Shown piece by piece: positions 1 through 64,000 of a stretch of DNA of 64,000 bases (the stretch's first letter is position 1; every line of letters begins with the position of its first letter). The notes beneath the pieces are model-generated. The model was given only the letters and a program-made list of their open reading frames with translations, made no database searches and had not been told where the DNA came from. A program made the translations under genes and the position numbers. Where the stretch lies: positions 1 through 64,000 of IMG/VR virus record IMGVR_UViG_3300042450_000799; one strand, given 5' to 3'. This DNA is from a virus.

Positions 1-11
1 GCCACAACTTT

Positions 12-44
12 TAAGTGAGGTAAAGCCTCACTTATTTTCATTTT
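12..44 (+). terminator. hairpin terminator near window edge
   Basis: The stem AAGTGAGG (13-20) pairs with CCTCACTT (26-33) around a 5-nt loop, followed on the plus strand by a T-rich tail. It lies beyond the stop of the minus-strand zinc-ribbon gene, so it probably ends a plus-strand gene outside the window and may act in both directions. Confidence 0.6.
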
Positions 45-64
45 ACCAATTTCCATATCGGAAT

Positions 65-274
65 TTAGAATAATTCAAATTCAACATTAACATGACCGCA
101 ATCACTACACTTATACGTTGGGAAGGGAACTAAAGTATCTTCACTACTACCCGTCATCAATTTAGAGACTTTTTTTATCAAAACAACTTCTTTGAAATAT
201 TTCGACTTACACTTTTCACATTCAACTGTTGGTTGTTTTTTTAAGTCAATTTTTGGTTTTAAAATATCTTCCAT
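65..274 (-). CDS. small zinc-ribbon protein, T4-like phage conserved
   Basis: A 69-residue protein with two CxxC knuckles (C19/C22 and C56/C59), which is a zinc-ribbon layout. Between them is a conserved-looking segment with KVSKLMTGSSEDTLVPFPTY. From memory, T4-like phages carry small proteins of this pattern (LTGS...D...VP.P.F.C..C) with unknown function; this is recall, not a search. The ATG sits one base after the stop of the upstream 276-530 gene (TAATATG), so the two are probably cotranscribed and translationally coupled. A role in nucleic-acid or protein binding is inference from the zinc ribbon only. Confidence 0.7.
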   Translation of the reverse strand: MEDILKPKIDLKKQPTVECEKCKSKYFKEVVLIKKVSKLMTGSSEDTLVPFPTYKCSDCGHVNVEFELF

Positions 275-275
275 A

Positions 276-530
276 TTATTCTTTAATTAATTTTAGTTCA
301 TATTCTTCATCAAAAAGATCATCATCAATCATTTCTTGATTAAATTCAAATTCATTTACCAGCGAACCTTCCTCACTATCTTTAACCTCAAATTCATACA
401 TATGCTCATCTAAATATGAAATCGCTTCTTCATCAGACAATCCTTGAAGTTCGGGATAATCTTCTTTGTTGATCTCAATTGTGTCATAAAGTTCATAAAC
501 TTGATAAGTCTTAACCATTCTTAGTTTCAT
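276..530 (-). CDS. small acidic protein of unknown function
   Basis: An 84-residue protein in which roughly a third of residues are Asp or Glu, with few hydrophobic stretches and no recognised motif. The ATG at 530 is followed by a second Met four codons later, so the exact start is uncertain. It is first in a two-gene unit with the zinc-ribbon protein. Its upstream region carries a strong promoter-like sequence (622-650) and a short perfect palindrome (576-590), which suggests early expression. I do not recognise the family. A DNA-mimic or inhibitor role is a possibility suggested by the charge, but nothing in the sequence shows it. Confidence 0.6.
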   Translation of the reverse strand: MKLRMVKTYQVYELYDTIEINKEDYPELQGLSDEEAISYLDEHMYEFEVKDSEEGSLVNEFEFNQEMIDDDLFDEEYELKLIKE

Positions 531-575
531 AATATATTATAATTAACGTTTATTTTTACCGTATCACTATCCCAC

Positions 576-590
576 GTGGAATTATTCCAC
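576..590. promoter_or_regulatory. short palindrome, possible operator
   Basis: GTGGAA-TTA-TTCCAC is a perfect inverted repeat of six bases per arm. It lies between the promoter at 622-650 and the start at 530, so it would be in the leader of the acidic-protein transcript. It could be a protein-binding site or a small RNA hairpin. Confidence 0.3.
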
Positions 591-621
591 CAATTAATTG
601 TTAAATAATTTGTCATACTAA

Positions 622-650
622 AATATAATTATTTGATTTTATTTTGTCAA
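622..650 (-). promoter_or_regulatory. host-type promoter for the acidic/zinc-ribbon unit
   Basis: Read on the minus strand this is TTGACA, 17 bases, then TATATT. With flanking bases it is TTTGACA-N17-TATATTTT, so it also fits the Bacteroidetes pattern TTTG-N20-TAnnTTT. It lies about 90 bases upstream of the start at 530. Confidence 0.6.
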
Positions 651-658
651 ATATTTTT

Positions 659-1540
659 TTACTTTATATCAATAAAAGTTAAATGTTTTAAATATTTTGT
701 TATATCCATGTCTAATATGGTTTGTTGAATCTGTTTTGGTATTCTAAATTCTTCAAATGTTCCATCATCTTTAACTAACACAATGATACACCCGTAAACT
801 TTAATATTCTCATATTTAGATCCTCGTAACATCTTCAACAATAATTTACAATAAAACGGTAATTGTGTTGAGTAATGCCCAAGAGCTGTGTCGTCCAACT
901 TTTCAAAGGGGTATTTCATTTTTTTGGTGAAGTAGCTCGCCTCGAAGTTTTTTGGCTTATTTGTTTTATAATCTGTGCAAATAAGGCCAACTTCAGTTTT
1001 ATCTTTATTCTCAATTAACCACATCTTATCGGGAGCTCCAGTATATCCATACTCATCATCCCCCAGAATTAACTCCGTATCTAATAAGATCGCGCCCCTT
1101 TTTTTCATGGTTTCTAAAAAGTCAGTTCCAGCTGAAACCATAGAATCACTACGTAAAATCTGTTCAAAATCACATTCAAAAATTGGTTGTCTAACCTCTT
1201 TATCAATTCCAAATAGTTCGAGTGATATCTTCTCCAATAAATAGTGAGTTCGACTCCCCACATTTATCGAATAGTCCGCGGCCGCTTTCCATTCCGCTAA
1301 TAATTGTTCCTGCACTATTGGGTCACCTTTCGCTTTCTTAAATGAAATTCCTTTTGAATCGAACTTAGGATAAAATAAAGTCATAACTTTACTAACCGAC
1401 GGCCAATCACTCTTTAACTCTCCCTCCGCATTTTTCATTGTATAGGTGTGAGTATCTTCCACAAATGTAAGTTCAAGTTCTTGTCTCCTTTTTTCTAAAA
1501 TATCTAATATTTCAGTGGCAATATTTTTTAATTCTACCAT
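659..1540 (-). CDS. PD-(D/E)XK (RecB/Cas4-like) nuclease
   Basis: A 293-residue predicted nuclease. The motif order matches RecB/Cas4-type exonucleases: GSRTHYLLE at 95-103, a Glu in LDTELILG (E156), TGAPDKM with the metal-binding Asp (D171), DYKTNK (D190, K192) and a late Q/Y motif YSTQLPFY (223-230). I chose the ATG at 1540 because it directly follows the primase stop (TGATATG); a longer frame back to 1576 would overlap the primase by 35 bases. The coupling to a DnaG-type primase points to DNA replication, recombination or end-processing. Whether it is a single-strand or double-strand exonuclease cannot be told from sequence. Confidence 0.8.
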   Translation of the reverse strand: MVELKNIATEILDILEKRRQELELTFVEDTHTYTMKNAEGELKSDWPSVSKVMTLFYPKFDSKGISFKKAKGDPIVQEQLLAEWKAAADYSINVGSRTHYLLEKISLELFGIDKEVRQPIFECDFEQILRSDSMVSAGTDFLETMKKRGAILLDTELILGDDEYGYTGAPDKMWLIENKDKTEVGLICTDYKTNKPKNFEASYFTKKMKYPFEKLDDTALGHYSTQLPFYCKLLLKMLRGSKYENIKVYGCIIVLVKDDGTFEEFRIPKQIQQTILDMDITKYLKHLTFIDIK

Positions 1541-1541
1541 A

Positions 1542-2441
1542 TCATTTAATTTTATAAAAGTAATTACCGATGTCACCCCTTAAATCGGAAACATCCGCAT
1601 CACCAGTTAATTTTATCATTTTAATCTTACCATATAATCTCCCACCATTCAAATTATGATATAACTTAACCGAATCTTTGAAGGCATCGCTATCTAAACA
1701 AATAATAATATTACCATTAGCCTTCTCATATAATGTATTAAGTAACAAGTCCGACATATGTTTCCCCAACATAGCAATACTATTAGGTAGGAATATGGAA
1801 TCAAAAGCCCCCTCACAAAGATGAATGTCTTCATCCCAGTTAATCATATTCTCAAAGAAAATAATTTCATCTTTCGCCGATTCTGGGTTTTTATATTTAG
1901 ATCTAGTATTCGGATCCCAACTTCTAGCGATAAAATAGTTTAATTTGTTCTTACTATCATAAGATGGGATTATTATTCTACCAGAGAACGATCCCTTATC
2001 ACAAAACCCAATGCCAAACTTTTCTATGATTTCATCAGTTATACCTCTATTTTTCAAATAACTATACGCTTGTCGTCTAACTGGATATACAACACTAGAA
2101 TCTTTAAAGGTGATGAAACTTTCAGGTAACTTTAACTTAACAACCTTTTTTTCTTTTGGTTTTAATTCCTCGGGTTGTAAGATATTATAAACTTTCTTTT
2201 GTTTTTTATTCCCATACTTATCAATTAATTTTCCGAGAGTCCCATGAGTACCATTAATATCACCACAACTCCAACAATGAAACAAATGTTTTTCCAGCGA
2301 AACCTCTAAGTTACCTTTCCTATCGTCCAAACCACAGTCCGGACAATTGTACCCATATTGCAATTTTGAGTCGTACACTTTTTCAGGGTCACCCAAAATC
2401 TCACATAAAATATCTAAAAGTATTTCTTTATCATCTGACAT
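1542..2441 (-). CDS. dnaG: DnaG-type DNA primase
   Basis: A 299-residue primase that makes RNA primers for lagging-strand synthesis, probably with the DnaB-type helicase at 32252-33628. An N-terminal CHC2-type zinc finger has C33/C36 and C56/C59 around an HCWSCG motif. The Toprim catalytic core is visible as the Glu of LCEGAFDS (E200) and the DxD of ICLDSDAF (D240/D242). T4 gp61 is of similar size (about 340 aa). The start is the ATG at 2441; an upstream in-frame start would add a hydrophobic stub and run through the promoter. Its TGA stop is coupled to the downstream nuclease gene. The upstream region carries both a host-type and a TATTTAT-type promoter motif. Confidence 0.9.
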   Translation of the reverse strand: MSDDKEILLDILCEILGDPEKVYDSKLQYGYNCPDCGLDDRKGNLEVSLEKHLFHCWSCGDINGTHGTLGKLIDKYGNKKQKKVYNILQPEELKPKEKKVVKLKLPESFITFKDSSVVYPVRRQAYSYLKNRGITDEIIEKFGIGFCDKGSFSGRIIIPSYDSKNKLNYFIARSWDPNTRSKYKNPESAKDEIIFFENMINWDEDIHLCEGAFDSIFLPNSIAMLGKHMSDLLLNTLYEKANGNIIICLDSDAFKDSVKLYHNLNGGRLYGKIKMIKLTGDADVSDLRGDIGNYFYKIK

Positions 2442-2446
2442 AGATA

Positions 2447-2477
2447 CAAAGATAGTAATAAATATAATAGTAATCAA
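2447..2477 (-). promoter_or_regulatory. Bacteroidetes-type promoter for primase
   Basis: On the minus strand the sequence holds TATCTTTG, an exact match to the TAnnTTTG -7 element known from Flavobacterium/Bacteroides. A TTG lies 20 bases upstream, within the published spacing range. It is 5 bases from the primase ATG, so the leader would be very short or absent. Confidence 0.5.
2458..2464 (-). promoter_or_regulatory. TATTTAT late-type motif, primase
   Basis: TATTTAT on the coding strand, 16 bases before the ATG. It overlaps the spacer of the host-type promoter, so this gene may be read both early and late. Confidence 0.4.
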
Positions 2478-2503
2478 TCTTCACAAGTTTTGTGGGTTCA
2501 TTA

Positions 2504-2510
2504 TATTTAT
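2504..2510 (+). promoter_or_regulatory. TATTTAT late-type motif, plus-strand cassette
   Basis: TATTTAT in ATATTTATTT, 14 bases before the ATG at 2525. This shows that the motif follows gene direction and is not tied to one strand. Confidence 0.55.
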
Positions 2511-2524
2511 TTAAAAAGAATAAA

Positions 2525-2743
2525 ATGCCTACAGACATTACAATCAACAATATTACTGGATTAGCACCATTTGATATTTATTTATGTGATAACCCGATAA
2601 CAACATGTATCTATATTGACACAATCTCGTCAACACCATATATATTCGAAATCCCATCAATAATGTCAAGTCAAACTGATTTTAATTTAAAAATTGTTGA
2701 TGATAATAGTTGTACTATACTTGAAACCTTAAGTTTACCATGA
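2525..2743 (+). CDS. small Cys-containing beta protein, cassette member 1
   Basis: A 72-residue protein of unknown function. I chose the ATG at 2525 rather than an earlier in-frame start at 2492, because the earlier start would include the TATTTAT motif and an unlike N-terminus. The pattern I-TG-P-YLCD-C-I-TI-P-LP-KI-DD-C is shared with the third gene of the cassette (4739-4969), so the two look like paralogues. It overlaps the next gene by four bases (ATGA), which indicates translational coupling. By position and composition it is probably a virion or fibre accessory protein. Confidence 0.6.
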   Translation: MPTDITINNITGLAPFDIYLCDNPITTCIYIDTISSTPYIFEIPSIMSSQTDFNLKIVDDNSCTILETLSLP

Positions 2744-4734
2744 AATGTAAAGCATATAGAATATATAATGGGGATCTTTCTGACCAAACACAAAGTTTCG
2801 ATAATTGCGATGGTTTAGCATGTGAGATTACTATCCCATCTGATGGTAATTACTTTATAACCGCAGATTCTGACACATTTGTCAATAACCCCCTATTAAC
2901 AATATTCGAATTTGAACCCATTCTCGCATATTCATTCAGTAGTTGTTGTGATGATCAAGTTTTTCATATTCTAGGTAACACTGGTATTTTTTCAGAATCC
3001 CCTGGAAAATCAATTTGTACCACAGAATTCATGAGCCCTTTGGATTGTGGTATATCTACATCCCCAACCAATGGATGTTATTCATTCATTAGTTCTACCA
3101 TACCCGAACTTGCTCTTGGGAGTCAAGTTTATTTAAACTATAATGGTTATTTTGAAGATGGTTGTGTCGAATGTCTTACTCTTTGTGTTCCTTGTTGTAG
3201 ATGTTACCAAGTTGAAGTTGAGGGTTTTGATGGATGTGTTTTAGGATATATTGATTGTGAAACAGGTCTTGAAGTTATTGAAACATTCATAGGTTCAAAT
3301 AATTATGTTTGTTCTCTTGGTGAACCATATGGTTCAGGTGTTTGTCTCAGCCCATTTACAATAACCGATTTAGGTTCATGCTCTTTAACAGAACAATGTA
3401 AGACTTGTTCTGAAACTTACTGTATAACTAATACGGGTAATCTTTATGACGATACATACAATTTAGACGCGGATTATGATGGGTATCAGTCTTGGATAAG
3501 TTCAACGGGTGACTATTACATTTATTATAATATAACTGATAAACAATGGTGTTTATCAAGTAGTTTAGGTGGAACATGTCTTTTATCAGGTAAGTCCCCA
3601 TGTTATTCAAAATGTCCTGACTTATGTGACGAATATTTCTTTGAAGGTACGTGTCCTACAACCACAACAACAACGGTTGCTTGCGTAACTTTTGATTTTG
3701 ACGCAATCTTTGATTGTATGACAGAAGTAACCCCTACACCAACACCCACACCAACTATCACACCAAGTATGACACCAACCCCAAGTTCAACAAGTTATTG
3801 TTCAATGGTTAGTGTTGATGCCACAATATCTGGTTACACTCCAACCCCAACACCAACCCCAACTATTACTCCAACATCCTCTCAAATAATAGTGAGACCT
3901 TGTAATGTATTAGGTGACGTTTCATTTACAACTCTTGAAGGTCACATTGGTTGTCCAAGTAGTAAACAATTTCAAGATTGTGTAACTGGTATGATGTATT
4001 ACACAACCGAACTAGTACCAACCCCTTCTGGTGATACATTGACCGAGTTTATGATTTTCAAAGCATATGTTGATGGAATTCTTAAATGTGTATCATTCGT
4101 TGGAATTAACGATGTTACCATTGGTGTTAATACAATTGATTTAGTAGAAGGCCCAACCGGATATTCAAACTTAGGTGAATGTGTTTTATGTGATGTTATA
4201 TCTAGCCCAACACCGACACCTACACCTACCATGACACCAACACCAAGTGGAATACCTTGTTTTTGTTATGAGATTATTTCTGAAACTGAAACAGCACGTG
4301 AATACGTTGATTGTAATGGGGTTTATTCAACAATATCAATCGATACACCTTTTACACCTTATTACGTTTGTTCATCAGCGCCATTAAACCACCCAGATAC
4401 AATAAACATGAGTATTACAAAACTTGAATTATGTTCTAATGGGATATGTCCTCCACTTGTTTGTAATTGTTATATCGTATCAAACGATTCAACCCAAGGC
4501 CCCGTGGGTCTTACTACCGCTAAAGACGTATCTACAGTAGCTGTAAATCTTGGTATTTATGTTACTTATTATGACTGTGATAATGTGGAACAAACTATTT
4601 ATATAAACCAAAAGGAAGAAACTCAACCATTCTGTTCATTAACAACACCATTTGTACATAGTCCTATTGACCCCACAATAATCCAAATTACCACAATTAC
4701 ATTACTTGGTGATTGTAATTCATGTTCACTGTGA
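2740..4734 (+). CDS. Cys-rich, Thr/Pro-linked virion or fibre protein
   Basis: A 664-residue protein built from Cys-rich modules joined by low-complexity linkers: poly-Thr near residues 306-312 and (TP)n stretches near 330-350, 365-383 and 487-503. Repeated modules contain CYxV or CYxI followed by YxDC, which suggests duplicated small beta domains. No signal peptide or membrane segment is visible. The linkers match those in the minus-strand tail proteins (854, 476, 1082 and 1121 aa), so a tail fibre, decoration or adhesin role is inferred. It is the middle gene of a plus-strand cassette inverted relative to all neighbours. Its linker DNA, rich in CCAACACC units, is a plausible site for recombination. 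Confidence 0.65.
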   Translation: MKCKAYRIYNGDLSDQTQSFDNCDGLACEITIPSDGNYFITADSDTFVNNPLLTIFEFEPILAYSFSSCCDDQVFHILGNTGIFSESPGKSICTTEFMSPLDCGISTSPTNGCYSFISSTIPELALGSQVYLNYNGYFEDGCVECLTLCVPCCRCYQVEVEGFDGCVLGYIDCETGLEVIETFIGSNNYVCSLGEPYGSGVCLSPFTITDLGSCSLTEQCKTCSETYCITNTGNLYDDTYNLDADYDGYQSWISSTGDYYIYYNITDKQWCLSSSLGGTCLLSGKSPCYSKCPDLCDEYFFEGTCPTTTTTTVACVTFDFDAIFDCMTEVTPTPTPTPTITPSMTPTPSSTSYCSMVSVDATISGYTPTPTPTPTITPTSSQIIVRPCNVLGDVSFTTLEGHIGCPSSKQFQDCVTGMMYYTTELVPTPSGDTLTEFMIFKAYVDGILKCVSFVGINDVTIGVNTIDLVEGPTGYSNLGECVLCDVISSPTPTPTPTMTPTPSGIPCFCYEIISETETAREYVDCNGVYSTISIDTPFTPYYVCSSAPLNHPDTINMSITKLELCSNGICPPLVCNCYIVSNDSTQGPVGLTTAKDVSTVAVNLGIYVTYYDCDNVEQTIYINQKEETQPFCSLTTPFVHSPIDPTIIQITTITLLGDCNSCSL

Positions 4735-4738
4735 TAAA

Positions 4739-4969
4739 ATGACATCAATAGAATTAACATCCATAACTGGTAGTATAACAACACCTTATTTGGTTTACGC
4801 TTGTGACGTATACGGTAATAACTGCGCGTTAATCGCCACCATCACAACAACCATTCCACCAACAAACACAATTATTCTCCCAATACAATTTAACACCGCA
4901 CCCGCAGTTGGGATTAAAATAATTACTGATGATGGTTGTGAAAGATTCGAAGTCTTTAATTGTATTTAA
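4739..4969 (+). CDS. small Cys-containing beta protein, cassette member 3
   Basis: A 76-residue protein resembling cassette member 1. Shared positions include an ITG near the N-terminus, Y-ACD, a Cys followed by ATITTTIP, ILPIQF and KIITDDGC. The ATG at 4739 lies four bases after the stop of the 664-aa gene. A longer in-frame start at 4706 inside that gene is less likely. It ends in Cys-Ile and converges with the RuvC gene across a short hairpin. Function unknown; probably a partner or assembly factor of the large fibre-like protein. Confidence 0.55.
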   Translation: MTSIELTSITGSITTPYLVYACDVYGNNCALIATITTTIPPTNTIILPIQFNTAPAVGIKIITDDGCERFEVFNCI

Positions 4970-4982
4970 TCGTTGGATTAAA
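4965..4982. terminator. short hairpin between convergent genes
   Basis: TTTAATC (4965-4971) pairs with GATTAAA (4976-4982) around a GTTG loop, between the stops of the plus-strand cassette and the RuvC gene. The stem is AT-rich and weak, so it could be a bidirectional terminator. Confidence 0.35.
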
Positions 4983-4985
4983 CCA

Positions 4986-5588
4986 TTATTTCCATATACC
5001 TTCTTGATTCATAAACCCTAGAACACAACAATACGCGTCTGATTGATCAAAATTTTCTTTCTTAAGAGTGTTGTTTCTAGTATAACCCCAAACAATCTGA
5101 GGTTCTCTTTTTGCAACTAAATCCCAAATGACATGTTTCTTATCAATATCTCTCGGTAGACCACCAAATAAAACATATTTACCTTTATCATTTTGTTGAA
5201 CAAGTTCTGGAAACCCCAATTTTCTAGAATTATATGTTGAGATGTAATCAGGTACAATACCTAACACATCATATATTTGTTTTGTAATTAACGTATTAAA
5301 TCTTAATAGGGTTTGTATTGTATACACATTATTACTATTCATTAATGGTTCCTCAATAATAACCTTAGTTATCCCTAAATCTTTATAATCTAAAAGCTTA
5401 GTCTTAAAAATTTCACTCTTAAGAAGTAATTCCTTTATTTTGTTTTCTTCCTTTGGTTTAGGAACTGGTGAGATGTGAGTTAATTCAAGTAATTCTTGGT
5501 TCCCAATGTCAAATAACGCCCATCCAATAGTGCGAGTAGAAACATCTAATCCAAGGACTTTAGGACTTTCTTTAATAGATTTTTTCAT
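4986..5588 (-). CDS. ruvC: RuvC-like Holliday junction resolvase
   Basis: A 200-residue RNase H-fold nuclease that would resolve branched DNA in recombination-dependent replication and before packaging. The acidic quartet is visible: D15 in VLGLDVSTRT, E79/E80 in VIIEEP, and D181/D184 in DQSDAYCCVLG. It is close to the usual RuvC length (about 170 aa). No endonuclease VII-like gene (T4 gp49) is seen in the window, so this may take that role. Its ATG closely follows the stop of the 854-aa structural gene, so it may be expressed late with the tail genes, when branch resolution is needed for packaging. Confidence 0.85.
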   Translation of the reverse strand: MKKSIKESPKVLGLDVSTRTIGWALFDIGNQELLELTHISPVPKPKEENKIKELLLKSEIFKTKLLDYKDLGITKVIIEEPLMNSNNVYTIQTLLRFNTLITKQIYDVLGIVPDYISTYNSRKLGFPELVQQNDKGKYVLFGGLPRDIDKKHVIWDLVAKREPQIVWGYTRNNTLKKENFDQSDAYCCVLGFMNQEGIWK

Positions 5589-5591
5589 ATG

Positions 5592-8156
5592 TTAAATATC
5601 GAATTTAATCAAAAACTGCTGTATGCCCTGTCTTAAAACGGGAGATTGCATTTTTGATATAATCATAAGATTCTTTTTGTCATCGTAAAGACCTATTTCA
5701 CTAACGTAAGATGCGTTACCTTTAGTCCATGTAGGATTTGATGGTACCTGGAATTCGGCTTGTCCTAAATTAATTTTATATTTCATCTCATAGATTGTTG
5801 CTTGGATATCAGTTTCTAATGATCCGTAGAAATAATATTCATCCCCAAAGTTTAAAGATTGTCCAGTTTCACCAACAGGTGTTAATGGGATATAATTATT
5901 TAAATTATAATTAGGAGCATCATCATACTCTTGTTGTGTAATAACAAACGTATTCCCCGTTAATCCATCTTGTGTAATATAACCATTAACCATTGTTGAA
6001 GCTAATTGACTTGTGAAATCAATTGACACCCAATCAGAGGAGTTAGGTCTCGCATTACCCACAACTTTTTGACAAAGAATCTCAAACTTATTAGCCAAGA
6101 ACCCTTGAGTTGCGTCACAGTATATCGGACATATCGATGTTGTGGTTGTTGTTACAGGATTATACGTTGTTTCCATTGTCGTAGTTAGAAAATGGCTAGT
6201 TGTTGTAGTGGTAGTCGGATAATGACTTGTTGTCGTCGTTGTAATTGGATAAAAAGATTGATTTAAACATCCAAACTCACCACCAAATCTAACCGCAACA
6301 TTCTGAGATGTAATCGGACTACAATCAATATTAGGCCCTTGAATTAAAGAGTAATAATTACAATGTAAAGAATCTGTAAATAAATCAGTATTGCTTAATC
6401 TATACGTTACATATAAAGATTCTGTTAACCCTGTTAATATACCAGTAACTGTCAAACTATCGTTCCCACAAGTATTAGGAGTTATTAATGATATTTTAGG
6501 AGATGGTAATGTCCAATTTCTATTTGATTTGTAAGACATTGCGGCTATGATTTCCTCATCATCAATAATAACCAACTTATCATCAGGAAATACTTTACCA
6601 ACTCTATTAGGAATCCCATCAATATTCGCATTTGTGTCCCATAAATGGTAGTATCTCATACCCGGGTTATTCATGTCAACATTCTTAGTTGATTGAAGGT
6701 GATTAACTTGAAAAAGATTTAAGTCTTCGAATCCTGGAGGGTCTACCCAAAATGTTTGTCCATTACAACAATCAGGATTTTTATGCCACATTAACCAAGG
6801 AATATGTACTTTAAAGTTTCTAGCTTCACCAGTTGTGTCAGCAGGGTTTGATGGGTCAAATGGTTCCAACGCAAATTTTTCACCATAAAAGAAATCTACA
6901 GTTTGATTTGTATAATGAATAATCCCAATCGCCTTTTGTTGTTCAGGTTTTACTGTAATTTTATCCCCAAAAGAGTTAAAATAATAAACAGAACTACTAT
7001 CAGTTTGCCCACTACTAGATGCGTATCCAAAGTATTCTTTTGCCCCTAAATAAGCGACAGAACCAAAATTAGTATAATCTTTACTGATTGATGATATTAA
7101 TCCAGCCGGATTTTCTGACCACGGAATATTCATATTCCATATCTTAACATCAAACTCGTCGGTATAACAAACAGATTCGAAATTAATAACATTATCATTC
7201 CAATGACGACTAGGTGTAATACTGTCATACATTGTTGTCATATTTGGTGGGTAAATAATTACTCTACCATAACAAACATTTGTTAAGTTTAAGAAGTTAG
7301 GTGTTGGTCTATCTAAAGTTATCACACCTAAACAAATATTAACAATCCTATATGTTAACATCGAATAACAACTACTCATATCTACCAAACAATCTGGCGG
7401 TGGAGGTAGTGGACATTCTCTACTCGGTGTAGGTGTTAAACAAGGTGTTTTAGAGGGCATTGGTGTTGGTGTTGGAGATTCACATGGAACTGAGTTAGTG
7501 GATGTTGGTGTTGGAGTTGGTGTTGTACCATATGACGCAGTAACTGAAGGTGTTACAGAAATAGTCGGGGTTGGACTTGGGGTTGGAATGTTTGAACAAT
7601 AACAATCTTCCATACCTTTACCATCATAATAAATGGTGATAATGTCTCCAATAGCCGGTTCTCTAACTGAATCAGGATTACTAGGATTACTTATAAGTGT
7701 AATACTATTTGTTCCACCCAAAGAATTCATCTGAACAACATAATTTGCATTAATTGCGTAAAAATTATTAGTTAACGCGCTCCAACTAATTGTACTGTTA
7801 GTTGTATCACCAGTGAAGAATCCTCTCATAACAGCTCTATTGTAAACAGGACTTATTTGAGAATCCATAAATGGAATTCCGTATGTGTTACCAACCACCC
7901 CATCAACATAGTAAGGATATTTTACGTTACTCTTATTTGATTGTGGAATCCCACTTGAATTTTGAGCATTAAAACTCGGTTCTAATATTACAGTATCAAA
8001 TTGATTATAACTTGTCGGTAAAGTATTATACGAAACCTCACTATCCCCGATTTGGAAATAGGAAATGTTAAAATTCCCTTGTGACAATTTTTCTCGTCCT
8101 ACGTCAGTCAATCTTGTATTAACTAACCCTGCAGTATTTTTTATTATAAACGCCAT
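5592..8156 (-). CDS. tail fibre/baseplate-like structural protein with Thr/Pro linkers
   Basis: An 854-residue protein. The N-terminus (NTRLTDVGREKLSQG, then FQIGDSEV) and the C-terminus (SYVSEIGLYDDKKNLMII) together resemble the tail-fibre/collar fold in which the start reads 'T..G...L..G....S....GDSE' and the end 'EIGLYD..GNL'. A long insertion separates them. Residues about 183-255 hold (TP)n, SPTPTP and Cys-Pro segments, and about 637-674 hold poly-Thr blocks (TTTTTS repeated). The region between is Cys- and aromatic-rich. A TATTTAT motif lies five bases upstream of the ATG. The assignment to the tail fibre or baseplate periphery is inferred; receptor specificity cannot be read. Confidence 0.65.
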   Translation of the reverse strand: MAFIIKNTAGLVNTRLTDVGREKLSQGNFNISYFQIGDSEVSYNTLPTSYNQFDTVILEPSFNAQNSSGIPQSNKSNVKYPYYVDGVVGNTYGIPFMDSQISPVYNRAVMRGFFTGDTTNSTISWSALTNNFYAINANYVVQMNSLGGTNSITLISNPSNPDSVREPAIGDIITIYYDGKGMEDCYCSNIPTPSPTPTISVTPSVTASYGTTPTPTPTSTNSVPCESPTPTPMPSKTPCLTPTPSRECPLPPPPDCLVDMSSCYSMLTYRIVNICLGVITLDRPTPNFLNLTNVCYGRVIIYPPNMTTMYDSITPSRHWNDNVINFESVCYTDEFDVKIWNMNIPWSENPAGLISSISKDYTNFGSVAYLGAKEYFGYASSSGQTDSSSVYYFNSFGDKITVKPEQQKAIGIIHYTNQTVDFFYGEKFALEPFDPSNPADTTGEARNFKVHIPWLMWHKNPDCCNGQTFWVDPPGFEDLNLFQVNHLQSTKNVDMNNPGMRYYHLWDTNANIDGIPNRVGKVFPDDKLVIIDDEEIIAAMSYKSNRNWTLPSPKISLITPNTCGNDSLTVTGILTGLTESLYVTYRLSNTDLFTDSLHCNYYSLIQGPNIDCSPITSQNVAVRFGGEFGCLNQSFYPITTTTTSHYPTTTTTTSHFLTTTMETTYNPVTTTTTSICPIYCDATQGFLANKFEILCQKVVGNARPNSSDWVSIDFTSQLASTMVNGYITQDGLTGNTFVITQQEYDDAPNYNLNNYIPLTPVGETGQSLNFGDEYYFYGSLETDIQATIYEMKYKINLGQAEFQVPSNPTWTKGNASYVSEIGLYDDKKNLMIISKMQSPVLRQGIQQFLIKFDI

Positions 8157-8161
8157 TGACT

Positions 8162-8168
8162 ATAAATA
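8162..8168 (-). promoter_or_regulatory. TATTTAT late-type motif, 854-aa tail protein
   Basis: TATTTAT on the coding strand in ATATTTATAGTCA, five bases before the ATG at 8156. Confidence 0.5.
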
Positions 8169-8182
8169 TGTATATTTCTTTT

Positions 8183-9613
8183 TTATGTTGCTATTACCGT
8201 ACAACAATTACAACCCGATAATTTTAAATTTGTTATTGAGTATTTTTCATCACTTGTTCCGATATAGCAATTAATTGATTCGTTTTTTGTTACGGAAGTT
8301 ATTGTTGTTAACACTAAAATATCCGTATTAATTATTGTAAATTGATCCCATATTTCACCATTTGAAGTAATATAAACCGTATTTGACTGACACCCAGGGA
8401 CTATACTTGAGGTTTCGGAACTACCAGTTACCTCTCCACTAGGTTTAAAACTTCCCCCATTTAATACTAAGTCACTATTACTTTCAGAAATAGACGATTC
8501 AGAATTTGGTGAAGATTTCGATGTGTTTAAATGGTTTAAATCAAACGTTAATAAAACACCATCAGGTAATGGTGGGAATATCTTAATAGTTGTTTCGTAT
8601 TGTTTTGTTACACTATTATTAGATCTTTCAATAATTTTTGATGTCGTATTTAACCCAACATTATACGTTGTAGGTTTAGACGGTGAATTAATAATAACAC
8701 TTAAACTATTAGTGATTTCATTACTATCCATGGTAATAACACGATAAGTACCAGAACACAAATTATTAAAAATTGGAATATTTTTATAAGTTAATCCTGA
8801 GTTAATAGAATAAGTATATGGAGGTGACCCGCCATTTGCATTAATTGTAATACCACCATCACACCCACAGATTGTTTGATTTTTGGTCACATTCATTGTT
8901 AATGGTGTTATTACTTCATCAACTTTAAATTTACCCAATAATGGGGATTGTCCTGGAAAAGACGTACAATTACCTTCATTAACCATTGCACTACCAGACG
9001 CCCCGATAATTAACCATCCACCATAAACAGGAGGATATGTTGGATTCAAATTTGATATTACATATAATGTTGGTGTTGCTGCCGATACCAACCACTGTGA
9101 TTGGGATGAGTCCCAAATTATTGATTGTAGACTATCATCAGAAACCCAAGTTGGTTTCCCATCATACATTCCATTTGGATTAAAATGTATTTGTTCAACA
9201 ACTATGTTATCACCTATAAGTATTTCTGTGGTCATACACATCTCATATTCATTCGGATATGGTGAAGTGGTACTCGTACTTGTGGTAGTTGTGGTTGGAG
9301 TTATCCCAGTTAAAACACAAACAGTATTTGCAGTAAAATCACCATAATAATCTGTAACTGTCGACCCATATGATCCGGCACTCAAACCATAGATAATTGG
9401 CCCAACGCCCCCGTTTGACCAAGTAACAACATAAGGTGGAGTACCCCCCGTTATAATTAAAGAAGCAATTCCATCTGTCGAATCCGGTTGTGTTGGATGA
9501 GAGACATTACAATCAACACCCATTTGAAATAATGTTATAACATTACATTCATTAATCCCTGTTGGTATACAAGACGTTTCTCCAGTAATTTGATATGGGG
9601 GTTTATTACTCAT
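8183..9613 (-). CDS. SprB-repeat adhesin-like virion protein
   Basis: A 476-residue protein with at least two SprB-type repeats. One is near residues 45-80 (IITGGTPPYVVTWSNGG) and one near 245-290 (CGCDGGITINANGG, SPPYTYSINSG). They are separated by a poly-Thr linker near residues 103-125 and a Cys-containing domain. SprB repeats are known from Bacteroidetes surface adhesins such as the gliding adhesin SprB. No signal peptide is visible, which fits a virion protein rather than a secreted one. It lies between a fibre-like gene and a glycosyltransferase. The TATTTAT motif is five bases upstream. Confidence 0.65.
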   Translation of the reverse strand: MSNKPPYQITGETSCIPTGINECNVITLFQMGVDCNVSHPTQPDSTDGIASLIITGGTPPYVVTWSNGGVGPIIYGLSAGSYGSTVTDYYGDFTANTVCVLTGITPTTTTTSTSTTSPYPNEYEMCMTTEILIGDNIVVEQIHFNPNGMYDGKPTWVSDDSLQSIIWDSSQSQWLVSAATPTLYVISNLNPTYPPVYGGWLIIGASGSAMVNEGNCTSFPGQSPLLGKFKVDEVITPLTMNVTKNQTICGCDGGITINANGGSPPYTYSINSGLTYKNIPIFNNLCSGTYRVITMDSNEITNSLSVIINSPSKPTTYNVGLNTTSKIIERSNNSVTKQYETTIKIFPPLPDGVLLTFDLNHLNTSKSSPNSESSISESNSDLVLNGGSFKPSGEVTGSSETSSIVPGCQSNTVYITSNGEIWDQFTIINTDILVLTTITSVTKNESINCYIGTSDEKYSITNLKLSGCNCCTVIAT

Positions 9614-9618
9614 TTATG

Positions 9619-9625
9619 ATAAATA
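9619..9625 (-). promoter_or_regulatory. TATTTAT late-type motif, 476-aa SprB-like protein
   Basis: TATTTAT on the coding strand in GTATTTATCATAA, five bases before the ATG at 9613. Confidence 0.5.
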
Positions 9626-9628
9626 CAT

Positions 9629-10609
9629 TTACAATTGATTTTTTACAATCCTTTTCATTATCTCAACGTATTTAATTGTTGAACTATTCGTATCTACAAA
9701 ATCAAAATAATTAATATTCTCCCTTAATTTATCTAAAGGATTAACATTAATAAATTCCCCTTTATAAAACTTAGTTTCTTTTAAATTGTGAGTTACTCCC
9801 GCCATATGTAAGATGGGGTGTTTTTCATAACTGGTAATATTATCAGTCGCCCACGAAAACCCCAATTCATCCGTTATCTTTGTCTCAATCCCAAAGTCCC
9901 AAAGGTTCCATAATAAAGACCACATCTCAGCAGTCCAAAACTGTATTTCACCAGGACTTATCGGAAATCTCTTTTGATAACTCATCATTTGATCATATAG
10001 AGGTGTACAATCTTCATAAATTTTATTCCACATAAATGAATCAGTATTTTTTATAATATATTGACCACCACCTGAGTTTTCTTGATTACATTTAACACAG
10101 TCAACTGATACCCCAACAACATCTACCATCTCTTGAATTAATTGTCCTTTATTAGAAGTGGGATGATGTTTTTCATATCGTTCACAACAATCATTAATAT
10201 AATTATAACCAATGTACCCAATTGTGTCTGACAAATAAGTTACATCGTCAGATAACAACGTATCAAAGTCCGGTAATTTTCTAAAGATAATATCAGCATC
10301 ATGTAAGAAAAAACATTTTCCAAACTCCGGAAATTGTTCTAACCATTTATGTATTAGATATGGTTTAATATTTGGGATATAATGCTTTTGACGTCTATCA
10401 TCCAAATAATGATGGACATTTATCCCCATCGATTTAAGCTCCATCGATTCTTTGGTTGGTTCAGTTTTCCCATTAACTATTGAAAATATAACGTGGATCT
10501 GACCAGGGTCGATACCCATTTCTATAAAATTATGTGAATACACTTTAACTTGCCAATGAAAATATGGAACATCGGGTTGTGCGGTCACAAATACTAAATC
10601 ATTCTTCAT
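9629..10609 (-). CDS. GT-A glycosyltransferase, HPAT-like
   Basis: A 326-residue predicted glycosyltransferase. The N-terminus LVFVTAQPDVPYFHWQ fits the pattern TA-x4/5-PY-x2-WQ that I recall from hydroxyproline O-arabinosyltransferases and related peptidyl glycosyltransferases. A GT-A metal-binding DxD is present in FLHDADIIFR (D104/D106). Later motifs are ENSGGGQYIIKN and HMAGVTHN. It has no signal peptide or membrane segment, so it would act in the cytoplasm. It sits between two genes whose products carry Thr/Pro-rich or poly-Thr linkers, so O-glycosylation of virion proteins is the attractive inference. Modification of a host glycan or another substrate is possible. No close TATTTAT is present; a TATTTAA variant is nearby. 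Confidence 0.65.
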   Translation of the reverse strand: MKNDLVFVTAQPDVPYFHWQVKVYSHNFIEMGIDPGQIHVIFSIVNGKTEPTKESMELKSMGINVHHYLDDRRQKHYIPNIKPYLIHKWLEQFPEFGKCFFLHDADIIFRKLPDFDTLLSDDVTYLSDTIGYIGYNYINDCCERYEKHHPTSNKGQLIQEMVDVVGVSVDCVKCNQENSGGGQYIIKNTDSFMWNKIYEDCTPLYDQMMSYQKRFPISPGEIQFWTAEMWSLLWNLWDFGIETKITDELGFSWATDNITSYEKHPILHMAGVTHNLKETKFYKGEFINVNPLDKLRENINYFDFVDTNSSTIKYVEIMKRIVKNQL

Positions 10610-10690
10610 AATACCGTTTGACTTAAATATACAAAATATTTATTCTTAGTGAATGATGATGTTAAGACTTAATCACAAAACGATTGGAAA

Positions 10691-13600
10691 TTAAGTTTGT
10701 GTTGGGGTTGGTGTTGGGGTTGGGGTTGGTGTTGGTAGTAAACAACCTAGTTCAACCATATCACCATCAACTTCTTTAGGGGCAGAATTAACATAAACAT
10801 TATTATTAGTTGGGATATATACCCCAAATGATGTACTAGATAAGGCAATTGTTGACACAACCGTATTTGTTATTGTATTGATAATAAGAACACTTTCCGG
10901 ATCAAATTGATTAACATAAAGGTATCCATTTGATGGGTTATATGTTGAGTTAACTGGAGCTCCAGTTGCCGGTATTGTGATTGTCACATCAGTATTAATA
11001 TCGATTACCGTAATAGTATTATCACCAGTATTCGTAACATAAATGTAAAGAGGGGTTTCAATAATTGATACTGTATTTAGAAACCCAACCGGTATTATGG
11101 AAACTACCGTATTTGTGGTTGTATCAATTTTACTAACATTATTATCTAATTCATTCGCAACATAAACATAGTTGTTAATTGATGAATAAAGAATTGTACT
11201 AGGACTATTACCAACAGGTATTGACAACACAACAGTATCTGTAACTGGATCAACAACATCAACTACGTCAAAATTTGTAATCGATACGTAAACATACCCA
11301 TTAATTGGATCATATGCTAAACCATTAGATCCAATATAAGCTGTTCCGGTTAACGTAACTGATGTTAAGACACTATTAGTTGTTGTATCAATAACATTTA
11401 AAAATACGCTAAGATTATCTGTAACATATAACTTATTAACCCCATTTACATATAGAGTTCCCACCCATAAACTACCAGTACTAATTGTTGATATAACCAT
11501 ATTCGTTGATGTATCAATAACGCTAACTGTATCATCACCACTATTAGGAACGTAAATACATCCATTATCAGAATTATATTGGATAGGACAATTATTACCA
11601 AGACCTACGTTAATTGTTGTTATAACGGTATTTGTTATAGTATCGATTACACTGACAGAACTACTATCCGTATTATTAACATAAAGATACCCATTTGTTG
11701 ATACGTAAACCGCAGATTGAGAAACTATCCCAACACCTATCGTATCTAATATTGTAACATCATAACATGGTAAGGGGGTGGGGGTTGGTGTTGGGGTTGG
11801 TTCACATGTTTGACACGCAATATCATAAGAAATTTTTAAAGATATTTTAACATCACCATCAATTAAAGAAATGTCTGAATTACAATCTGTATTAATTACG
11901 ATCATATTATTTAAATAATCGATTAGTACTCCCCCAATACCACCATATGAAATCAAAATCTCTTTTACAACATCATAAAATAAACTATCTAAAGGAAATT
12001 CGGTTAAAGTAGACCCAGTGTAGAAAGATTGAATTTGAGTATCTCCATTAACAGTTACTTCCGCGTAAAATATTGTTTGATTTAATATACAATTGGTATC
12101 ACCACTAGTTAAATCATAAAAACCTTCGGTTAACATTTGTTGAGGGCCTTTCCTAATAGTTTGACCTGTATTCATAAAATCACCATCACAAATATTATAT
12201 GTCTGATATGATGATAATAGATTAAAACCATTAATAATTATATCTCTAGTTTGAACACACCCATTTGAATCCGTAACTGTTAAGGTGTAAGTCCCCGCAG
12301 ATAAAGTATTAACATTTAATCCCGTTTGACCATTAACATTTAAACTCCAATCTAAAATAAACGGTGGTTCTCCATTTGTAATAAATGCACTTATAGTCCC
12401 ATTACTTCCGTTAGTTGAGTCAGTTCCAGCTAAAACAAAATCAAGAGTACTCGAATTATCAATAGTAAACGGTAATATTTGAACACATCCATTTGAATCC
12501 GTAACTGTTGCGGTATAATTACCCGAAGATAAGTTAGTGAAAGTATACGTTAAATCACTTGTAAAAACAAAATGACCATCAATTTCAAACTTAAATGGCC
12601 CAACCCCACCTTCTGTTATATTCAAAGTAACTGAACCATCGTTTGAATCACATGTTGTACCAATGGTATCGACCGATAATTCAAATAACGTTATATTATC
12701 AATTGTATATTCCTGAGTAAACACACAAGGCCCATTATCCGAAATTGTTAAAGTATAATCTCCAGATGATAACCCGTTAAACGTCCATGTTACAAAACTC
12801 CCCGAAACTGTTGTAGAGTTACTTAGGGAATCTATCAATGTATATGTATAGGGAGGTGATCCCCCAAAAATTACAACACCAATTGATCCTGAAATATTAT
12901 TACACACTGAATTTACAACATTAACTGAGGTTACAGAAAGACCCCCCGGTGTTAATAGTGTAACTGAGGCTATAAAATTACATAACCCCGCGTCAGTTAC
13001 TTGAACTGAGAATATACCAGCTGGCACTCCTGTGAAAGTATGTGTCGAAGAAAAACTAACCGCAACAGACCCATTGGAACCTGAATAATAATATGGTGAG
13101 GTTCCACCTGTTATTGTTATTGTTACTTCTCCATCTGATGAGAAACAAGATGGTGTAACAACAGTGAATGCCCCTAAACCAACATTAGGTACTGTCGTTA
13201 CAGTTACCCCACTACTTTGTACACATCCAGAACCATCAGTTACCGCAATTGTGTATGGGCCTGCCGTTAATCCCGTTATTGATTGTGTAGTTTGACCACC
13301 TGGTGACCATAAATAAGTATAAGGTGGTGTTCCCGTTAACCCTGTTATATGTATTGATCCCGAATTAACCGCACAACCCGCATCATTTACAACATATAAC
13401 CCAATTTCAAGTGGAAGTGAGTCTTTGATGATACACGTTTCAGATTTACCCGTACACCCACCTCCATCATCAGCAACCACATAATATGTACCCGCAGATA
13501 AACCTCCAAAACTATAAGACGAAACAATACTAACTCCTGATGTAATATAACCTGAAGTCATTTCATATAAACCAAAACTACCTGTTCCATATAAATTAGT

Positions 13601-13939
13601 TGTTGTGGCGGTTAAAGAACCATTGTCTAATCCGCATACGGTATTCGTTTGACTCGTAATACTAACACATGTTCCTGTTGATATATAGACATTAACTGGT
13701 AAGATAGTATTCGTTGGTGAGCAACTATCAATAATATTAAATGTATATGTTCCTCCTGATAACCCAGTGTTACTATAATTTGTAACTCCTGAACCTAATG
13801 GGATTGTTGTTGTATAAGGACTAATCCATTGTATTGTATAATCAGGAGCGATCCCTAAAATATCAAGACTAAACGCCCCTGATGAATCATTCGAACAGTC
13901 TCCTGTTAGACTAATAGCATATGTTAAAGTACATGACAT
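10691..13939 (-). CDS. SprB-repeat plus YVTN beta-propeller adhesin-like protein
   Basis: A 1082-residue modular protein. Residues 1 to about 570 contain roughly seven SprB-like repeats, each with a Cys-start followed by G-S-I/V and G-x-PPYTY. About 570-700 is a separate domain ending in Cys-rich CQTCE. A (TP)n linker lies near 710-725. Residues 725-1060 hold seven YVTN-type blades (VIDTxTNTVxxxIxVG), enough for a seven-bladed propeller. The last 15 residues are (PT)n. It starts one base into the stop of the upstream baseplate gene (TAATG), so it is made with the baseplate. A receptor-binding or adhesive role at the tail tip is inferred. Confidence 0.7.
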   Translation of the reverse strand: MSCTLTYAISLTGDCSNDSSGAFSLDILGIAPDYTIQWISPYTTTIPLGSGVTNYSNTGLSGGTYTFNIIDSCSPTNTILPVNVYISTGTCVSITSQTNTVCGLDNGSLTATTTNLYGTGSFGLYEMTSGYITSGVSIVSSYSFGGLSAGTYYVVADDGGGCTGKSETCIIKDSLPLEIGLYVVNDAGCAVNSGSIHITGLTGTPPYTYLWSPGGQTTQSITGLTAGPYTIAVTDGSGCVQSSGVTVTTVPNVGLGAFTVVTPSCFSSDGEVTITITGGTSPYYYSGSNGSVAVSFSSTHTFTGVPAGIFSVQVTDAGLCNFIASVTLLTPGGLSVTSVNVVNSVCNNISGSIGVVIFGGSPPYTYTLIDSLSNSTTVSGSFVTWTFNGLSSGDYTLTISDNGPCVFTQEYTIDNITLFELSVDTIGTTCDSNDGSVTLNITEGGVGPFKFEIDGHFVFTSDLTYTFTNLSSGNYTATVTDSNGCVQILPFTIDNSSTLDFVLAGTDSTNGSNGTISAFITNGEPPFILDWSLNVNGQTGLNVNTLSAGTYTLTVTDSNGCVQTRDIIINGFNLLSSYQTYNICDGDFMNTGQTIRKGPQQMLTEGFYDLTSGDTNCILNQTIFYAEVTVNGDTQIQSFYTGSTLTEFPLDSLFYDVVKEILISYGGIGGVLIDYLNNMIVINTDCNSDISLIDGDVKISLKISYDIACQTCEPTPTPTPTPLPCYDVTILDTIGVGIVSQSAVYVSTNGYLYVNNTDSSSVSVIDTITNTVITTINVGLGNNCPIQYNSDNGCIYVPNSGDDTVSVIDTSTNMVISTISTGSLWVGTLYVNGVNKLYVTDNLSVFLNVIDTTTNSVLTSVTLTGTAYIGSNGLAYDPINGYVYVSITNFDVVDVVDPVTDTVVLSIPVGNSPSTILYSSINNYVYVANELDNNVSKIDTTTNTVVSIIPVGFLNTVSIIETPLYIYVTNTGDNTITVIDINTDVTITIPATGAPVNSTYNPSNGYLYVNQFDPESVLIINTITNTVVSTIALSSTSFGVYIPTNNNVYVNSAPKEVDGDMVELGCLLPTPTPTPTPTPTQT
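12251..12509. repeat. near-identical DNA repeats inside SprB modules
   Basis: A stretch of about 31 bases beginning TTGAACACA at 12251 recurs at 12479 with one mismatch, a spacing of 228 bases (76 codons). Both copies encode the module boundary VTDSNGCVQ. Most other modules have diverged at DNA level, so this pair looks recently duplicated or homogenised. Confidence 0.6.
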
Positions 13940-16900
13940 TAATTACATAATATATTAAAGTTTATTCCAATATTCAATTTAAAATTGATACCTTGTTCTG
14001 ATACCGAACATACTTGATTAGATAACACCACAGTATCAGTTGTTGTTAAAAAATAATCATAACCATAAGTTTTTAAAGTCTCTAACCCAATTAAAAGAGC
14101 CGAATTCCACTCAGATATTGTTGGGACACTATAGACGGGACTATTGTATCCGATCCCATTAAAAAATGAATAATCAACAATAATGACATCATCGATTCTC
14201 AAATCAACAAACCACTCACTTGTCATCCCATTGAAATCACAATCATTCAAATTATACCCATTATCCGCTAAATAATTAGTTAATAATTGACCTAAAACCG
14301 CATTAAAATCTTGGATCACAGAGTTTTCCATCCAAGGATATATCGGACACTCAACTGTCTCTAATGGACAATCATGTGAGAATAAGTTTGATGTGAGCGA
14401 ACATGGTTTACAAGGAACTTTCATTAGTTGGCATCCCTCTTGTCTTCTCCAAACAAATTTTTGTCTATGAAAGATCGAATTCTCAAGTCGAACCCCCGTA
14501 TTCCAAATTGTTGTTGCCGGAACCATTTGTTCCACTAATCGTATCCAATAATCCCCCAATCCATTAACATATTCCATCATAGTTTTATATGTGAAATTAT
14601 CATTTGGAACCCCAATAGTCTCATTTGATTGTAGATATCTCCAAAATATAGAATCTAAGGTTGGATACCCACCAGTCTTACCATTAGAAGAGAATTGTCT
14701 ATTTCTAACATTAATAGTATTTAACCAAAATGTTTGAGCAAACTCAAAGAAAGTTTTTCGACTTGGTTGTGGATTAATCTCAGTCCAATCTACGCCACCT
14801 CTACTCGGATAAGGACTATACGGTTTTGGATCACAAGGTGTTGGTGGAACGTAATTTAACCCCTCATCCGGTATTGGGTAATTATATTGCTGTGACATAT
14901 ACCATATATCGTAAGCAATCCCTTGTCCAGGATTTAAGAATAAATCAACATTCTTAACATTCAATACTAATTTTTCATCCGACACATAATATCTAGCATT
15001 AAGATTGCCGTCAAGATTTCTTCTAATACCTATCTCATTATCAACCCAACTTTTATTGTTATCAATTGTTTCTCTTAACGTATACCCTAAATTCATAAAT
15101 GGGAACTTACGATATCTATTCAAATATTCTTGACCATATGAATACGGTAATAATACTGTTTGATAATTCGGATTATTACCCACAAATACACTATTAGTTA
15201 GGTCTACATTTTCTGGAGCCCTATGTTGTGGTGTTTGTTCAAACCATCCACTACCCATTTGAAAGAAATAACTATCTGAGTTGATTGGTGTTGACGGATA
15301 CCCATATTCATCCATAGGATATTCATCTATAGTTACATTAACATCTTGTATATCTCCCGTTGTTGTAAATCCAGTGTAAGTTTGACCAAAAATTGAATAT
15401 ATATCAGCAGTATCTAATACCGGTGTTTGTTGTACATAAGTACCTCCAGATATCTGAGAGAATTGTGTGTCAAATTGAGATATGTTAATTTTTTGATCAG
15501 CAAGATAAACATACTCATTAAAATCAATCAATGCTTCAGGAGCCCCAATTAACCTCATTAAAATTTCAATCGATTTTCTAGTTCCTTTAGATTTAAATAG
15601 ATACGCAGAATTCAACACTAAATTTCTATAATATTGGTAATTCAACTCATCTGGTGTTTGTTCTTGAGATAACCCAGGATAAACCGAAGCCTCATTATTT
15701 TTAGTCCCAAAGACTGATGTCAATAAATCTGTTTCTGATATTGGTGAAATATTAGTATTCCACCCAAGTGTTTGTGCAAGATTTTTAAGTAATTGTGATG
15801 GTATATCATTACCAACATTATAATTAACAGATGTCATATAAGATAATGCTGTTATGTATTTTTTAACATCATCAAAACTTTTACCATAAATCTGTAACAC
15901 TTTCTCAACTTTCTGATCTTGAGTGTCAAACTCTTTAAATGATCCCGTTGTTAAAAATCTCGAAACTAAATTTGTTCTATATAAATCAAAAGATTCACTA
16001 AGATCACTTATTGAAATAATATACGTCTCAAAAGATTTTGTAATGATATCAATATTCCAAGTCCCATATAATGGCCAAGTAATATTTTTATTCTGAATGT
16101 AATACGTCCCATCTTCAGATTCCTTCGGTATTTTAAATGTTGCCGTATATTTTGGTGTGACGTTTCTGTTTAATAGGAAGTTTTCAACTTCGTCTAAATT
16201 CTCATTAAACACCTTATTAACTTCCAAGTCATTTGGTCGTATAACCAAATCATCAGTAGTTACGGTCTGACCTGAAAACGGATCCCCATAAACATACAAT
16301 TTCAATGTCCCACTCGTTAAACTTGTTGTTGGAACGATTCCCGTTACTCCATACCCAACCCCATTATAATAAAGTGAGTATTTTGCATACTGAACTTTCA
16401 TATCTCTTAATGGAGAGACTTGGATTTCCTTTAATTGTAAATTTCTAGTTGAGTTTACCGTAAAGTCAACGTCAAATGGATTACGTAATCTAGACAAATC
16501 TAACTCAAAACTAGTTTCATTATTTTTCTTATCATACGTAATATTATTAGCTGTAGGTCCCGTCACATAATTAGGCCCCATATAAGTAACCTCTAACGCT
16601 CCCGGGAAATAACTAATTATTGTAGTAATTGACGCAGACATTCTTTTAACCATCGAACCATACAATGTAAAGTTAGTAACTTGAGTTAAATCGAAATTAG
16701 GGTATACTTTGAAATTGTTTTCAATAATCGCTTTAGATTGATCAAGACTCTCAATCCCTAACGAACTTAAATTTATTGGTTCTGAAAATGTCCCAGTATT
16801 AAAAGTTCTATTTGTTTTCTCATTTGCCGATGTGGTAAATTCAAAATTCCCTTGCGTAAGACCTCCTCCCGACACAAGTTGTAAACCAACTAAGTTATCT

Positions 16901-16959
16901 GAGAAAGTACCAGCACCAGTTACGGGTTGTGGTGGACAAGTGTATTTCTTAATCGCCAT
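13939..16959 (-). CDS. gp7-like baseplate wedge protein
   Basis: A 1006-residue structural protein, close in length to T4 gp7 (1032 aa). Around residues 445-485 it contains NLVLNSAYLFKSKGTRKSIE followed by LMRLIGAP, the pattern of the P2 gpI / T4 gp7-type wedge domain ('L.KSKGT..SI...LRL.G'). The C-terminal region is Cys-rich (for example CQLMKVPCKPCSL). It is downstream of gp25- and gp6-like genes, matching T4 wedge composition. It overlaps both neighbours by one base (TAATG), implying coupled translation in stoichiometric amounts. The wedge assignment is fairly secure; the exact equivalence to gp7 is inference. Confidence 0.7.
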   Translation of the reverse strand: MAIKKYTCPPQPVTGAGTFSDNLVGLQLVSGGGLTQGNFEFTTSANEKTNRTFNTGTFSEPINLSSLGIESLDQSKAIIENNFKVYPNFDLTQVTNFTLYGSMVKRMSASITTIISYFPGALEVTYMGPNYVTGPTANNITYDKKNNETSFELDLSRLRNPFDVDFTVNSTRNLQLKEIQVSPLRDMKVQYAKYSLYYNGVGYGVTGIVPTTSLTSGTLKLYVYGDPFSGQTVTTDDLVIRPNDLEVNKVFNENLDEVENFLLNRNVTPKYTATFKIPKESEDGTYYIQNKNITWPLYGTWNIDIITKSFETYIISISDLSESFDLYRTNLVSRFLTTGSFKEFDTQDQKVEKVLQIYGKSFDDVKKYITALSYMTSVNYNVGNDIPSQLLKNLAQTLGWNTNISPISETDLLTSVFGTKNNEASVYPGLSQEQTPDELNYQYYRNLVLNSAYLFKSKGTRKSIEILMRLIGAPEALIDFNEYVYLADQKINISQFDTQFSQISGGTYVQQTPVLDTADIYSIFGQTYTGFTTTGDIQDVNVTIDEYPMDEYGYPSTPINSDSYFFQMGSGWFEQTPQHRAPENVDLTNSVFVGNNPNYQTVLLPYSYGQEYLNRYRKFPFMNLGYTLRETIDNNKSWVDNEIGIRRNLDGNLNARYYVSDEKLVLNVKNVDLFLNPGQGIAYDIWYMSQQYNYPIPDEGLNYVPPTPCDPKPYSPYPSRGGVDWTEINPQPSRKTFFEFAQTFWLNTINVRNRQFSSNGKTGGYPTLDSIFWRYLQSNETIGVPNDNFTYKTMMEYVNGLGDYWIRLVEQMVPATTIWNTGVRLENSIFHRQKFVWRRQEGCQLMKVPCKPCSLTSNLFSHDCPLETVECPIYPWMENSVIQDFNAVLGQLLTNYLADNGYNLNDCDFNGMTSEWFVDLRIDDVIIVDYSFFNGIGYNSPVYSVPTISEWNSALLIGLETLKTYGYDYFLTTTDTVVLSNQVCSVSEQGINFKLNIGINFNILCN

Positions 16960-17867
16960 TATTGAACTATGTTTGTGAAGTTTTTACTAAAATCAATATT
17001 ATTACCTCTATCTTGTCTAACCTCATATAATAATTCATTAAATTGATCTCTAATTTCGTATAAATTGTATTGTTTATAGATGTTATTTTGATTGTCGTAT
17101 AAGGTATAAACACCATCATCAATAGATTTAGTTTGATTACCAAATAATGCAATAGCCAATGTTGAGAAATCATGTTCCGCAATTTCAATATCCAAAGTGA
17201 TTGGGTTGAAAAAAGTATTGGTTATTATAATATCCTGATCAGGTTGACCTATATAAGGAATTGCATTAGGTTTATTTGTCGGTGCCGAGGACGGTGACAA
17301 TGTGCAAAACACTAAATTAGTATTATTATCAGTATATCGATATCTAATAGATTTCTGAGATGTATTTGTTAAATTTTGAACAACTGGCTCACAGAAAAAT
17401 GAAGAGGTTATTAATCTAAAAAAGTTAGGTATTTTTGTTCCATCAGAATTTAAATATTCAATTCTAAACCCAATTAACCCCTGATTAATAAATTTATTTC
17501 TATATTGTGATGGTACTGAATTTAAATCAATAACAATACCTCTAACATTAGGTAATGCCGATAAAACCCCACAATCTAACACTGTAGTTCTAATTTGAGC
17601 CGGTCTAATCAACAATGTATAAATTCCAATCTTATTGAATTGATCCGCAGGTAATTTCAAATTATATAACCCACCTAAAATTTCAACGCCAGGATTTCCT
17701 CCTGTACTCGCATTATTGAAGTATGGTCTTAGGATAGACGGAGCGTCTAACTTAGTTAAAACAAAATTATCAGTTTCGTCTCTCGATGGGGTGTAATTTA
17801 AGATTATCTCCACATCTTCGGGGGAGACATCGGCGGGTCTTATGGTTCCGTAAGTAGCAGTTGCCAA
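16959..17867 (-). CDS. baseplate-operon structural protein, TTG start
   Basis: A 302-residue protein with no recognised domain, mostly beta-type in composition. Its gene ends in a TAATG overlap with the gp7-like gene, so it is very likely a baseplate or wedge component. The start appears to be TTG at 17867 (LATATYGT...), five bases after the stop of the HNH homing endonuclease gene; no ATG is placed correctly. Most other genes of this operon start with ATG. The unusual start may be a consequence of the homing gene's insertion at this junction. A T4 gp8 equivalent (334 aa) is possible by length, but I see no diagnostic motif. Confidence 0.6.
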   Translation of the reverse strand: MATATYGTIRPADVSPEDVEIILNYTPSRDETDNFVLTKLDAPSILRPYFNNASTGGNPGVEILGGLYNLKLPADQFNKIGIYTLLIRPAQIRTTVLDCGVLSALPNVRGIVIDLNSVPSQYRNKFINQGLIGFRIEYLNSDGTKIPNFFRLITSSFFCEPVVQNLTNTSQKSIRYRYTDNNTNLVFCTLSPSSAPTNKPNAIPYIGQPDQDIIITNTFFNPITLDIEIAEHDFSTLAIALFGNQTKSIDDGVYTLYDNQNNIYKQYNLYEIRDQFNELLYEVRQDRGNNIDFSKNFTNIVQ

Positions 17868-17871
17868 ATTT

Positions 17872-18810
17872 TTATAGTATTAATTCATTTATTGTTATTG
17901 AACATTTAGTTCTTTTTTTAATGTTTTCTTCCCAAGGAATAAACTCCAAATTTTTAATTCCCCCAATAATTTCAGGTGATATATTATTTTTAAATCCTTC
18001 TATAATTGAATATTTATGGTCTAAATGAAACGCCCCGTCAACACCAGAATTATTTCTTTTTCCATAATTAGGTAATTGATTGATAGATTGTTGTCTTGTG
18101 AACCTCATAACATCATTTTTATATTTTTTATAATCATCTTTAATATTTAAGTATTTGTCATATGATATCCCTCTAAATCTTTTTACAGTACCAACCGAGT
18201 TTCCCTCACTCATATTTCTACGATAATCGGTTAATTGTAAATATTTGTCAATAAAAGATTTTGTTAATCCTAACTGACAACCAATTTCTTCAGTATTTTT
18301 ATAATCATCCAAATACAACTTTTTAATTAAACTAATTTGTTCTTCAGATAAGTTAATTTTAACACCATTACTACGACCTTTCCTTAATATATTTTTTTCT
18401 TTTAAAATTCTTTTAATTGGTGTAATACTGACATTAAAATCTATTGAAATTTTTTTTGCCGATAACCCTTCGTTATATTTTTTAATTATTGTATCAATAT
18501 CGTCAACACTAAATTCTTTTTTAGTTTTATCTCTATCTTCAATCCAAACATTTTTTTCAATCAAAATAGTTTTAACATTTTTGCGACCAATATTTATCAT
18601 CATACTCACCTCACTATAACTAACCCCATTTTTATATAATTTAACTACCTCGCTAACAACCTCATCACTATATATTTTTTTCATGTGAGTTGGAGAACAG
18701 TTATTACACTTCCAATTTTCTCGGATAGAACATTTTAACCTACTTTTAGTAGTGTAAGATTGTATTCCCCCACAATTAAAACAAGTTTTAATATATTCTT
18801 TATTACTCAT
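17872..18810 (-). CDS. free-standing HNH homing endonuclease
   Basis: A 312-residue protein. The N-terminal zinc ribbon has CFNCGG and CNNCSP. Three successive helix-turn-helix-like segments follow (about 45-80, 100-135 and 155-190), each with a K-LY-x-xG-S/A pattern. The C-terminal HNH-type nuclease motif has AFHLDHKYSI, then NLEFIPWEENIKKR. This is the layout of phage homing endonucleases with DNA-recognition modules. It splits the baseplate operon between the 395- and 302-aa genes but has its own TATTTAT motif four bases upstream of its ATG. It shows no intron or intein context, so it is free-standing. Confidence 0.8.
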   Translation of the reverse strand: MSNKEYIKTCFNCGGIQSYTTKSRLKCSIRENWKCNNCSPTHMKKIYSDEVVSEVVKLYKNGVSYSEVSMMINIGRKNVKTILIEKNVWIEDRDKTKKEFSVDDIDTIIKKYNEGLSAKKISIDFNVSITPIKRILKEKNILRKGRSNGVKINLSEEQISLIKKLYLDDYKNTEEIGCQLGLTKSFIDKYLQLTDYRRNMSEGNSVGTVKRFRGISYDKYLNIKDDYKKYKNDVMRFTRQQSINQLPNYGKRNNSGVDGAFHLDHKYSIIEGFKNNISPEIIGGIKNLEFIPWEENIKKRTKCSITINELIL

Positions 18811-18814
18811 AACA

Positions 18815-18821
18815 ATAAATA
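18815..18821 (-). promoter_or_regulatory. TATTTAT late-type motif, HNH gene
   Basis: TATTTAT on the coding strand in ATATTTATTGTT, four bases before the ATG at 18810. A mobile gene carrying the phage motif would explain how it avoids polar effects on the operon. Confidence 0.5.
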
Positions 18822-18827
18822 TCCATT

Positions 18828-20015
18828 TTATATTTTTATAACATTGAAAAACTTAAACCCATACTTTTCAAGGTCACCAACATTATCAACTTCCCCTAAT
18901 CTCTCAAGTCTCTCTAATGCCGAGTTTTTACCTCTCTCAATGAAGACGTTGGATTGTATTTCTGCTTCATCAATTACATTTAATAATACTTCATTTTTTG
19001 TTATTGCCGAACAAACCATCATGTCAGGGGTCATTCCAGAAGAATAAACCGTAAATACAGTGGTTCCATCGTTATAATCATAGTAGTTAATGTCATTAAT
19101 TGTATAGGCGGTGTATAGGTTATCGATAGATGGCCCAAAAAATGTCCCAACATTACCCGAGGTACCTGTCACCTGAATACCTATTTTATATTTCCCACCA
19201 AATAAACCAGGATTATATTTACTACCGTATTGAGTTAAGTCATTCATCGTTGAATTTGTATACCCCGTAATTAGGAATGGAACTGTGGTGTAATTATAAC
19301 TTGACTGATCATATACATCACAATTAGAATCCCCCGTAAATAAATAATCATACATAAATGATGTTCCTGTCCAATTCCCCCCCGCAGGTGTGAAATACGC
19401 AGTTCCATTAGGGTTAGTGGCAATAATATTCGTAAATGGTACCGTAACATCTTTTTTAACCACATTATAACCCCACGGACTCATCCCAGACATTGTAATA
19501 GTATAGTTACCATTAGAGGCATAAGTGTGAGCATAATAATTAGGAGCTGTATAAGGAACTAATTCTAATGGTGAACCATCTCCCCAATCAATTTGGTAAG
19601 TCGCAAATGATAAATACTTTTTAAATTCAGACTCTGAAGTATTATAAAAATAATAGGTATAAGGTGAAAATGTTGTTGCGGAAAATAAAAAATTAGTCAT
19701 TGTTTCTTTTTGTATGACCATTCCATCAAACACGGAATAATATCCAATATCAATTGTGGTTTCAGTTAATAATATAGGTATGGTTAATCCTGTTAATAAA
19801 GAATCCCCACTTGTACCACCACTCACAATTTGTGACATTCCCGAATACACCCGAGTATATCCAGTGTATTGACTAGTTGTGGTAGTTGTCGTTATATCAC
19901 AACAAGGATCCCCACTTAAATTAAATTGTGATGTACCAGCATCGTAAGATGCAAGAAATAAATCTCCATTAATAACTTCCGGGGAAATTCGTATACTATA
20001 ATATCTATCGTCCAT
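18828..20015 (-). CDS. PKD-domain baseplate-operon protein
   Basis: A 395-residue protein. Near the N-terminus is Cys-Cys-Asp-Ile followed by poly-Thr (about residues 37-47), the same linker type as in the fibre proteins. A PKD-like domain lies at about 140-185: WGDGSP followed by HTYASNGNYTITMSG. The C-terminal 60 residues (ITKNEVLLNVIDEAEIQS and ERGKNSALERLERLGEVDN) look like a conserved docking segment. It overlaps its upstream neighbour by one base (TAATG). A baseplate-attached surface protein is inferred. The gene order suggests that it was originally next to the 302-aa gene before the HNH gene arrived. Confidence 0.6.
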   Translation of the reverse strand: MDDRYYSIRISPEVINGDLFLASYDAGTSQFNLSGDPCCDITTTTTTSQYTGYTRVYSGMSQIVSGGTSGDSLLTGLTIPILLTETTIDIGYYSVFDGMVIQKETMTNFLFSATTFSPYTYYFYNTSESEFKKYLSFATYQIDWGDGSPLELVPYTAPNYYAHTYASNGNYTITMSGMSPWGYNVVKKDVTVPFTNIIATNPNGTAYFTPAGGNWTGTSFMYDYLFTGDSNCDVYDQSSYNYTTVPFLITGYTNSTMNDLTQYGSKYNPGLFGGKYKIGIQVTGTSGNVGTFFGPSIDNLYTAYTINDINYYDYNDGTTVFTVYSSGMTPDMMVCSAITKNEVLLNVIDEAEIQSNVFIERGKNSALERLERLGEVDNVGDLEKYGFKFFNVIKI

Positions 20016-20827
20016 TATGGGTTAATATATTCATACCATTTTATTGGTGAACCCGCACCTATACGGCTATTTAAATAATCAAATACTTGGTAAGTTTTTG
20101 TGGTATAATCTAAAACCACTTTATTATAAAAGTATCTACCACCATCAAATATGAATTTATCGGGTAAAATTCCTTGTGGTTCATTCATCATCTTAACGAA
20201 AACACCAAATCTGCCGTCAAAAAATTTAGCTGACATGTAGAATGTATCAATATTTAAATAAGTTATATCTTTCAACCAATAAATAAAAAACCCTTCTTTA
20301 TCACCAACAAAATCCAGAGTATAAGACGGTTTTCTAATATCAACATTTGGTGTTAATGGTGATATACTCACATTTTCAGTCGCCCCTTGTTGTACAGGAA
20401 TTATGATTGTAAAATAATTAGTTTGACTTTGGGAATCTTTTGTGTCGTAAAAATCAAGTTTAAAAAAAGATTTGGTAAACGGTTTTTCATAAAAATAAAC
20501 CTGTGTTGGTGAAAACCCAGATGGTACCGCATTTGGGAATAAATAACTATTAACCCAATCGGTTGATGTTGTAGACGCAATCACAGGAACACTAGAGTCA
20601 TAAAAATGAAAATCATATTTAATTTCAGTTTTTTGATTTGGTTCATAAGATAAATGACTAAATCTTGATACCTCATAATCTTTAGCAATACCAATAACAT
20701 CCGTTAAAACATCTTCTTCATAAATCTCAATACTATCATCTCTACCATAGAAATCCCATTTAATTTCAATAGGTAAATCGATAGCTTTGTTTCCCGTTGG
20801 GATGGTAAATAAAAATTTGTTACTCAC
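20015..20827 (-). CDS. baseplate-operon structural protein
   Basis: About 270 residues with no recognised motif; rich in aromatic residues and beta-strand-forming stretches, with no Thr/Pro linker. The likely start is GTG at 20827 (giving MSNKFLFTIPTG), overlapping the previous stop by eight bases; a TTG three codons earlier is the alternative. The stop overlaps the next ATG (TAATG). The tight coupling on both sides indicates a baseplate or wedge subunit. I do not recognise the family. Confidence 0.55.
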   Translation of the reverse strand: MSNKFLFTIPTGNKAIDLPIEIKWDFYGRDDSIEIYEEDVLTDVIGIAKDYEVSRFSHLSYEPNQKTEIKYDFHFYDSSVPVIASTTSTDWVNSYLFPNAVPSGFSPTQVYFYEKPFTKSFFKLDFYDTKDSQSQTNYFTIIIPVQQGATENVSISPLTPNVDIRKPSYTLDFVGDKEGFFIYWLKDITYLNIDTFYMSAKFFDGRFGVFVKMMNEPQGILPDKFIFDGGRYFYNKVVLDYTTKTYQVFDYLNSRIGAGSPIKWYEYINP

Positions 20828-22607
20828 AATTATCAATGGTTGGATCTGCGATTATGGTTTGTTCACTATAATTAGTTCCTTCTGGTATTATTCTAAAAAT
20901 AATATTACGAAAAGGGTAGTGAACACCGTTTAAAAAGGGGTAATTTACGCCAATACCACCACTATCAACAAACCCATACGGATATAAATCTCTCCATATA
21001 AACGAATCTTTAGTTGTTGAGAAATGAGCATAATCCGGTATCCCAACAACATTTTTAATATCACCATCTTCAATATAATCTGAAAACACCCTTGTTGTTA
21101 ACACATGATGTGGTTGATAATAATACCCAAGTTGATTCTCCACCGTAGTCCCAATTCTAAATGAAAAAGGATTAAATCTTAATTTGTGAAATATGTTTGA
21201 GACAACCCTCTCTTTTTGGTCATAATCATTCCATTCACAATAATCACCATCAATAACATCCCCCTCTTTAAGGGATTCAATATATGTGAATGTTATTGGC
21301 CCTGATGCTGGGCCAAACCCTGTACTAATAGGGGTTGTATACGTATTAATTGGGAAATTACAATCGGAATTACTTTGTCCATTCGACCACCAAGAACTAG
21401 GTTGACCTAATGGGTTTAAAGGTAAGTTAAATTCAAACCCTTGTTTTAATCCGTGATATCCTCCCAACCCATCTGGTATACCAAACATCCATCCAAAATA
21501 ACCTTTATATATAACGGTAAAGAATAATTCAGTTATTGGTCTTTTTTGGTTATCTCTAATCGGATTAACACTAATATCTTTATTAAAAGATAATGTATAA
21601 GATTGAGACCCTTCTTTAATTGATACTCTAGCGATATGGTCAGGTGTTAATCCACTACTTTCATATTGTTTCTTTTGTCCAAAAACATTTTGCTCAAATC
21701 CAGCTTTAACTAAAATAGCATTTTCCGATTCTGTTAATAATTTATTTCTTCTAACATAATACGTTGAAATCGTATCCGCCTCATGGTCATTTAATATCAC
21801 CCTTTTTGCCGTCCCTATTACACCATCATTAAAAACTCCAGGTAAGTATCCAACATCAATAATGTTAAAAACATATTGTTCGCTACCAAAAGTATCAACC
21901 CCTAAAGAATCTATTTGAAATTTATCAATACCATTGTATAAAAAATTTAACTTAACAAATTCACCAACCGACATTCCGTGTTTAACGGGACATCTAAATG
22001 AAATCGTATTCATACCATTATGGGTAGTATTCTCAATAATAAAAGGAATCCCATCGCCCACAACCCACGTCATTGATGCGAACGTCTTTTTATCCGTTGC
22101 GGTCATAATTTTAGTATAATCATTTTCATACCCATAACTAACAAAGAAGTTCCAATTGTAACTTGACGCGCTTTGGGGTATAAATGTTAAATGTTCATTC
22201 GGTGATTGGGTATATCCCATAACATTATAATCTGTTCTAATAAAATCAAATTCATTATACTGGGGAAATCCTGACCACGACACATCGTTAGGGGGATTAG
22301 TACATTGGTCAATAGTCGCAGCAATCGAATTTATATAATATAAATTATTTTCAAATGGGGGGTAATTGGTAAATCCGGAATAAGAGTTTTGAAATAAAAG
22401 TGAAAATTTACACGTAGGTCTAATAACATCAGAATTTTGTCGTTCATCATTAAAAAGTCGTTCTAAATCAACATCAATATTTCTATCAAACTCAACATTC
22501 TCTTTTACTGTCTGTATTAATGGTACGTTAAATAATAATGTTGTGTCCGGAGCGGATTTATAACGTAACGAACCTAAAATTACCCTAATATCTTGTCTAT
22601 TTCCCAT
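20820..22607 (-). CDS. baseplate-operon structural protein
   Basis: A 595-residue protein, unrecognised. It is aromatic- and Asn-rich, with no transmembrane segment or linker. The sequence MGNRQDIRVILGSLRYKSAP at the N-terminus and a C-terminal IFRIIPEGTNYSEQ give no diagnostic match from memory. Its ATG comes just after the stop of the 1694-aa gene (TAATATG). It belongs to the same transcript as gp6-, gp25- and gp7-like genes, so a structural role in the baseplate is the working inference. Confidence 0.55.
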   Translation of the reverse strand: MGNRQDIRVILGSLRYKSAPDTTLLFNVPLIQTVKENVEFDRNIDVDLERLFNDERQNSDVIRPTCKFSLLFQNSYSGFTNYPPFENNLYYINSIAATIDQCTNPPNDVSWSGFPQYNEFDFIRTDYNVMGYTQSPNEHLTFIPQSASSYNWNFFVSYGYENDYTKIMTATDKKTFASMTWVVGDGIPFIIENTTHNGMNTISFRCPVKHGMSVGEFVKLNFLYNGIDKFQIDSLGVDTFGSEQYVFNIIDVGYLPGVFNDGVIGTAKRVILNDHEADTISTYYVRRNKLLTESENAILVKAGFEQNVFGQKKQYESSGLTPDHIARVSIKEGSQSYTLSFNKDISVNPIRDNQKRPITELFFTVIYKGYFGWMFGIPDGLGGYHGLKQGFEFNLPLNPLGQPSSWWSNGQSNSDCNFPINTYTTPISTGFGPASGPITFTYIESLKEGDVIDGDYCEWNDYDQKERVVSNIFHKLRFNPFSFRIGTTVENQLGYYYQPHHVLTTRVFSDYIEDGDIKNVVGIPDYAHFSTTKDSFIWRDLYPYGFVDSGGIGVNYPFLNGVHYPFRNIIFRIIPEGTNYSEQTIIADPTIDNCE

Positions 22608-22608
22608 A

Positions 22609-25600
22609 TTAATCAGTTATTGTTTCAAATGATAACCATTTAGTCGCAAATCTATCGAAAGATGTTTTACCCTTTTTAAGTCCAAAATAAAAATGGAATG
22701 GTGCCCCTACGGTTATTGTTCTGGATAATGGTATATTAGGGTCTTGTGTTGTAGGGTTAGGTTCATATAGACCAGCACCATCAACTTGATATATATACCC
22801 TTTAAAATCTTTAATGTTTGACGTTGATCCTCTAAAATATCTTGAATTTGGGTCAAGCCTATCCAAAGTTTGGTATTTATGTGTGAAAAACTTAAATCCA
22901 CTAATTGGTGATGTATACCAATCATTACTTTGACTACCAAAGATACTATCACCGACCGAATTTGATTTAACTTCCCATTGATATAACGGGATTTCTTGAG
23001 TAAACACGTTGATATTATTGAACGTGCACGAATCCGTAATCGCAGCATTATTATTAATAATCGTTCTCCGAGGTGTAATAAAGTCTCTAACTTGAGTATC
23101 AGATGAAAAGAATATACCAATAATCCCATTACCAACGGTAAAACTATTAAAATAAATAGGGTCTTGGGGTGGACCTGGAGCTGTCGGATAATTCTCTGGC
23201 TCAAAATCAGCAACCCCCAACTCAGAACTAATCGATATCATTTGAGCATAATCCGCATCCACAAATTGTTTACTTCTTTTATCAAAATAAGATAAAACAT
23301 TTGCCCCTCCTGTCCCAAACATTTGACCCAAGAAACTTGTATTCGTTAATCTACTAATAATAAATAAATTTAAAATCTCAGAAATATCTGTAAATGTTGT
23401 TTCACCTAAATTATTAACAACATACCCATCATAATCATCGGACATCGTAATTTCTTGTAGATACTGACTTCTAGGTCCTAAGTCCATAATTGTTGTTGGA
23501 TATTTTAAATTTTTAGAATTCCCACCATAAGTGCCACTACCTGACAAAGGTGTTGGAGCATCCGACCCAATAAACCCAACACCATTTTTCCATGGACTAC
23601 TCCTATAATAAAAATTGTTTGTGGGATGTAAAACCAATGTGTCCCTACAATATTTACTATAAGGTCGATTTAAAGAATCATAAAATCTATCATTTTTAAA
23701 TGAAAACGCGTATAACGATCCATTAATCCAATTGTTAGTGAATATATGAGACCATACATTACGACAAGCAGCAAACGTTATTTGTAATCTTGACGACCAT
23801 TCAGTAATTAAACGAAGATCCCTCGGTAAACTTAAAAAGATTGTCGTTACTAATACATAACACCCATTTACCATAATATTTTTACCTTCACATGTATAAC
23901 AGTCGTCACCATCTGGTGCAACGTCAACTTCATTTACATTTGGTAGATAACAACTTAATGGAACCATACCCCCACAAGTAAAGGTCTCTAAAATCGATGT
24001 GCTCACACCTGTAAAAGCTTCTTCTGAAAATTCTCCCGAATCAGAAATAGATGGAGAATTAGAAGCAGTACCTCCCAACGTAGACGATGTCCCTTCATCA
24101 CTAATTAAAAACGCCCCAAAGCTAGTATTACTATGTAATGCGTAACTATTATTAAGATTATTAACTACTGATGTGGATGTTGGTAATCTGTCCGATCTCA
24201 TAACAATTTGATTACCCGAAGAACCTAAATTAGTATAACTATATGTTCCCGAATATCTTGGTGCGTAATAAATAGCATTATAACCAAGATACGAATTATT
24301 AGGTTTCATTATAATATTTTGTAACATAACGGATCCCCCATCAACAATCTCATTTATAAAATAACCTCTATTATCCGATGAATAAGTATTAACCGTCCAA
24401 TCATAATATCCGCAGATCCCAGGGATAGGTGGTAGCCAAACATATTGATCCCACTCAATTGTAAATCCATTATACGCCCAATCAATTAATGGATCAGGAA
24501 CGAATGAATTAATTGATGCGGATTTAGTAGACAGTTCAGTATGACAAGCCGCATATAACCCTGGTGATCCCGCAGCAGGGACAAAACTAATATTACTATC
24601 ATCAAGAGATGAATAATAACTTGGTAAATTTGATGTAAAACCCGTAAAACCAGCATTTGCTGGGATAGGTTCAGGTAGAAAATGAAATGAGTCATAATAT
24701 AAATTCTCAGTAGTCCATGGATCTGATTGTGTAACATCAGATGTCATATTATGTCTAACAGAAGCAAACGACCCTTGTATTGGGTAATTTAATTTATACA
24801 GTAATGTTGGCCCACCCACAACTAACGACGGAACACTAGTTGGATATCCAAATAATTTACTTAAATCGTATGAATTTTGTAACCTTGTTGAGTTAGGGTC
24901 AACACCTCTAACTAAAAACGTCAAAACTTGTAAACCCCCATCTAAATATGACTGTAAAGGATTCTCCCTCAGAATAAGAGGTGAACCAGACCCAGCTGAA
25001 GATTCAAACGCACAATTATTACCAGTAACATATGTGAAAACCATATCGTTATTTAAATAACGATTATTTAAAGTAATGTCACTACCAACAGGGTTAGATA
25101 ACCCTGAGAATGAATTATATGTCATTGCCGTAATAACTTGATAATATTCAATATCAATTGGGAATTTGGCGTATAATGCATCAGTAGGATCTTGATTTAT
25201 TATATATAGTGAGTTTGGTGGCGATATCGTACCTGACCCATCAGGGTTCGCATAATTAATTTGTAACGTTCCCGAATTATTTATAGTTGTTCCTGTTATA
25301 CTTTTACTTCCAAATTGGTTATATGTAGTAAACCCAGTAATATTAACATCTGTTGATAACATAGGGTCTTGGAAGGAAATTAATTGTCCTGGTTGAAGTA
25401 GGGATGAGTTAGATGGTTGACATGAAATAACCAATACATTATCATAATGAAATTTTGCCAATGGATTATTTAATGTTGTGTCAAACGTAACTTTAATCCT
25501 ATTCTCCCCACCACCTGGATTTAAACCACCAAGATTATCAAAATATTTAGCTTTATTATTGAATAAATTAATTCTTTCCGCCAAAGTAATACTTGTTGTG

Positions 25601-27693
25601 AATATCTGTCCGTTATTACTAGGATCCCCATATGACTGAAGTTGAGGGGCTAATGATGTTGGTGTTGGGTGAAGAGTGTCTATATACGCACCCCCCATTA
25701 TATTTTGAAACTTATATGGTTCCGACCATCCAGGATTAACATTTTGATAATTACCCGCTAATGTATATGTTGATAAAAATGCTGAGGATGGAGGCTGGGG
25801 TGGAATAGACCCACCAACACTAGCGGCCGAAGCTCCCGTTTCATCAATTGATGTACCTTCATCACACGAACACATTTCACAGTCAGGGTACGATAAATTA
25901 GGTATGGTTATGTTTTTGAAATTTTCTCTAACCTTATATATCTTAATTGTTAAAAACGTAACTGTAATCGCCCCAAGTAAACAAGCCAAACCAATTAATG
26001 CAAATGGTAAAATTAAAAGTAACGCAGGAAAAGACACCCCCGCTGCTATAAAATTTTGAACCGCTAAAGTAATCAGATATAAACCCAACATTACTAAAAG
26101 TGGTATTAATACGAAATTAACCAAAAAAGCAAAAATGTGCATCAAGATTACTGTTATGTACACCAAGGGTTTTGTTATAAAAAATAATATAATAAATAAC
26201 AAATAAATAAGATCAAATCTTAATACAGAATCATTAGTAGGATATTTAACAATCTCACTTTCACATGAATCATCCATGATATTTTTAATCGATACCATCC
26301 TATTTGATAAATATCCTTTCCTATATTGATCCATTAATTGTGAAACGGTATAAACTTTATTATACATCATCTCATAAAAAGTATCTTCACAATTAACAGC
26401 CGATGGTACATCCGCATAATCATTCCAATCTAAGCTAAACGCATATGATTTAATCGCGTCTTGATAGATAACACTTGACGGGGAATATTTTAGAGGGTCG
26501 TCATCACTACTTACCCACCCATACTCTCTAATATTAGGTACCAAGAAATATCCTCTCTTAACCGGCTCACTCAATGTTGTAGACTGATTCCATTTTACTT
26601 TAAAACGATATTTCCCCTTTGTTGGGACACCCTTTTTAGAATCATTAGATAAAACTCTCTCCCCAAACTCATTAGTGATCACATAATCCATATTCATTGG
26701 GACATCAATTAACCAAGTTCCATTATCATCAATGACTTGACCACCACCCTCTAATTCAACAGTCTCCAATATAGGTTGACCATTAATATCAGGATAAATT
26801 GTTTGTCTTATGGCTAAAATTTCTCCAGGACCCGCAACTAAATTACAAAGGTTCCCTTGTTTTACTTTTGGTTTACAATTTCTTTTCTGAAACTGATCGT
26901 CATTAGATGACATAATAGACCCCATGAATATTGATGTTGGGGTTATCAAAATATTAGCCCCCGATGTCAAATCAAAATCAGTTCTTGTTACTCCTAAATT
27001 ACAAACCTCAGGTTGTCCCCATAATGGTTCCACCTCAATATTATTATTCAAACTTATTATTTGAGGTAATTCATTTAAATTTGTCGAGCTTTTAAATTTA
27101 TTTCCAGCAACTTGATCCGGAGTAGCAACACCCATACGAATTAAATCCTGAGGTGATAATGAAAACTCCCCAATGTCCGATAAATCAACATCAACATGAA
27201 TTGTTTGATCCCCAGTTGGTACACCAAATATCATGTAATCACCACTTTCATTAGTTTTTGCCGTATACTTATAATACTTGTCATAAACCTCAATAAGTGT
27301 TGGTTCAACTAAAACATCATGTTTATCAAAAAAAGAACCTGTTGGTGAATGATTACTATATGATGGTAGATATGGTAATAAATTATATCTATATCCATCC
27401 TCATTTAAATCTGTTAATGTTTTATATGGATATAACTCGGAAATAATAGGGTTTGCTGCGTCAGTATCCGATAAAGGTATAAAGACCGATACTTTGGCAT
27501 TAGGTATTCCAAAACCATCATTCGCGGTAACTCTACCAATAACAACCCCATAATCGGAACATTGTCTTGTATATATTTGACTCGGTAATATTTTAAGGGA
27601 TAAAATCTCAAGATATTCAAAATCTTGGTCGATTAAAATCTTAATTGATTTATCCACCCCTACTTGAGTTCTTATCCTATATGAATTTGACAT
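22609..27693 (-). CDS. giant baseplate-operon protein with internal membrane segments
   Basis: A 1694-residue protein. Residues about 45-75 (YGVVIGRVTANDGFGIPNAK, then VSVFIPLSD) look like a carboxypeptidase-regulatory/transthyretin-like beta domain, with another TNESGDYMIFGVPTG piece at about 145-160. Near residues 490-598 is a block with three or four long hydrophobic stretches (FDLIYLLFIILFFITKPLVY, FLVNFVLIPLLVMLGLYLIT, LLLILPFALIGLACLLGAIT), followed by CEMCSC. The remaining ~1090 residues are mostly beta-type. Membrane helices are unexpected in a virion protein. The protein might insert into the host membrane during infection. It has a TATTTAT motif 15 bases upstream and heads a coupled block. 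Confidence 0.65.
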   Translation of the reverse strand: MSNSYRIRTQVGVDKSIKILIDQDFEYLEILSLKILPSQIYTRQCSDYGVVIGRVTANDGFGIPNAKVSVFIPLSDTDAANPIISELYPYKTLTDLNEDGYRYNLLPYLPSYSNHSPTGSFFDKHDVLVEPTLIEVYDKYYKYTAKTNESGDYMIFGVPTGDQTIHVDVDLSDIGEFSLSPQDLIRMGVATPDQVAGNKFKSSTNLNELPQIISLNNNIEVEPLWGQPEVCNLGVTRTDFDLTSGANILITPTSIFMGSIMSSNDDQFQKRNCKPKVKQGNLCNLVAGPGEILAIRQTIYPDINGQPILETVELEGGGQVIDDNGTWLIDVPMNMDYVITNEFGERVLSNDSKKGVPTKGKYRFKVKWNQSTTLSEPVKRGYFLVPNIREYGWVSSDDDPLKYSPSSVIYQDAIKSYAFSLDWNDYADVPSAVNCEDTFYEMMYNKVYTVSQLMDQYRKGYLSNRMVSIKNIMDDSCESEIVKYPTNDSVLRFDLIYLLFIILFFITKPLVYITVILMHIFAFLVNFVLIPLLVMLGLYLITLAVQNFIAAGVSFPALLLILPFALIGLACLLGAITVTFLTIKIYKVRENFKNITIPNLSYPDCEMCSCDEGTSIDETGASAASVGGSIPPQPPSSAFLSTYTLAGNYQNVNPGWSEPYKFQNIMGGAYIDTLHPTPTSLAPQLQSYGDPSNNGQIFTTSITLAERINLFNNKAKYFDNLGGLNPGGGENRIKVTFDTTLNNPLAKFHYDNVLVISCQPSNSSLLQPGQLISFQDPMLSTDVNITGFTTYNQFGSKSITGTTINNSGTLQINYANPDGSGTISPPNSLYIINQDPTDALYAKFPIDIEYYQVITAMTYNSFSGLSNPVGSDITLNNRYLNNDMVFTYVTGNNCAFESSAGSGSPLILRENPLQSYLDGGLQVLTFLVRGVDPNSTRLQNSYDLSKLFGYPTSVPSLVVGGPTLLYKLNYPIQGSFASVRHNMTSDVTQSDPWTTENLYYDSFHFLPEPIPANAGFTGFTSNLPSYYSSLDDSNISFVPAAGSPGLYAACHTELSTKSASINSFVPDPLIDWAYNGFTIEWDQYVWLPPIPGICGYYDWTVNTYSSDNRGYFINEIVDGGSVMLQNIIMKPNNSYLGYNAIYYAPRYSGTYSYTNLGSSGNQIVMRSDRLPTSTSVVNNLNNSYALHSNTSFGAFLISDEGTSSTLGGTASNSPSISDSGEFSEEAFTGVSTSILETFTCGGMVPLSCYLPNVNEVDVAPDGDDCYTCEGKNIMVNGCYVLVTTIFLSLPRDLRLITEWSSRLQITFAACRNVWSHIFTNNWINGSLYAFSFKNDRFYDSLNRPYSKYCRDTLVLHPTNNFYYRSSPWKNGVGFIGSDAPTPLSGSGTYGGNSKNLKYPTTIMDLGPRSQYLQEITMSDDYDGYVVNNLGETTFTDISEILNLFIISRLTNTSFLGQMFGTGGANVLSYFDKRSKQFVDADYAQMISISSELGVADFEPENYPTAPGPPQDPIYFNSFTVGNGIIGIFFSSDTQVRDFITPRRTIINNNAAITDSCTFNNINVFTQEIPLYQWEVKSNSVGDSIFGSQSNDWYTSPISGFKFFTHKYQTLDRLDPNSRYFRGSTSNIKDFKGYIYQVDGAGLYEPNPTTQDPNIPLSRTITVGAPFHFYFGLKKGKTSFDRFATKWLSFETITD

Positions 27694-27708
27694 TATTGGT
27701 CTTTTTTG

Positions 27709-27715
27709 ATAAATA
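27709..27715 (-). promoter_or_regulatory. TATTTAT late-type motif, 1694-aa protein
   Basis: TATTTAT on the coding strand in CTATTTATCAAAAAA, 15 bases before the ATG at 27693. Confidence 0.5.
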
Positions 27716-27766
27716 GTTTATATGCTACTTTCAAAAAGATAAACCATTATTTATATAAATAAATTA

Positions 27767-29605
27767 TCAGGTGAAATTAACTGTTTTTAAATTCTTAACC
27801 CTAACATTAATATCTTTATTTGGAAATCTTACTTGATACGTCTGACTTGGTTCCGCAAATATTGTCTCATCAATCAACTCAATCTCTCTAGTATCAAGAT
27901 CTAAATATTTTTGAGATGTTTGAGATGATGAGTATTGCCCACCAACTTTATTAAAAACTTGAATATTCGAAACTGAAATAACACCATTTTCACTTTGTAT
28001 TTCTCTCCTAATTTCAGAAATATATACATTCTGACCCATCTGTCTATTTGAAGGATCAAAATATGTTGAAACAATATTAACAATTTTAGAAATCAACGAT
28101 CCCTGATTTTGACTATTATCTAACACGACATCTAAGTTCATACCTAAGTCAATAACACTTGCTGTCTCAACCGATATGTAATCATTAATCATTCTATAGT
28201 TAGATAAATAATTAGCTACATTATTTTTCAATGTGTTTGAAACAATTTCGGTTAGTTTACCCGAATCATCATAAGACAACATTTTTATTTTAATCTTATT
28301 ATTTTCTTCCGTTATCGCCACCTTAGCAGGAGCTCCAAACTGTGAGGGCATTGTTCTAATAAGAGAATCATAATCATTAACAGTTACCGCCCTATTTTGT
28401 GCCGAGAAATTAAACCCAACTAAATTTCTTACCTCTTCTGTTGTTGGAGATGCTGACCCCCCAATTGCCGCTGTAACATTATTACAACTTAATGAATTAA
28501 CAACACTAGTGTTAATAGAATCTGAAGGCCCATTAACAAAGAAAGAAACCGTACCAATTTGAGATATAACATTAACACCCAAATTACTTCCTGTACCACC
28601 TCCAATTCTATATTGAATGAACATTGTTGTATTAGATTTAATAGTACTACCTAATGCCAAATTATTAGAATATTTATATAGATTTAATTCATATCCATTT
28701 CTCGCAAACTCTCTTAATTGTTCATCCGCAGATTGACTACCACCACCAAAAGTCATTTTTAAAAACCCTTCTGGAGTAAATTCAGTTATAAATTTATCGC
28801 TCGTCTCAATATACTTCCCAACTTTAATACCCGGTCGATCAGACACTTTAGTAGGATCTTCAATGAAGACTCTATCTTCAACTAAAGCCTTAACTTCATA
28901 CCATCTATTATCTAACCCTAAAAATTCTTGTGAAGAAGGCATATTAGCATATTGAGTTCCGTCTTTTAATAAAACACTTGTTATACCTAAAACGTTTTTT
29001 TCAGGTAAAAACATTTCAAAAAATGGTTTAACATCATTAGGTGTCATAACTCTTTTAAACACCTTAGTTATACCATTAACAACAGTTTCTCTTTTTACAA
29101 TCGTATAATTAAGTAATTTATTATTTGAATCAAAATTAGGAATTTTTAATCTATTAGGATATCCATCAGCATTAAGACCCGATGAGAAATCAATATCATA
29201 AACAGTTTCAAATACTTGACCAGCACCACTAACTTGAGACCCTCTTCTTAATATACCACAATACCTTAAATCTTCTTTATCCCCAAAAGCAGGAACAGTT
29301 ATAGAGAAATCAACTAAAGCAACCGACGGTCTTTGACCAGGAATCTTTAATCCATAAGTTCTTGCAATATTAAAAATTGACGATCTTTGTTGAGCATATT
29401 GTAAAACAGTTTCCTGAATACTTCTATCAATATTAAACTGTAAGTTATCACTAACAGCAGCATTTAAATCTAATAAGGCCGAGAATACTGACGCATCATT
29501 AAAGTTGTCAATTAACTCGGGATAGTATGTTCGAGTAAAATTAATTAATTCAGTCCTTATTGACTGAAAATCCCTTGTCGTATACGATATTTTTTTATTA
29601 GCCAT
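27767..29605 (-). CDS. gp6: gp6-like baseplate wedge (Baseplate J)
   Basis: A 612-residue baseplate wedge protein; T4 gp6 is 660 aa. The N-terminus (ISYTTRDFQSIRTELINFTR, then TYYPELIDNFNDASVFSALL) is the typical start of phage gp6/J proteins. Conserved internal features include QQRSSIFNIARTYGLKIPGQ, FSAQNRAVTVNDYDSLIRTM and, near the C-terminus, VYISEIRREIQSENGVISV. In T4, gp6 dimers form the continuous inner ring of the baseplate. It follows the gp25-like gene by six bases, the same pairing as in many contractile-tail phages. No separate TATTTAT motif precedes it, so it is probably read with gp25. Confidence 0.9.
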   Translation of the reverse strand: MANKKISYTTRDFQSIRTELINFTRTYYPELIDNFNDASVFSALLDLNAAVSDNLQFNIDRSIQETVLQYAQQRSSIFNIARTYGLKIPGQRPSVALVDFSITVPAFGDKEDLRYCGILRRGSQVSGAGQVFETVYDIDFSSGLNADGYPNRLKIPNFDSNNKLLNYTIVKRETVVNGITKVFKRVMTPNDVKPFFEMFLPEKNVLGITSVLLKDGTQYANMPSSQEFLGLDNRWYEVKALVEDRVFIEDPTKVSDRPGIKVGKYIETSDKFITEFTPEGFLKMTFGGGSQSADEQLREFARNGYELNLYKYSNNLALGSTIKSNTTMFIQYRIGGGTGSNLGVNVISQIGTVSFFVNGPSDSINTSVVNSLSCNNVTAAIGGSASPTTEEVRNLVGFNFSAQNRAVTVNDYDSLIRTMPSQFGAPAKVAITEENNKIKIKMLSYDDSGKLTEIVSNTLKNNVANYLSNYRMINDYISVETASVIDLGMNLDVVLDNSQNQGSLISKIVNIVSTYFDPSNRQMGQNVYISEIRREIQSENGVISVSNIQVFNKVGGQYSSSQTSQKYLDLDTREIELIDETIFAEPSQTYQVRFPNKDINVRVKNLKTVNFT

Positions 29606-29611
29606 ATATTA

Positions 29612-30067
29612 TTAAATATTAATGATTACAAAATCACTCTGATTAAATGCTGAATCAGTAACTATATAATCAATCTTAATTTTAGCGGTATGTTCTTTTT
29701 CACTAATACCAGGAACCCGATAAACTCTTGAATCCCCATCAACATAAGTACCTTTATCTTCCTCTCCATTAGAAGCGTCAGTTACACTTATTTTAGTTAT
29801 AGTAATTCCCGGAATATATTCAGAGACTGAATCTCTTATCTCCGCCTCAATATCCGAAAATGTTGGCCCATCCATAGGTTCAAAAATGTATTCATAAAGT
29901 CTAGTTCCAAAATCAGGTAAATAATATCTAGTACCTTTTCTTGTTAATAATAAATGAATCAAATTTGATCTAATCTCCTCATCAGCAAAATTTGATAACG
30001 AAACATAATTACCTTTTAAAGAATCTCTAAAAGGGAAGTTAATACCATATGTTTTTCCTTCTGCCAT
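29612..30067 (-). CDS. gp25: gp25-like baseplate wedge protein
   Basis: A 151-residue GPW/gp25-family protein; T4 gp25 is 132 aa. The signature is TRKGTRYYLPDFGTRLYEYI followed by FEP, matching the conserved 'R.GER...P.FG..L...LFEP' core. It would bind the gp6 dimer and help initiate the sheath. It is first in a unit with gp6; the TATTTAT motif is five bases upstream of the ATG. Confidence 0.92.
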   Translation of the reverse strand: MAEGKTYGINFPFRDSLKGNYVSLSNFADEEIRSNLIHLLLTRKGTRYYLPDFGTRLYEYIFEPMDGPTFSDIEAEIRDSVSEYIPGITITKISVTDASNGEEDKGTYVDGDSRVYRVPGISEKEHTAKIKIDYIVTDSAFNQSDFVIINI

Positions 30068-30072
30068 TAATC

Positions 30073-30079
30073 ATAAATA
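30073..30079 (-). promoter_or_regulatory. TATTTAT late-type motif, gp25/gp6 unit
   Basis: TATTTAT on the coding strand in ATATTTATGATTA, five bases before the ATG at 30067. Confidence 0.55.
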
Positions 30080-30115
30080 TAGTGTTACAATATTTTCGGT
30101 GAATAGATATAAAAT

Positions 30116-30142
30116 AAAAAATCACGACAAGTGTCGTGATTT
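30116..30142 (-). terminator. terminator after replication/RNR operon
   Basis: ATCACGAC (30121-30128) pairs with GTCGTGAT (30133-30140) around AAGT. On the minus strand a T-rich run follows the stem directly. It comes nine bases after the stop of the DUF5522 gene and separates the early-type operon from the late gp25 unit. Confidence 0.8.
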
Positions 30143-30151
30143 CTTTTACAA

Positions 30152-30364
30152 TTATTTTATAACCGTATTTCCTTTTTCATATCTAGGATTGTAAGGACAA
30201 TGTAAACATTTATTCCCGCAACAACTACCCCTTCGTTTATGATAACTTTCAGTCATCATCATTCTACCTTGTTCCCAATAAAAATCAGTAGGTAGAAATT
30301 TATTTTTGGTAGTAGTTTCTTTAATATGTAATTGGAAGATCCAATCATCTGTTATAATACCCAT
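30152..30364 (-). CDS. DUF5522-like Cys-rich protein
   Basis: A 70-residue protein with the C-terminal motif RRGSCCGNKCLHCPYNPRY. This CCGxxCxHCPY pattern is what I recall for DUF5522, found in many Bacteroidetes. The four Cys and one His suggest metal or Fe-S binding. The function of the family is unknown to me. It follows the ribonucleotide reductase gene by five bases and ends at a terminator, so it is the last gene of the replication operon. A role in metal or redox handling for the reductase is only a guess from context. Confidence 0.7.
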   Translation of the reverse strand: MGIITDDWIFQLHIKETTTKNKFLPTDFYWEQGRMMMTESYHKRRGSCCGNKCLHCPYNPRYEKGNTVIK

Positions 30365-30369
30365 GTTAA

Positions 30370-32229
30370 TTATTTTATTTCACATCCGTCAGCCCCACAC
30401 GCAATTTCACCACTTAGGTCTGTTTCATCAGAATATTCAATAACTTTAGTCAAATCAATCGAATGTATTTTAGTTACCATAGCCTCAAATTCTTCTTTAG
30501 TACAATCGGTAAAAGGTGCTTGAATATATGATCCTCCGTCGTGGGGTAAAACTGATAGACCATTATAAAAATCTTTGTTATTCCACATCCATTCTCCCGC
30601 TAAATCCCAATCCTCAGGTTTTAAACTGATTGTGGCAGACACGTTATGTAAATTAGAACCACCTCTATGTCCGGGTCTAACCCACTCTTGAGTTACTCTT
30701 TTAACTCTCTCCAATAATTGGAATGGACTTTCCGTTCTCAATATTGCCCCTTCGGGTGCCTTTTGTGGTACCGAAATAACTGCGGTATCGTGAGGTCTAA
30801 AGAATTCATCCTCAACTAGTTCTGGATGATTTTGACTTAAATATTGATAGATAGATTCATTTTTTCCAACACGAATTCGTCTAATATAATAATCGTTATG
30901 CCAAGCGTGGATTCCTGAAGATGTTCCCAAAGTTAATGATGTTGTTCCCGCAGGTTTTACCGTAGTTGTTCTTGCAGATTTATTAATCCCAATTAATTTA
31001 GCAACTCTTTCATTTTCTTCTTTAACAATCTTAGCCGATTCTTTCATATTATATCCCAACACAACACCTGAACCAATCCCAGTCATAGAGACCCCAATCA
31101 GGGCATCTTTTTCAGTAGTTCTTTTCCAAACATCTCTTAAATAGTGGAAGTTAGTGTAACCTGCTTGTAATGTTCCAATGAATGAAGCTGCTCTAACACG
31201 ATTATTTAAATCTTCTTGAGATTCAATATCAGAAACATTTACCTCACATAAGTTACAAAATTGATTTGGTCTCAATGCGATTTCACAACACGGATTCGTT
31301 CCCCAATCTTTATCATTTGAAAAATAAATTCCTGGTTCACCTGCTCCTGAAGCTTCAATACGTTTCCATAAATCCATGAAGAAGTCTTGAGTAATTTTAT
31401 GTCTCAATAATACTGCCGAATTGTTAGCTCTACCTCTTTGTGGATTTGTTTCCCACCAACTACCTGATTTACAAGAAATCATTTCTTGGTCATCAGCACT
31501 GAATAATGAAATTAATGCTGCTCGTCTAATTCCACCCGCAAGAACCGCATCGGCAATATGACAAACCATATCATGAACCTCTATTGGTGTCAATCTATCC
31601 CCATCTTCTTTTGATTCCAAAAGACCTTTCAATTTATGTAAACAATCTTTAAGTGGTTGTGGACCCGGAGCTTTTCCCCCAGAGGTTACAAGTTGAGCAC
31701 CTTTATGTCTTATGTCAGAGAAATCAAAATCGGGTGTTGATATTTGTTCACCAAAATAAGATTTAAATAACACTTTAATCGCGTCAGCCCACCCTTCAAT
31801 TGAGTCACTAATTAGATATCTTCTTTTTCTAGTTTCACTCGGTTTTCTAATCTCAGGTAGTTTTTCTACGTGATGTTTCTGTACTGAATATCCAACACCC
31901 GTTCCACCTAATAACAAGAACATTGATTCAGAAAACGCCTCCAAGGAATCAATTGGCAAATATGCACAATTATAGATCCTGTTTGGAGAAATTTCAATTG
32001 GTTTTCCACCAAATTGCATTGACCTCATTGAGGGTAATACTTTTTTATCATACACATATTTGTACACCTCTTTAATCTCACTCTCAAGTGATGGGTATTT
32101 TTTAATGTGCATATTAATGTTTCGGGTTACTAACTCTTCCCAAGTTTCACGTCTATTTAATTCAGGTACAAATTTTGCGTACTTCATATAGACAGTTAAG
32201 TCCGATAAAATCTTTTGTGATGCGTCCAT
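30370..32229 (-). CDS. nrdJ: class II (B12-dependent) ribonucleotide reductase
   Basis: A 619-residue enzyme that would reduce ribonucleotides to deoxyribonucleotides using adenosylcobalamin. It is of the monomeric RTPR type, slightly shorter than the lactobacillus enzyme (about 740 aa). Visible features are the N-terminal active-site Cys in NRIYNCAYLP (near residue 88), the loop TNPCCEIALRPNQFCNLCEV (near 310), GGTGVGYSVQ, VKPAGTTSLTLGTSSG, and a C-terminal redox pair C611/C616 in ACGADGCEIK. No NrdB-like small subunit is nearby, consistent with class II. It sits between the DnaB helicase and DUF5522 in the replication operon, so it supplies dNTPs for phage replication. Confidence 0.88.
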   Translation of the reverse strand: MDASQKILSDLTVYMKYAKFVPELNRRETWEELVTRNINMHIKKYPSLESEIKEVYKYVYDKKVLPSMRSMQFGGKPIEISPNRIYNCAYLPIDSLEAFSESMFLLLGGTGVGYSVQKHHVEKLPEIRKPSETRKRRYLISDSIEGWADAIKVLFKSYFGEQISTPDFDFSDIRHKGAQLVTSGGKAPGPQPLKDCLHKLKGLLESKEDGDRLTPIEVHDMVCHIADAVLAGGIRRAALISLFSADDQEMISCKSGSWWETNPQRGRANNSAVLLRHKITQDFFMDLWKRIEASGAGEPGIYFSNDKDWGTNPCCEIALRPNQFCNLCEVNVSDIESQEDLNNRVRAASFIGTLQAGYTNFHYLRDVWKRTTEKDALIGVSMTGIGSGVVLGYNMKESAKIVKEENERVAKLIGINKSARTTTVKPAGTTSLTLGTSSGIHAWHNDYYIRRIRVGKNESIYQYLSQNHPELVEDEFFRPHDTAVISVPQKAPEGAILRTESPFQLLERVKRVTQEWVRPGHRGGSNLHNVSATISLKPEDWDLAGEWMWNNKDFYNGLSVLPHDGGSYIQAPFTDCTKEEFEAMVTKIHSIDLTKVIEYSDETDLSGEIACGADGCEIK

Positions 32230-32251
32230 AATTTTTCTTTTGTTTTATTTA

Positions 32252-33628
32252 TTATTGTTTTTCTCTTTCTTTTCGTTTGTCAATCAAATCTTTGATTCGT
32301 TGTCGATTTCTTTCTTCTGTTTGTTCTTCAAGACCTAAAAATGTAACTGATGACTCTGTATCAATCTCTAACATACCATTATCAAATTTACAATTTTCAA
32401 ATACAACACCATCATCCCCAATTCTTGATTTAGTTATCGCAATGGTTGCCAATTTCATTTCTTTTTGAGTTAATGACTTAGCAATTGAAATGATGACGTG
32501 ACCAACTTGAGCTTTTTTAATTGAACCCCCCATTTGATCTGTTGTTACAACATCTGATGAGATTGAACTTCTATTTCCTTGTGTTGCCGTCCATCCCACT
32601 AAATCCATCTCATGACACATCGCCTCAAATGCTCTCATTACAGATCCTTCAGATTTCCATTCATCACCAAGATTTTTATTAGGTACCACACAATCAATAT
32701 AATCAAGTAACACCATGTCAATCTTGATACCATCTGCCATCATTTTTCTAATTTGACCTTTGATTTGTAACATAGTTACAGTGTCTGACGGTAATTTTTT
32801 AAGTATTAACTTATTCGGCATAGAGTCTTTGATCTCTTTAACTTTAGCCATTACCTCTTCTTTCTTCACAGTTAACTCATCTGGATGTACTTTCGTCCAT
32901 AATGTGATGTGTTTTCTCTGAATGATTTTAGGGTTATCCTCAAAAAATATTTGAAGAACATTATACCCTAAGTTAAATGCGTGGTTAGATATTTTAGTTA
33001 ACATCGTTGATTTTCCAACACCAGTTGGTGCTAATACAACTCCGATTTCACCTCTCGCCAACCCACCTTTTAAGAGACGATCAATACCTGGGATTCCCAT
33101 TGGTATTGGATGTCTATAATCTTCGTTTAAAACCTCATCCAAGTTGTTGAAAACGTCTTCCATACCATCTTCTCTTTCCCCTACTTGTAAGGCCTCTCTA
33201 ACCAAAGTTTCCAAAGTGTCATAGTTCTCAAACTCACCACCATCAATCACTTTTTGAGCCTTAGTAATCGCTTTCTGCAACTCTTGTTGTTTACAGAATT
33301 TCAACGCTTTTTCTTGAACAAATTCTTGTCCATCAGTTGGAGCGTCTTTAATTTTTGTTAGAGTATCTAATACAATTTTAGACGCTAACTCTTGTTGTAA
33401 TTCTGATTTGGTAATCTGATCTAAAGTATCAAACGTTGGAGTATGTTCATATTTCATATAATACTCCTTAACCATTTGGATAATTATTTTGAAATATTTA
33501 TTCTCAAAATAATTACTCTCAATCACATCAATAATTGATCTTGAGAAGTCTTTATCGATTATGATTTGATTTAATAATTGTATCTGAAAAGTACTCCCTA
33601 GATAATCGAAATTTTTGTTTGATGACAT
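32252..33628 (-). CDS. dnaB: replicative DNA helicase, DnaB/gp41 type
   Basis: A 458-residue RecA-fold hexameric helicase. The N-terminal helical domain is followed by MGIPGIDRLLKGGLARGEIG and a Walker A motif APTGVGKST (near residues 200-208). A Walker B strand lies in MVLLDYIDCVVP, with a later DQMGGSIKKAQVGHVI segment. T4 gp41 is 475 aa. It would unwind the fork ahead of the polymerase and work with the primase at 1542-2441. Its stop is 22 bases before the ribonucleotide reductase ATG. It follows a conserved unknown gene and the FEN nuclease in one operon. Confidence 0.92.
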   Translation of the reverse strand: MSSNKNFDYLGSTFQIQLLNQIIIDKDFSRSIIDVIESNYFENKYFKIIIQMVKEYYMKYEHTPTFDTLDQITKSELQQELASKIVLDTLTKIKDAPTDGQEFVQEKALKFCKQQELQKAITKAQKVIDGGEFENYDTLETLVREALQVGEREDGMEDVFNNLDEVLNEDYRHPIPMGIPGIDRLLKGGLARGEIGVVLAPTGVGKSTMLTKISNHAFNLGYNVLQIFFEDNPKIIQRKHITLWTKVHPDELTVKKEEVMAKVKEIKDSMPNKLILKKLPSDTVTMLQIKGQIRKMMADGIKIDMVLLDYIDCVVPNKNLGDEWKSEGSVMRAFEAMCHEMDLVGWTATQGNRSSISSDVVTTDQMGGSIKKAQVGHVIISIAKSLTQKEMKLATIAITKSRIGDDGVVFENCKFDNGMLEIDTESSVTFLGLEEQTEERNRQRIKDLIDKRKEREKQ

Positions 33629-33644
33629 ATAATTTTAGTATTGT

Positions 33645-34115
33645 TTAAGATAAGTATTCAACCTTTGTCGGAATTCCAAGATACTCATATGTTAAATTTT
33701 TCTCCGAAAAAATGTCAGTCAATTCCGAAAGTATACTTTTTATGTGCGGACGTATATCCACGGTGTATCTTATCTTTGGCGGGAAGATTTTCGCATCCAT
33801 CTGTCTATGACAAATTGTCATGTCCCCCTCCTTAATAAAAATGTTAAAATGTTCAGGCCCATCTGTATTTGAAGTTTCAATCATCATAGGATTCTGCTTA
33901 ATTTCATAAGAATTATCCAATAAATAACTTATCGACTTCATCTTTAAAACCCCCTCCAACGTTCCCTTCAAATCATAAAGATACTCATAAAATTCAAGCG
34001 AATTCTTAGCATCAGAATTATAATCCCTAACATTAAAAAATCTTTGGACAATAATATTGTCATTAACCATCATCAAAAATTCTAGTTTGGTTGTTTCTTG
34101 TTCTTTCATAATCAT
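33645..34115 (-). CDS. conserved T4-like protein in replication operon
   Basis: A 156-residue protein of unknown function. Segments such as RFFNVRDYNSDAKNS, NPMMIETSNTDGPEHFNIFI, TICHRQMDAK and KIRYTVDIRPHI recall a family I associate with T4-like marine phages, where it sits among replication genes; this is memory, not a search. Two ATGs (34115 and 34109) are possible starts. It lies between the FEN nuclease (stop three bases upstream) and DnaB, so it is probably cotranslated with them and linked to replication. Confidence 0.7.
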   Translation of the reverse strand: MIMKEQETTKLEFLMMVNDNIIVQRFFNVRDYNSDAKNSLEFYEYLYDLKGTLEGVLKMKSISYLLDNSYEIKQNPMMIETSNTDGPEHFNIFIKEGDMTICHRQMDAKIFPPKIRYTVDIRPHIKSILSELTDIFSEKNLTYEYLGIPTKVEYLS

Positions 34116-34117
34116 TG

Positions 34118-35125
34118 TTATTTTTGTTTAAATTTTTCTTTTTCTTTTCTTGTTAATTTTAAAAATGGGGTCAAGAAACTTACCCAATTATTATCCCCCT
34201 TAGGTAGATATTTAAAAAGACCATCCTCCATCATCATCTTAATAATGTTCCTATGCCCCCTACCATCAGGGTCTAAAGATTCTTTGTAATATAATTCAAC
34301 GAGATCCCTACCTTCATCAGTAATAAGAGGGTTTGATAAATCAACCAATATTTTATTCGTTTCATAGAACTTTTCCCCGAAAATACCTTCTTTTGTTTTT
34401 CCACTTACCAGATTATTTAAGACAACACTCTTACTCTGTTCTTCTAATAATTTTTTACCTCTCAGTAAAATATCAGTGAAATTTATCTCCGAATCAAGTA
34501 TTTCAGGAAATAATTTAATTAAAGTTTTTCCACCTAACAAACTAATACCATCAATATTGTCCGAAGTATCACCCGCAAGAATTTTAAAGGTTTTAACATT
34601 ATAATGAGGGATTGAACAATCTTTAAACCCAATATTATCTCCGAATCTATAATGTGTTTTAGAATTAGGAGAATAGACACTCACAGATTTTGAAATAAGT
34701 TGAGTTAAGTCTTTATCACTCGAAAATATGGTTTTCTCCTCATCTAAAGATATTTGACAGTAATAAGCTATTAGATCATCCGCCTCTGAATTTTCAACCT
34801 CTAATTGTCGAATAAACATCTCCTCAAGATATTGTTTAACCCTAGATTTTTGTTTGTTAAATGAATCTGTCTTCACCTCACTATCAGGCGAAGATTTACG
34901 ATTCATCTTGTACTTGGGGTAAATTAATTTTCTTTGGGTTGAACTAGTATCACTATCCCAAAAAACCATAACTTTATTAAAATTAGTCTCTTCCAAAAAC
35001 TTACGAATCGTATTAAGAAAATGCCAAATTCCACCAACATGATCAACTCCGTTATAAAAATCTTTTACCCCATTAATTCCTATCTTCAATAGGTTGTTCC
35101 CGTCAATAACTAACGTTTTGGTCAT
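34118..35125 (-). CDS. rnh: 5'-3' exonuclease / RNase H (FEN family)
   Basis: A 335-residue FEN-family nuclease; T4 RNase H is 305 aa. Acidic motifs include VIDGNNLLK at the N-terminus, MVFWDSD, ENSEADDLIAYYC, FSSDKDLTQLI and LAGDTSDNIDGI followed by GGKTLIK (the helix-hairpin-helix region). It would remove RNA primers and flaps from lagging-strand fragments. It lies between an HNH gene and DnaB. The end of the gene is Lys/Glu-rich. Confidence 0.88.
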   Translation of the reverse strand: MTKTLVIDGNNLLKIGINGVKDFYNGVDHVGGIWHFLNTIRKFLEETNFNKVMVFWDSDTSSTQRKLIYPKYKMNRKSSPDSEVKTDSFNKQKSRVKQYLEEMFIRQLEVENSEADDLIAYYCQISLDEEKTIFSSDKDLTQLISKSVSVYSPNSKTHYRFGDNIGFKDCSIPHYNVKTFKILAGDTSDNIDGISLLGGKTLIKLFPEILDSEINFTDILLRGKKLLEEQSKSVVLNNLVSGKTKEGIFGEKFYETNKILVDLSNPLITDEGRDLVELYYKESLDPDGRGHRNIIKMMMEDGLFKYLPKGDNNWVSFLTPFLKLTRKEKEKFKQK

Positions 35126-35146
35126 TTGTGTTTTTTAGATTCGTTA

Positions 35147-35761
35147 CTATAAAATTTTGTTACTCTTTTTTAAATTGTCTTCAGCCCATAATGGTTGGAG
35201 ATTTGTATAATGACACAACCGATAAAGGTCGTCTTCTGTTTTTGCCGATGATAAGGGAATAATATGATCAATATGCCACTCAACCCTATTATCCCAACCC
35301 ATACCATCAATAAATTGACTTTCTAAATGTTCCTTTAAAAATTCTGGTGAACAACCAACAATATCAAAGGTTTTTTGTGATCTATATTTTAAATATCGGT
35401 TAACCGAATTTCTCATATCAGTTTTAAGTTTAAACATGATATCTTCTTTTTTTCTTTTTTTCTGGTAGTTGTTAAAATATTCTCGATTATCACGATACCA
35501 TTTTAATTTTCTTTCTTTTTCTGTTTCGTAATTAATAATATAATATTCTTCAAAGTATTTTTTATAATATTCTTGGTTTTCCTCATTCCATTTAGTGTTA
35601 TATTCTTTAATTTTTCCTTTGTTTTCTATCCTATATTTTTTAGAATCAATCGTTTGGCATTCTCGACAATAACTTCTAACACCACATTTAACTTTAGACA
35701 TCTTATTAAAGTCTGTCAGTTTTTTTTCAACACCACATTTAGTACAAACTTTTGTCTCCAT
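35147..35761 (-). CDS. HNH endonuclease, homing type
   Basis: A 204-residue protein. The N-terminal zinc motif has CTKCGVEKK and YCRECQT. A Lys/Glu/Tyr-rich charged middle (YRIENKGKIKEYNTKW and similar) is common in phage HNH proteins. The C-terminal HNH core is EWHIDHIIPLSSA, CHYTNLQPLWAEDNLKKSNK. Its start overlaps the end of the RHH gene by 23 bases. It lies between UvsX/RHH and the FEN nuclease, a position typical of mobile endonucleases that target replication genes. No intron or intein was seen around it. Confidence 0.8.
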   Translation of the reverse strand: METKVCTKCGVEKKLTDFNKMSKVKCGVRSYCRECQTIDSKKYRIENKGKIKEYNTKWNEENQEYYKKYFEEYYIINYETEKERKLKWYRDNREYFNNYQKKRKKEDIMFKLKTDMRNSVNRYLKYRSQKTFDIVGCSPEFLKEHLESQFIDGMGWDNRVEWHIDHIIPLSSAKTEDDLYRLCHYTNLQPLWAEDNLKKSNKIL

Positions 35762-35903
35762 TTCTAATATACTCTTTTAATAGTTTATTAACAAGAGAAG
35801 ATAAGTTTATAGATTTATCCTTAAAGTATTGTGGTAACTCGGGATCAATAGACACCGCCAATTTTACTTTCTTTTTTTCTTCTTCAACCTTTCTTCTCCC
35901 CAT
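35739..35903 (-). CDS. ribbon-helix-helix small DNA-binding protein
   Basis: A 54-residue protein beginning MGRRKVEEEKKK, then a ribbon-helix-helix pattern: VKLAVSIDPELPQYF (strand and helix 1) and INLSSLVNKLLKEYI (helix 2). RHH proteins bind DNA as dimers and usually repress transcription. The ATG at 35903 is preceded by a TATTTAT motif at four bases; an upstream TTG in frame is less likely. It has the same length as the plus-strand RHH gene at 59592. There is no toxin gene next to it, so a phage regulator is more likely than an antitoxin. Confidence 0.65.
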   Translation of the reverse strand: MGRRKVEEEKKKVKLAVSIDPELPQYFKDKSINLSSLVNKLLKEYIRNGDKSLY

Positions 35904-35907
35904 ATTA

Positions 35908-35914
35908 ATAAATA
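35908..35914 (-). promoter_or_regulatory. TATTTAT late-type motif, RHH gene
   Basis: TATTTAT on the coding strand in ATATTTATTAAT, four bases before the ATG at 35903. It lies inside an otherwise early-looking operon. Confidence 0.45.
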
Positions 35915-35952
35915 TCACCAAATAACTAAAAAGTATAATTATTTATATTTTA

Positions 35953-36936
35953 TTATTCGTCAATGTCGTCATCAGATTCCTCCAAAGAATAATTAGAACC
36001 TCCCAATTTTGTTTCCCAATAATCCGAATATTCTTTTTTATAGTTATCCAAAGATTCTTTTGTGTCAGTAATATACCCTTGTGGTACCGCAATGAGCTTA
36101 CCGTCTTTATATCCAAGACCATTAACGTGATTCTTTAATATCGATATCTTTGTTCTAATTGCGAACGACACCTTTCTACCGTTTTTAGTAGCGTCAATAT
36201 GACTAATACCAGCTTTCTTCTGATTACCAAATAAAAACACCAATGACGACGCTAACCATATTGCCGTTCCTCCTTTGGCACGAATTTCAGGTTGCCCAAA
36301 TGGATTGTCAGGTAACTCAACCCAAGGCTGATTTAATATCACTAAAGTGTTGTAATAAGGGTATTCTTCTTTTTTAGATTTTGATATTCTCGAATGAATA
36401 CCCATACCAATTTTATCGGCTAAAACTTTAGCGGTGTGCATGCCTCCACCCTTACCGTCGAATGTCATCTGACATGGTATGGATCCGATTGAATCCCAAA
36501 GAAATAATAAACTATGAGGGATGTCACCTTTCTCTTGAGCATCCAAAATATTATTAACGAATTCAGTCGCTTGTTCTACTGTGTCAAATGAATCATTAAA
36601 GATGAAATGTCCATCCCATTCCCCATCTTCATTTTTTTCAGCTTGCAATCCTAACTCAACTGAGTGTTCCCATGACCATTTTTTCTCCGTTATAATAAGA
36701 ACGGGTAAATGTCCCCTTCTTTGTGCGTCAGCCGCCGCCAATATCATCGCTGTTGTTTTAGATGTGTTAGAATGTCCTAAAAACATATTGATCCCCCCCA
36801 TTACGGGTCCTGGTAATCCTGTCGCTCCCATAAATGCTTCGCCACAATTATAAAAACTTTCTGGTTTATATTTTGTTTTAGTTGAGAATTTACCCTTGAT
36901 TGCATCCAAAGACACTTCTTTCTTTTTTATTGCCAT
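35953..36936 (-). CDS. uvsX: UvsX/RecA-like recombinase
   Basis: A 327-residue RecA-family recombinase for strand exchange and recombination-dependent replication; T4 UvsX is about 390 aa. The P-loop is FLGHSNTSKTT, lacking the second Gly of the classic GxxxxGKT, as T4 UvsX also does. Other RecA-core features are LIITEKKWSWEHSVELGL, LLFLWDSIGSIP (Walker B) and a VILNQPW strand. The C-terminus is acidic (ESDDDIDE), as in many phage recombinases. It lies downstream of SSB and a small conserved gene, upstream of RHH and HNH genes. Confidence 0.9.
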   Translation of the reverse strand: MAIKKKEVSLDAIKGKFSTKTKYKPESFYNCGEAFMGATGLPGPVMGGINMFLGHSNTSKTTAMILAAADAQRRGHLPVLIITEKKWSWEHSVELGLQAEKNEDGEWDGHFIFNDSFDTVEQATEFVNNILDAQEKGDIPHSLLFLWDSIGSIPCQMTFDGKGGGMHTAKVLADKIGMGIHSRISKSKKEEYPYYNTLVILNQPWVELPDNPFGQPEIRAKGGTAIWLASSLVFLFGNQKKAGISHIDATKNGRKVSFAIRTKISILKNHVNGLGYKDGKLIAVPQGYITDTKESLDNYKKEYSDYWETKLGGSNYSLEESDDDIDE

Positions 36937-37009
36937 CTTTACCTTTTTTTTGTTTTTTTAATATCTTTCTACATGTCTTCCGTTAAGGAGATAGTATTTG
37001 ATTTTTTGG

Positions 37010-37231
37010 TCATATAATATTATACTTGTAAATGGTTTCCAACATTTCAAGTTTGTCTTTAGCGTTTGTCATTTTTTCAACATATTTATCCATTTCCTCT
37101 AAGTGTTGTGGATGTTCTCCAATACCAACAGAATTATTAAAATAGATTAGTAGTGTTGCTTCTGATTCCGCCATCTCTGACCTATATCTCAAGGTTAGAG
37201 CTTCATACATTTTTTCTGATATCTTATTCAT
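37010..37231 (-). CDS. small conserved T4-like phage protein
   Basis: A 73-residue, mostly helical protein with the segment LLIYFNNSVGIGEHPQHLEE followed by MDKYVEKM. I recall very similar small proteins in T4-like phages, without known function. It is between SSB and UvsX, after a terminator-like hairpin, so it may be a helper of the recombination machinery or a regulator. The ATG at 37231 is preceded by an A-rich leader without a clear Shine-Dalgarno site, which is normal for Bacteroidetes-type translation. Confidence 0.65.
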   Translation of the reverse strand: MNKISEKMYEALTLRYRSEMAESEATLLIYFNNSVGIGEHPQHLEEMDKYVEKMTNAKDKLEMLETIYKYNII

Positions 37232-37258
37232 ATATTATTTTTTAATGTTAAAGAATAA

Positions 37259-37285
37259 GAACTTGGCGGTTATATCGCCAAGTTC
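37259..37285 (-). terminator. terminator after SSB gene
   Basis: GAACTTGGCG (37259-37268) pairs with CGCCAAGTTC (37276-37285), ten base pairs with a 7-nt loop, followed on the minus strand by a T-rich but interrupted tail. It would let SSB be expressed at a higher level than the genes behind it. Confidence 0.65.
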
Positions 37286-37291
37286 AATAAG

Positions 37292-38155
37292 TTAAAATGG
37301 TAATTCTTCGTCAGGTTGGTCATTAGCTTGTGAATCATGAACTAATTGTGGTTCAGGAGTGCTACCCCCCATAGAAATTTCCGATGAATCAGAGTTTCCA
37401 TATGCGTACCCACCTTTTTCACTATCCCAACGTGGAGTTTCTCCTCGTGCGATTGCTTCAAGATACTCAGTTGGTTTCTTAGAATAAACATCTGACCAAT
37501 TAAGTTCATCGTTAATCCAAGATTTTGCTGTGTCAGCATCTTCATGAACAGTCCCAGCATCTTCATACATAACTGTCTGAATAACTGTGTAAACAGCTCC
37601 TTTAGGAGTTTTAGCTTTAGTTAATTCAAGGATAATGTCACGACCCGTTGTAGGATCTGTAATGTCACCTTTAGCTCTCCAAATAGGAATGATTTTGTCA
37701 AGGATTCCCTCGTTTTTGTAATTGTGTTTAAAACGCCAGAATTTAACACCATCCGATTCATTGTCACGATCAATTACTTTTACGATGTAAAACTTACGAG
37801 GTTTGTATTGTTTAGCAAGTTCTTTATCAGAATCTCTACCTGTTGCCATAAGTTCTTCAGCAACTTCACTCAAAGGTGAACGTTCGTTATCGTTTTTTCC
37901 TGGATCGAATAACTTCACCCATTTTCCGTCAATTTGGATCTCGTGGAACCATACTTCTTTAAAAGGCGAAGAACCATCTGTTGTTGGTAAGATTCTTAAT
38001 CTTTTTTGTCCTTGTTTCTCGTTATCCTTAAGGATTGCCGCGAAATACTTTTTCATTCGATCTTCTTGAGATACCTTAGAAGTGGAAGTATAACCACCTT
38101 GTTTTGATTGTTCGTACTGTGCTAGTACTGAGTCTAGGGAATTGTTTGTCGCCAT
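37292..38155 (-). CDS. gp32: gp32-like single-stranded DNA-binding protein
   Basis: A 287-residue protein; T4 gp32 is 301 aa. It resembles gp32-type SSBs: Lys/Arg-rich N-terminal segment (SQEDRMKKYFAAILKDNEKQ), a core with RLRILPTTDGSSPFKEVWFH, and a typical acidic tip ending DEELPF. The C-terminal tail is Ser/Gly/Asp-rich, fitting a disordered linker for binding partner proteins. It is monocistronic between two hairpin terminators and has the best host-type promoter of the window. That is the arrangement expected for an abundant early protein. Confidence 0.85.
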   Translation of the reverse strand: MATNNSLDSVLAQYEQSKQGGYTSTSKVSQEDRMKKYFAAILKDNEKQGQKRLRILPTTDGSSPFKEVWFHEIQIDGKWVKLFDPGKNDNERSPLSEVAEELMATGRDSDKELAKQYKPRKFYIVKVIDRDNESDGVKFWRFKHNYKNEGILDKIIPIWRAKGDITDPTTGRDIILELTKAKTPKGAVYTVIQTVMYEDAGTVHEDADTAKSWINDELNWSDVYSKKPTEYLEAIARGETPRWDSEKGGYAYGNSDSSEISMGGSTPEPQLVHDSQANDQPDEELPF

Positions 38156-38181
38156 ATAAATTAAGTTTTAATTGTTTAAAA

Positions 38182-38210
38182 AGTATAAGTGTCAGCCGTT
38201 GGTTTGTCAA
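38182..38210 (-). promoter_or_regulatory. strong host-type promoter for SSB
   Basis: On the minus strand: TTGACA, 17 bases, TATACT. With flanks it is TTTGACA-N17-TATACTTT, matching the promoter at 622-650 and compatible with both the sigma70 and the Bacteroidetes TTTG/TAnnTTT patterns. It lies 27 bases upstream of the SSB ATG. Confidence 0.7.
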
Positions 38211-38222
38211 ATAATTTTAAAT

Positions 38223-38250
38223 AAAAAACGGTCATTTAAGACCGTTTTTT
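38223..38250. terminator. bidirectional terminator upstream of SSB
   Basis: AAAAAACGGTC (38223-38233) pairs with GACCGTTTTTT (38240-38250) around ATTTAA. The A/T-rich arms give a T-run in either direction. On the minus strand it ends the 38254-39172 gene pair just before the SSB promoter. Confidence 0.85.
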
Positions 38251-38253
38251 ATT

Positions 38254-38943
38254 TTATTTTAATCTTGTAAAAGGATTAGTATCTTCATCATCGTTTCCGA
38301 AATCTTTAAAACTTTTTTTAATGTCTCCCGGGGAATATGCTTCAACATCATCTTGAGTTAAAATATACTCATTTTTTCCTGATTTTTCCATATCATCCTG
38401 TTTATCATCAAAGAAGTCGCTTAATTTTTGATTGAATGGGCCTGAATCTAAACTTCTTAATTCCAATTTTTCTTCAGGTGTTTTTACTCTATATTTATCA
38501 ACCTTAGTTTCAAGGTCGTTTAATTTAGCCATAATTGAGTCCATATCAGAAAGTTTACTTTCTAATCCTTCAAGGTGTTTAAACAAATTATTAAAATACT
38601 CTTCTTGTTTTTTCTCAACGTTTTGTTGTGACTTAACTAAGTCGGTTATCTCAAGTTCTTTTTTATCACTATCATCTTTCCCAATTTTTTCAACATCAGG
38701 GTCAGTTGTGATATCAACAGGTTCTGGTGGCATTCCTGCCTCAGGAGCTGGAGGTGGTGGTACTGCACCATCATCAGGTGGTAACATTGCTCCAGTATCA
38801 GGTGGTAACATTGCTCCAGCATCAGGTGGTGGTACTGCACCAGCATCAGGTGGTGGTGGTAATTCGGCTTCTTGTTCATTAATATAATTATTTATGTCCT
38901 TATACCTCATTATCTCATTTAATATTTTTACGTCCATTCTCAT
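38254..38943 (-). CDS. Pro-rich coiled-coil protein of unknown function
   Basis: A 229-residue protein. Residues about 28-75 are imperfect repeats of PPPDAGAV/PPPDAGAM/LPPDTGAM. A charged helical region follows (about 95-160), with a heptad-like FNNLFKHLEGLESKLSDMDS followed by IMAKLNDLETKV, likely a coiled coil. The tail is acidic. The DNA of the Pro-rich part is a tandem repeat (GGTGGTAACATTGCTCCAG units near 38775-38825), prone to copy-number change. A scaffold, prohead core or adaptor function is conceivable; I cannot assign it. Confidence 0.6.
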   Translation of the reverse strand: MRMDVKILNEIMRYKDINNYINEQEAELPPPPDAGAVPPPDAGAMLPPDTGAMLPPDDGAVPPPPAPEAGMPPEPVDITTDPDVEKIGKDDSDKKELEITDLVKSQQNVEKKQEEYFNNLFKHLEGLESKLSDMDSIMAKLNDLETKVDKYRVKTPEEKLELRSLDSGPFNQKLSDFFDDKQDDMEKSGKNEYILTQDDVEAYSPGDIKKSFKDFGNDDEDTNPFTRLK

Positions 38944-38947
38944 CTTA

Positions 38948-39172
38948 CTATCCGTTTAATAATTGTTTAACCCCAGTGGTTGTCTCAACTTGGATTTTTT
39001 TATTTTTAGACATGGTATTGTCCACTCTTTCGATTAAACCATCTTTCATTCTGATTGTATAACAATCACCTGTGTCCAAATCACAAACTTGCTTATTACC
39101 GTCACCTAAATCTTTTTCAGTGTGTCGAGTATTTTTACCTAAGTAGTTGTCTAATATTAATTTTGTATTCAT
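38948..39172 (-). CDS. small hypothetical protein
   Basis: A 74-residue hydrophilic protein with the central segment NKQVCDLDTGDCYTIRMKDG, containing two Cys that could pair or bind metal. No family recognised. It is followed after four bases by the Pro-rich protein gene and preceded by a TATTTAT motif, so the pair is probably late and may be virion-associated. Confidence 0.55.
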   Translation of the reverse strand: MNTKLILDNYLGKNTRHTEKDLGDGNKQVCDLDTGDCYTIRMKDGLIERVDNTMSKNKKIQVETTTGVKQLLNG

Positions 39173-39187
39173 AACTAATGTTTCTAT

Positions 39188-39194
39188 ATAAATA
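39188..39194 (-). promoter_or_regulatory. TATTTAT late-type motif, 74-aa gene
   Basis: TATTTAT on the coding strand in ATATTTATATAGAAAC, 15 bases before the ATG at 39172. Confidence 0.5.
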
Positions 39195-39230
39195 TATCAA
39201 AAAAGATAAAATTTTATTTATAACTTACTT

Positions 39231-42200
39231 TTATGGTGTTGTCGTGGTTGTTGTTGTTGGAACCGCATTCCAAATATCAATAGATTTTTTTACTTTATCC
39301 TCAATGGATGTTAATTGTGTTGACCCCATTCCAGTATAAACATTGTCTGGAAGAATATTGGCACCCATATTTAATATCCAAAATTTAGCAATATCTTTTT
39401 CCGATGAACTAGCAACATTAAACATTCTATTATTCCATCTTTCTAAAAGGAGTTTAATCGTATTAGCTAAATCATCAAATACCGCATAAGGTAACATTGT
39501 TGTTTCAGATTTTAAACAAAAAAACTGTTTATTTGAATTGAACTGTGAGGATGACCCTTCACCCCAAAAATTAGATAAATCAATACCAGCAAAGTTATAT
39601 TCATAAGCTTCTAACCCTGTGGATGTCCCTGATTCTAAATATAAAGCCGCAAATACTGCGTATTTTAGTTTTCCATCGTCTGGAATACCACCAGATGCCA
39701 TTAAATTTTTTATCATCTTTTTAGCCTCAGTAAATGTTACCTTACGATTTGTTGGTGTTATCGCCACATAACCCGAGTATTTTGAATTTGGTACACAAGT
39801 TTGAGGCTCCACTAATTCTTTACCCCCATTAGCATTTGACACAACTTTATCTTTTTGGGAAATCACATTTCCTTTAGCATCTTTAGTTTTTTTAGTTTCT
39901 TTATTTTTCTTAATAATTGTTTGTAGTAGGTTAGTTCTAAGAGACTGTAAGTAAGCATCAACTTTAGGTAAGGCAACAACTGGTTGTCTAACACCTGTTA
40001 TATATGTATCAAAATTCCCCGGAGTGATATAATGATCAACACTTAATATCATATAAGGCCCACTAAACATTGGCACATTTCTCAAATTAAAATACATCGT
40101 TGGTTGCATCATCGCATTTCCCATCATATTTATCTGACAACTATAACTTCTATTTTTATAAAGATTATATAACGAAGTATTTTGAGTACTCTCTTTTCTC
40201 GCACCTCCTGAGTTCGCAAGTTGATTCAACACTTCAAGACCTTCAGCGGTTGCTAACCCAGCACTTTGGTCAACTTGGAAACTTTTAAATATTTGTTGAT
40301 TTTGAGGCCCAATATCAACATTAAACCCGACCACTTTATTTGATAACGCCCAATCTTTTTTACCGACCTGATTTTCCACTAATGGATTATCACTAGCTCT
40401 ACGTAAATCAAACGCATCATTTCTATAACGATAATCAACATTGTTTTTCATTTCTAATTGTCCACTTGGTTTTCCAGCATATAAACAAACTAATTTTGAT
40501 GTCGAATCTCTATAATCAACATCTAAAAATGTACCAAATAATGTATTAGCAAATTCCGCAGTACCTTCTATTTTTGGTGTTGGATTTTTCACAGCGTCTT
40601 GTACGTTATAAAAATTAACATAAGATGGTATATTCATCACAACAAAATGGTTATCTGTTAAAATACTTTGAGCTACCGTTAACATTGACATTTTAGCATT
40701 TGTATTCATTAACCTGTCTTTTAATTGGTAAACATCCACTAAAATTTTATCACCAATATCACGACTTGCCCTATCTAATAGTAACACATCTTCAAATAAT
40801 GTTTTAGTTTTAAAATCATACCCAGAAACCCACTTATCATTTAAAGCCTTGAATGTTTCCCATAATTCAACTTTAGTTTGATCCCCTTCTAAATCAGAAT
40901 CAACTTGACCTTCAGCTCCAATTGTTGTTGTTGGTAACGAGGCTTGTAATTTAGGCATTAAACTATCAATAATCTTATTTTGGAATGAATCGATATCTAA
41001 AAGATAATTAGTCATAGCCTGATAGAAAGCCCCTTTACCTTCATTACTTCCCGGGTTTGGTACTAGTGGGTACTCATCTTGAGGGACAAATACCGTATTT
41101 ACAATATATTGTGGTTGTGTTGGGGTAGTCGCCAATGAACCAAAAACCGCAATAATCGCCTCATCAATTAATGATTGCGTAATACCAGTCGTTGGTGGCC
41201 CACCTAATGGTAACCCTTCATACAATATAATACCCGCACTATTCGATAAGTAAGCAGTTTTTTGAGAACCAACTTTCCTAACCGTAACAGTATCCCCACT
41301 TAAAAGAGATGTTGTGGAAATCACCTGACTTGGTGATGTTATCGGAGCGTCGGGTGGAAGAATTGGGTTACTTTGGAATTGGTTTAATTTTTGGGTTGCA
41401 TATATTTTAATAACTGTTGCGAATAATTTAATATTGTCCACAGTAAAGGCGACATTCAAATCAACAAAGAAATCTGTAATATAAGAACCATTGTCACCAT
41501 AAACTAATTCAGGTATTTCTGAGAATCCAACATATGTATATAAACTTGCCCATTCATTAGGATAGTTTATTTTAGATGTAGCAAATGAAACCCCACCACC
41601 ATTAGTTGGTACAGCATTAGGTGTCATAACCGTATAATCCTCCCATGTGTAAGGATCGACTAATTGTAATGTTGAAAACGTGTAGAATAAACGTTTATCA
41701 TATAACGATGGGTTCCCATATTTAAAAACAACATCATAATTTAAAAATTGTCTTAAAATATTAGTCACATTAGTTGTTTGATAATCTTGGATTTCACCAA
41801 TAACGATTGACCCCGTATCACCTGTTATTTTTGGAACTTTTAATAAACTTCTAAATAACATTTGAAAGTTTTTAAAAGTTTGTTCAGTTTCTGTCCCCGA
41901 ATCTCCAGTTGACCCTGGTGTATAATCATACATAGATCTTGAGAAATTTAAAAATTCCGTTTCAAACCCATCTAATACTTCTTTTTCAAAAACAGATAAT
42001 ACCTCACTCATTTTTGTATAATCACTTGCCACCCCATTAATCGAGAAATTTTCCTGTTGACTTTGTCCTGAAAAAATATGTTTCATATACTCAAATGGTG
42101 ATGGTTTCGTAACCTTTGAATTATCATAGTACCCATAGTTTGGTGCCGACCAAAATAATCTAACAGACCCATCATACATCGCTTGATTAGAATTAACCTC

Positions 42201-45200
42201 AAACTCTAATTTACCGTCCTTAAAACATTCATTTTTTGTTTGATTTAATAGTGATCCTTGGGATGGCATCAAATAAGTGTATTTTGTGTCAGGTGTATCA
42301 ACACTAACCGACCAAGGTATAACCCTTAAATCTCTTAATGGTATCGCTGGGTCAAATCCCTCAGCAAAATCAATAATCGCACTATCGACATAATTAATTG
42401 AAACCCCAGAAGTTATCCCCGATTGTATATCACTATCAGTATATCCCGAGAAAACTTCATATCCTTGACAGAATACGTTAAAGTCATTTATCAATTTAGG
42501 GTAAAACCCTGTATTAATTAATGTTGAAACCTCAGCCCCAATAGTCGTATCTTTTTGTAACACAATATCAATTGGTGCTCCATTAATTATCAAACCGTAA
42601 TTTCTAGAATTGGAACTTGTTACTGGGTCAAAATTAGTCGTATAACTAAACCCCGACCAAGATGTATCTAAAATATCAACATTTTTCTCAACATATGTTT
42701 TATACCTATGCCAAATAGAACCAAATTTCAAAACCCAAGCATATGGCATTTTATGAACAGCCCCAAACTTTTTAAGTGCTGCAAAAACATAATCTAAGTC
42801 GGTCTCGGTTGTACCATCAGATGTTTTAAATTTTTCTCTAAGAGTTGTTAATGGTAAACTATTAATGAAAAGATATGATGATGCGATAAACGGATTTTCA
42901 TCACTGTTTCTAAAATTCTTAATCCCTTGTTGAATTGAATTAATAAAATACGGTGTGTTAAATATTGATGTTGTTTGGGTATCTGTAACACCACCACTAT
43001 AATTAAAATATCTAACATTACCTTCAGTAACCAATTGAGATTTAAAATCCCTACCTTGATACCAAGTTTTTAAATCAGTTGTACTATCCACGTTTGGTGT
43101 TTGCCCCAATAAATAAACAAAATTAGTAATAGGTCGATTACTGTTCGGTATCGTTGGGTTATCAAAACTTGTAATCAATTTAAGATCCGAGTTATATTTT
43201 AAAACTTTTGTAGTATTAAAAGAACTGTTAGCATCCAAAATAGTAGTCCCATTTGCTAAGTATGTCTTATCCCAATCTTTATTAGTAAAGGGAAATAAAT
43301 CAGCCAAATCAAATTTATTTGATGTTGTTGACCCCATAATATATTCTGACATGGCAACCTCATTTGGTAATGAAATTAACGGTTTTGATTCTGAACTGTT
43401 TAAAATATCTGAACTAATAATTTCAAAACCACCAGTTGTAATTATATTCTTAACATACGTAGTGTTAAAAATCCCTCTAATATAATTTTGCCAACTTTCA
43501 CCCACACCACTATTTGAAAACTGTCTTAGAATCGTTGTAAAGTTAGTTGAATTAAACCCATATTCCCTTAATTTTTGAATTATAAAAGGATTATCATTTG
43601 TTAAACTTTTAACAATGTTGTTATTTTCAGAATCCGCAATTAAATTAATAATTTTATCAGCATCCGATACCGAAACATTACTTCTAGAAAGTCTTGAGTA
43701 ATGTGATATTAACATAACCCTTTCATAAATTTCATAAAAGTATTTAACTTCTTCTTTATTCCCATATACCCAATTACCAATTGGGAATTCAATCGCATCT
43801 AAAGAAACTCTTTGAGGTTGGGTTGATTCATTAGTATTAGCCGTAGGATCTGAAGGTGGTAAAGTTCGTTCAGTAAATCCTTTTATAAATTCCTCAACAA
43901 ACTCAACTTCAGGCCAAACATCAAACAAATATCCTTTAGTTCTACTAGATATTTTTGGATCTCCAGGATAAGCAATTTCATATTTTTCTCGACCATTATC
44001 CCCCGAAGTTTCAACGATTAATTGAGGCCATGGATAGACGGGCTCAGTAGAATTTTCACCTGACGAAAGATTATCTGAAGACGCACCAGCGATTTGTTTA
44101 TCAAAAATAACATCTTTTCTATATTTATTGTCTCTTTGTTCCCACGCACTAGTGTGAACATCATCCATTAATCTTAAAAAAGCTTCAGCATTTGCAAAAA
44201 GAACTGCAAGGACATTTCTAATGTTTGGTACAAACCCAATACCACTAGTTTTACTTTGTAATAAAGTAGATAAGGCATTTGTTAAATCAATTTCTATTTG
44301 TTGTGATTTTTCTGTTAATGTTTTAGATAAAGCATCAATTTTATCTGAAAATCTTTTGTCCCCTTCGAACGCATAATAATAAACAATTTTCCTTTCTTTA
44401 CCATCACGGGTAATCGATTTTCCCGAATTAAACGTATTATTCCTATCTAACTCAACCTGTAAGTCAGCCTCAGAGATCAACGGTGTTTTCCCATTGTTTC
44501 GTTCATTAAGAGTTTTCGTTAAATCAATATCGTCAGACGCCACTTCAATTGAAAAATCTTTATAACTAATATCAGAGACTATTTGACAAGGAATTGGTTT
44601 ATTATCAATAGTATAACTACCCCCAGCACCTTTATGTCCATTAGGTCCAAAAGTGTCATTGTCATTTAATAATTTATTCTTTTCTGATATAATGTTATTT
44701 AATTTTGATATTGCTTCATTTTGTAACGTCAGTGTATTAATTTCGGGTTTAAAGGTGTAAATTTGAGTATTACTCCCTTTCAATACGAAATAATTTTTTT
44801 TATCCATGTACGTATTAAACCAAGATGTTTTATAAGCATCAAGAACCTCTTTTCGATATGATTCCAATATCCCTCGATAAGTATCAATATCCGTTAATGG
44901 GTCTAAATTTTGTTTACTAAATGTATCTAAAACATTCTTAATAAAATTTTCAATTCTATTCTGCATTTGGACGAGAGTAATCTCAGGAAAATCATCAGGT
45001 ATTAGACCTTTTGTTTTATATTCACTATACATCTCTCTAACCTTCTGATACCCCCTTTCATAAACAGTATCCTCAACATTTGAGAATTGACTAGCATTAC
45101 CACTCGTTGTTTGTATTTTAACTCTCGATTTATACATGTGAGGAGTCGCCAATAAATATCCCATTGACACCTCACGTAAAACACTATACTTATATGTAAT

Positions 45201-45890
45201 AAATTCTAACGACACATCAAAATTACCTGAACTTGTGTTATATCTTGTGTTAAAACTTTGTAACATTACCGGTAGTCGAACCGCCTTACCATAATACCCT
45301 TTTATTGTTAGATAAAATAATGGATACGGTAAATTGAAGAATGATGCATATGGGGAATTATCCCCACCCTCAAATAATGCCCTCCCTTTTATATCCACCA
45401 TTTGAATTGAAATAGTTGATGTAAAAGAAGTGTTTTGTTTAATCCTTATGTCAGTAATACCTAATAACCCATTATCTGTAGACCCTGGTTTACCCCCTGA
45501 ATTAATAGTTTGTCTAATATAAAAATCTTTATCGTTTTTTGGGTTGGTTACAGATTTTTGGTTTGGTTGATTCACACCCTTTCCCTGAATAGTGTCCTTA
45601 CCAGTAAACTCATCAGTATATTCATTATCTAAAAAGTTTTTACCACCCGGGTTTAAAAAATTCATTGTTGCCACCGAGATAGTCTGAATATTATCATTAC
45701 TAGCAGTACCAACAGATAACTTAGTTCTTGGAATTACTCGACATTCTAAATTAGCATACATAACTAAATCTTCTTGTCTTACGTGTCGTTCTGACGCAAC
45801 CCCATGTTCATCCATAAGTTTATTCGGGTCAACTATTATAATGTTGTTGTAGTCGAGTTCGACCAATATATTCTCAGGTTTATCTGCCAT
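39231..45890 (-). CDS. giant baseplate hub-like protein with lysozyme-like C-terminus
   Basis: A 2219-residue protein, the largest in the window. The N-terminal 300 residues (FTSTISIQMVDIKGRALFEG, then FNLPYPLFYLTIKGYYGKAV) resemble phage baseplate hub or tube-like beta domains. Residues about 2040-2219 contain LKYAVFAALYLESGTSTGLE and YEYNFAGIDL, which recalls a lysozyme- or glucosaminidase-like domain with a catalytic Glu. The protein ends in poly-Thr-Pro. The stop is at 39231, and its ATG overlaps the end of the gp53-like gene. It may combine jobs that T4 divides between gp27 and gp5 (hub and peptidoglycan cutting). Enzyme activity is inferred. Confidence 0.6.
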   Translation of the reverse strand: MADKPENILVELDYNNIIIVDPNKLMDEHGVASERHVRQEDLVMYANLECRVIPRTKLSVGTASNDNIQTISVATMNFLNPGGKNFLDNEYTDEFTGKDTIQGKGVNQPNQKSVTNPKNDKDFYIRQTINSGGKPGSTDNGLLGITDIRIKQNTSFTSTISIQMVDIKGRALFEGGDNSPYASFFNLPYPLFYLTIKGYYGKAVRLPVMLQSFNTRYNTSSGNFDVSLEFITYKYSVLREVSMGYLLATPHMYKSRVKIQTTSGNASQFSNVEDTVYERGYQKVREMYSEYKTKGLIPDDFPEITLVQMQNRIENFIKNVLDTFSKQNLDPLTDIDTYRGILESYRKEVLDAYKTSWFNTYMDKKNYFVLKGSNTQIYTFKPEINTLTLQNEAISKLNNIISEKNKLLNDNDTFGPNGHKGAGGSYTIDNKPIPCQIVSDISYKDFSIEVASDDIDLTKTLNERNNGKTPLISEADLQVELDRNNTFNSGKSITRDGKERKIVYYYAFEGDKRFSDKIDALSKTLTEKSQQIEIDLTNALSTLLQSKTSGIGFVPNIRNVLAVLFANAEAFLRLMDDVHTSAWEQRDNKYRKDVIFDKQIAGASSDNLSSGENSTEPVYPWPQLIVETSGDNGREKYEIAYPGDPKISSRTKGYLFDVWPEVEFVEEFIKGFTERTLPPSDPTANTNESTQPQRVSLDAIEFPIGNWVYGNKEEVKYFYEIYERVMLISHYSRLSRSNVSVSDADKIINLIADSENNNIVKSLTNDNPFIIQKLREYGFNSTNFTTILRQFSNSGVGESWQNYIRGIFNTTYVKNIITTGGFEIISSDILNSSESKPLISLPNEVAMSEYIMGSTTSNKFDLADLFPFTNKDWDKTYLANGTTILDANSSFNTTKVLKYNSDLKLITSFDNPTIPNSNRPITNFVYLLGQTPNVDSTTDLKTWYQGRDFKSQLVTEGNVRYFNYSGGVTDTQTTSIFNTPYFINSIQQGIKNFRNSDENPFIASSYLFINSLPLTTLREKFKTSDGTTETDLDYVFAALKKFGAVHKMPYAWVLKFGSIWHRYKTYVEKNVDILDTSWSGFSYTTNFDPVTSSNSRNYGLIINGAPIDIVLQKDTTIGAEVSTLINTGFYPKLINDFNVFCQGYEVFSGYTDSDIQSGITSGVSINYVDSAIIDFAEGFDPAIPLRDLRVIPWSVSVDTPDTKYTYLMPSQGSLLNQTKNECFKDGKLEFEVNSNQAMYDGSVRLFWSAPNYGYYDNSKVTKPSPFEYMKHIFSGQSQQENFSINGVASDYTKMSEVLSVFEKEVLDGFETEFLNFSRSMYDYTPGSTGDSGTETEQTFKNFQMLFRSLLKVPKITGDTGSIVIGEIQDYQTTNVTNILRQFLNYDVVFKYGNPSLYDKRLFYTFSTLQLVDPYTWEDYTVMTPNAVPTNGGGVSFATSKINYPNEWASLYTYVGFSEIPELVYGDNGSYITDFFVDLNVAFTVDNIKLFATVIKIYATQKLNQFQSNPILPPDAPITSPSQVISTTSLLSGDTVTVRKVGSQKTAYLSNSAGIILYEGLPLGGPPTTGITQSLIDEAIIAVFGSLATTPTQPQYIVNTVFVPQDEYPLVPNPGSNEGKGAFYQAMTNYLLDIDSFQNKIIDSLMPKLQASLPTTTIGAEGQVDSDLEGDQTKVELWETFKALNDKWVSGYDFKTKTLFEDVLLLDRASRDIGDKILVDVYQLKDRLMNTNAKMSMLTVAQSILTDNHFVVMNIPSYVNFYNVQDAVKNPTPKIEGTAEFANTLFGTFLDVDYRDSTSKLVCLYAGKPSGQLEMKNNVDYRYRNDAFDLRRASDNPLVENQVGKKDWALSNKVVGFNVDIGPQNQQIFKSFQVDQSAGLATAEGLEVLNQLANSGGARKESTQNTSLYNLYKNRSYSCQINMMGNAMMQPTMYFNLRNVPMFSGPYMILSVDHYITPGNFDTYITGVRQPVVALPKVDAYLQSLRTNLLQTIIKKNKETKKTKDAKGNVISQKDKVVSNANGGKELVEPQTCVPNSKYSGYVAITPTNRKVTFTEAKKMIKNLMASGGIPDDGKLKYAVFAALYLESGTSTGLEAYEYNFAGIDLSNFWGEGSSSQFNSNKQFFCLKSETTMLPYAVFDDLANTIKLLLERWNNRMFNVASSSEKDIAKFWILNMGANILPDNVYTGMGSTQLTSIEDKVKKSIDIWNAVPTTTTTTTP

Positions 45891-46203
45891 AATAGAAGAA
45901 ATGATTGTCTAATTGATTTTTATAGTCCTGTAGAGAAGCTACTAAAGGAAATGGAATTGTCAAGATAGAACCGTCAGGAATATTCCATTCTTGTCCACCA
46001 TATGTTGGATTACCTTGCATAATTAACCACCCAAATGTTGGAGAACCATAATATTGTTGAGAAACCTTATCCATTCTTGATTGCCCAACCTTGTAAATAT
46101 ATCTTTTGTCAGTCGACTTACTAGGTAATGTTATATATGGAACAACTGTTTGTTTTCCATCAAGAATAAAATTACTATATCTGTTATAATTTTGTTTTGC
46201 CAT
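45880..46203 (-). CDS. gp53: gp53-like baseplate wedge protein (LysM-like)
   Basis: A 107-residue protein, shorter than T4 gp53 (196 aa). The LysM-like core reads IYKVGQSRMDKVSQQYYGSP then FGWLIMQGNP and IPDGSILTIPFPL, typical of phage gp53/LysM proteins. In T4, gp53 joins neighbouring wedges at the baseplate hub. It overlaps the giant hub-like gene by 11 bases and follows the 1679-aa gene after two bases, so all three are coupled. Confidence 0.85.
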   Translation of the reverse strand: MAKQNYNRYSNFILDGKQTVVPYITLPSKSTDKRYIYKVGQSRMDKVSQQYYGSPTFGWLIMQGNPTYGGQEWNIPDGSILTIPFPLVASLQDYKNQLDNHFFYYGR

Positions 46204-46205
46204 GA

Positions 46206-49200
46206 TTAATCAAATTTAATTTTTCCATCGAATGTATCTTTTTCTAAAGGTGGTACATTAACTGTCCTATAAAGATTTTGAATATTTGTTTTTTGATCCT
46301 TCTCTGTTGCCGGATCAGCTACTGTTGTGTAATTAAATTTCCTTGTTTTACCTTTAGGGTACATCTTTTTTTCTAAACCATTAGTAAATGAGGTGTATAA
46401 CTTATTAGTTTTAAATTTATCAAATTTTTTCTCTTCTTTTTTAATTTCTTTCGAATATCGTTTCTCAATATCATCAGTTATATCGTCAAATTTTTTCAGT
46501 AATTTAACAGGGTCTTTAACATCAACCAATTCACCTTTAATTACATATTTTTTAAATTCCTCCAATTTATTTTTATCATTAAAAATTCTTGAGATCACTA
46601 AGAAGAATCGTTTGTCCTCAATACTTTTAAAGGATCCTTCATCAATCTCAGTAAAATCCCCTTCCCTATATAATGATGTTTTACTAACGATTCTTTCGGT
46701 ATCTAACAAATCACTAAAATCTTTTAAAGCATCCCTTAAAGAAATGTAATCAAGTCTTAACTCATCATAAGTATCAGTAGGTACCACATTAGGGTTGTTA
46801 CTTAAATCACTAATTGGGTTAGTTCCTTTTATATTATAAACCCTAGGAGTCCCCGCATCTAAAAGTTTACCATCTGTTTTAGAATTAATTAAATTTAATT
46901 TTCGTATATTTTGAACATACGATTGTTGTAAAATAGTTAATTCTTGAGTTATTGTTGTTATTTCCGATGGAAATGTTGATGATAAACTCGTAATATAATC
47001 AATCATATTCTGTTTAACCTCTCTAAGAGTTGAACTACCCTCATCAAATTTTAGTTTTAATTCTGTAATAATTGGATTATTATTATTATCGATATCTTCT
47101 ATCACTTTTTTAAATAACGTTTCAAGTCTTTTTTCAACCCCTTCAGGTTTACCATATATTTCACCCTGAGGTGTAAGTATAACCGTTCCCGCCAAAATAG
47201 TTCCTCCTGTATATTGTCGAGAATCGTTAACTAATTGTTCAATACCATAATTAAAATTCACAGTTAATTTTTCCATTTGATTAACCACCGCTTCAAAATA
47301 TGTTTTAGTATCAGTTAATAAACTATCCATAATTTTTTGATAACTAGTTTCTCCCGTTTGACCATTAGGTACCGGAATATTAGTTACTATCTCACCTATT
47401 GTTGTCCCACCATTATTCGTAGCCGGATTTTTAACATCAGCAACAGTTGCTGGTGTTTGTGACGCCAATATAGCATCAACGACACTTTTATCTAACGCTG
47501 ATGTATCTTCAGTCCAAACAGACCTTTCATCATAAATCTCAGTATTTCCATAATAGTTAAACGATAAAGCGTTTTGTAATTGCTCAACAGGTTTTGCTAA
47601 CCCCATACCACCAATAATATTAAAACTCAATGACACATTTGCAATCATTGGTTGTATACCAATACCCTCAGGGTTTAAGTCAAATATTAAAGGTTCATAA
47701 CCAAACGTTAATGCCGTTGGAATAATTTTACTATTAATAAAATCCCCCAATCTTAATATTAAAACAGGCGGAGCCCCAAATGAGGTGTTAACCGCATCAT
47801 TATATTTTGGTTTACCATCAGTTCCAATTGAAGGAATAGTGTCACCAGGTCTAACACATTGATTTAAGAACGTTAGACGAGCGTTTAAACCTTCAGGTGT
47901 TGTTGAGTGAAACGCTGGGTTAAAGTATTTAATCTTCTCTTTAAAAGAGTCATATACCATTGGGTTTTCTTCTTTAATAACATCAAAATAATCACATTCA
48001 GATAAGATACCTCTTAATATTTTTTTACTAATACCCTCTTTAATTTTCTTAATAGTGTCAACCGTTGGTAAAGGTTTTGGTACGTCGACATTTACTGTCT
48101 TAACCTCCTTAATAACCTCAGGGGTTTTAGTTTCACTTTCACTTTTATCAGGAAGTACAACATCAATTGTTTTAACTCTAACTCGTCTACAAGCCATCGC
48201 ACTAACCGAATATTTTTGTGAATCAGCCGTTACTTTACCATTTTGATCTTTTTGATTAACTCTACAATCAACTTCCGATCCAGTAGTTGTCCCTGATGTC
48301 GATACGGGTGTTGTATCTGACCCTTGTTCAAGGTACGCTTTAGGAATGACAGTCTCCTCACCCGTACCAGGTTCAGTTTTAATAATAAATCTAACATTAC
48401 TTCCTGTCATAAAAGACCCCAATGAGTTTGTTCCATCAGAATAACTTTTAAAGAACTTACTAATAGAATCAATCCTCCTTTCAGACAAAGCTTTATTATA
48501 ATCAACTGATGCAACCGCTGACGCAGAGCCTTCCAATGTAACACTAATCGTTGCTTTAGGATTATCGGTCAATAGTTTAACCGCATCTTTCACAAACCCT
48601 TTACTAAAAACTGTAAAGTTTCCTGTCACAACACGATCAAAGAACTCCTGTACATTCACATCTGAACTACCTGAATTAAACGTACCTTTCGCTTTACTCA
48701 CATATTTTTTAATATTTGACGGACTCGTATATGTATTATAGGTATTTTGATAAGGATCCGTTGTTGTGGTATTAGGACTTTTACCAGGAATATCATTTTC
48801 AAAATAGAATGCAAAATCCAAATATTTATTTTCAAATTCCGCCCCCGAAGTATCCTCAGTTGTCGCAACAACGACATTTGTCTCAGGCCCCGCATCAGCC
48901 CCACTACCTTGTTTTGGTATTGACAGGTTAACACCAGCCAATTCCTCAGGGGTTAATTTAGGGTTATTCAATATTTGTTGATACGTAAATAAATCAGCCG
49001 CAGGTATTGTGTTATATTTTTTAGCCAACTCATAGATATCAAATTTGACACATCCCGCAAAAAACGAATCCATTATTGATGTTATCTTTTCTTTGTTTTG
49101 ACCTTTCAATTGTTTTTCAGCAACAATATTCATCACCGATGGGTGATCAACAATCATTTTCCAAGTTAAAGTACCCGTTCTTGAGGTACTTTTATAAGTG

Positions 49201-51245
49201 TAAATTGGTTCGGGTCTACCTAAAAAATCAGTTCCTTGGAAATTTGGTGTGCTTGATTCGTTAAATTTAATGTCGTATGGAGGAAACCACATAACCCTTC
49301 CTCCATTTGGGCCTTTCTCACATACAGGTAAATCATCATACGTAAATCCAGGTCTATTTGATGTTCTCCAAGCTAAATTTTCAATAGAAAACATATATTT
49401 TTTAGCATACCCACCTCTACCATTTTCCCCTCCAGAGACAATATTTGTTGACCCAGGATTTTTTAACGGGGCAATATTTAAATTGAACGTATTATCTAAA
49501 ACAGAATTTGTAAATCTTCTTCCTGACGTTGTTATACCATCAGTCTTTTGTAAATCAGCATATGTGTAGTATGGTGTATCTTTTGTAAAAATCCTACAAT
49601 ATTCTATACCCACTTCACCACCTGTTGTATTATCAGTATAGGAAACAACCTGAGAACCTTTAGTTATTTCTTTATATCCATCATGAAACACTTTACTAAC
49701 TTGATTTATCGCATTACCAACATGTTTTAATCTCTTAATACCAGTAACATTATCCGCAGAATCAACAATTCTTTGTGTTTGATCAAGTATTGAAGTTTCT
49801 TTAAATGTAATATTCGTAGATTCATTTTTTAAATAATCCGAACTAATTTGATTAAATTGTTGATCTAACTCCCCTGAACCTCCACCCGGAGTTGCATGAA
49901 AACCAGCGTTTTCTTTATATTTAGGAGATACCCATATAAATTGACCATCAATACCACCTCCATCACTTGATGATTTACCCGCTAAACCAAAATTTAGTTT
50001 AGTCTCATTACCTTCATAAAGAATCCCTAATTCTGAAGGCCCATAAACAGGTGTTTGTACTTGTTTACCAAATGGGTCAACTGGCACTTGATTTGGGGGT
50101 GAAGCTATCGTTGAAGGGTCAGCGTTTTTACTACCCACATAATAACCACCAACAACAGTTCCATTATCGGGGTTAATTAGACTAACTGTTAAATTAACAA
50201 TTGCTTGACCAACACCTAATAACCCACCATAACTTTTGTCATAATCAGGTTGAAATCTATTATAATTTATATTCGCAAATAACGCAGATCTTTGACCATT
50301 ACCTGTATTCGCTAAGAATATTTGGGATGGATTCCTTGTCTTATTTAAGATTGGTCCTAAAAATCCTCCCGTTAATTTATTAATGATATTTAAAGCCGAT
50401 GATGTTTGTTTTGATTGACCACCATCAAGTTCACTTTGTTTAAAATAATCCCCAGGAATTGGTGATACAGGCCAATAAGCACCCGCCAATCTTGTCGCCA
50501 AGTCAACAGCCGCTAAAATAGGGTTTTCTGGTACTGTAATTCTCCAATTTTTATAAATTAAAGGTTGTTGTCCAGATACTAATAAACTAGCCTCAAAAGG
50601 ATCTTGTAATGACTGTAAATTAACAGCGCCTACCGTATGTTGATAAATTTCAAACGCAACCCTCTCTAAAAACAACCCTTTTAGGGTTTGAGCACCAAGT
50701 TTCGCTAGATATGAATCTTGAGATAACGATCCGTTAGACCCTGTTGGGCTATTTGACGATAATATCTCAAATGGAGAATAAACTGATGGTGTAAAAGTAA
50801 AATAAGGTAGATGAAGTTTATTATTATTTTGAATATTATCAATAACCACCATATCTTTATACCCCCCTTCAGGCCCAAACGGATTTTCAATATAAGCAGC
50901 GTCAATAAAAAACTCATTAACCAAATCCAACGCTGTATCAGTTGGATTATACTCCCCTTGATTTGAATTAACTGGTAATGGAGGGTTATTATATGTAATA
51001 TTTAAATTATAACCACCATTTGGCCCATATGAATTTAATGGATATAGTAGTTGACCATATGGGTCATCATGAATTAACGTATCAGGAGAATCAATAACAT
51101 TTGAAACCGTTTGGGATAATTCATAATTTAATGGTCCTGATGGTGGAGTATAAACTCCGGGTACAGAATATTGAGCTAAATTTTTAGCCATTAAACTATT
51201 TCTGAAACTCGATGTTGATACAAATGATAAAGTACTCCCTGTCAT
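46206..51245 (-). CDS. giant tail/baseplate protein with OmpA-like domain
   Basis: A 1679-residue protein. Residues about 635-710 (KYMFSIENLAWRTS, RVMWFPPYDIKFNE, DFLGRPEPIYTYKSTSRTGT then LTWKMIVDHPSV) resemble a domain seen in phage baseplate/tail-tube-initiator proteins. Residues about 850-955 read like an OmpA C-terminal domain: ISVTLEGSASAVASVDYNKA followed by LSERRIDSISKFFKSY. That fold binds peptidoglycan in bacteria. The C-terminal 400 residues are charged and probably helical. A TATTTAT motif lies 15 bases upstream. It leads the gp53-hub unit, so a central baseplate role is likely. Confidence 0.65.
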   Translation of the reverse strand: MTGSTLSFVSTSSFRNSLMAKNLAQYSVPGVYTPPSGPLNYELSQTVSNVIDSPDTLIHDDPYGQLLYPLNSYGPNGGYNLNITYNNPPLPVNSNQGEYNPTDTALDLVNEFFIDAAYIENPFGPEGGYKDMVVIDNIQNNNKLHLPYFTFTPSVYSPFEILSSNSPTGSNGSLSQDSYLAKLGAQTLKGLFLERVAFEIYQHTVGAVNLQSLQDPFEASLLVSGQQPLIYKNWRITVPENPILAAVDLATRLAGAYWPVSPIPGDYFKQSELDGGQSKQTSSALNIINKLTGGFLGPILNKTRNPSQIFLANTGNGQRSALFANINYNRFQPDYDKSYGGLLGVGQAIVNLTVSLINPDNGTVVGGYYVGSKNADPSTIASPPNQVPVDPFGKQVQTPVYGPSELGILYEGNETKLNFGLAGKSSSDGGGIDGQFIWVSPKYKENAGFHATPGGGSGELDQQFNQISSDYLKNESTNITFKETSILDQTQRIVDSADNVTGIKRLKHVGNAINQVSKVFHDGYKEITKGSQVVSYTDNTTGGEVGIEYCRIFTKDTPYYTYADLQKTDGITTSGRRFTNSVLDNTFNLNIAPLKNPGSTNIVSGGENGRGGYAKKYMFSIENLAWRTSNRPGFTYDDLPVCEKGPNGGRVMWFPPYDIKFNESSTPNFQGTDFLGRPEPIYTYKSTSRTGTLTWKMIVDHPSVMNIVAEKQLKGQNKEKITSIMDSFFAGCVKFDIYELAKKYNTIPAADLFTYQQILNNPKLTPEELAGVNLSIPKQGSGADAGPETNVVVATTEDTSGAEFENKYLDFAFYFENDIPGKSPNTTTTDPYQNTYNTYTSPSNIKKYVSKAKGTFNSGSSDVNVQEFFDRVVTGNFTVFSKGFVKDAVKLLTDNPKATISVTLEGSASAVASVDYNKALSERRIDSISKFFKSYSDGTNSLGSFMTGSNVRFIIKTEPGTGEETVIPKAYLEQGSDTTPVSTSGTTTGSEVDCRVNQKDQNGKVTADSQKYSVSAMACRRVRVKTIDVVLPDKSESETKTPEVIKEVKTVNVDVPKPLPTVDTIKKIKEGISKKILRGILSECDYFDVIKEENPMVYDSFKEKIKYFNPAFHSTTPEGLNARLTFLNQCVRPGDTIPSIGTDGKPKYNDAVNTSFGAPPVLILRLGDFINSKIIPTALTFGYEPLIFDLNPEGIGIQPMIANVSLSFNIIGGMGLAKPVEQLQNALSFNYYGNTEIYDERSVWTEDTSALDKSVVDAILASQTPATVADVKNPATNNGGTTIGEIVTNIPVPNGQTGETSYQKIMDSLLTDTKTYFEAVVNQMEKLTVNFNYGIEQLVNDSRQYTGGTILAGTVILTPQGEIYGKPEGVEKRLETLFKKVIEDIDNNNNPIITELKLKFDEGSSTLREVKQNMIDYITSLSSTFPSEITTITQELTILQQSYVQNIRKLNLINSKTDGKLLDAGTPRVYNIKGTNPISDLSNNPNVVPTDTYDELRLDYISLRDALKDFSDLLDTERIVSKTSLYREGDFTEIDEGSFKSIEDKRFFLVISRIFNDKNKLEEFKKYVIKGELVDVKDPVKLLKKFDDITDDIEKRYSKEIKKEEKKFDKFKTNKLYTSFTNGLEKKMYPKGKTRKFNYTTVADPATEKDQKTNIQNLYRTVNVPPLEKDTFDGKIKFD

Positions 51246-51260
51246 GTTTTATGTTTTTCT

Positions 51261-51267
51261 ATAAATA
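51261..51267 (-). promoter_or_regulatory. TATTTAT late-type motif, 1679-aa protein
   Basis: TATTTAT on the coding strand in CTATTTATAGAAAAAC, 15 bases before the ATG at 51245. Confidence 0.5.
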
Positions 51268-51283
51268 GAGTCAATCCCTATTT

Positions 51284-53158
51284 TTATACCACCCCTAGTT
51301 CAGAGAGAGCCTTCAAATTTTGTTGTTTCTGAATAGAATTTAATGGTGAAGTTCCTGAAACACCACTCAATGCGTCTTGTAGAGATTTAATTAAAGTTTG
51401 CTTAATAGATGGGTCGTTAAGAGCTAAAGTTAATTGTGTTACATCCATATTCGTAGGTGCTTCAACCTTAACGTTCAAATCAACTTTTACAGGTTCCACT
51501 TTTATTGTTGAATTTGAAGAGTTTCCATTTATAGATGATTGAGTATTATTAAGTGGTGTTATCAAAGGAGCATTAACATTACTTCCCATTTTATTAACGG
51601 GTAACGATAAATCTATTTTCTGATCTTTCTCGATAAATGCTTTCCCTGATTCCGCAATTGTTGTAAAAAATTTAAGTAATGGGTTTGTTGACTCACCCAA
51701 AGTTTTAATCGATTTAGCTGAATTATCTAACGCTTCTGTCCAAGCACCTTTAATAAATGTTTCAGAATTTTTAGCCGCTGTACCAAGAGCCTCAAGCATA
51801 GGCGTTCCTTTATTTACCGAATCTATGAAGGTGCTCAACATACCCCCAAACTGATTACCAAGACCTTTAGATGTTAAAGACTCCCCACTAGTTATCTTTG
51901 TCACACCTTTTGTTACAAGTCTAGAAGCGTTTTCAGCATCTGTTACAATTTTTTGTCCCGCCATTCCTAAACCAAATCTTGTTGATAAAGCTTCAAGATG
52001 TTTTTCCGATAACTTTGATGTCGTTAATTGATCTTCAGCAATATCAATTATTTCTTTTGGTTGACTCGCCTTAACTAACTCATTAAATGATTCCTCGCTG
52101 GTACCATACTTCTCGAGAGCAGCATTGATGTCCATCTCAGCACCATCAACCTTGATCATCATATCACCATTTTTACCCATTTCAGTAATGTTTGCTAACA
52201 TTTCTTTTTGTTCTTTGGTCGCGAACTCTGGGAAAGATATTTTACTGAGTTTATCGTCCAATTCAGCACCACCTAAAGCCATTTTAGTTATTTCACCATA
52301 ACTAATATTTAATTCCTTACTTATCTCCATAAGTTGTCTTTTACCATCAGGTAAAATTTCAAAATGTCCGTCAGCATTTAATTTTGTAAATGATTTTGAC
52401 ATCTCAGCGATTTGATTTTGGAGTTCAGCAGGATCATTTTGAGCTAAATCCATTAATCTCAACGGATCCAATAAATCTGATTGGGTAACTCCCAATCTTT
52501 GCATAGCGGATGCCATCTTAATAGCCTCCTCAGGGTTAAACAATTTATCAGCTAATTGAAAGGTCTCTTTCATATCAACTCTTAAATTAACCGCTTGAGC
52601 CGCCATTTTTGATAACCCCTCAACACCACCTTGAAAATTGTACTTATTTAAAGAATCAAGGTTTGTAACAACCGATAGTGAAACTGCTCGAGCATCAACC
52701 CCAATTAATCTTGCGGTATCCATAACTTTTTGCATTTGATTACTCACCTCATATAGTGAGAACCCTGCGTTTTTAAACCCATTAATAAGTGAACTATTAG
52801 CAACACCTGTAACTTGAGCTGTAGCATAAAGTTTTTCATAACTATCGGACGCTAAAATAACATTTCTACCTAACGCCTTTGACGATTCAAGTTGTAAATC
52901 TATAACATCTTTTTGAGTTCCACCTAATTGAACAACCTTTGTTACCGCATTAGCCAAACCTGACCTAATTTCGGTTATTTGTTCCCTACCTTGACCAAAA
53001 GCCTTAGCAACCTGTATTGCCCCGTCTTCTATTGAAGCAACAATTACCTTTATCTTTTCACCATCAAAATTATCACTAAGAGCCTTTTGGTATTTACCTG
53101 TAATGCCTTGAACATACTTGTTAGCATCAGCTCCTAAAGGGTTTTCTTCATCAGCCAT
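51284..53158 (-). CDS. gp29: tail length tape-measure protein
   Basis: A 624-residue, largely helical protein, near the length of T4 gp29 (590 aa). It has the look of tape measures: long Ala/Lys/Glu/Leu-rich helices and segments such as LESSKALGRNVILASDSYEK, SLSVVTNLDSLNKYNF and MASAMQRLGVTQSDLLDPLR. The C-terminus contains a Val/Lys-alternating strand (VKVDLNVKVEAPTN). It sits between the gp26-type hub-assembly genes and the large baseplate genes, where a tape measure belongs. No strong membrane segment is visible. Confidence 0.75.
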   Translation of the reverse strand: MADEENPLGADANKYVQGITGKYQKALSDNFDGEKIKVIVASIEDGAIQVAKAFGQGREQITEIRSGLANAVTKVVQLGGTQKDVIDLQLESSKALGRNVILASDSYEKLYATAQVTGVANSSLINGFKNAGFSLYEVSNQMQKVMDTARLIGVDARAVSLSVVTNLDSLNKYNFQGGVEGLSKMAAQAVNLRVDMKETFQLADKLFNPEEAIKMASAMQRLGVTQSDLLDPLRLMDLAQNDPAELQNQIAEMSKSFTKLNADGHFEILPDGKRQLMEISKELNISYGEITKMALGGAELDDKLSKISFPEFATKEQKEMLANITEMGKNGDMMIKVDGAEMDINAALEKYGTSEESFNELVKASQPKEIIDIAEDQLTTSKLSEKHLEALSTRFGLGMAGQKIVTDAENASRLVTKGVTKITSGESLTSKGLGNQFGGMLSTFIDSVNKGTPMLEALGTAAKNSETFIKGAWTEALDNSAKSIKTLGESTNPLLKFFTTIAESGKAFIEKDQKIDLSLPVNKMGSNVNAPLITPLNNTQSSINGNSSNSTIKVEPVKVDLNVKVEAPTNMDVTQLTLALNDPSIKQTLIKSLQDALSGVSGTSPLNSIQKQQNLKALSELGVV

Positions 53159-53173
53159 TTAAGTTATTTTATT

Positions 53174-53180
53174 ATAAATA
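53174..53180 (-). promoter_or_regulatory. TATTTAT late-type motif, tape measure
   Basis: TATTTAT on the coding strand in GTATTTATAATAAAAT, 15 bases before the ATG at 53158. Confidence 0.5.
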
Positions 53181-53201
53181 CATAACACGTCCCATTTTAT
53201 A

Positions 53202-53375
53202 CTAATCTTTGGGTGTATTATATTCAATAATTTTATTAATAAGGAATTTTCGTTCATATGTTGGCATACGATAAAAGTCCGAATATGAAACCCTAAGGAT
53301 TTTAGCCATTAAATAAAATTCCTCGATGAGGTGTTGTCGATAATCAAAAGAAAGGCCGAAAAAACTCCACCCCAA
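53202..53375 (-). CDS. hidden small baseplate hub-assembly protein
   Basis: A 57-residue protein read from TTG at 53375 (LGWSFFGLSFDYRQHLIEEF at the N-terminus) to a TAG at 53202. The segment FYLMAKILRVSYSDFYRMPT then YERKFLINKII fits a family of small T4-like baseplate hub/assembly proteins with the pattern 'L.EE.F.....G.SY.D.Y.MP...R....'. Its first 32 bases overlap the end of the gp26-type gene in another frame. An internal ATG (53309) would give only 35 residues and lose the conserved LIEEFY part, so the overlapping start is favoured. It fills what would otherwise be a 185-base gap before the tape measure. Confidence 0.65.
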   Translation of the reverse strand: MGWSFFGLSFDYRQHLIEEFYLMAKILRVSYSDFYRMPTYERKFLINKIIEYNTPKD

Positions 53376-54102
53376 AGGATATCTCGAAAGATACCATTTC
53401 TCCTGATGGGGCGTATGCTGTTTTTCTTAGGTCTAATGACGGTTCGTTTTCTCTCATAAAGTTACGAATATGTTTAGAATCCATAATCGGTAGAGCTTCT
53501 ACAAATGCAGAAATCGTACTTTGATCTGTAGACCCGTCAACTTCCTGAATTTGTTTATTCAATCTCCATGTAACTGTCGGAGCTGTTCGTCCAGCAGGAT
53601 ATTGGTCAGATAATCTACCCAACTCTAAAATCTCAGAATAATTTAACGGTTTTAATTTAACAGTAGAATTTGTTTTAGGTAATTTTGTTATAAATAACCC
53701 ATTTTCATCCGCATCACTGGTTGTTTGTTTAATGTTTAACTCATCTAAAATTACAGTTGCTGTAAATTTTTTATCAGTCTGAGGATCAGTTAAATTAACT
53801 TCATATTCAGGCCCAAAAGATGTATTTCGTAAATAAATCATAATCGCCTCAACATCACCGTTTAAAAGTTCTTCAGGACGTAATTCAGTCTCATATATTT
53901 TATTTCTAAGTAGAGTTAAAATGATATTAGTATTTGGGTTTTGAGAAGCACCAATTAAAACATTTTCATCATTAGCCGTTAAATAACCCACTTTAATTGA
54001 TTTCTTTTTAGATTTGTAAAATCTTCCACCTGAAGGTAATGTGACAACGTCATGGGGTAGGTTAAATCCCTCCGTTCCAGCTTTAATTAAATCTTGTTCC
54101 AT
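53344..54102 (-). CDS. gp26-type baseplate hub assembly protein
   Basis: A 252-residue protein of the T4 baseplate-protein type (gp26-like; T4 gp26 is 208 aa). The key segment is HDVVTLPSGGRFYKSKKKSI followed by VGYLTANDENVLIG, matching 'TLPS.G..Y....V.VR.LTA.DE..L'. Mid-protein it has LLNGDVEAIMIYLRNTSFGP. It ends VEFFRPFF and overlaps a small out-of-frame hub gene. The neighbouring tape measure supports a role in hub assembly. Numbering as gp26 rather than gp51 is uncertain. Confidence 0.75.
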   Translation of the reverse strand: MEQDLIKAGTEGFNLPHDVVTLPSGGRFYKSKKKSIKVGYLTANDENVLIGASQNPNTNIILTLLRNKIYETELRPEELLNGDVEAIMIYLRNTSFGPEYEVNLTDPQTDKKFTATVILDELNIKQTTSDADENGLFITKLPKTNSTVKLKPLNYSEILELGRLSDQYPAGRTAPTVTWRLNKQIQEVDGSTDQSTISAFVEALPIMDSKHIRNFMRENEPSLDLRKTAYAPSGEMVSFEISFGVEFFRPFF

Positions 54103-54162
54103 ATAGAATTGTTTTTATTATAAAAATAAGATAAAGTCAATTTTTATAAAGATAATCAATAC

Positions 54163-54384
54163 CTATATTATCAATTTATTTTTTTTATAATATTTCTTTT
54201 TTGGAGAGTACGACCGAACACCTTGTTTTCTAAGGTTAGTCATTTTTTTCTTCATCCTTAAATCATTCTTAATCATTGTATTATGTAACACTCTCATATT
54301 TTCTTCATGAACACTATATGTGTTTTGAGAACATGAACACACTATTAAGATTAATAATGGTGTGGTTATTTTGATTAAAAACAT
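54163..54384 (-). CDS. small phage lipoprotein
   Basis: A 73-residue protein starting MFLIKITTPLLILIVCSCSQ. It has a hydrophobic signal and a lipobox-like VCS-C with the lipidated Cys at position 18. The mature part is short and basic, ending KKKYYKKNKLII. I chose the ATG at 54384; a longer frame to 54432 would start inside the terminator hairpin of the tube gene. It would be anchored in the host membrane. Superinfection exclusion or an outer-spanin-like lysis role are options. No inner spanin is visible beside it. Confidence 0.6.
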   Translation of the reverse strand: MFLIKITTPLLILIVCSCSQNTYSVHEENMRVLHNTMIKNDLRMKKKMTNLRKQGVRSYSPKKKYYKKNKLII

Positions 54385-54421
54385 GTAATATTTAAAGTTT
54401 GTTTTATTTTTTTTTATAAAA

Positions 54422-54455
54422 AAAATTCCCATACATTTATTTATATGGGAATTTT
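54422..54455 (-). terminator. terminator after tail tube gene
   Basis: AAAATTCCCATA (54422-54433) pairs with TATGGGAATTTT (54444-54455), 12 base pairs with a 10-nt loop. On the minus strand it is followed directly by a T-run. It lies about 40 bases after the tube stop and would boost mRNA stability and stop readthrough from a highly expressed gene. Confidence 0.85.
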
Positions 54456-54496
54456 ATAATATTGTAAATGTTTTAATATAATTTAAAAATTAAGAA

Positions 54497-54985
54497 TTAA
54501 TAAACCAATATACATCTATCCATACGGATTGTCGCTGTTATACTAGCAATTGCGTCTGTACTATAAGCCAATGAATCAAAGTTAACGTCAGATAACCAAC
54601 TACCCTCCATAATCCATTTCTCAACAACTACACCTGTTGGGTCTAACATCTCAAGATCAATATTTTTCTTATAACCAGCTGCATATCCCATACGACCTGT
54701 TACTGATTCAGCACATAAACGTACCCACTCCATTAAAGCTTGTGATGCTGAAGGCCCAATTGGGTCACGGAATTTAACATTTATAGTTCCCCAAGTAAAA
54801 CGTCCTGCAACATATGTTGAAGTATTTAAGAATTGAATCTCAACTGGATTTATTGTTATATGTGGTCTAGCTGCCGTTTCAACGAACCATTCATTAATCC
54901 CCAAAGTAGATGGGAAACGAAGAATGAACCTATTTTGTCTTTTCGGTTCATAAGGAATCGGCATTTTCATTAGTAAATCAGCCAT
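54497..54985 (-). CDS. gp19: tail tube protein gp19
   Basis: A 162-residue protein, almost exactly T4 gp19 length (163 aa). The N-terminus MADLLMKMPIPYEPKRQNRF and then FIETAARP-like WFVETAARPHI, GTINVKFRDPIGPSASQALM and ASITATIRMDRCILVY are typical of T4-type tube proteins. It forms the inner tube through which DNA passes. It is monocistronic, with its own terminator and a TATTTAT motif 36 bases upstream. Unlike the sheath, it carries no Thr/Pro insertion. Confidence 0.95.
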   Translation of the reverse strand: MADLLMKMPIPYEPKRQNRFILRFPSTLGINEWFVETAARPHITINPVEIQFLNTSTYVAGRFTWGTINVKFRDPIGPSASQALMEWVRLCAESVTGRMGYAAGYKKNIDLEMLDPTGVVVEKWIMEGSWLSDVNFDSLAYSTDAIASITATIRMDRCILVY

Positions 54986-55021
54986 TGTAATTTTTTGTTT
55001 GTTTTGTTTGTTTATTTTATT

Positions 55022-55028
55022 ATAAATA
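55022..55028 (-). promoter_or_regulatory. TATTTAT late-type motif, tail tube
   Basis: TATTTAT on the coding strand in ATATTTATAATAAAAT, 36 bases before the ATG at 54985. The longer leader, shared with the sheath gene, may support higher translation. Confidence 0.5.
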
Positions 55029-55065
55029 TCCAGAGATTAAAAAATTTCTCTTTACTTTCTTTTTT

Positions 55066-55191
55066 TTTATTTTAATCTTCTAGTATTAATCTTCTAGTTA
55101 ATTATTTCTAGTATATATTTTCTAGTTAATTATTTCTAGTATATATTTTCTAGTATATATTTTCTAGTTAATTATTTCTAGCTATACTCTT
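55066..55191. repeat. 14-bp CTAG-phased tandem array
   Basis: CTAG occurs eight times at exactly 14-base spacing: 55080, 55094, 55108, 55122, 55136, 55150, 55164 and 55178. The inner units are of two kinds, CTAGTTAATTATTT (A) and CTAGTATATATTTT (B), in the order A-B-A-B-B-A, with divergent end units. The last unit overlaps the stop codon of the HAD-like gene. The array ends about 40 bases upstream of the TATTTAT motif of the tube gene. Since 14 is not a multiple of three and every unit carries TAG, it is not coding. Confidence 0.9.
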
Positions 55192-56030
55192 TTTTTCACC
55201 CCCCCTGCTGTTAAATATAAATCCCATATACTATCAGGATTATTCTTTTTTCCTCGTTTAACATCAAAAGTGTCGACATTTCGTTTATCATCATCAGAAA
55301 ACCCAATTTGAGGTTCTTGATTAATAATCACTTTCTTTAAGAAAGCTTTATTTTTAATACGGCTTGATATGTCCCTAATATGTCCTTCAAAATCATCAGC
55401 AGCTTTATTCTTACCTTCTTCTGGGTTGGTTGCTGACCCTTCACCATAAGTTACAGGATAAAACCTACATAAGTCAAGATATTCTTTAATCATATCTTTT
55501 TTAGACATTTCTCCCTCACCCGCCAAATCTCTATATTTTTCTAAATTTTTAACTAATTCGTTTGAACTAATGCCGTTATGGTTAGAAGCAATAAGGTTAT
55601 AACAAGCTTCTTTAAGTACATTTGGAGTGTGACCCCTTGCGGTTATTATCGAAAAAATCGACCCACTATTAATAGCCTCTACAAAATCAGACCAAGATGG
55701 TCCTGGTTTCGCCAATAAGGAATCAATTATAAATTGTTTATCACCTTTAACACCAAAATTTATAAAAGAATCATCCGATAAAGACACGATCATATGATCA
55801 TTATATTCAAACGGTGTTTCCGCATCCCCACTTTTATTAAAATTACCTCTATATTCAGCAAAATCCTCAGTAGACATACCTACTTTTTTACCATTTTCAT
55901 CTTTTAATAAAATTATTGTTGGCATAAACATAATGTTATCGTCCCAATCAAAAGCGTAGTATTTCAAATCGGGAGTTCCCTCCTCATCAAAACCTTCACT
56001 TAAAAAAATATTTCTAATTTTCATTTTCAT
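55182..56030 (-). CDS. HAD-superfamily phosphatase-like protein
   Basis: A 282-residue protein with HAD motifs: YYAFDWDDNIMFMPT (motif I, DxD), SIITARGHTP (motif II) and IGFSDDDKRNVDT (motif IV, acidic). It starts at the ATG at 56030, four bases from a TATTTAT motif; a second ATG two codons later is possible. It lies between sheath and tube genes. Similar HAD-like proteins occur in T4-like phages, but the substrate is unknown to me. The C-terminus is basic (VKKRV), and its stop lies inside the 14-bp tandem array. Confidence 0.75.
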   Translation of the reverse strand: MKMKIRNIFLSEGFDEEGTPDLKYYAFDWDDNIMFMPTIILLKDENGKKVGMSTEDFAEYRGNFNKSGDAETPFEYNDHMIVSLSDDSFINFGVKGDKQFIIDSLLAKPGPSWSDFVEAINSGSIFSIITARGHTPNVLKEACYNLIASNHNGISSNELVKNLEKYRDLAGEGEMSKKDMIKEYLDLCRFYPVTYGEGSATNPEEGKNKAADDFEGHIRDISSRIKNKAFLKKVIINQEPQIGFSDDDKRNVDTFDVKRGKKNNPDSIWDLYLTAGGVKKRV

Positions 56031-56034
56031 ATTA

Positions 56035-56041
56035 ATAAATA
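56035..56041 (-). promoter_or_regulatory. TATTTAT late-type motif, HAD-like gene
   Basis: TATTTAT on the coding strand in ATATTTATTAAT, four bases before the ATG at 56030. Confidence 0.5.
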
Positions 56042-56057
56042 TCTCATCATATATATT

Positions 56058-56089
56058 AAATCCCCAATAAAATTAATTATTGGGGATTT
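56058..56089 (-). terminator. hairpin after tail sheath gene
   Basis: AAATCCCCAATAA (56058-56070) pairs perfectly with TTATTGGGGATTT (56077-56089), 13 base pairs around AATTAA. It starts 12 bases after the sheath stop on the minus strand. The following sequence is A/T-rich rather than a clean T-run. Confidence 0.75.
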
Positions 56090-56101
56090 GATTTATTTTT
56101 G

Positions 56102-59100
56102 TTAAATGTTGTCAAAAGACGCTCCTGTTGGAGTAATATAGAACGTGATGTCTATGAACTCAAGAGATTTAGTCGGTTTGATATAAATCTTACCTGTCAA
56201 TTGGTTTCTGTCTAAATCCGCAGAATCTGAAGAAACTGTAACACGGAAATCATATAAACCTCTGTCTCTTCTAATAGCATCTAAGATAGGATTAACCGCA
56301 TCCAAGAAATCTTGTCTTACTTTCTCATCGTTTTGTTCAAACAATAATCTTACTGAAACCGCAGAAATTAATTTACGAGCTTGTAACAATAATCGTCTAA
56401 CGTTGATTCTGTCAAGAGCAGATTCTCTTATTTGCATAGTTTTATTACCCCAAATTACAGTTCCGACATCAGAGAAGGTCGCGATTGGGTTAATTCTACC
56501 TTTATAAAGAACATCTCTATCTTCTTGAGTAAGTTTCTTTCTTGCTTTAATTGAGTTAACAATACCACGAGTGTAACCAGCCGCTGCGAACCAAGGGAAA
56601 GCGATGTTATCAGTTAACGCCAAGTTTCTTGTTACCTCAGCTGTTGCTGGGATATAGATTTGTGTGTTATTTACTGTATCTCTTGTTAATACCCATGGGT
56701 AATAAGTTGCAGTGTAATTAGAATCTATACCAGCAGTTTCCAAATTGTCTACCGCTTCTTGGGGATAAATCATATCTAATTGATCACCTGTTGATGGAAC
56801 AAACATGTTGTAATCAGGTGTAGTACAGATATAAACTGAATCCGCTCTATTGTATTCAATCATTTCAATTGCCTCACCTACCAAGTCAGAATTATTTAAA
56901 TAATCGATACCAGGAGTAACGAATACATTAATATTAACCGCCTCAGGGTTAGAGAATGTTTGTTGTCCTAATAAGTAAGCATAATAGTCGGTGTTTGCCC
57001 AATCTTGTCCGTTGTTACCAACAGTGATTTGTTTAAACGCTCCCCATCCTGTAGCCGTTGGGTATTTGAATGAAGGACACGCTCCATTTCTATAACCAAG
57101 TCTACCTAATACGAATCTATCAGAATTTGTTCTATGTTCTCTGTAGATATCCCATCCGTCAAATCCTCCGTGACATAATAATGAGAATTTACGAGCGTAT
57201 AGTCTGTAATATGGATTCGATTCGTTATCTGGATCTGAAGTAAATGGTGCTGAACCTACGTAATACGCTGGTGTACCACTTGTTGCAAAATAACTTGGTA
57301 TTGTTATACCACTTGCGTTAATATCCATGTGGAATCCTTTTGTTTTGTATGCCCATTCGTCACCTGAAACATCAGTACAAACATCTAACGGTAATTGTTT
57401 ACCTTTATATGTGTAGAAATCAACGTCAAAACCAACAGTATCAGAAATACCAAGATAAGTTCTACGAACATTGTCACCAGCACTTCTCACAACATCATCA
57501 GCTCCTGAAGATAAACCAAATGGTGGGTTGTAAACAACTTCACCTGGATAATCATATTTTGTTTTATAAACTGGGAATGGAGGTCTAACACCCGCATACT
57601 CTCTGAAACTATAACCTTCGAATCCACAAGGTAATGCGTCTATTGGTGCATCCTCGTTAAGTTCAATCATAACATATTTAGAATTCAATGCGTATTCCCC
57701 ATCCAATGTACCAATTTTCTTAGCAATAAAACTATTATCGTTAGGATTCATAGAACAGTTAGTGAATTTTTCAAGAACCACAGGATTATTATCCGAATCA
57801 AAGAAATCTCTAACAATAACATCAAATGTACCGTTGTTAAACGACATGTTCGCGATTGAAAGTTTAACTTCAATGTTCGCATCATTACCATCGGCAATTG
57901 TTGTAAATTTAAATAAGTTATAAACTTTTGACCCTCTTAATTCAGATACAACCCATGGGGATGTAGGTGATTGATATTTTTCAAGGTACCAAGCAATTGA
58001 TGTTGGATCATTACCTTGTCTAGCATTTGGTAATGCTGTTAACTCACAACTTAATCCTCTAATAAATCCTTTTCTCCAACCATAAGTTAATAACGCTTGG
58101 AATCTTTCTTCAACAAACAATGGAACAACAGTTCTTGGTTTTGCGAAATTAGACTCACCGAATACTTTAGAAATATATTTACTATCAGAATTTGATAAAG
58201 ATGTCTCAAAGAAGAACGGGTTACCGTCTTTATCTGTTACATTAATACCAAATGTTGAAAATGGGTTTTTAGTTACACCTGAATATGATCCTGAACAATC
58301 CATTTGTACATCATGTCCATCAAAATTGTTATAAGCGTTAACCCCACCAGTTACTTCATATACAGCACCATCATCACTACCATAAGTAGCCAAACCTCTT
58401 GAACGTAAAGTTGCAACAACTAAATCATCAAAATCAGTATAAGCAGTACCGTTATAAACGTAAATTTGTCCTGTTAAAGTACCAGAAAAACATCTTGTTG
58501 GTTTAGGTAATGTAGTTGTTGTTGTTGTTCCTGTTGGAGCTGGGTTACAAGGATCGGGTGTTGGTGTTGGTGTTGGTGAAGTGCTAGTCGTTGTTGTTGT
58601 ACTAATAATTTCAGTCAAATCAGTAACGATTGACCAAAAAGAATAACCACTATAAACTGAACTACCAACATTATCAAATAATGCATAATACCAAGGATCG
58701 TTCACTGGTGCCGCATAAGTAAACACACTTTCATCAACATTGTCAACACCAAAGACGTTTGTTTCTGCTGTGAATATTGGTGCAAGTGAATTATACACAT
58801 CACCTGAAATAGGCCCGTAATAATAAATATTAGTGGTTTCCGCAGTATAAGGATTTATATCACTAATCACATCAAAAATTTGATTTGTCATATCTTGATA
58901 TAATGTTCCCGTACTACCATTAAAGTTTTCATATGGTAAGTTAATTTTCCCCGCGATTTCTGCAGGAATTTGTGTTGGGTCTGTAAAAGTGATACTTGAA
59001 GTGCTATTACTACAACCTGTGAAGTCAATAGAATAACTAATCACATTAGGTAGTGTACATTCAAACACACAATCAACCGTTACCCCTGTAATACAATCGA

Positions 59101-59467
59101 ATTCAATAGTTGCTGGATTAACATTTGCTTTTGTTGTGATTGACCAAGATGGACCTGCATCATAACCTGACAAACCTAACACCCTTGTTACAAACAATTG
59201 ATTAGATTGTTGTAAATAAGCTTTAGCAATGTATGCCGCCTCATATTTAGGAATCTGTGTGTTTATAAATTTTTCAGGAGATGTTCCTCCGAAGTATGAT
59301 GAAAATTCATCAAAGTTTCTAATAAAAATAGGTTCGAAAGCAGGACCTTTTTGAGTCTCACCAACAATCCCTAAAGTTGTAACACCTACACTTTGTGCCA
59401 CAAAACTCAAATCAACCTCAGAGGTATATACTCCAGGTGACACGAATACTTTGTTGTTTGTTGCCAT
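56102..59467 (-). CDS. gp18: tail sheath protein gp18 with mucin-like insertion
   Basis: An 1121-residue sheath; T4 gp18 is 659 aa. The N-terminus KVFVSPGVYTSEVDLSFVAQ and the C-terminal SVRLLFEQNDEKVRQDFLDA followed by FRVTVSSDSADLDRN and TGKIYIKPTKSLEFIDITFY are standard sheath regions. The extra length is largely an internal insertion. Near residues 285-322 it holds poly-Thr, (TP)n and a second poly-Thr block flanked by Cys. This places a probably disordered linker and extra domain on the sheath, likely facing outward. It is monocistronic with a hairpin after it and a TATTTAT motif 38 bases upstream. Confidence 0.93.
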   Translation of the reverse strand: MATNNKVFVSPGVYTSEVDLSFVAQSVGVTTLGIVGETQKGPAFEPIFIRNFDEFSSYFGGTSPEKFINTQIPKYEAAYIAKAYLQQSNQLFVTRVLGLSGYDAGPSWSITTKANVNPATIEFDCITGVTVDCVFECTLPNVISYSIDFTGCSNSTSSITFTDPTQIPAEIAGKINLPYENFNGSTGTLYQDMTNQIFDVISDINPYTAETTNIYYYGPISGDVYNSLAPIFTAETNVFGVDNVDESVFTYAAPVNDPWYYALFDNVGSSVYSGYSFWSIVTDLTEIISTTTTTSTSPTPTPTPDPCNPAPTGTTTTTTLPKPTRCFSGTLTGQIYVYNGTAYTDFDDLVVATLRSRGLATYGSDDGAVYEVTGGVNAYNNFDGHDVQMDCSGSYSGVTKNPFSTFGINVTDKDGNPFFFETSLSNSDSKYISKVFGESNFAKPRTVVPLFVEERFQALLTYGWRKGFIRGLSCELTALPNARQGNDPTSIAWYLEKYQSPTSPWVVSELRGSKVYNLFKFTTIADGNDANIEVKLSIANMSFNNGTFDVIVRDFFDSDNNPVVLEKFTNCSMNPNDNSFIAKKIGTLDGEYALNSKYVMIELNEDAPIDALPCGFEGYSFREYAGVRPPFPVYKTKYDYPGEVVYNPPFGLSSGADDVVRSAGDNVRRTYLGISDTVGFDVDFYTYKGKQLPLDVCTDVSGDEWAYKTKGFHMDINASGITIPSYFATSGTPAYYVGSAPFTSDPDNESNPYYRLYARKFSLLCHGGFDGWDIYREHRTNSDRFVLGRLGYRNGACPSFKYPTATGWGAFKQITVGNNGQDWANTDYYAYLLGQQTFSNPEAVNINVFVTPGIDYLNNSDLVGEAIEMIEYNRADSVYICTTPDYNMFVPSTGDQLDMIYPQEAVDNLETAGIDSNYTATYYPWVLTRDTVNNTQIYIPATAEVTRNLALTDNIAFPWFAAAGYTRGIVNSIKARKKLTQEDRDVLYKGRINPIATFSDVGTVIWGNKTMQIRESALDRINVRRLLLQARKLISAVSVRLLFEQNDEKVRQDFLDAVNPILDAIRRDRGLYDFRVTVSSDSADLDRNQLTGKIYIKPTKSLEFIDITFYITPTGASFDNI

Positions 59468-59505
59468 TATTTTTTTTTCTTTTAACTTGTTAATTTATTT
59501 TATAG

Positions 59506-59512
59506 ATAAATA
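59506..59512 (-). promoter_or_regulatory. TATTTAT late-type motif, tail sheath
   Basis: TATTTAT on the coding strand in ATATTTATCTATAAAAT, 38 bases before the ATG at 59467. The leader is A-rich, favourable for Bacteroidetes-type translation. Confidence 0.5.
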
Positions 59513-59549
59513 TTCGAAAAAAAACCAAAATACTTTACTTTATACTAAC

Positions 59550-59556
59550 TATTTAT
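59550..59556 (+). promoter_or_regulatory. TATTTAT late-type motif, plus-strand RHH gene
   Basis: TATTTAT on the plus strand in CTATTTATTAATT, 35 bases before the ATG at 59592. It is divergent from the sheath motif about 40 bases away. Confidence 0.4.
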
Positions 59557-59562
59557 TAATTG

Positions 59563-59591
59563 GGTAGATTTAATTCTGCCTTTTTTCTACC
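59563..59591. promoter_or_regulatory. nested inverted repeat before RHH start
   Basis: GGTAGA is followed by TCTGCC (one mismatch in the inverted match) and then by TCTACC (perfect match), the last arm lying immediately before the ATG at 59592. This could be an operator for the RHH protein's own control, or an RNA hairpin covering its start. Confidence 0.35.
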
Positions 59592-59756
59592 ATGGACAAC
59601 AAAGTAAAAAAAATAAAGAATCTAAAAATATCAATTGAAGCTCATGATATCCTAAAGACATATTGCGAAAAAAAAGGGATTAAAATGTATAGGTTCTTAG
59701 AAAGAATGATAATTGAGAAATGTAAGGAAAAGACCGATGTATACGGTGAAAACTAA
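59592..59756 (+). CDS. tiny ribbon-helix-helix regulator, plus strand
   Basis: A 54-residue protein beginning MDNKVKKIKN. The pattern LKISIEAHDILKTYCEKKGI then MYRFLERMIIEKCKE is a ribbon-helix-helix fold: basic strand, helix, turn, helix. It is one of few plus-strand genes, divergent from the sheath and convergent with the next structural gene, whose stop it overlaps by four bases. Its location directly upstream of the sheath promoter, together with the inverted repeat at its start, suggests control of itself and perhaps of the sheath. Its partner in type and length is the RHH gene at 35739-35903. Confidence 0.65.
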   Translation: MDNKVKKIKNLKISIEAHDILKTYCEKKGIKMYRFLERMIIEKCKEKTDVYGEN

Positions 59757-60790
59757 ATTGGGTTACCAAATAACTTAATTATTGAGTCTTTAGTATTGTC
59801 ATTTTTAACCACAACTAATTTTAATTTATCATCTGTGTTTATTTGAATTTCGGATAAATCTGACCCATAATAATCATTATTAATATACACATCAAAACTC
59901 CCAATATTAGTTAATCCACCAATAATTAAATTTGATGTATAATCGAAAATTTGTGAATTAATATTATTACCAACAACAAATAACACATCAATTTCATTAC
60001 TAGATGTTACACTTTTCCGTTTAGATCTCCTTTTTACAGAATTATTATCAGCTTCAACGACTTGTAATATTCTAGTTATTGCCGGGGAAATCTCAAATTC
60101 ATTTTCATCAATTAAAAATCCTAATAATGTGAATTCATAACTTTGGATATAGAATTTTCTTTTTTCTAAATCCATAACTGATTCATCAGAAATATTACCC
60201 ATAACAATCGGAATGTAGTGTCCTTTGATTACTTGATAAGCTTGTTTAGATGCAAATTTTTCAATCACATTTTTATTAAACTCATTAATCTCTCTCATTC
60301 TATTACAAACAATTTTAACCGTATATGTAATATCAACAGGAACTGGCTGAGGTATTTTATATATATCGGTACCATTTCTTTGACCATCCCACGTTGGAAC
60401 TTGTGCATAAAAATATTGTCTTCTATTTGGTATATTAAATACAACAGCAGGATTCGTCCCAAATTTAACCTCAGGAACTCTTACGGTTGTAATAAATGGG
60501 GGTTCAACATTCTTATCAAGATTTTGTAAATTCCACGTCTCGGTAAATTGACTCCAATTCTGAGTTGTGACTAAAATATCAATCGTAGGTATTACCTTAC
60601 CATCAATAACTGTCTTCAATTCATTTTTAACAAATTCCAAAAATCCACCGTCCAAATCGGCGTGTAATAATGATTTAGGTAGATAAGTACCATCCTTATT
60701 AATTTTATCAACCAACTCCTGTCTTCTTGGTAGAAGAGTTTTAGATTCAGTTAATGGTAAATGTTTCTTTATTTTTTTAGGTAACGGCAT
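59753..60790 (-). CDS. virion protein near sheath, possible tail completion
   Basis: A 345-residue protein. The N-terminus is basic (MPLPKKIKKHLPLTESKTLL). The core has DILVTTQNWSQFTETWNLQN, PFITTVRVPEVKFGTNPAVV and VDITYTVKIVCNRMREINEF. The beta-rich middle resembles phage tail-completion or structural proteins that pack on the tail end. A T4 gp15-like (tail sheath stabiliser) role is possible from its place upstream of the sheath, but no diagnostic motif was recognised. No TATTTAT motif is close to its ATG. Confidence 0.55.
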   Translation of the reverse strand: MPLPKKIKKHLPLTESKTLLPRRQELVDKINKDGTYLPKSLLHADLDGGFLEFVKNELKTVIDGKVIPTIDILVTTQNWSQFTETWNLQNLDKNVEPPFITTVRVPEVKFGTNPAVVFNIPNRRQYFYAQVPTWDGQRNGTDIYKIPQPVPVDITYTVKIVCNRMREINEFNKNVIEKFASKQAYQVIKGHYIPIVMGNISDESVMDLEKRKFYIQSYEFTLLGFLIDENEFEISPAITRILQVVEADNNSVKRRSKRKSVTSSNEIDVLFVVGNNINSQIFDYTSNLIIGGLTNIGSFDVYINNDYYGSDLSEIQINTDDKLKLVVVKNDNTKDSIIKLFGNPI

Positions 60791-60838
60791 CTTACAATTT
60801 TTTTACGTCATTATTTGTGACAGTTATCAATATATTCA

Positions 60839-61354
60839 TTATAATCCTCTAAATTCATTGTTCACAACCGCAGATGCCATAATCGTTCTATAGAAAGGTT
60901 TGTACCCTGCGTATGTGTGTTTATTATCTGAAATCACCCTCCCATCGTTATTTACTGTGTAATATCTAACTCTATCTTCGGTTTCGTAATACCCAATATA
61001 ATCACCAAAACTAATGTCAACACCCAATTCATCTAATTGTTTTTGATAAACGGATACTTTTAAATTACCCGGCTCAAACTGTTCAATTTTAGAGTTACCT
61101 AAGTTTTTATTCTCAGGAGCCATAATCTGAACGTGACCTTTAAACTCAATTGGGGTTAAAAATTTAATACCGTCAGAAACTGTCTCTCCATAAACGTTAT
61201 CTGTCTTCGTTTTTTGCCTATCAACTCTATATAATACCAACGTGAAGTTCATATCACCATACAACCATTCTTCACCAAATTGAATTTCCAAATCGTAGTC
61301 TTCAGAACTAAAAAATTTTCCGATTCTTGTAATGGGTACCCTATTTTCTGACAT
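60839..61354 (-). CDS. virion protein, possible neck/connector
   Basis: A 171-residue protein, beta-rich, with ITRIGKFFSSEDYDLEIQFG at the N-terminus and GDYIGYYETEDRVRYYTVNN near the C-terminus. It is first of the minus-strand tail block at this end and carries a TATTTAT motif 18 bases upstream. A gp14-like neck or a head-tail connector role is suggested by its position only. Confidence 0.5.
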   Translation of the reverse strand: MSENRVPITRIGKFFSSEDYDLEIQFGEEWLYGDMNFTLVLYRVDRQKTKTDNVYGETVSDGIKFLTPIEFKGHVQIMAPENKNLGNSKIEQFEPGNLKVSVYQKQLDELGVDISFGDYIGYYETEDRVRYYTVNNDGRVISDNKHTYAGYKPFYRTIMASAVVNNEFRGL

Positions 61355-61372
61355 ATAAATTATATTTTATTG

Positions 61373-61379
61373 ATAAATA
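61373..61379 (-). promoter_or_regulatory. TATTTAT late-type motif, 171-aa virion protein
   Basis: TATTTAT on the coding strand in ATATTTATCAATAAAAT, 18 bases before the ATG at 61354. Confidence 0.5.
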
Positions 61380-61398
61380 TTAAAAGATTCATTATTAT

Positions 61399-61428
61399 TG
61401 TATAAAACATTAATCTTTGGATAATATA
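61399..61428 (+). promoter_or_regulatory. possible promoter for helicase gene
   Basis: TTGTAT, 18 bases, TAATAT on the plus strand, about 20 bases before the proposed TTG start. It differs from the two stronger host-type promoters, so confidence is low. Confidence 0.3.
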
Positions 61429-61449
61429 AACACGGGAACTACTGTCAAC

Positions 61450-64000
61450 TTGATTGAACAAAAGGCGTTGTTAATACTTGACACTTATTCTGGCGCAAAT
61501 AATTATATTATCAAATTAAAGTTTCAAAAAGAAACAAATAAAAAGTTTTACCCAACAAGAGCTCAATCAGAGTATATTGTTAATTTTTACGAAACACCAC
61601 CTAAAGTAGCAAAAAAATGGGTCGATTTAGACCCATATTTTGCTAAAAAAATTGCTGATGAAAAATTATACACTGAAATCCCTAAGGAAATTTGGGTTGA
61701 AAAACTTTTAGCTGAAAAAGAAAAATCGTATCATGTTTGGGGTAAAGTATTATCCGGTGAAACAATTCATGATTTTTGGTTACCAAAGGGAGCGTTAATT
61801 AAAACACACACAATTAAAAACATTGTTGTGGATTATTCGAAATACTCTAACCGACCTCCACTTGATCATCAAAAAGAGGCTATTGAGAAACTTACTGGAT
61901 CTAAAAGGTTTATTTTGGCTGATGATATGGGTTTGGGCAAGTGCGAACCTAAGAATAATAAGGTATTTACACCAAATGGTAGAAAAAAAATTGGGGATTT
62001 AAAAGTCGGAGATAACGTTATTGGTAGTGACGGCAAATCGTATAACGTTGTTGGTGTATTTCCACAAGGTTTAAAGGAAACATATAAAATTACATTCAAT
62101 GACGGATTTTCAATTTTATCAGGAGATGAACATTTATGGTCTGTTTCATCCCCCAATTACGGTAAAAATAGAAAAAACGAAAGACTAAAAAAATCTTTAG
62201 TTTTATCAACAAAACAAATGTATGAGGGAGGTAAAATTAAAGTTAAAGGTATTGACTATAATAAAGATAAAGAATACGAAATTGAAACTTATTATAAATC
62301 TCCAAACGGGAATAATAAATGGCAAATACCAATCGTAAATCCAATACAATTTGAACGAAATGATACCCTTCCGATTAACCCTTATTTTTTAGGTCTGATT
62401 TTAGGAGATGGTCATATAACTAAATCGTCTTGTGTTTTTACAGTTCACTGCGACGATTATGATGAATTATTTTACGGTTTTAATTTAAATGAAAATAAAA
62501 AAATTGACAATAAAAGAAAAGGAAATAAATTTATTGGTAGGGATATATTAAACGAACTCAAACTTAACGAGGCTCGATCCCATAATAAATTCATACCTGA
62601 TATATACAAATATTCATCAATTGAAAATAGATTGGCAATTCTACAAGGATTAATGGATACTGACGGACATTGTATGTTTAACGGAAATGAAACTTTTTTA
62701 GGGACTGAATATTGTACCATTTCAAAACAACTTTGTGATGACGTTGTTGAAGTGGTACAAACATTAGGGGGTGTTGCCAGAGTTAAAACTCGTATCCCCA
62801 CATACACATATAAAGGTATTAAAATGGAAGGTAAATTAGCGTATAGAGTTAATATTAAATTACCCTTAGGTATGAATCCATTTCGATTAAAACGTAAATC
62901 GGAAAGATATATCGAACCAAAAAAATACCCCACAGGTAGATATATTAAAAATATTGAAAAAGTTGGATTTGAAGAAAGTGTTTGCATATCGGTAGATTCC
63001 CCCGATAAATTGTACGTTACTGAACACGCAATTGTTACTCATAATACGACCTCAACAATTATTGCTGCGTTAGAAACTAAGGTAAAGAAAATTTTAATTA
63101 TCTGTCCAGCATCCTTAAAAATTAACTGGCAAAGAGAGATTGAGAATTACACCGATAGAAGTGTTTATATTTCGGAAGGTAAAAATTTTTCAACGGATCA
63201 CGACTTTGTTATTGTTAATTACGACATTCTTAAAAACTTTTACGATGTTAAAGATAAAGATAATTCTTTAATCACCAAAGGGAAATTTGATCTTATTATT
63301 TTAGATGAGGCTCACTATGTTGCCAACGGAACAAGTAATCGGTCAAAATTGGTAAATGGTTTTGCTAAAAATTGTGAAAGGGTTTGGTTATTAACGGGAA
63401 CACCTATGACTAATCGACCAATGAATTATTTCAACCTATTATCTCTTATTGAAAGTCCTGTTAGTAATAATTGGATGGCGTTTGCCATTAGGTACTGTCA
63501 AGGGTATCAATTTACTGCAGGAAAAAGAAAAATATGGAATGTCTCAGGAGCATCAAACTTAGAAGAATTGAGAGATAGGACATCAAAACAGGTGTTGAGA
63601 AGATTGAAAACAGATGTTTTAGATTTACCTGAAAAAATTATCACACCAGTTTATTTAAAATTAAAATCAAAACTTTATGAAGGATTGATGGGTGAATATT
63701 ATGATTGGTTTAATAAAAACCCTGATGAAAGTAATTCATTAACCGTTCAGTTCAGTAAATTAATGAAAGTTCGTCAAGTGATTGCTGAAGAAAAAATTAA
63801 AGATACCATTGAGTTGGCTGAGAATATTTTAGAACAAGGAAAGAAGGTAATTATTTTTACCAATTTTACTGACTCGTTAAATAAAATTGCCGATCACTTT
63901 GGTAAACAAGCTGTGAGGTTAGACGGTTCAACGGGAAAACCCCAACGACAATACGCTGTAGATCAATTCCAAGAGAACGATAAAGTTAAAGTATTTGTCG
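61450..64000 (+). CDS. SNF2-family DNA helicase (UvsW-like), intein-split, partial
   Basis: A long frame that runs off the window. The most likely start is TTG at 61450 (giving L-IEQKALLILDTYSG); an in-frame stop at 61423 excludes a much earlier start, and no ATG lies near. After splicing, the ATPase motifs are DDMGLGK-T (motif I, interrupted by the intein), LDEAH (63301-63315), LLTGTPMTNRP, and the C-terminal helicase lobe starting VIIFTNFTDSLNKI. The family remodels branched DNA; T4 UvsW is the functional counterpart. It lies divergent from the tail block. The C-terminal part is beyond the window. Confidence 0.8.
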   Translation, partial: MIEQKALLILDTYSGANNYIIKLKFQKETNKKFYPTRAQSEYIVNFYETPPKVAKKWVDLDPYFAKKIADEKLYTEIPKEIWVEKLLAEKEKSYHVWGKVLSGETIHDFWLPKGALIKTHTIKNIVVDYSKYSNRPPLDHQKEAIEKLTGSKRFILADDMGLGKCEPKNNKVFTPNGRKKIGDLKVGDNVIGSDGKSYNVVGVFPQGLKETYKITFNDGFSILSGDEHLWSVSSPNYGKNRKNERLKKSLVLSTKQMYEGGKIKVKGIDYNKDKEYEIETYYKSPNGNNKWQIPIVNPIQFERNDTLPINPYFLGLILGDGHITKSSCVFTVHCDDYDELFYGFNLNENKKIDNKRKGNKFIGRDILNELKLNEARSHNKFIPDIYKYSSIENRLAILQGLMDTDGHCMFNGNETFLGTEYCTISKQLCDDVVEVVQTLGGVARVKTRIPTYTYKGIKMEGKLAYRVNIKLPLGMNPFRLKRKSERYIEPKKYPTGRYIKNIEKVGFEESVCISVDSPDKLYVTEHAIVTHNTTSTIIAALETKVKKILIICPASLKINWQREIENYTDRSVYISEGKNFSTDHDFVIVNYDILKNFYDVKDKDNSLITKGKFDLIILDEAHYVANGTSNRSKLVNGFAKNCERVWLLTGTPMTNRPMNYFNLLSLIESPVSNNWMAFAIRYCQGYQFTAGKRKIWNVSGASNLEELRDRTSKQVLRRLKTDVLDLPEKIITPVYLKLKSKLYEGLMGEYYDWFNKNPDESNSLTVQFSKLMKVRQVIAEEKIKDTIELAENILEQGKKVIIFTNFTDSLNKIADHFGKQAVRLDGSTGKPQRQYAVDQFQENDKVKVFV
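61942..63045 (+). mobile_element. intein with LAGLIDADG homing endonuclease
   Basis: 368 residues inserted after the Lys of the Walker A motif. The first residue is Cys (61942-61944) and the last two are His-Asn (63040-63045), followed by Thr as the +1 extein residue. Splicing blocks are visible: SGDEHLWSV (block B-like), and near the end VCISVDSPDKLYVTEHAIVT with HN. Two LAGLIDADG helices are present: FLGLILGDGH (about 62387-62416) and LQGLMDTDGH (about 62641-62670). It should be able to splice and to home into intein-free alleles. Confidence 0.92.

Follow-up and report, generated by a model that had tools for sequence, protein, structure and literature searches.

A GT-A glycosyltransferase family of phages as the probable O-glycosylating enzyme of threonine runs on virion proteins

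What does a glycosyltransferase encoded in a phage genome modify, and can its acceptor be recognized from the genes around it? The question is raised by one open reading frame in the stretch of 64,000 nucleotides analysed here (the window), which is part of a 75,871-base IMG/VR virus record (G000) and carries tail sheath and baseplate wedge genes. The first-pass annotation, made from the letters of the DNA, took this ORF for a glycosyltransferase akin to the plant hydroxyproline O-arabinosyltransferases (HPAT), with proline-rich virion segments as a reasonable peptidyl target.

The glycosyltransferase gene, its family and its predicted fold

The gene under study is the following:

9629–10609, minus strand: phrog_4417 glycosyltransferase (GT), 326 aa, ATG start, with D104/D106, H268xxG271 and K283 conserved

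Both features on which the first reading was built, the N-terminal pattern TAxxxxPYxxWQ (TAQPDVPYFHWQ) and the DxD motif D104-A-D106 (within HDADIIF), are present in the translated ORF. The protein matches the phrog_4417 profile over its full length (E 2.4e-70; residues 7–321 against profile positions 3–291 of 293). No Pfam or NCBIfam profile matched it at E ≤ 10; the GT8 profile was likewise unmatched at this threshold, and it was absent from the matches of 22 members of the family. A single tblastn query confirmed 254 related stretches in viral contigs, and an alignment query at least 575. GTs of the phrog_4417 type were found in 74 of 50,697 phage records, at about 30–37% identity among the 60 matches listed; the host genera of GT-bearing phages are Enterococcus, Lactobacillus, Lactococcus, Staphylococcus, Arcanobacterium and Chryseobacterium, and most records of the family that we inspected annotate the gene as hypothetical. 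Bacterial genomes contributed 37 GT loci, nearly all of them from Firmicutes by title.

A loss of the DxD motif in homologues, which would have spoken against the assignment, was not found, as D104 and D106 are invariant in all 74 aligned members; so, with one gap, are H268, G271 and K283 in 73 of the 74. A 22-row alignment shows just three invariant positions in the N-terminal string (Q11, F17 and W19), and since the PY of this string is replaced in relatives from Firmicutes phages (e.g., CQPAIxRFxWEL), the HPAT-looking string is a feature of the window clade and not of the family. The window ORF is a real conserved gene. Many GTs from Bacillaceae-type prophages (L103–L124) have a C-terminal extension of about 60 residues that the shorter members from Firmicutes phages do not have.

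The AlphaFold2 model of the window GT, built from the 74-sequence alignment, had a pLDDT of 96.9 and a pTM of 0.93. In a Foldseek search of the PDB the top ranks were taken by UGGT (2.6e-7), WbbM, glycogenin and xyloside xylosyltransferase, with query TM-scores mostly of 0.35–0.47. VIA-align gave a Z of 15.3 for glycogenin (rmsd 3.5 Å, 227 residues aligned, 11% identity), and of 14.3, 14.1 and 13.6 for UGGT, LgtC and GlyE, respectively, with identities of 6–12% among the rows listed. The clear relatives in BFVD were an uncultured phage protein (34% identity, TMq 0.88) and Orf49 of Lactobacillus phage LP65 (22%, TMq 0.71), below which GT8-annotated and other glycosyltransferases were ranked. 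The window protein is thus predicted to have a GT-A glycosyltransferase fold with a DxD metal motif, and the glycosyltransferase part of the earlier reading is borne out by the model together with the invariant DxD. Because of these structural matches we class the protein with the GT-A enzymes, its fold being akin to that of GT8/GT24 (which we take to be the numbering of the nearest-fold enzymes), in a family of its own. The fold and the DxD are common to glycogenin, LgtC, UGGT and pneumococcal GlyE, but the low identities, the TM-scores and the unmatched GT8 profile set the phrog_4417 GT apart from them. Enzymes of GT8 carry the C-terminal motif HxxGxxKPW; H268xxG271 and K283 recall it in sequence, but the spacing to the lysine differs. 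The phrog_4417 entry in PHROGs v4 is listed with unknown function; here its full-length window member is given a predicted GT-A fold and a likely acceptor.

Threonine runs in proteins encoded near the glycosyltransferase

Ten annotated phages were examined for gene order. The GT gene lies directly 3' of the annotated major tail gene in phiFL1A, Bacchae, 1706 and iLp84, and directly 3' of the annotated major head/capsid gene in bIL285 and 4995_1, that is, immediately after such a gene in six of the ten; in TPWB06 and SA2 one small ORF stands between the major tail gene and the GT, and in VPE25 and MA9V-3 the GT follows genes annotated as hypothetical. This position can be understood from the neighbours themselves, since they bear C-terminal threonine runs. 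Six or seven threonines and about two further residues close the major tail protein (MTP) and the major capsid protein (MCP) of two loci, L106 and L109 (both proteins being named by position and cluster), and also a connector-like protein of L106. In Firmicutes-type phages, non-homologous capsid, tail-tube, connector and decoration proteins have a common C-terminal tail of this kind, e.g., TTTTTTTxx.

To count such runs we defined a T5 run as five or more consecutive threonines and clustered the GTs at 85% identity, which gave 89 loci. A nearby protein has a T5 run at 80 of them, and the GT proteins of the 89 clusters have none. In the second group of loci, made up of phage isolates, prophages and bacterial genomes with their viral-contig relatives, a T5 run lies within 25 residues of a C-terminus at 40 of 41 loci. 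The threonine codons of the runs are mixed, which argues for selection at the protein level and disfavours microsatellite slippage as the origin of the runs.

The window itself holds nine T5 runs in 20,158 aa, spread over six ORFs. These, and the gene upstream of the GT, are:

8183–9613, minus strand: 476-aa product of the next gene downstream of the GT; SprB repeat; residues 105–116 form the poly-Thr linker TPTTTTTSTSTT; homologues in GT loci; likely acceptor
5592–8156, minus strand: 854-aa protein; T5, T6 and T5 starting at residues 639, 648 and 669, and Thr-Pro tracts; likely acceptor
39231–45890, minus strand: 2219-aa protein ending in VPTTTTTTTP-stop (T7 at 39237–39257); C-terminal poly-Thr tail, likely acceptor
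56102–59467, minus strand: 1121-aa tail sheath (phrog_23); T5 run at residue 290, T6 run at residue 314; likely acceptor
2740–4734, plus strand: 664-aa protein; T6 at residue 307, Thr-Pro tracts; possible acceptor
18828–20015, minus strand: 395-aa protein; T6 at residue 42; possible acceptor
10691–13939, minus strand: 1082-aa product of the gene upstream of the GT; SprB repeats; Thr-Pro tracts, also at the C-terminus (TPTPTPTPTPTQT); no T5 run

The 1082-aa protein also gave weak beta-propeller matches besides its SprB repeats. Elsewhere in the window, a RuvC-like resolvase (4986–5588) adjoins tail genes, and a block at 30370–38155 encodes ribonucleotide reductase, a DnaB-like helicase, an exonuclease, a UvsX-like protein and a single-strand binding protein. 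Outside the window, at about 73263–75464 of G000, near-identical copies of a 33-base stretch lie on the minus strand (at 73263, 74190, 74910 and 75432), and these recurrences past position 64000 suggest a long repeat array.

For the window clade, 80 loci were fetched through the conserved gene upstream of the GT, and the 57 with at least 6.5 kb downstream were used. T5 runs were present at 38 of the 50 loci with the GT and at one of the seven without it, and Thr-Pro/Thr-Ser tracts at 36 of the 50 and six of the seven, respectively. The presence of these tracts is independent of the GT, and we therefore rejected them as acceptors. With them falls the proline-rich rationale that had been offered for the target; what is retained of that claim is a peptidyl acceptor on the virion, which the gene context and the contrasts support. 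The GT was absent elsewhere on all eight GT-less contigs tested, and no T5 run occurred in the 143,434 aa of the five large GT-less contigs, which are the five of the seven GT-less loci that were read whole (the remaining two are fragments of 24–26 kb). Taken protein by protein, the tests were not significant because few GT-less homologues remain: T5 runs were found in 35 of 42 homologues of a single protein with the GT vs one of three without it (p 0.10), and in 25 of 49 vs one of five for another (p 0.35). Homologues of the 1082-aa protein had T5 runs in two of 58 cases with the GT and in none of 22 without it.

Homologous proteins with and without the glycosyltransferase, and diverged pairs

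Two contrasts compared homologous tail proteins from loci with and without the GT. In the first, an MTP profile from which the threonine tail had been removed matched 72 times, in 65 of the 397 genomes searched from one order; 56 rows were read after 12 with in-frame stops and four that were partial, at a contig edge or weakest were dropped. Five of the 56 loci carry the GT, four of which were already known from discovery, and the 51 GT-less loci were new. By a loose rule the MTP is threonine-tailed at 5/5 loci with the GT vs 2/51 without it, both of the latter having scattered threonines in C-terminal domains; by the strict rule of a T5 run the counts are 4/5 vs 0/51. A threonine tail was also found on the MCP at 5/5 loci vs 0/16 (13 of these 16 being close homologues above 500 bits), and on the connector at 5/5 vs 0/13. 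Close homologues part at the C-terminus, e.g., FGVPYP-STSTTTTTTTAAV with the GT and FGTTYP-TAIPEA without it. The second contrast applied another tail-protein profile to 395 genomes from a second order, where 60 of 86 rows were read, best E-values first, skipping stop-bearing rows and one of two identically scored rows of G450. Threonine tails were found at 3/3 loci with the GT vs 1/57 without it, the exception (L415) being a protein that stops at a contig edge in a genome with the GT close to the beginning of a different contig. When both contrasts are pooled, 8/8 tail proteins with the GT and 3/108 without it are threonine-tailed, two of the three having scattered threonines and one a contig break. 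At the level of sequence association this is a strong result: the threonine tail on homologous MTP, MCP and connector proteins goes with the presence of the GT.

The exceptions deserve separate consideration. The first motif was missing at 11 of the 89 loci (L046, L049, L050, L051, L054, L066, L127, L203, L209, L222 and L223). At seven of these, T5 runs were found elsewhere on the contig (G016, G013, G012, G014, G017, G018, and G011 within its first 40 kb); L054 lies on a 20-kb contig that has the GT but lacks any T5 run. At L222 and its relative L225 the protein directly before the GT ends in TTVxP repeats, and at L223 the gene before the GT has a threonine-rich tail. Two neighbours of LP65 Orf49, whose identity is 22%, end in repeats of the TTTETQTQTQ type, and one of them is annotated as structural by 2-D MS. 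Diverged GTs thus appear, from these sequences, to pair with diverged tails (TTVxP, and TTTETQTQTQ in LP65).

The reciprocal search, starting from the tails, gave no match for a tail pattern with a fixed spacer. A second tail pattern was found on seven contigs, with the GT on two and absent from G009 and four fragments of 9–20.5 kb, which are too few contigs to weigh much. On G009 a prophage connector (L407, 161–466) ends in TTTTTTGV (T6), and there is no phrog_4417 member on this 35.7-kb contig; its tail is possibly an orphan tag, served by another GT, or left behind by a lost enzyme. In the short phage contigs L305–L308 the encoded tails or linkers are extremely rich in Ser/Thr, and no GT was found on these fragments of 9–20.5 kb.

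Two chromosomal relatives do not adjoin poly-Thr. One, the motif-less chromosomal locus L127, is a frameshifted homologue in an Arachidicoccus MAG (G001; L127 5995–10797, L408 8991–16090), whose neighbours are another glycosyltransferase (Glyco_transf_7C), a LanC-like protein, a C39-peptidase transporter and also small peptides that resemble GG-leader peptides. This is an apparent RiPP or peptide-natural-product cluster, judging by its genes, and its product is possibly a glycosylated peptide. Since the homologue adjoins precursor-like peptides, much as the GT of phrog_4417 phages lies near tagged proteins, a peptide acceptor may be met here again, although the cluster differs from the phage loci in being non-phage and in its frameshift. 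In another genome of the same phylum (L607, 1501–3813) the GT domain is the N-terminal part of a 770-aa chromosomal protein, the rest of which had no Pfam match. Both relatives are consistent with a peptidyl acceptor or with a part in building glycans.

Proposed function and alternative explanations

Taken together, the predicted fold, the conserved DxD, the gene context and the association of the GT with threonine tags in matched homologues make it very probable that this is a metal- and nucleotide-sugar-dependent GT-A enzyme, encoded among structural genes, that O-glycosylates threonine runs on virion proteins. The enzyme's acceptor in Firmicutes-type phages would be a transferable C-terminal tag (six or seven threonines and a few further residues) carried by MCP, tail tube, connector or decoration proteins; in the window clade it would be internal threonine linkers and some C-terminal tails, the tail sheath included. 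The product would be a sugar coat over head and tail surfaces that may serve in shielding or adhesion. Catalysis, O-linkage to threonine, the use of one enzyme for all tagged proteins and the biological role are what we infer from this evidence. It is also likely that we are dealing with a portable writer-and-tag system, in which the enzyme reads a short low-complexity threonine sequence and not a fold, enzyme and tag drift jointly into distinct codes (T6–7, TTVxP, TTTETQTQTQ), and members of the family also occur in bacterial peptide-natural-product clusters. An enzyme of this kind would therefore let unrelated head and tail proteins join the glycan coat by gaining a tail.

Several other explanations have to be weighed. 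A true relative of plant HPAT/SGT enzymes, arabinosylating or galactosylating proline-rich (hydroxylated) virion segments, would account for the N-terminal pattern, and the two proteins can be aligned weakly in register (SPYNQWQ/VPYFHWQ, PWAFVQWLE/PYLIHKWLE, EPDHVF/HDADIIF). However, the HPAT profile PF23452 (GT95) had no match at E ≤ 10 in the window GT, was absent from the matches of the 22 aligned members and had none in the whole of G000. The HPAT reference was a single Arabidopsis sequence, confirmed as an HPAT by 428.8 bits to PF23452; hhalign of the phrog_4417-family profile against it gave a probability of 0.6% and an E of 0.098, six of 60 shuffled HPATs scored as high, and the global alignment, of only four columns, was uninformative. 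A scan of viral contigs with the HPAT query gave one stretch that matched a pattern and none that was confirmed, phmmer found no PDB relatives of HPAT with which the folds could be compared, and PF23452 had no matches in 395 genomes of the phylum of the Arachidicoccus MAG, where the built-in controls gave none either, so that this zero does not show absence. Since, moreover, the PY is not conserved and Thr-Pro tracts are as common without the GT, we consider this explanation exceedingly unlikely, and the kinship proposed in the first-pass annotation is rejected as unsupported, though not disproved. The short N-terminal string and a peptidyl acceptor are what the two kinds of enzyme have in common; HMMER and hhalign detected no homology, and the likely acceptor here is threonine runs, not hydroxyproline.

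It could also be that the GT is a GT8-type second-step enzyme acting on a tail primed by a host or another phage enzyme. LgtC, GlyE and the Skp1 galactosyltransferase, which are among the nearest folds, are sugar-to-sugar enzymes, and the Arachidicoccus relative sits with a second GT. Such a partner is absent from the annotations of ten phage loci, a scan that covered named and not hypothetical genes, and the threonine tail follows the phrog_4417 GT alone across unrelated hosts, which makes a second-step role unlikely. Alternatively, the GT may modify a non-virion target (a host wall polymer, teichoic acid or phage DNA), the threonine tails being a trait that these phages have independently of it. 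Glycosyltransferases of phages that act on DNA or on the host serotype are known (PMC12619734), but the matched MTP, MCP and connector homologues are tailed only with the GT, the GT sits at capsid and tail positions of the gene order, and a diverged GT goes with a diverged tail. We thus find this very unlikely and favour O-glycosylation of threonine runs on virion proteins.

Systems of this kind are already known, since in mycobacteriophage virions capsid and tail tube subunits are reported to carry glycans at their C-termini (Freeman et al. 2023, as cited in PMC12619734 and PMC13313380). Those sugars are placed where the poly-Thr tags sit in Firmicutes-type phages; mycobacteriophages are, by name, not among the 74 phage records of the phrog_4417 family. 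No description of poly-Thr tails with a phage glycosyltransferase was found in the open-licence PMC papers searched, and within this literature the pair of enzyme family and tag appears undescribed. The analysis gives a likely function and acceptor to a widespread phage family without an assigned function, and sugar-coated virion proteins may become predictable from their C-termini alone. If this holds true, a short tag and a single enzyme would make a compact O-glycosylation tool, and would offer a simple route to asking what virion glycans do for phages.
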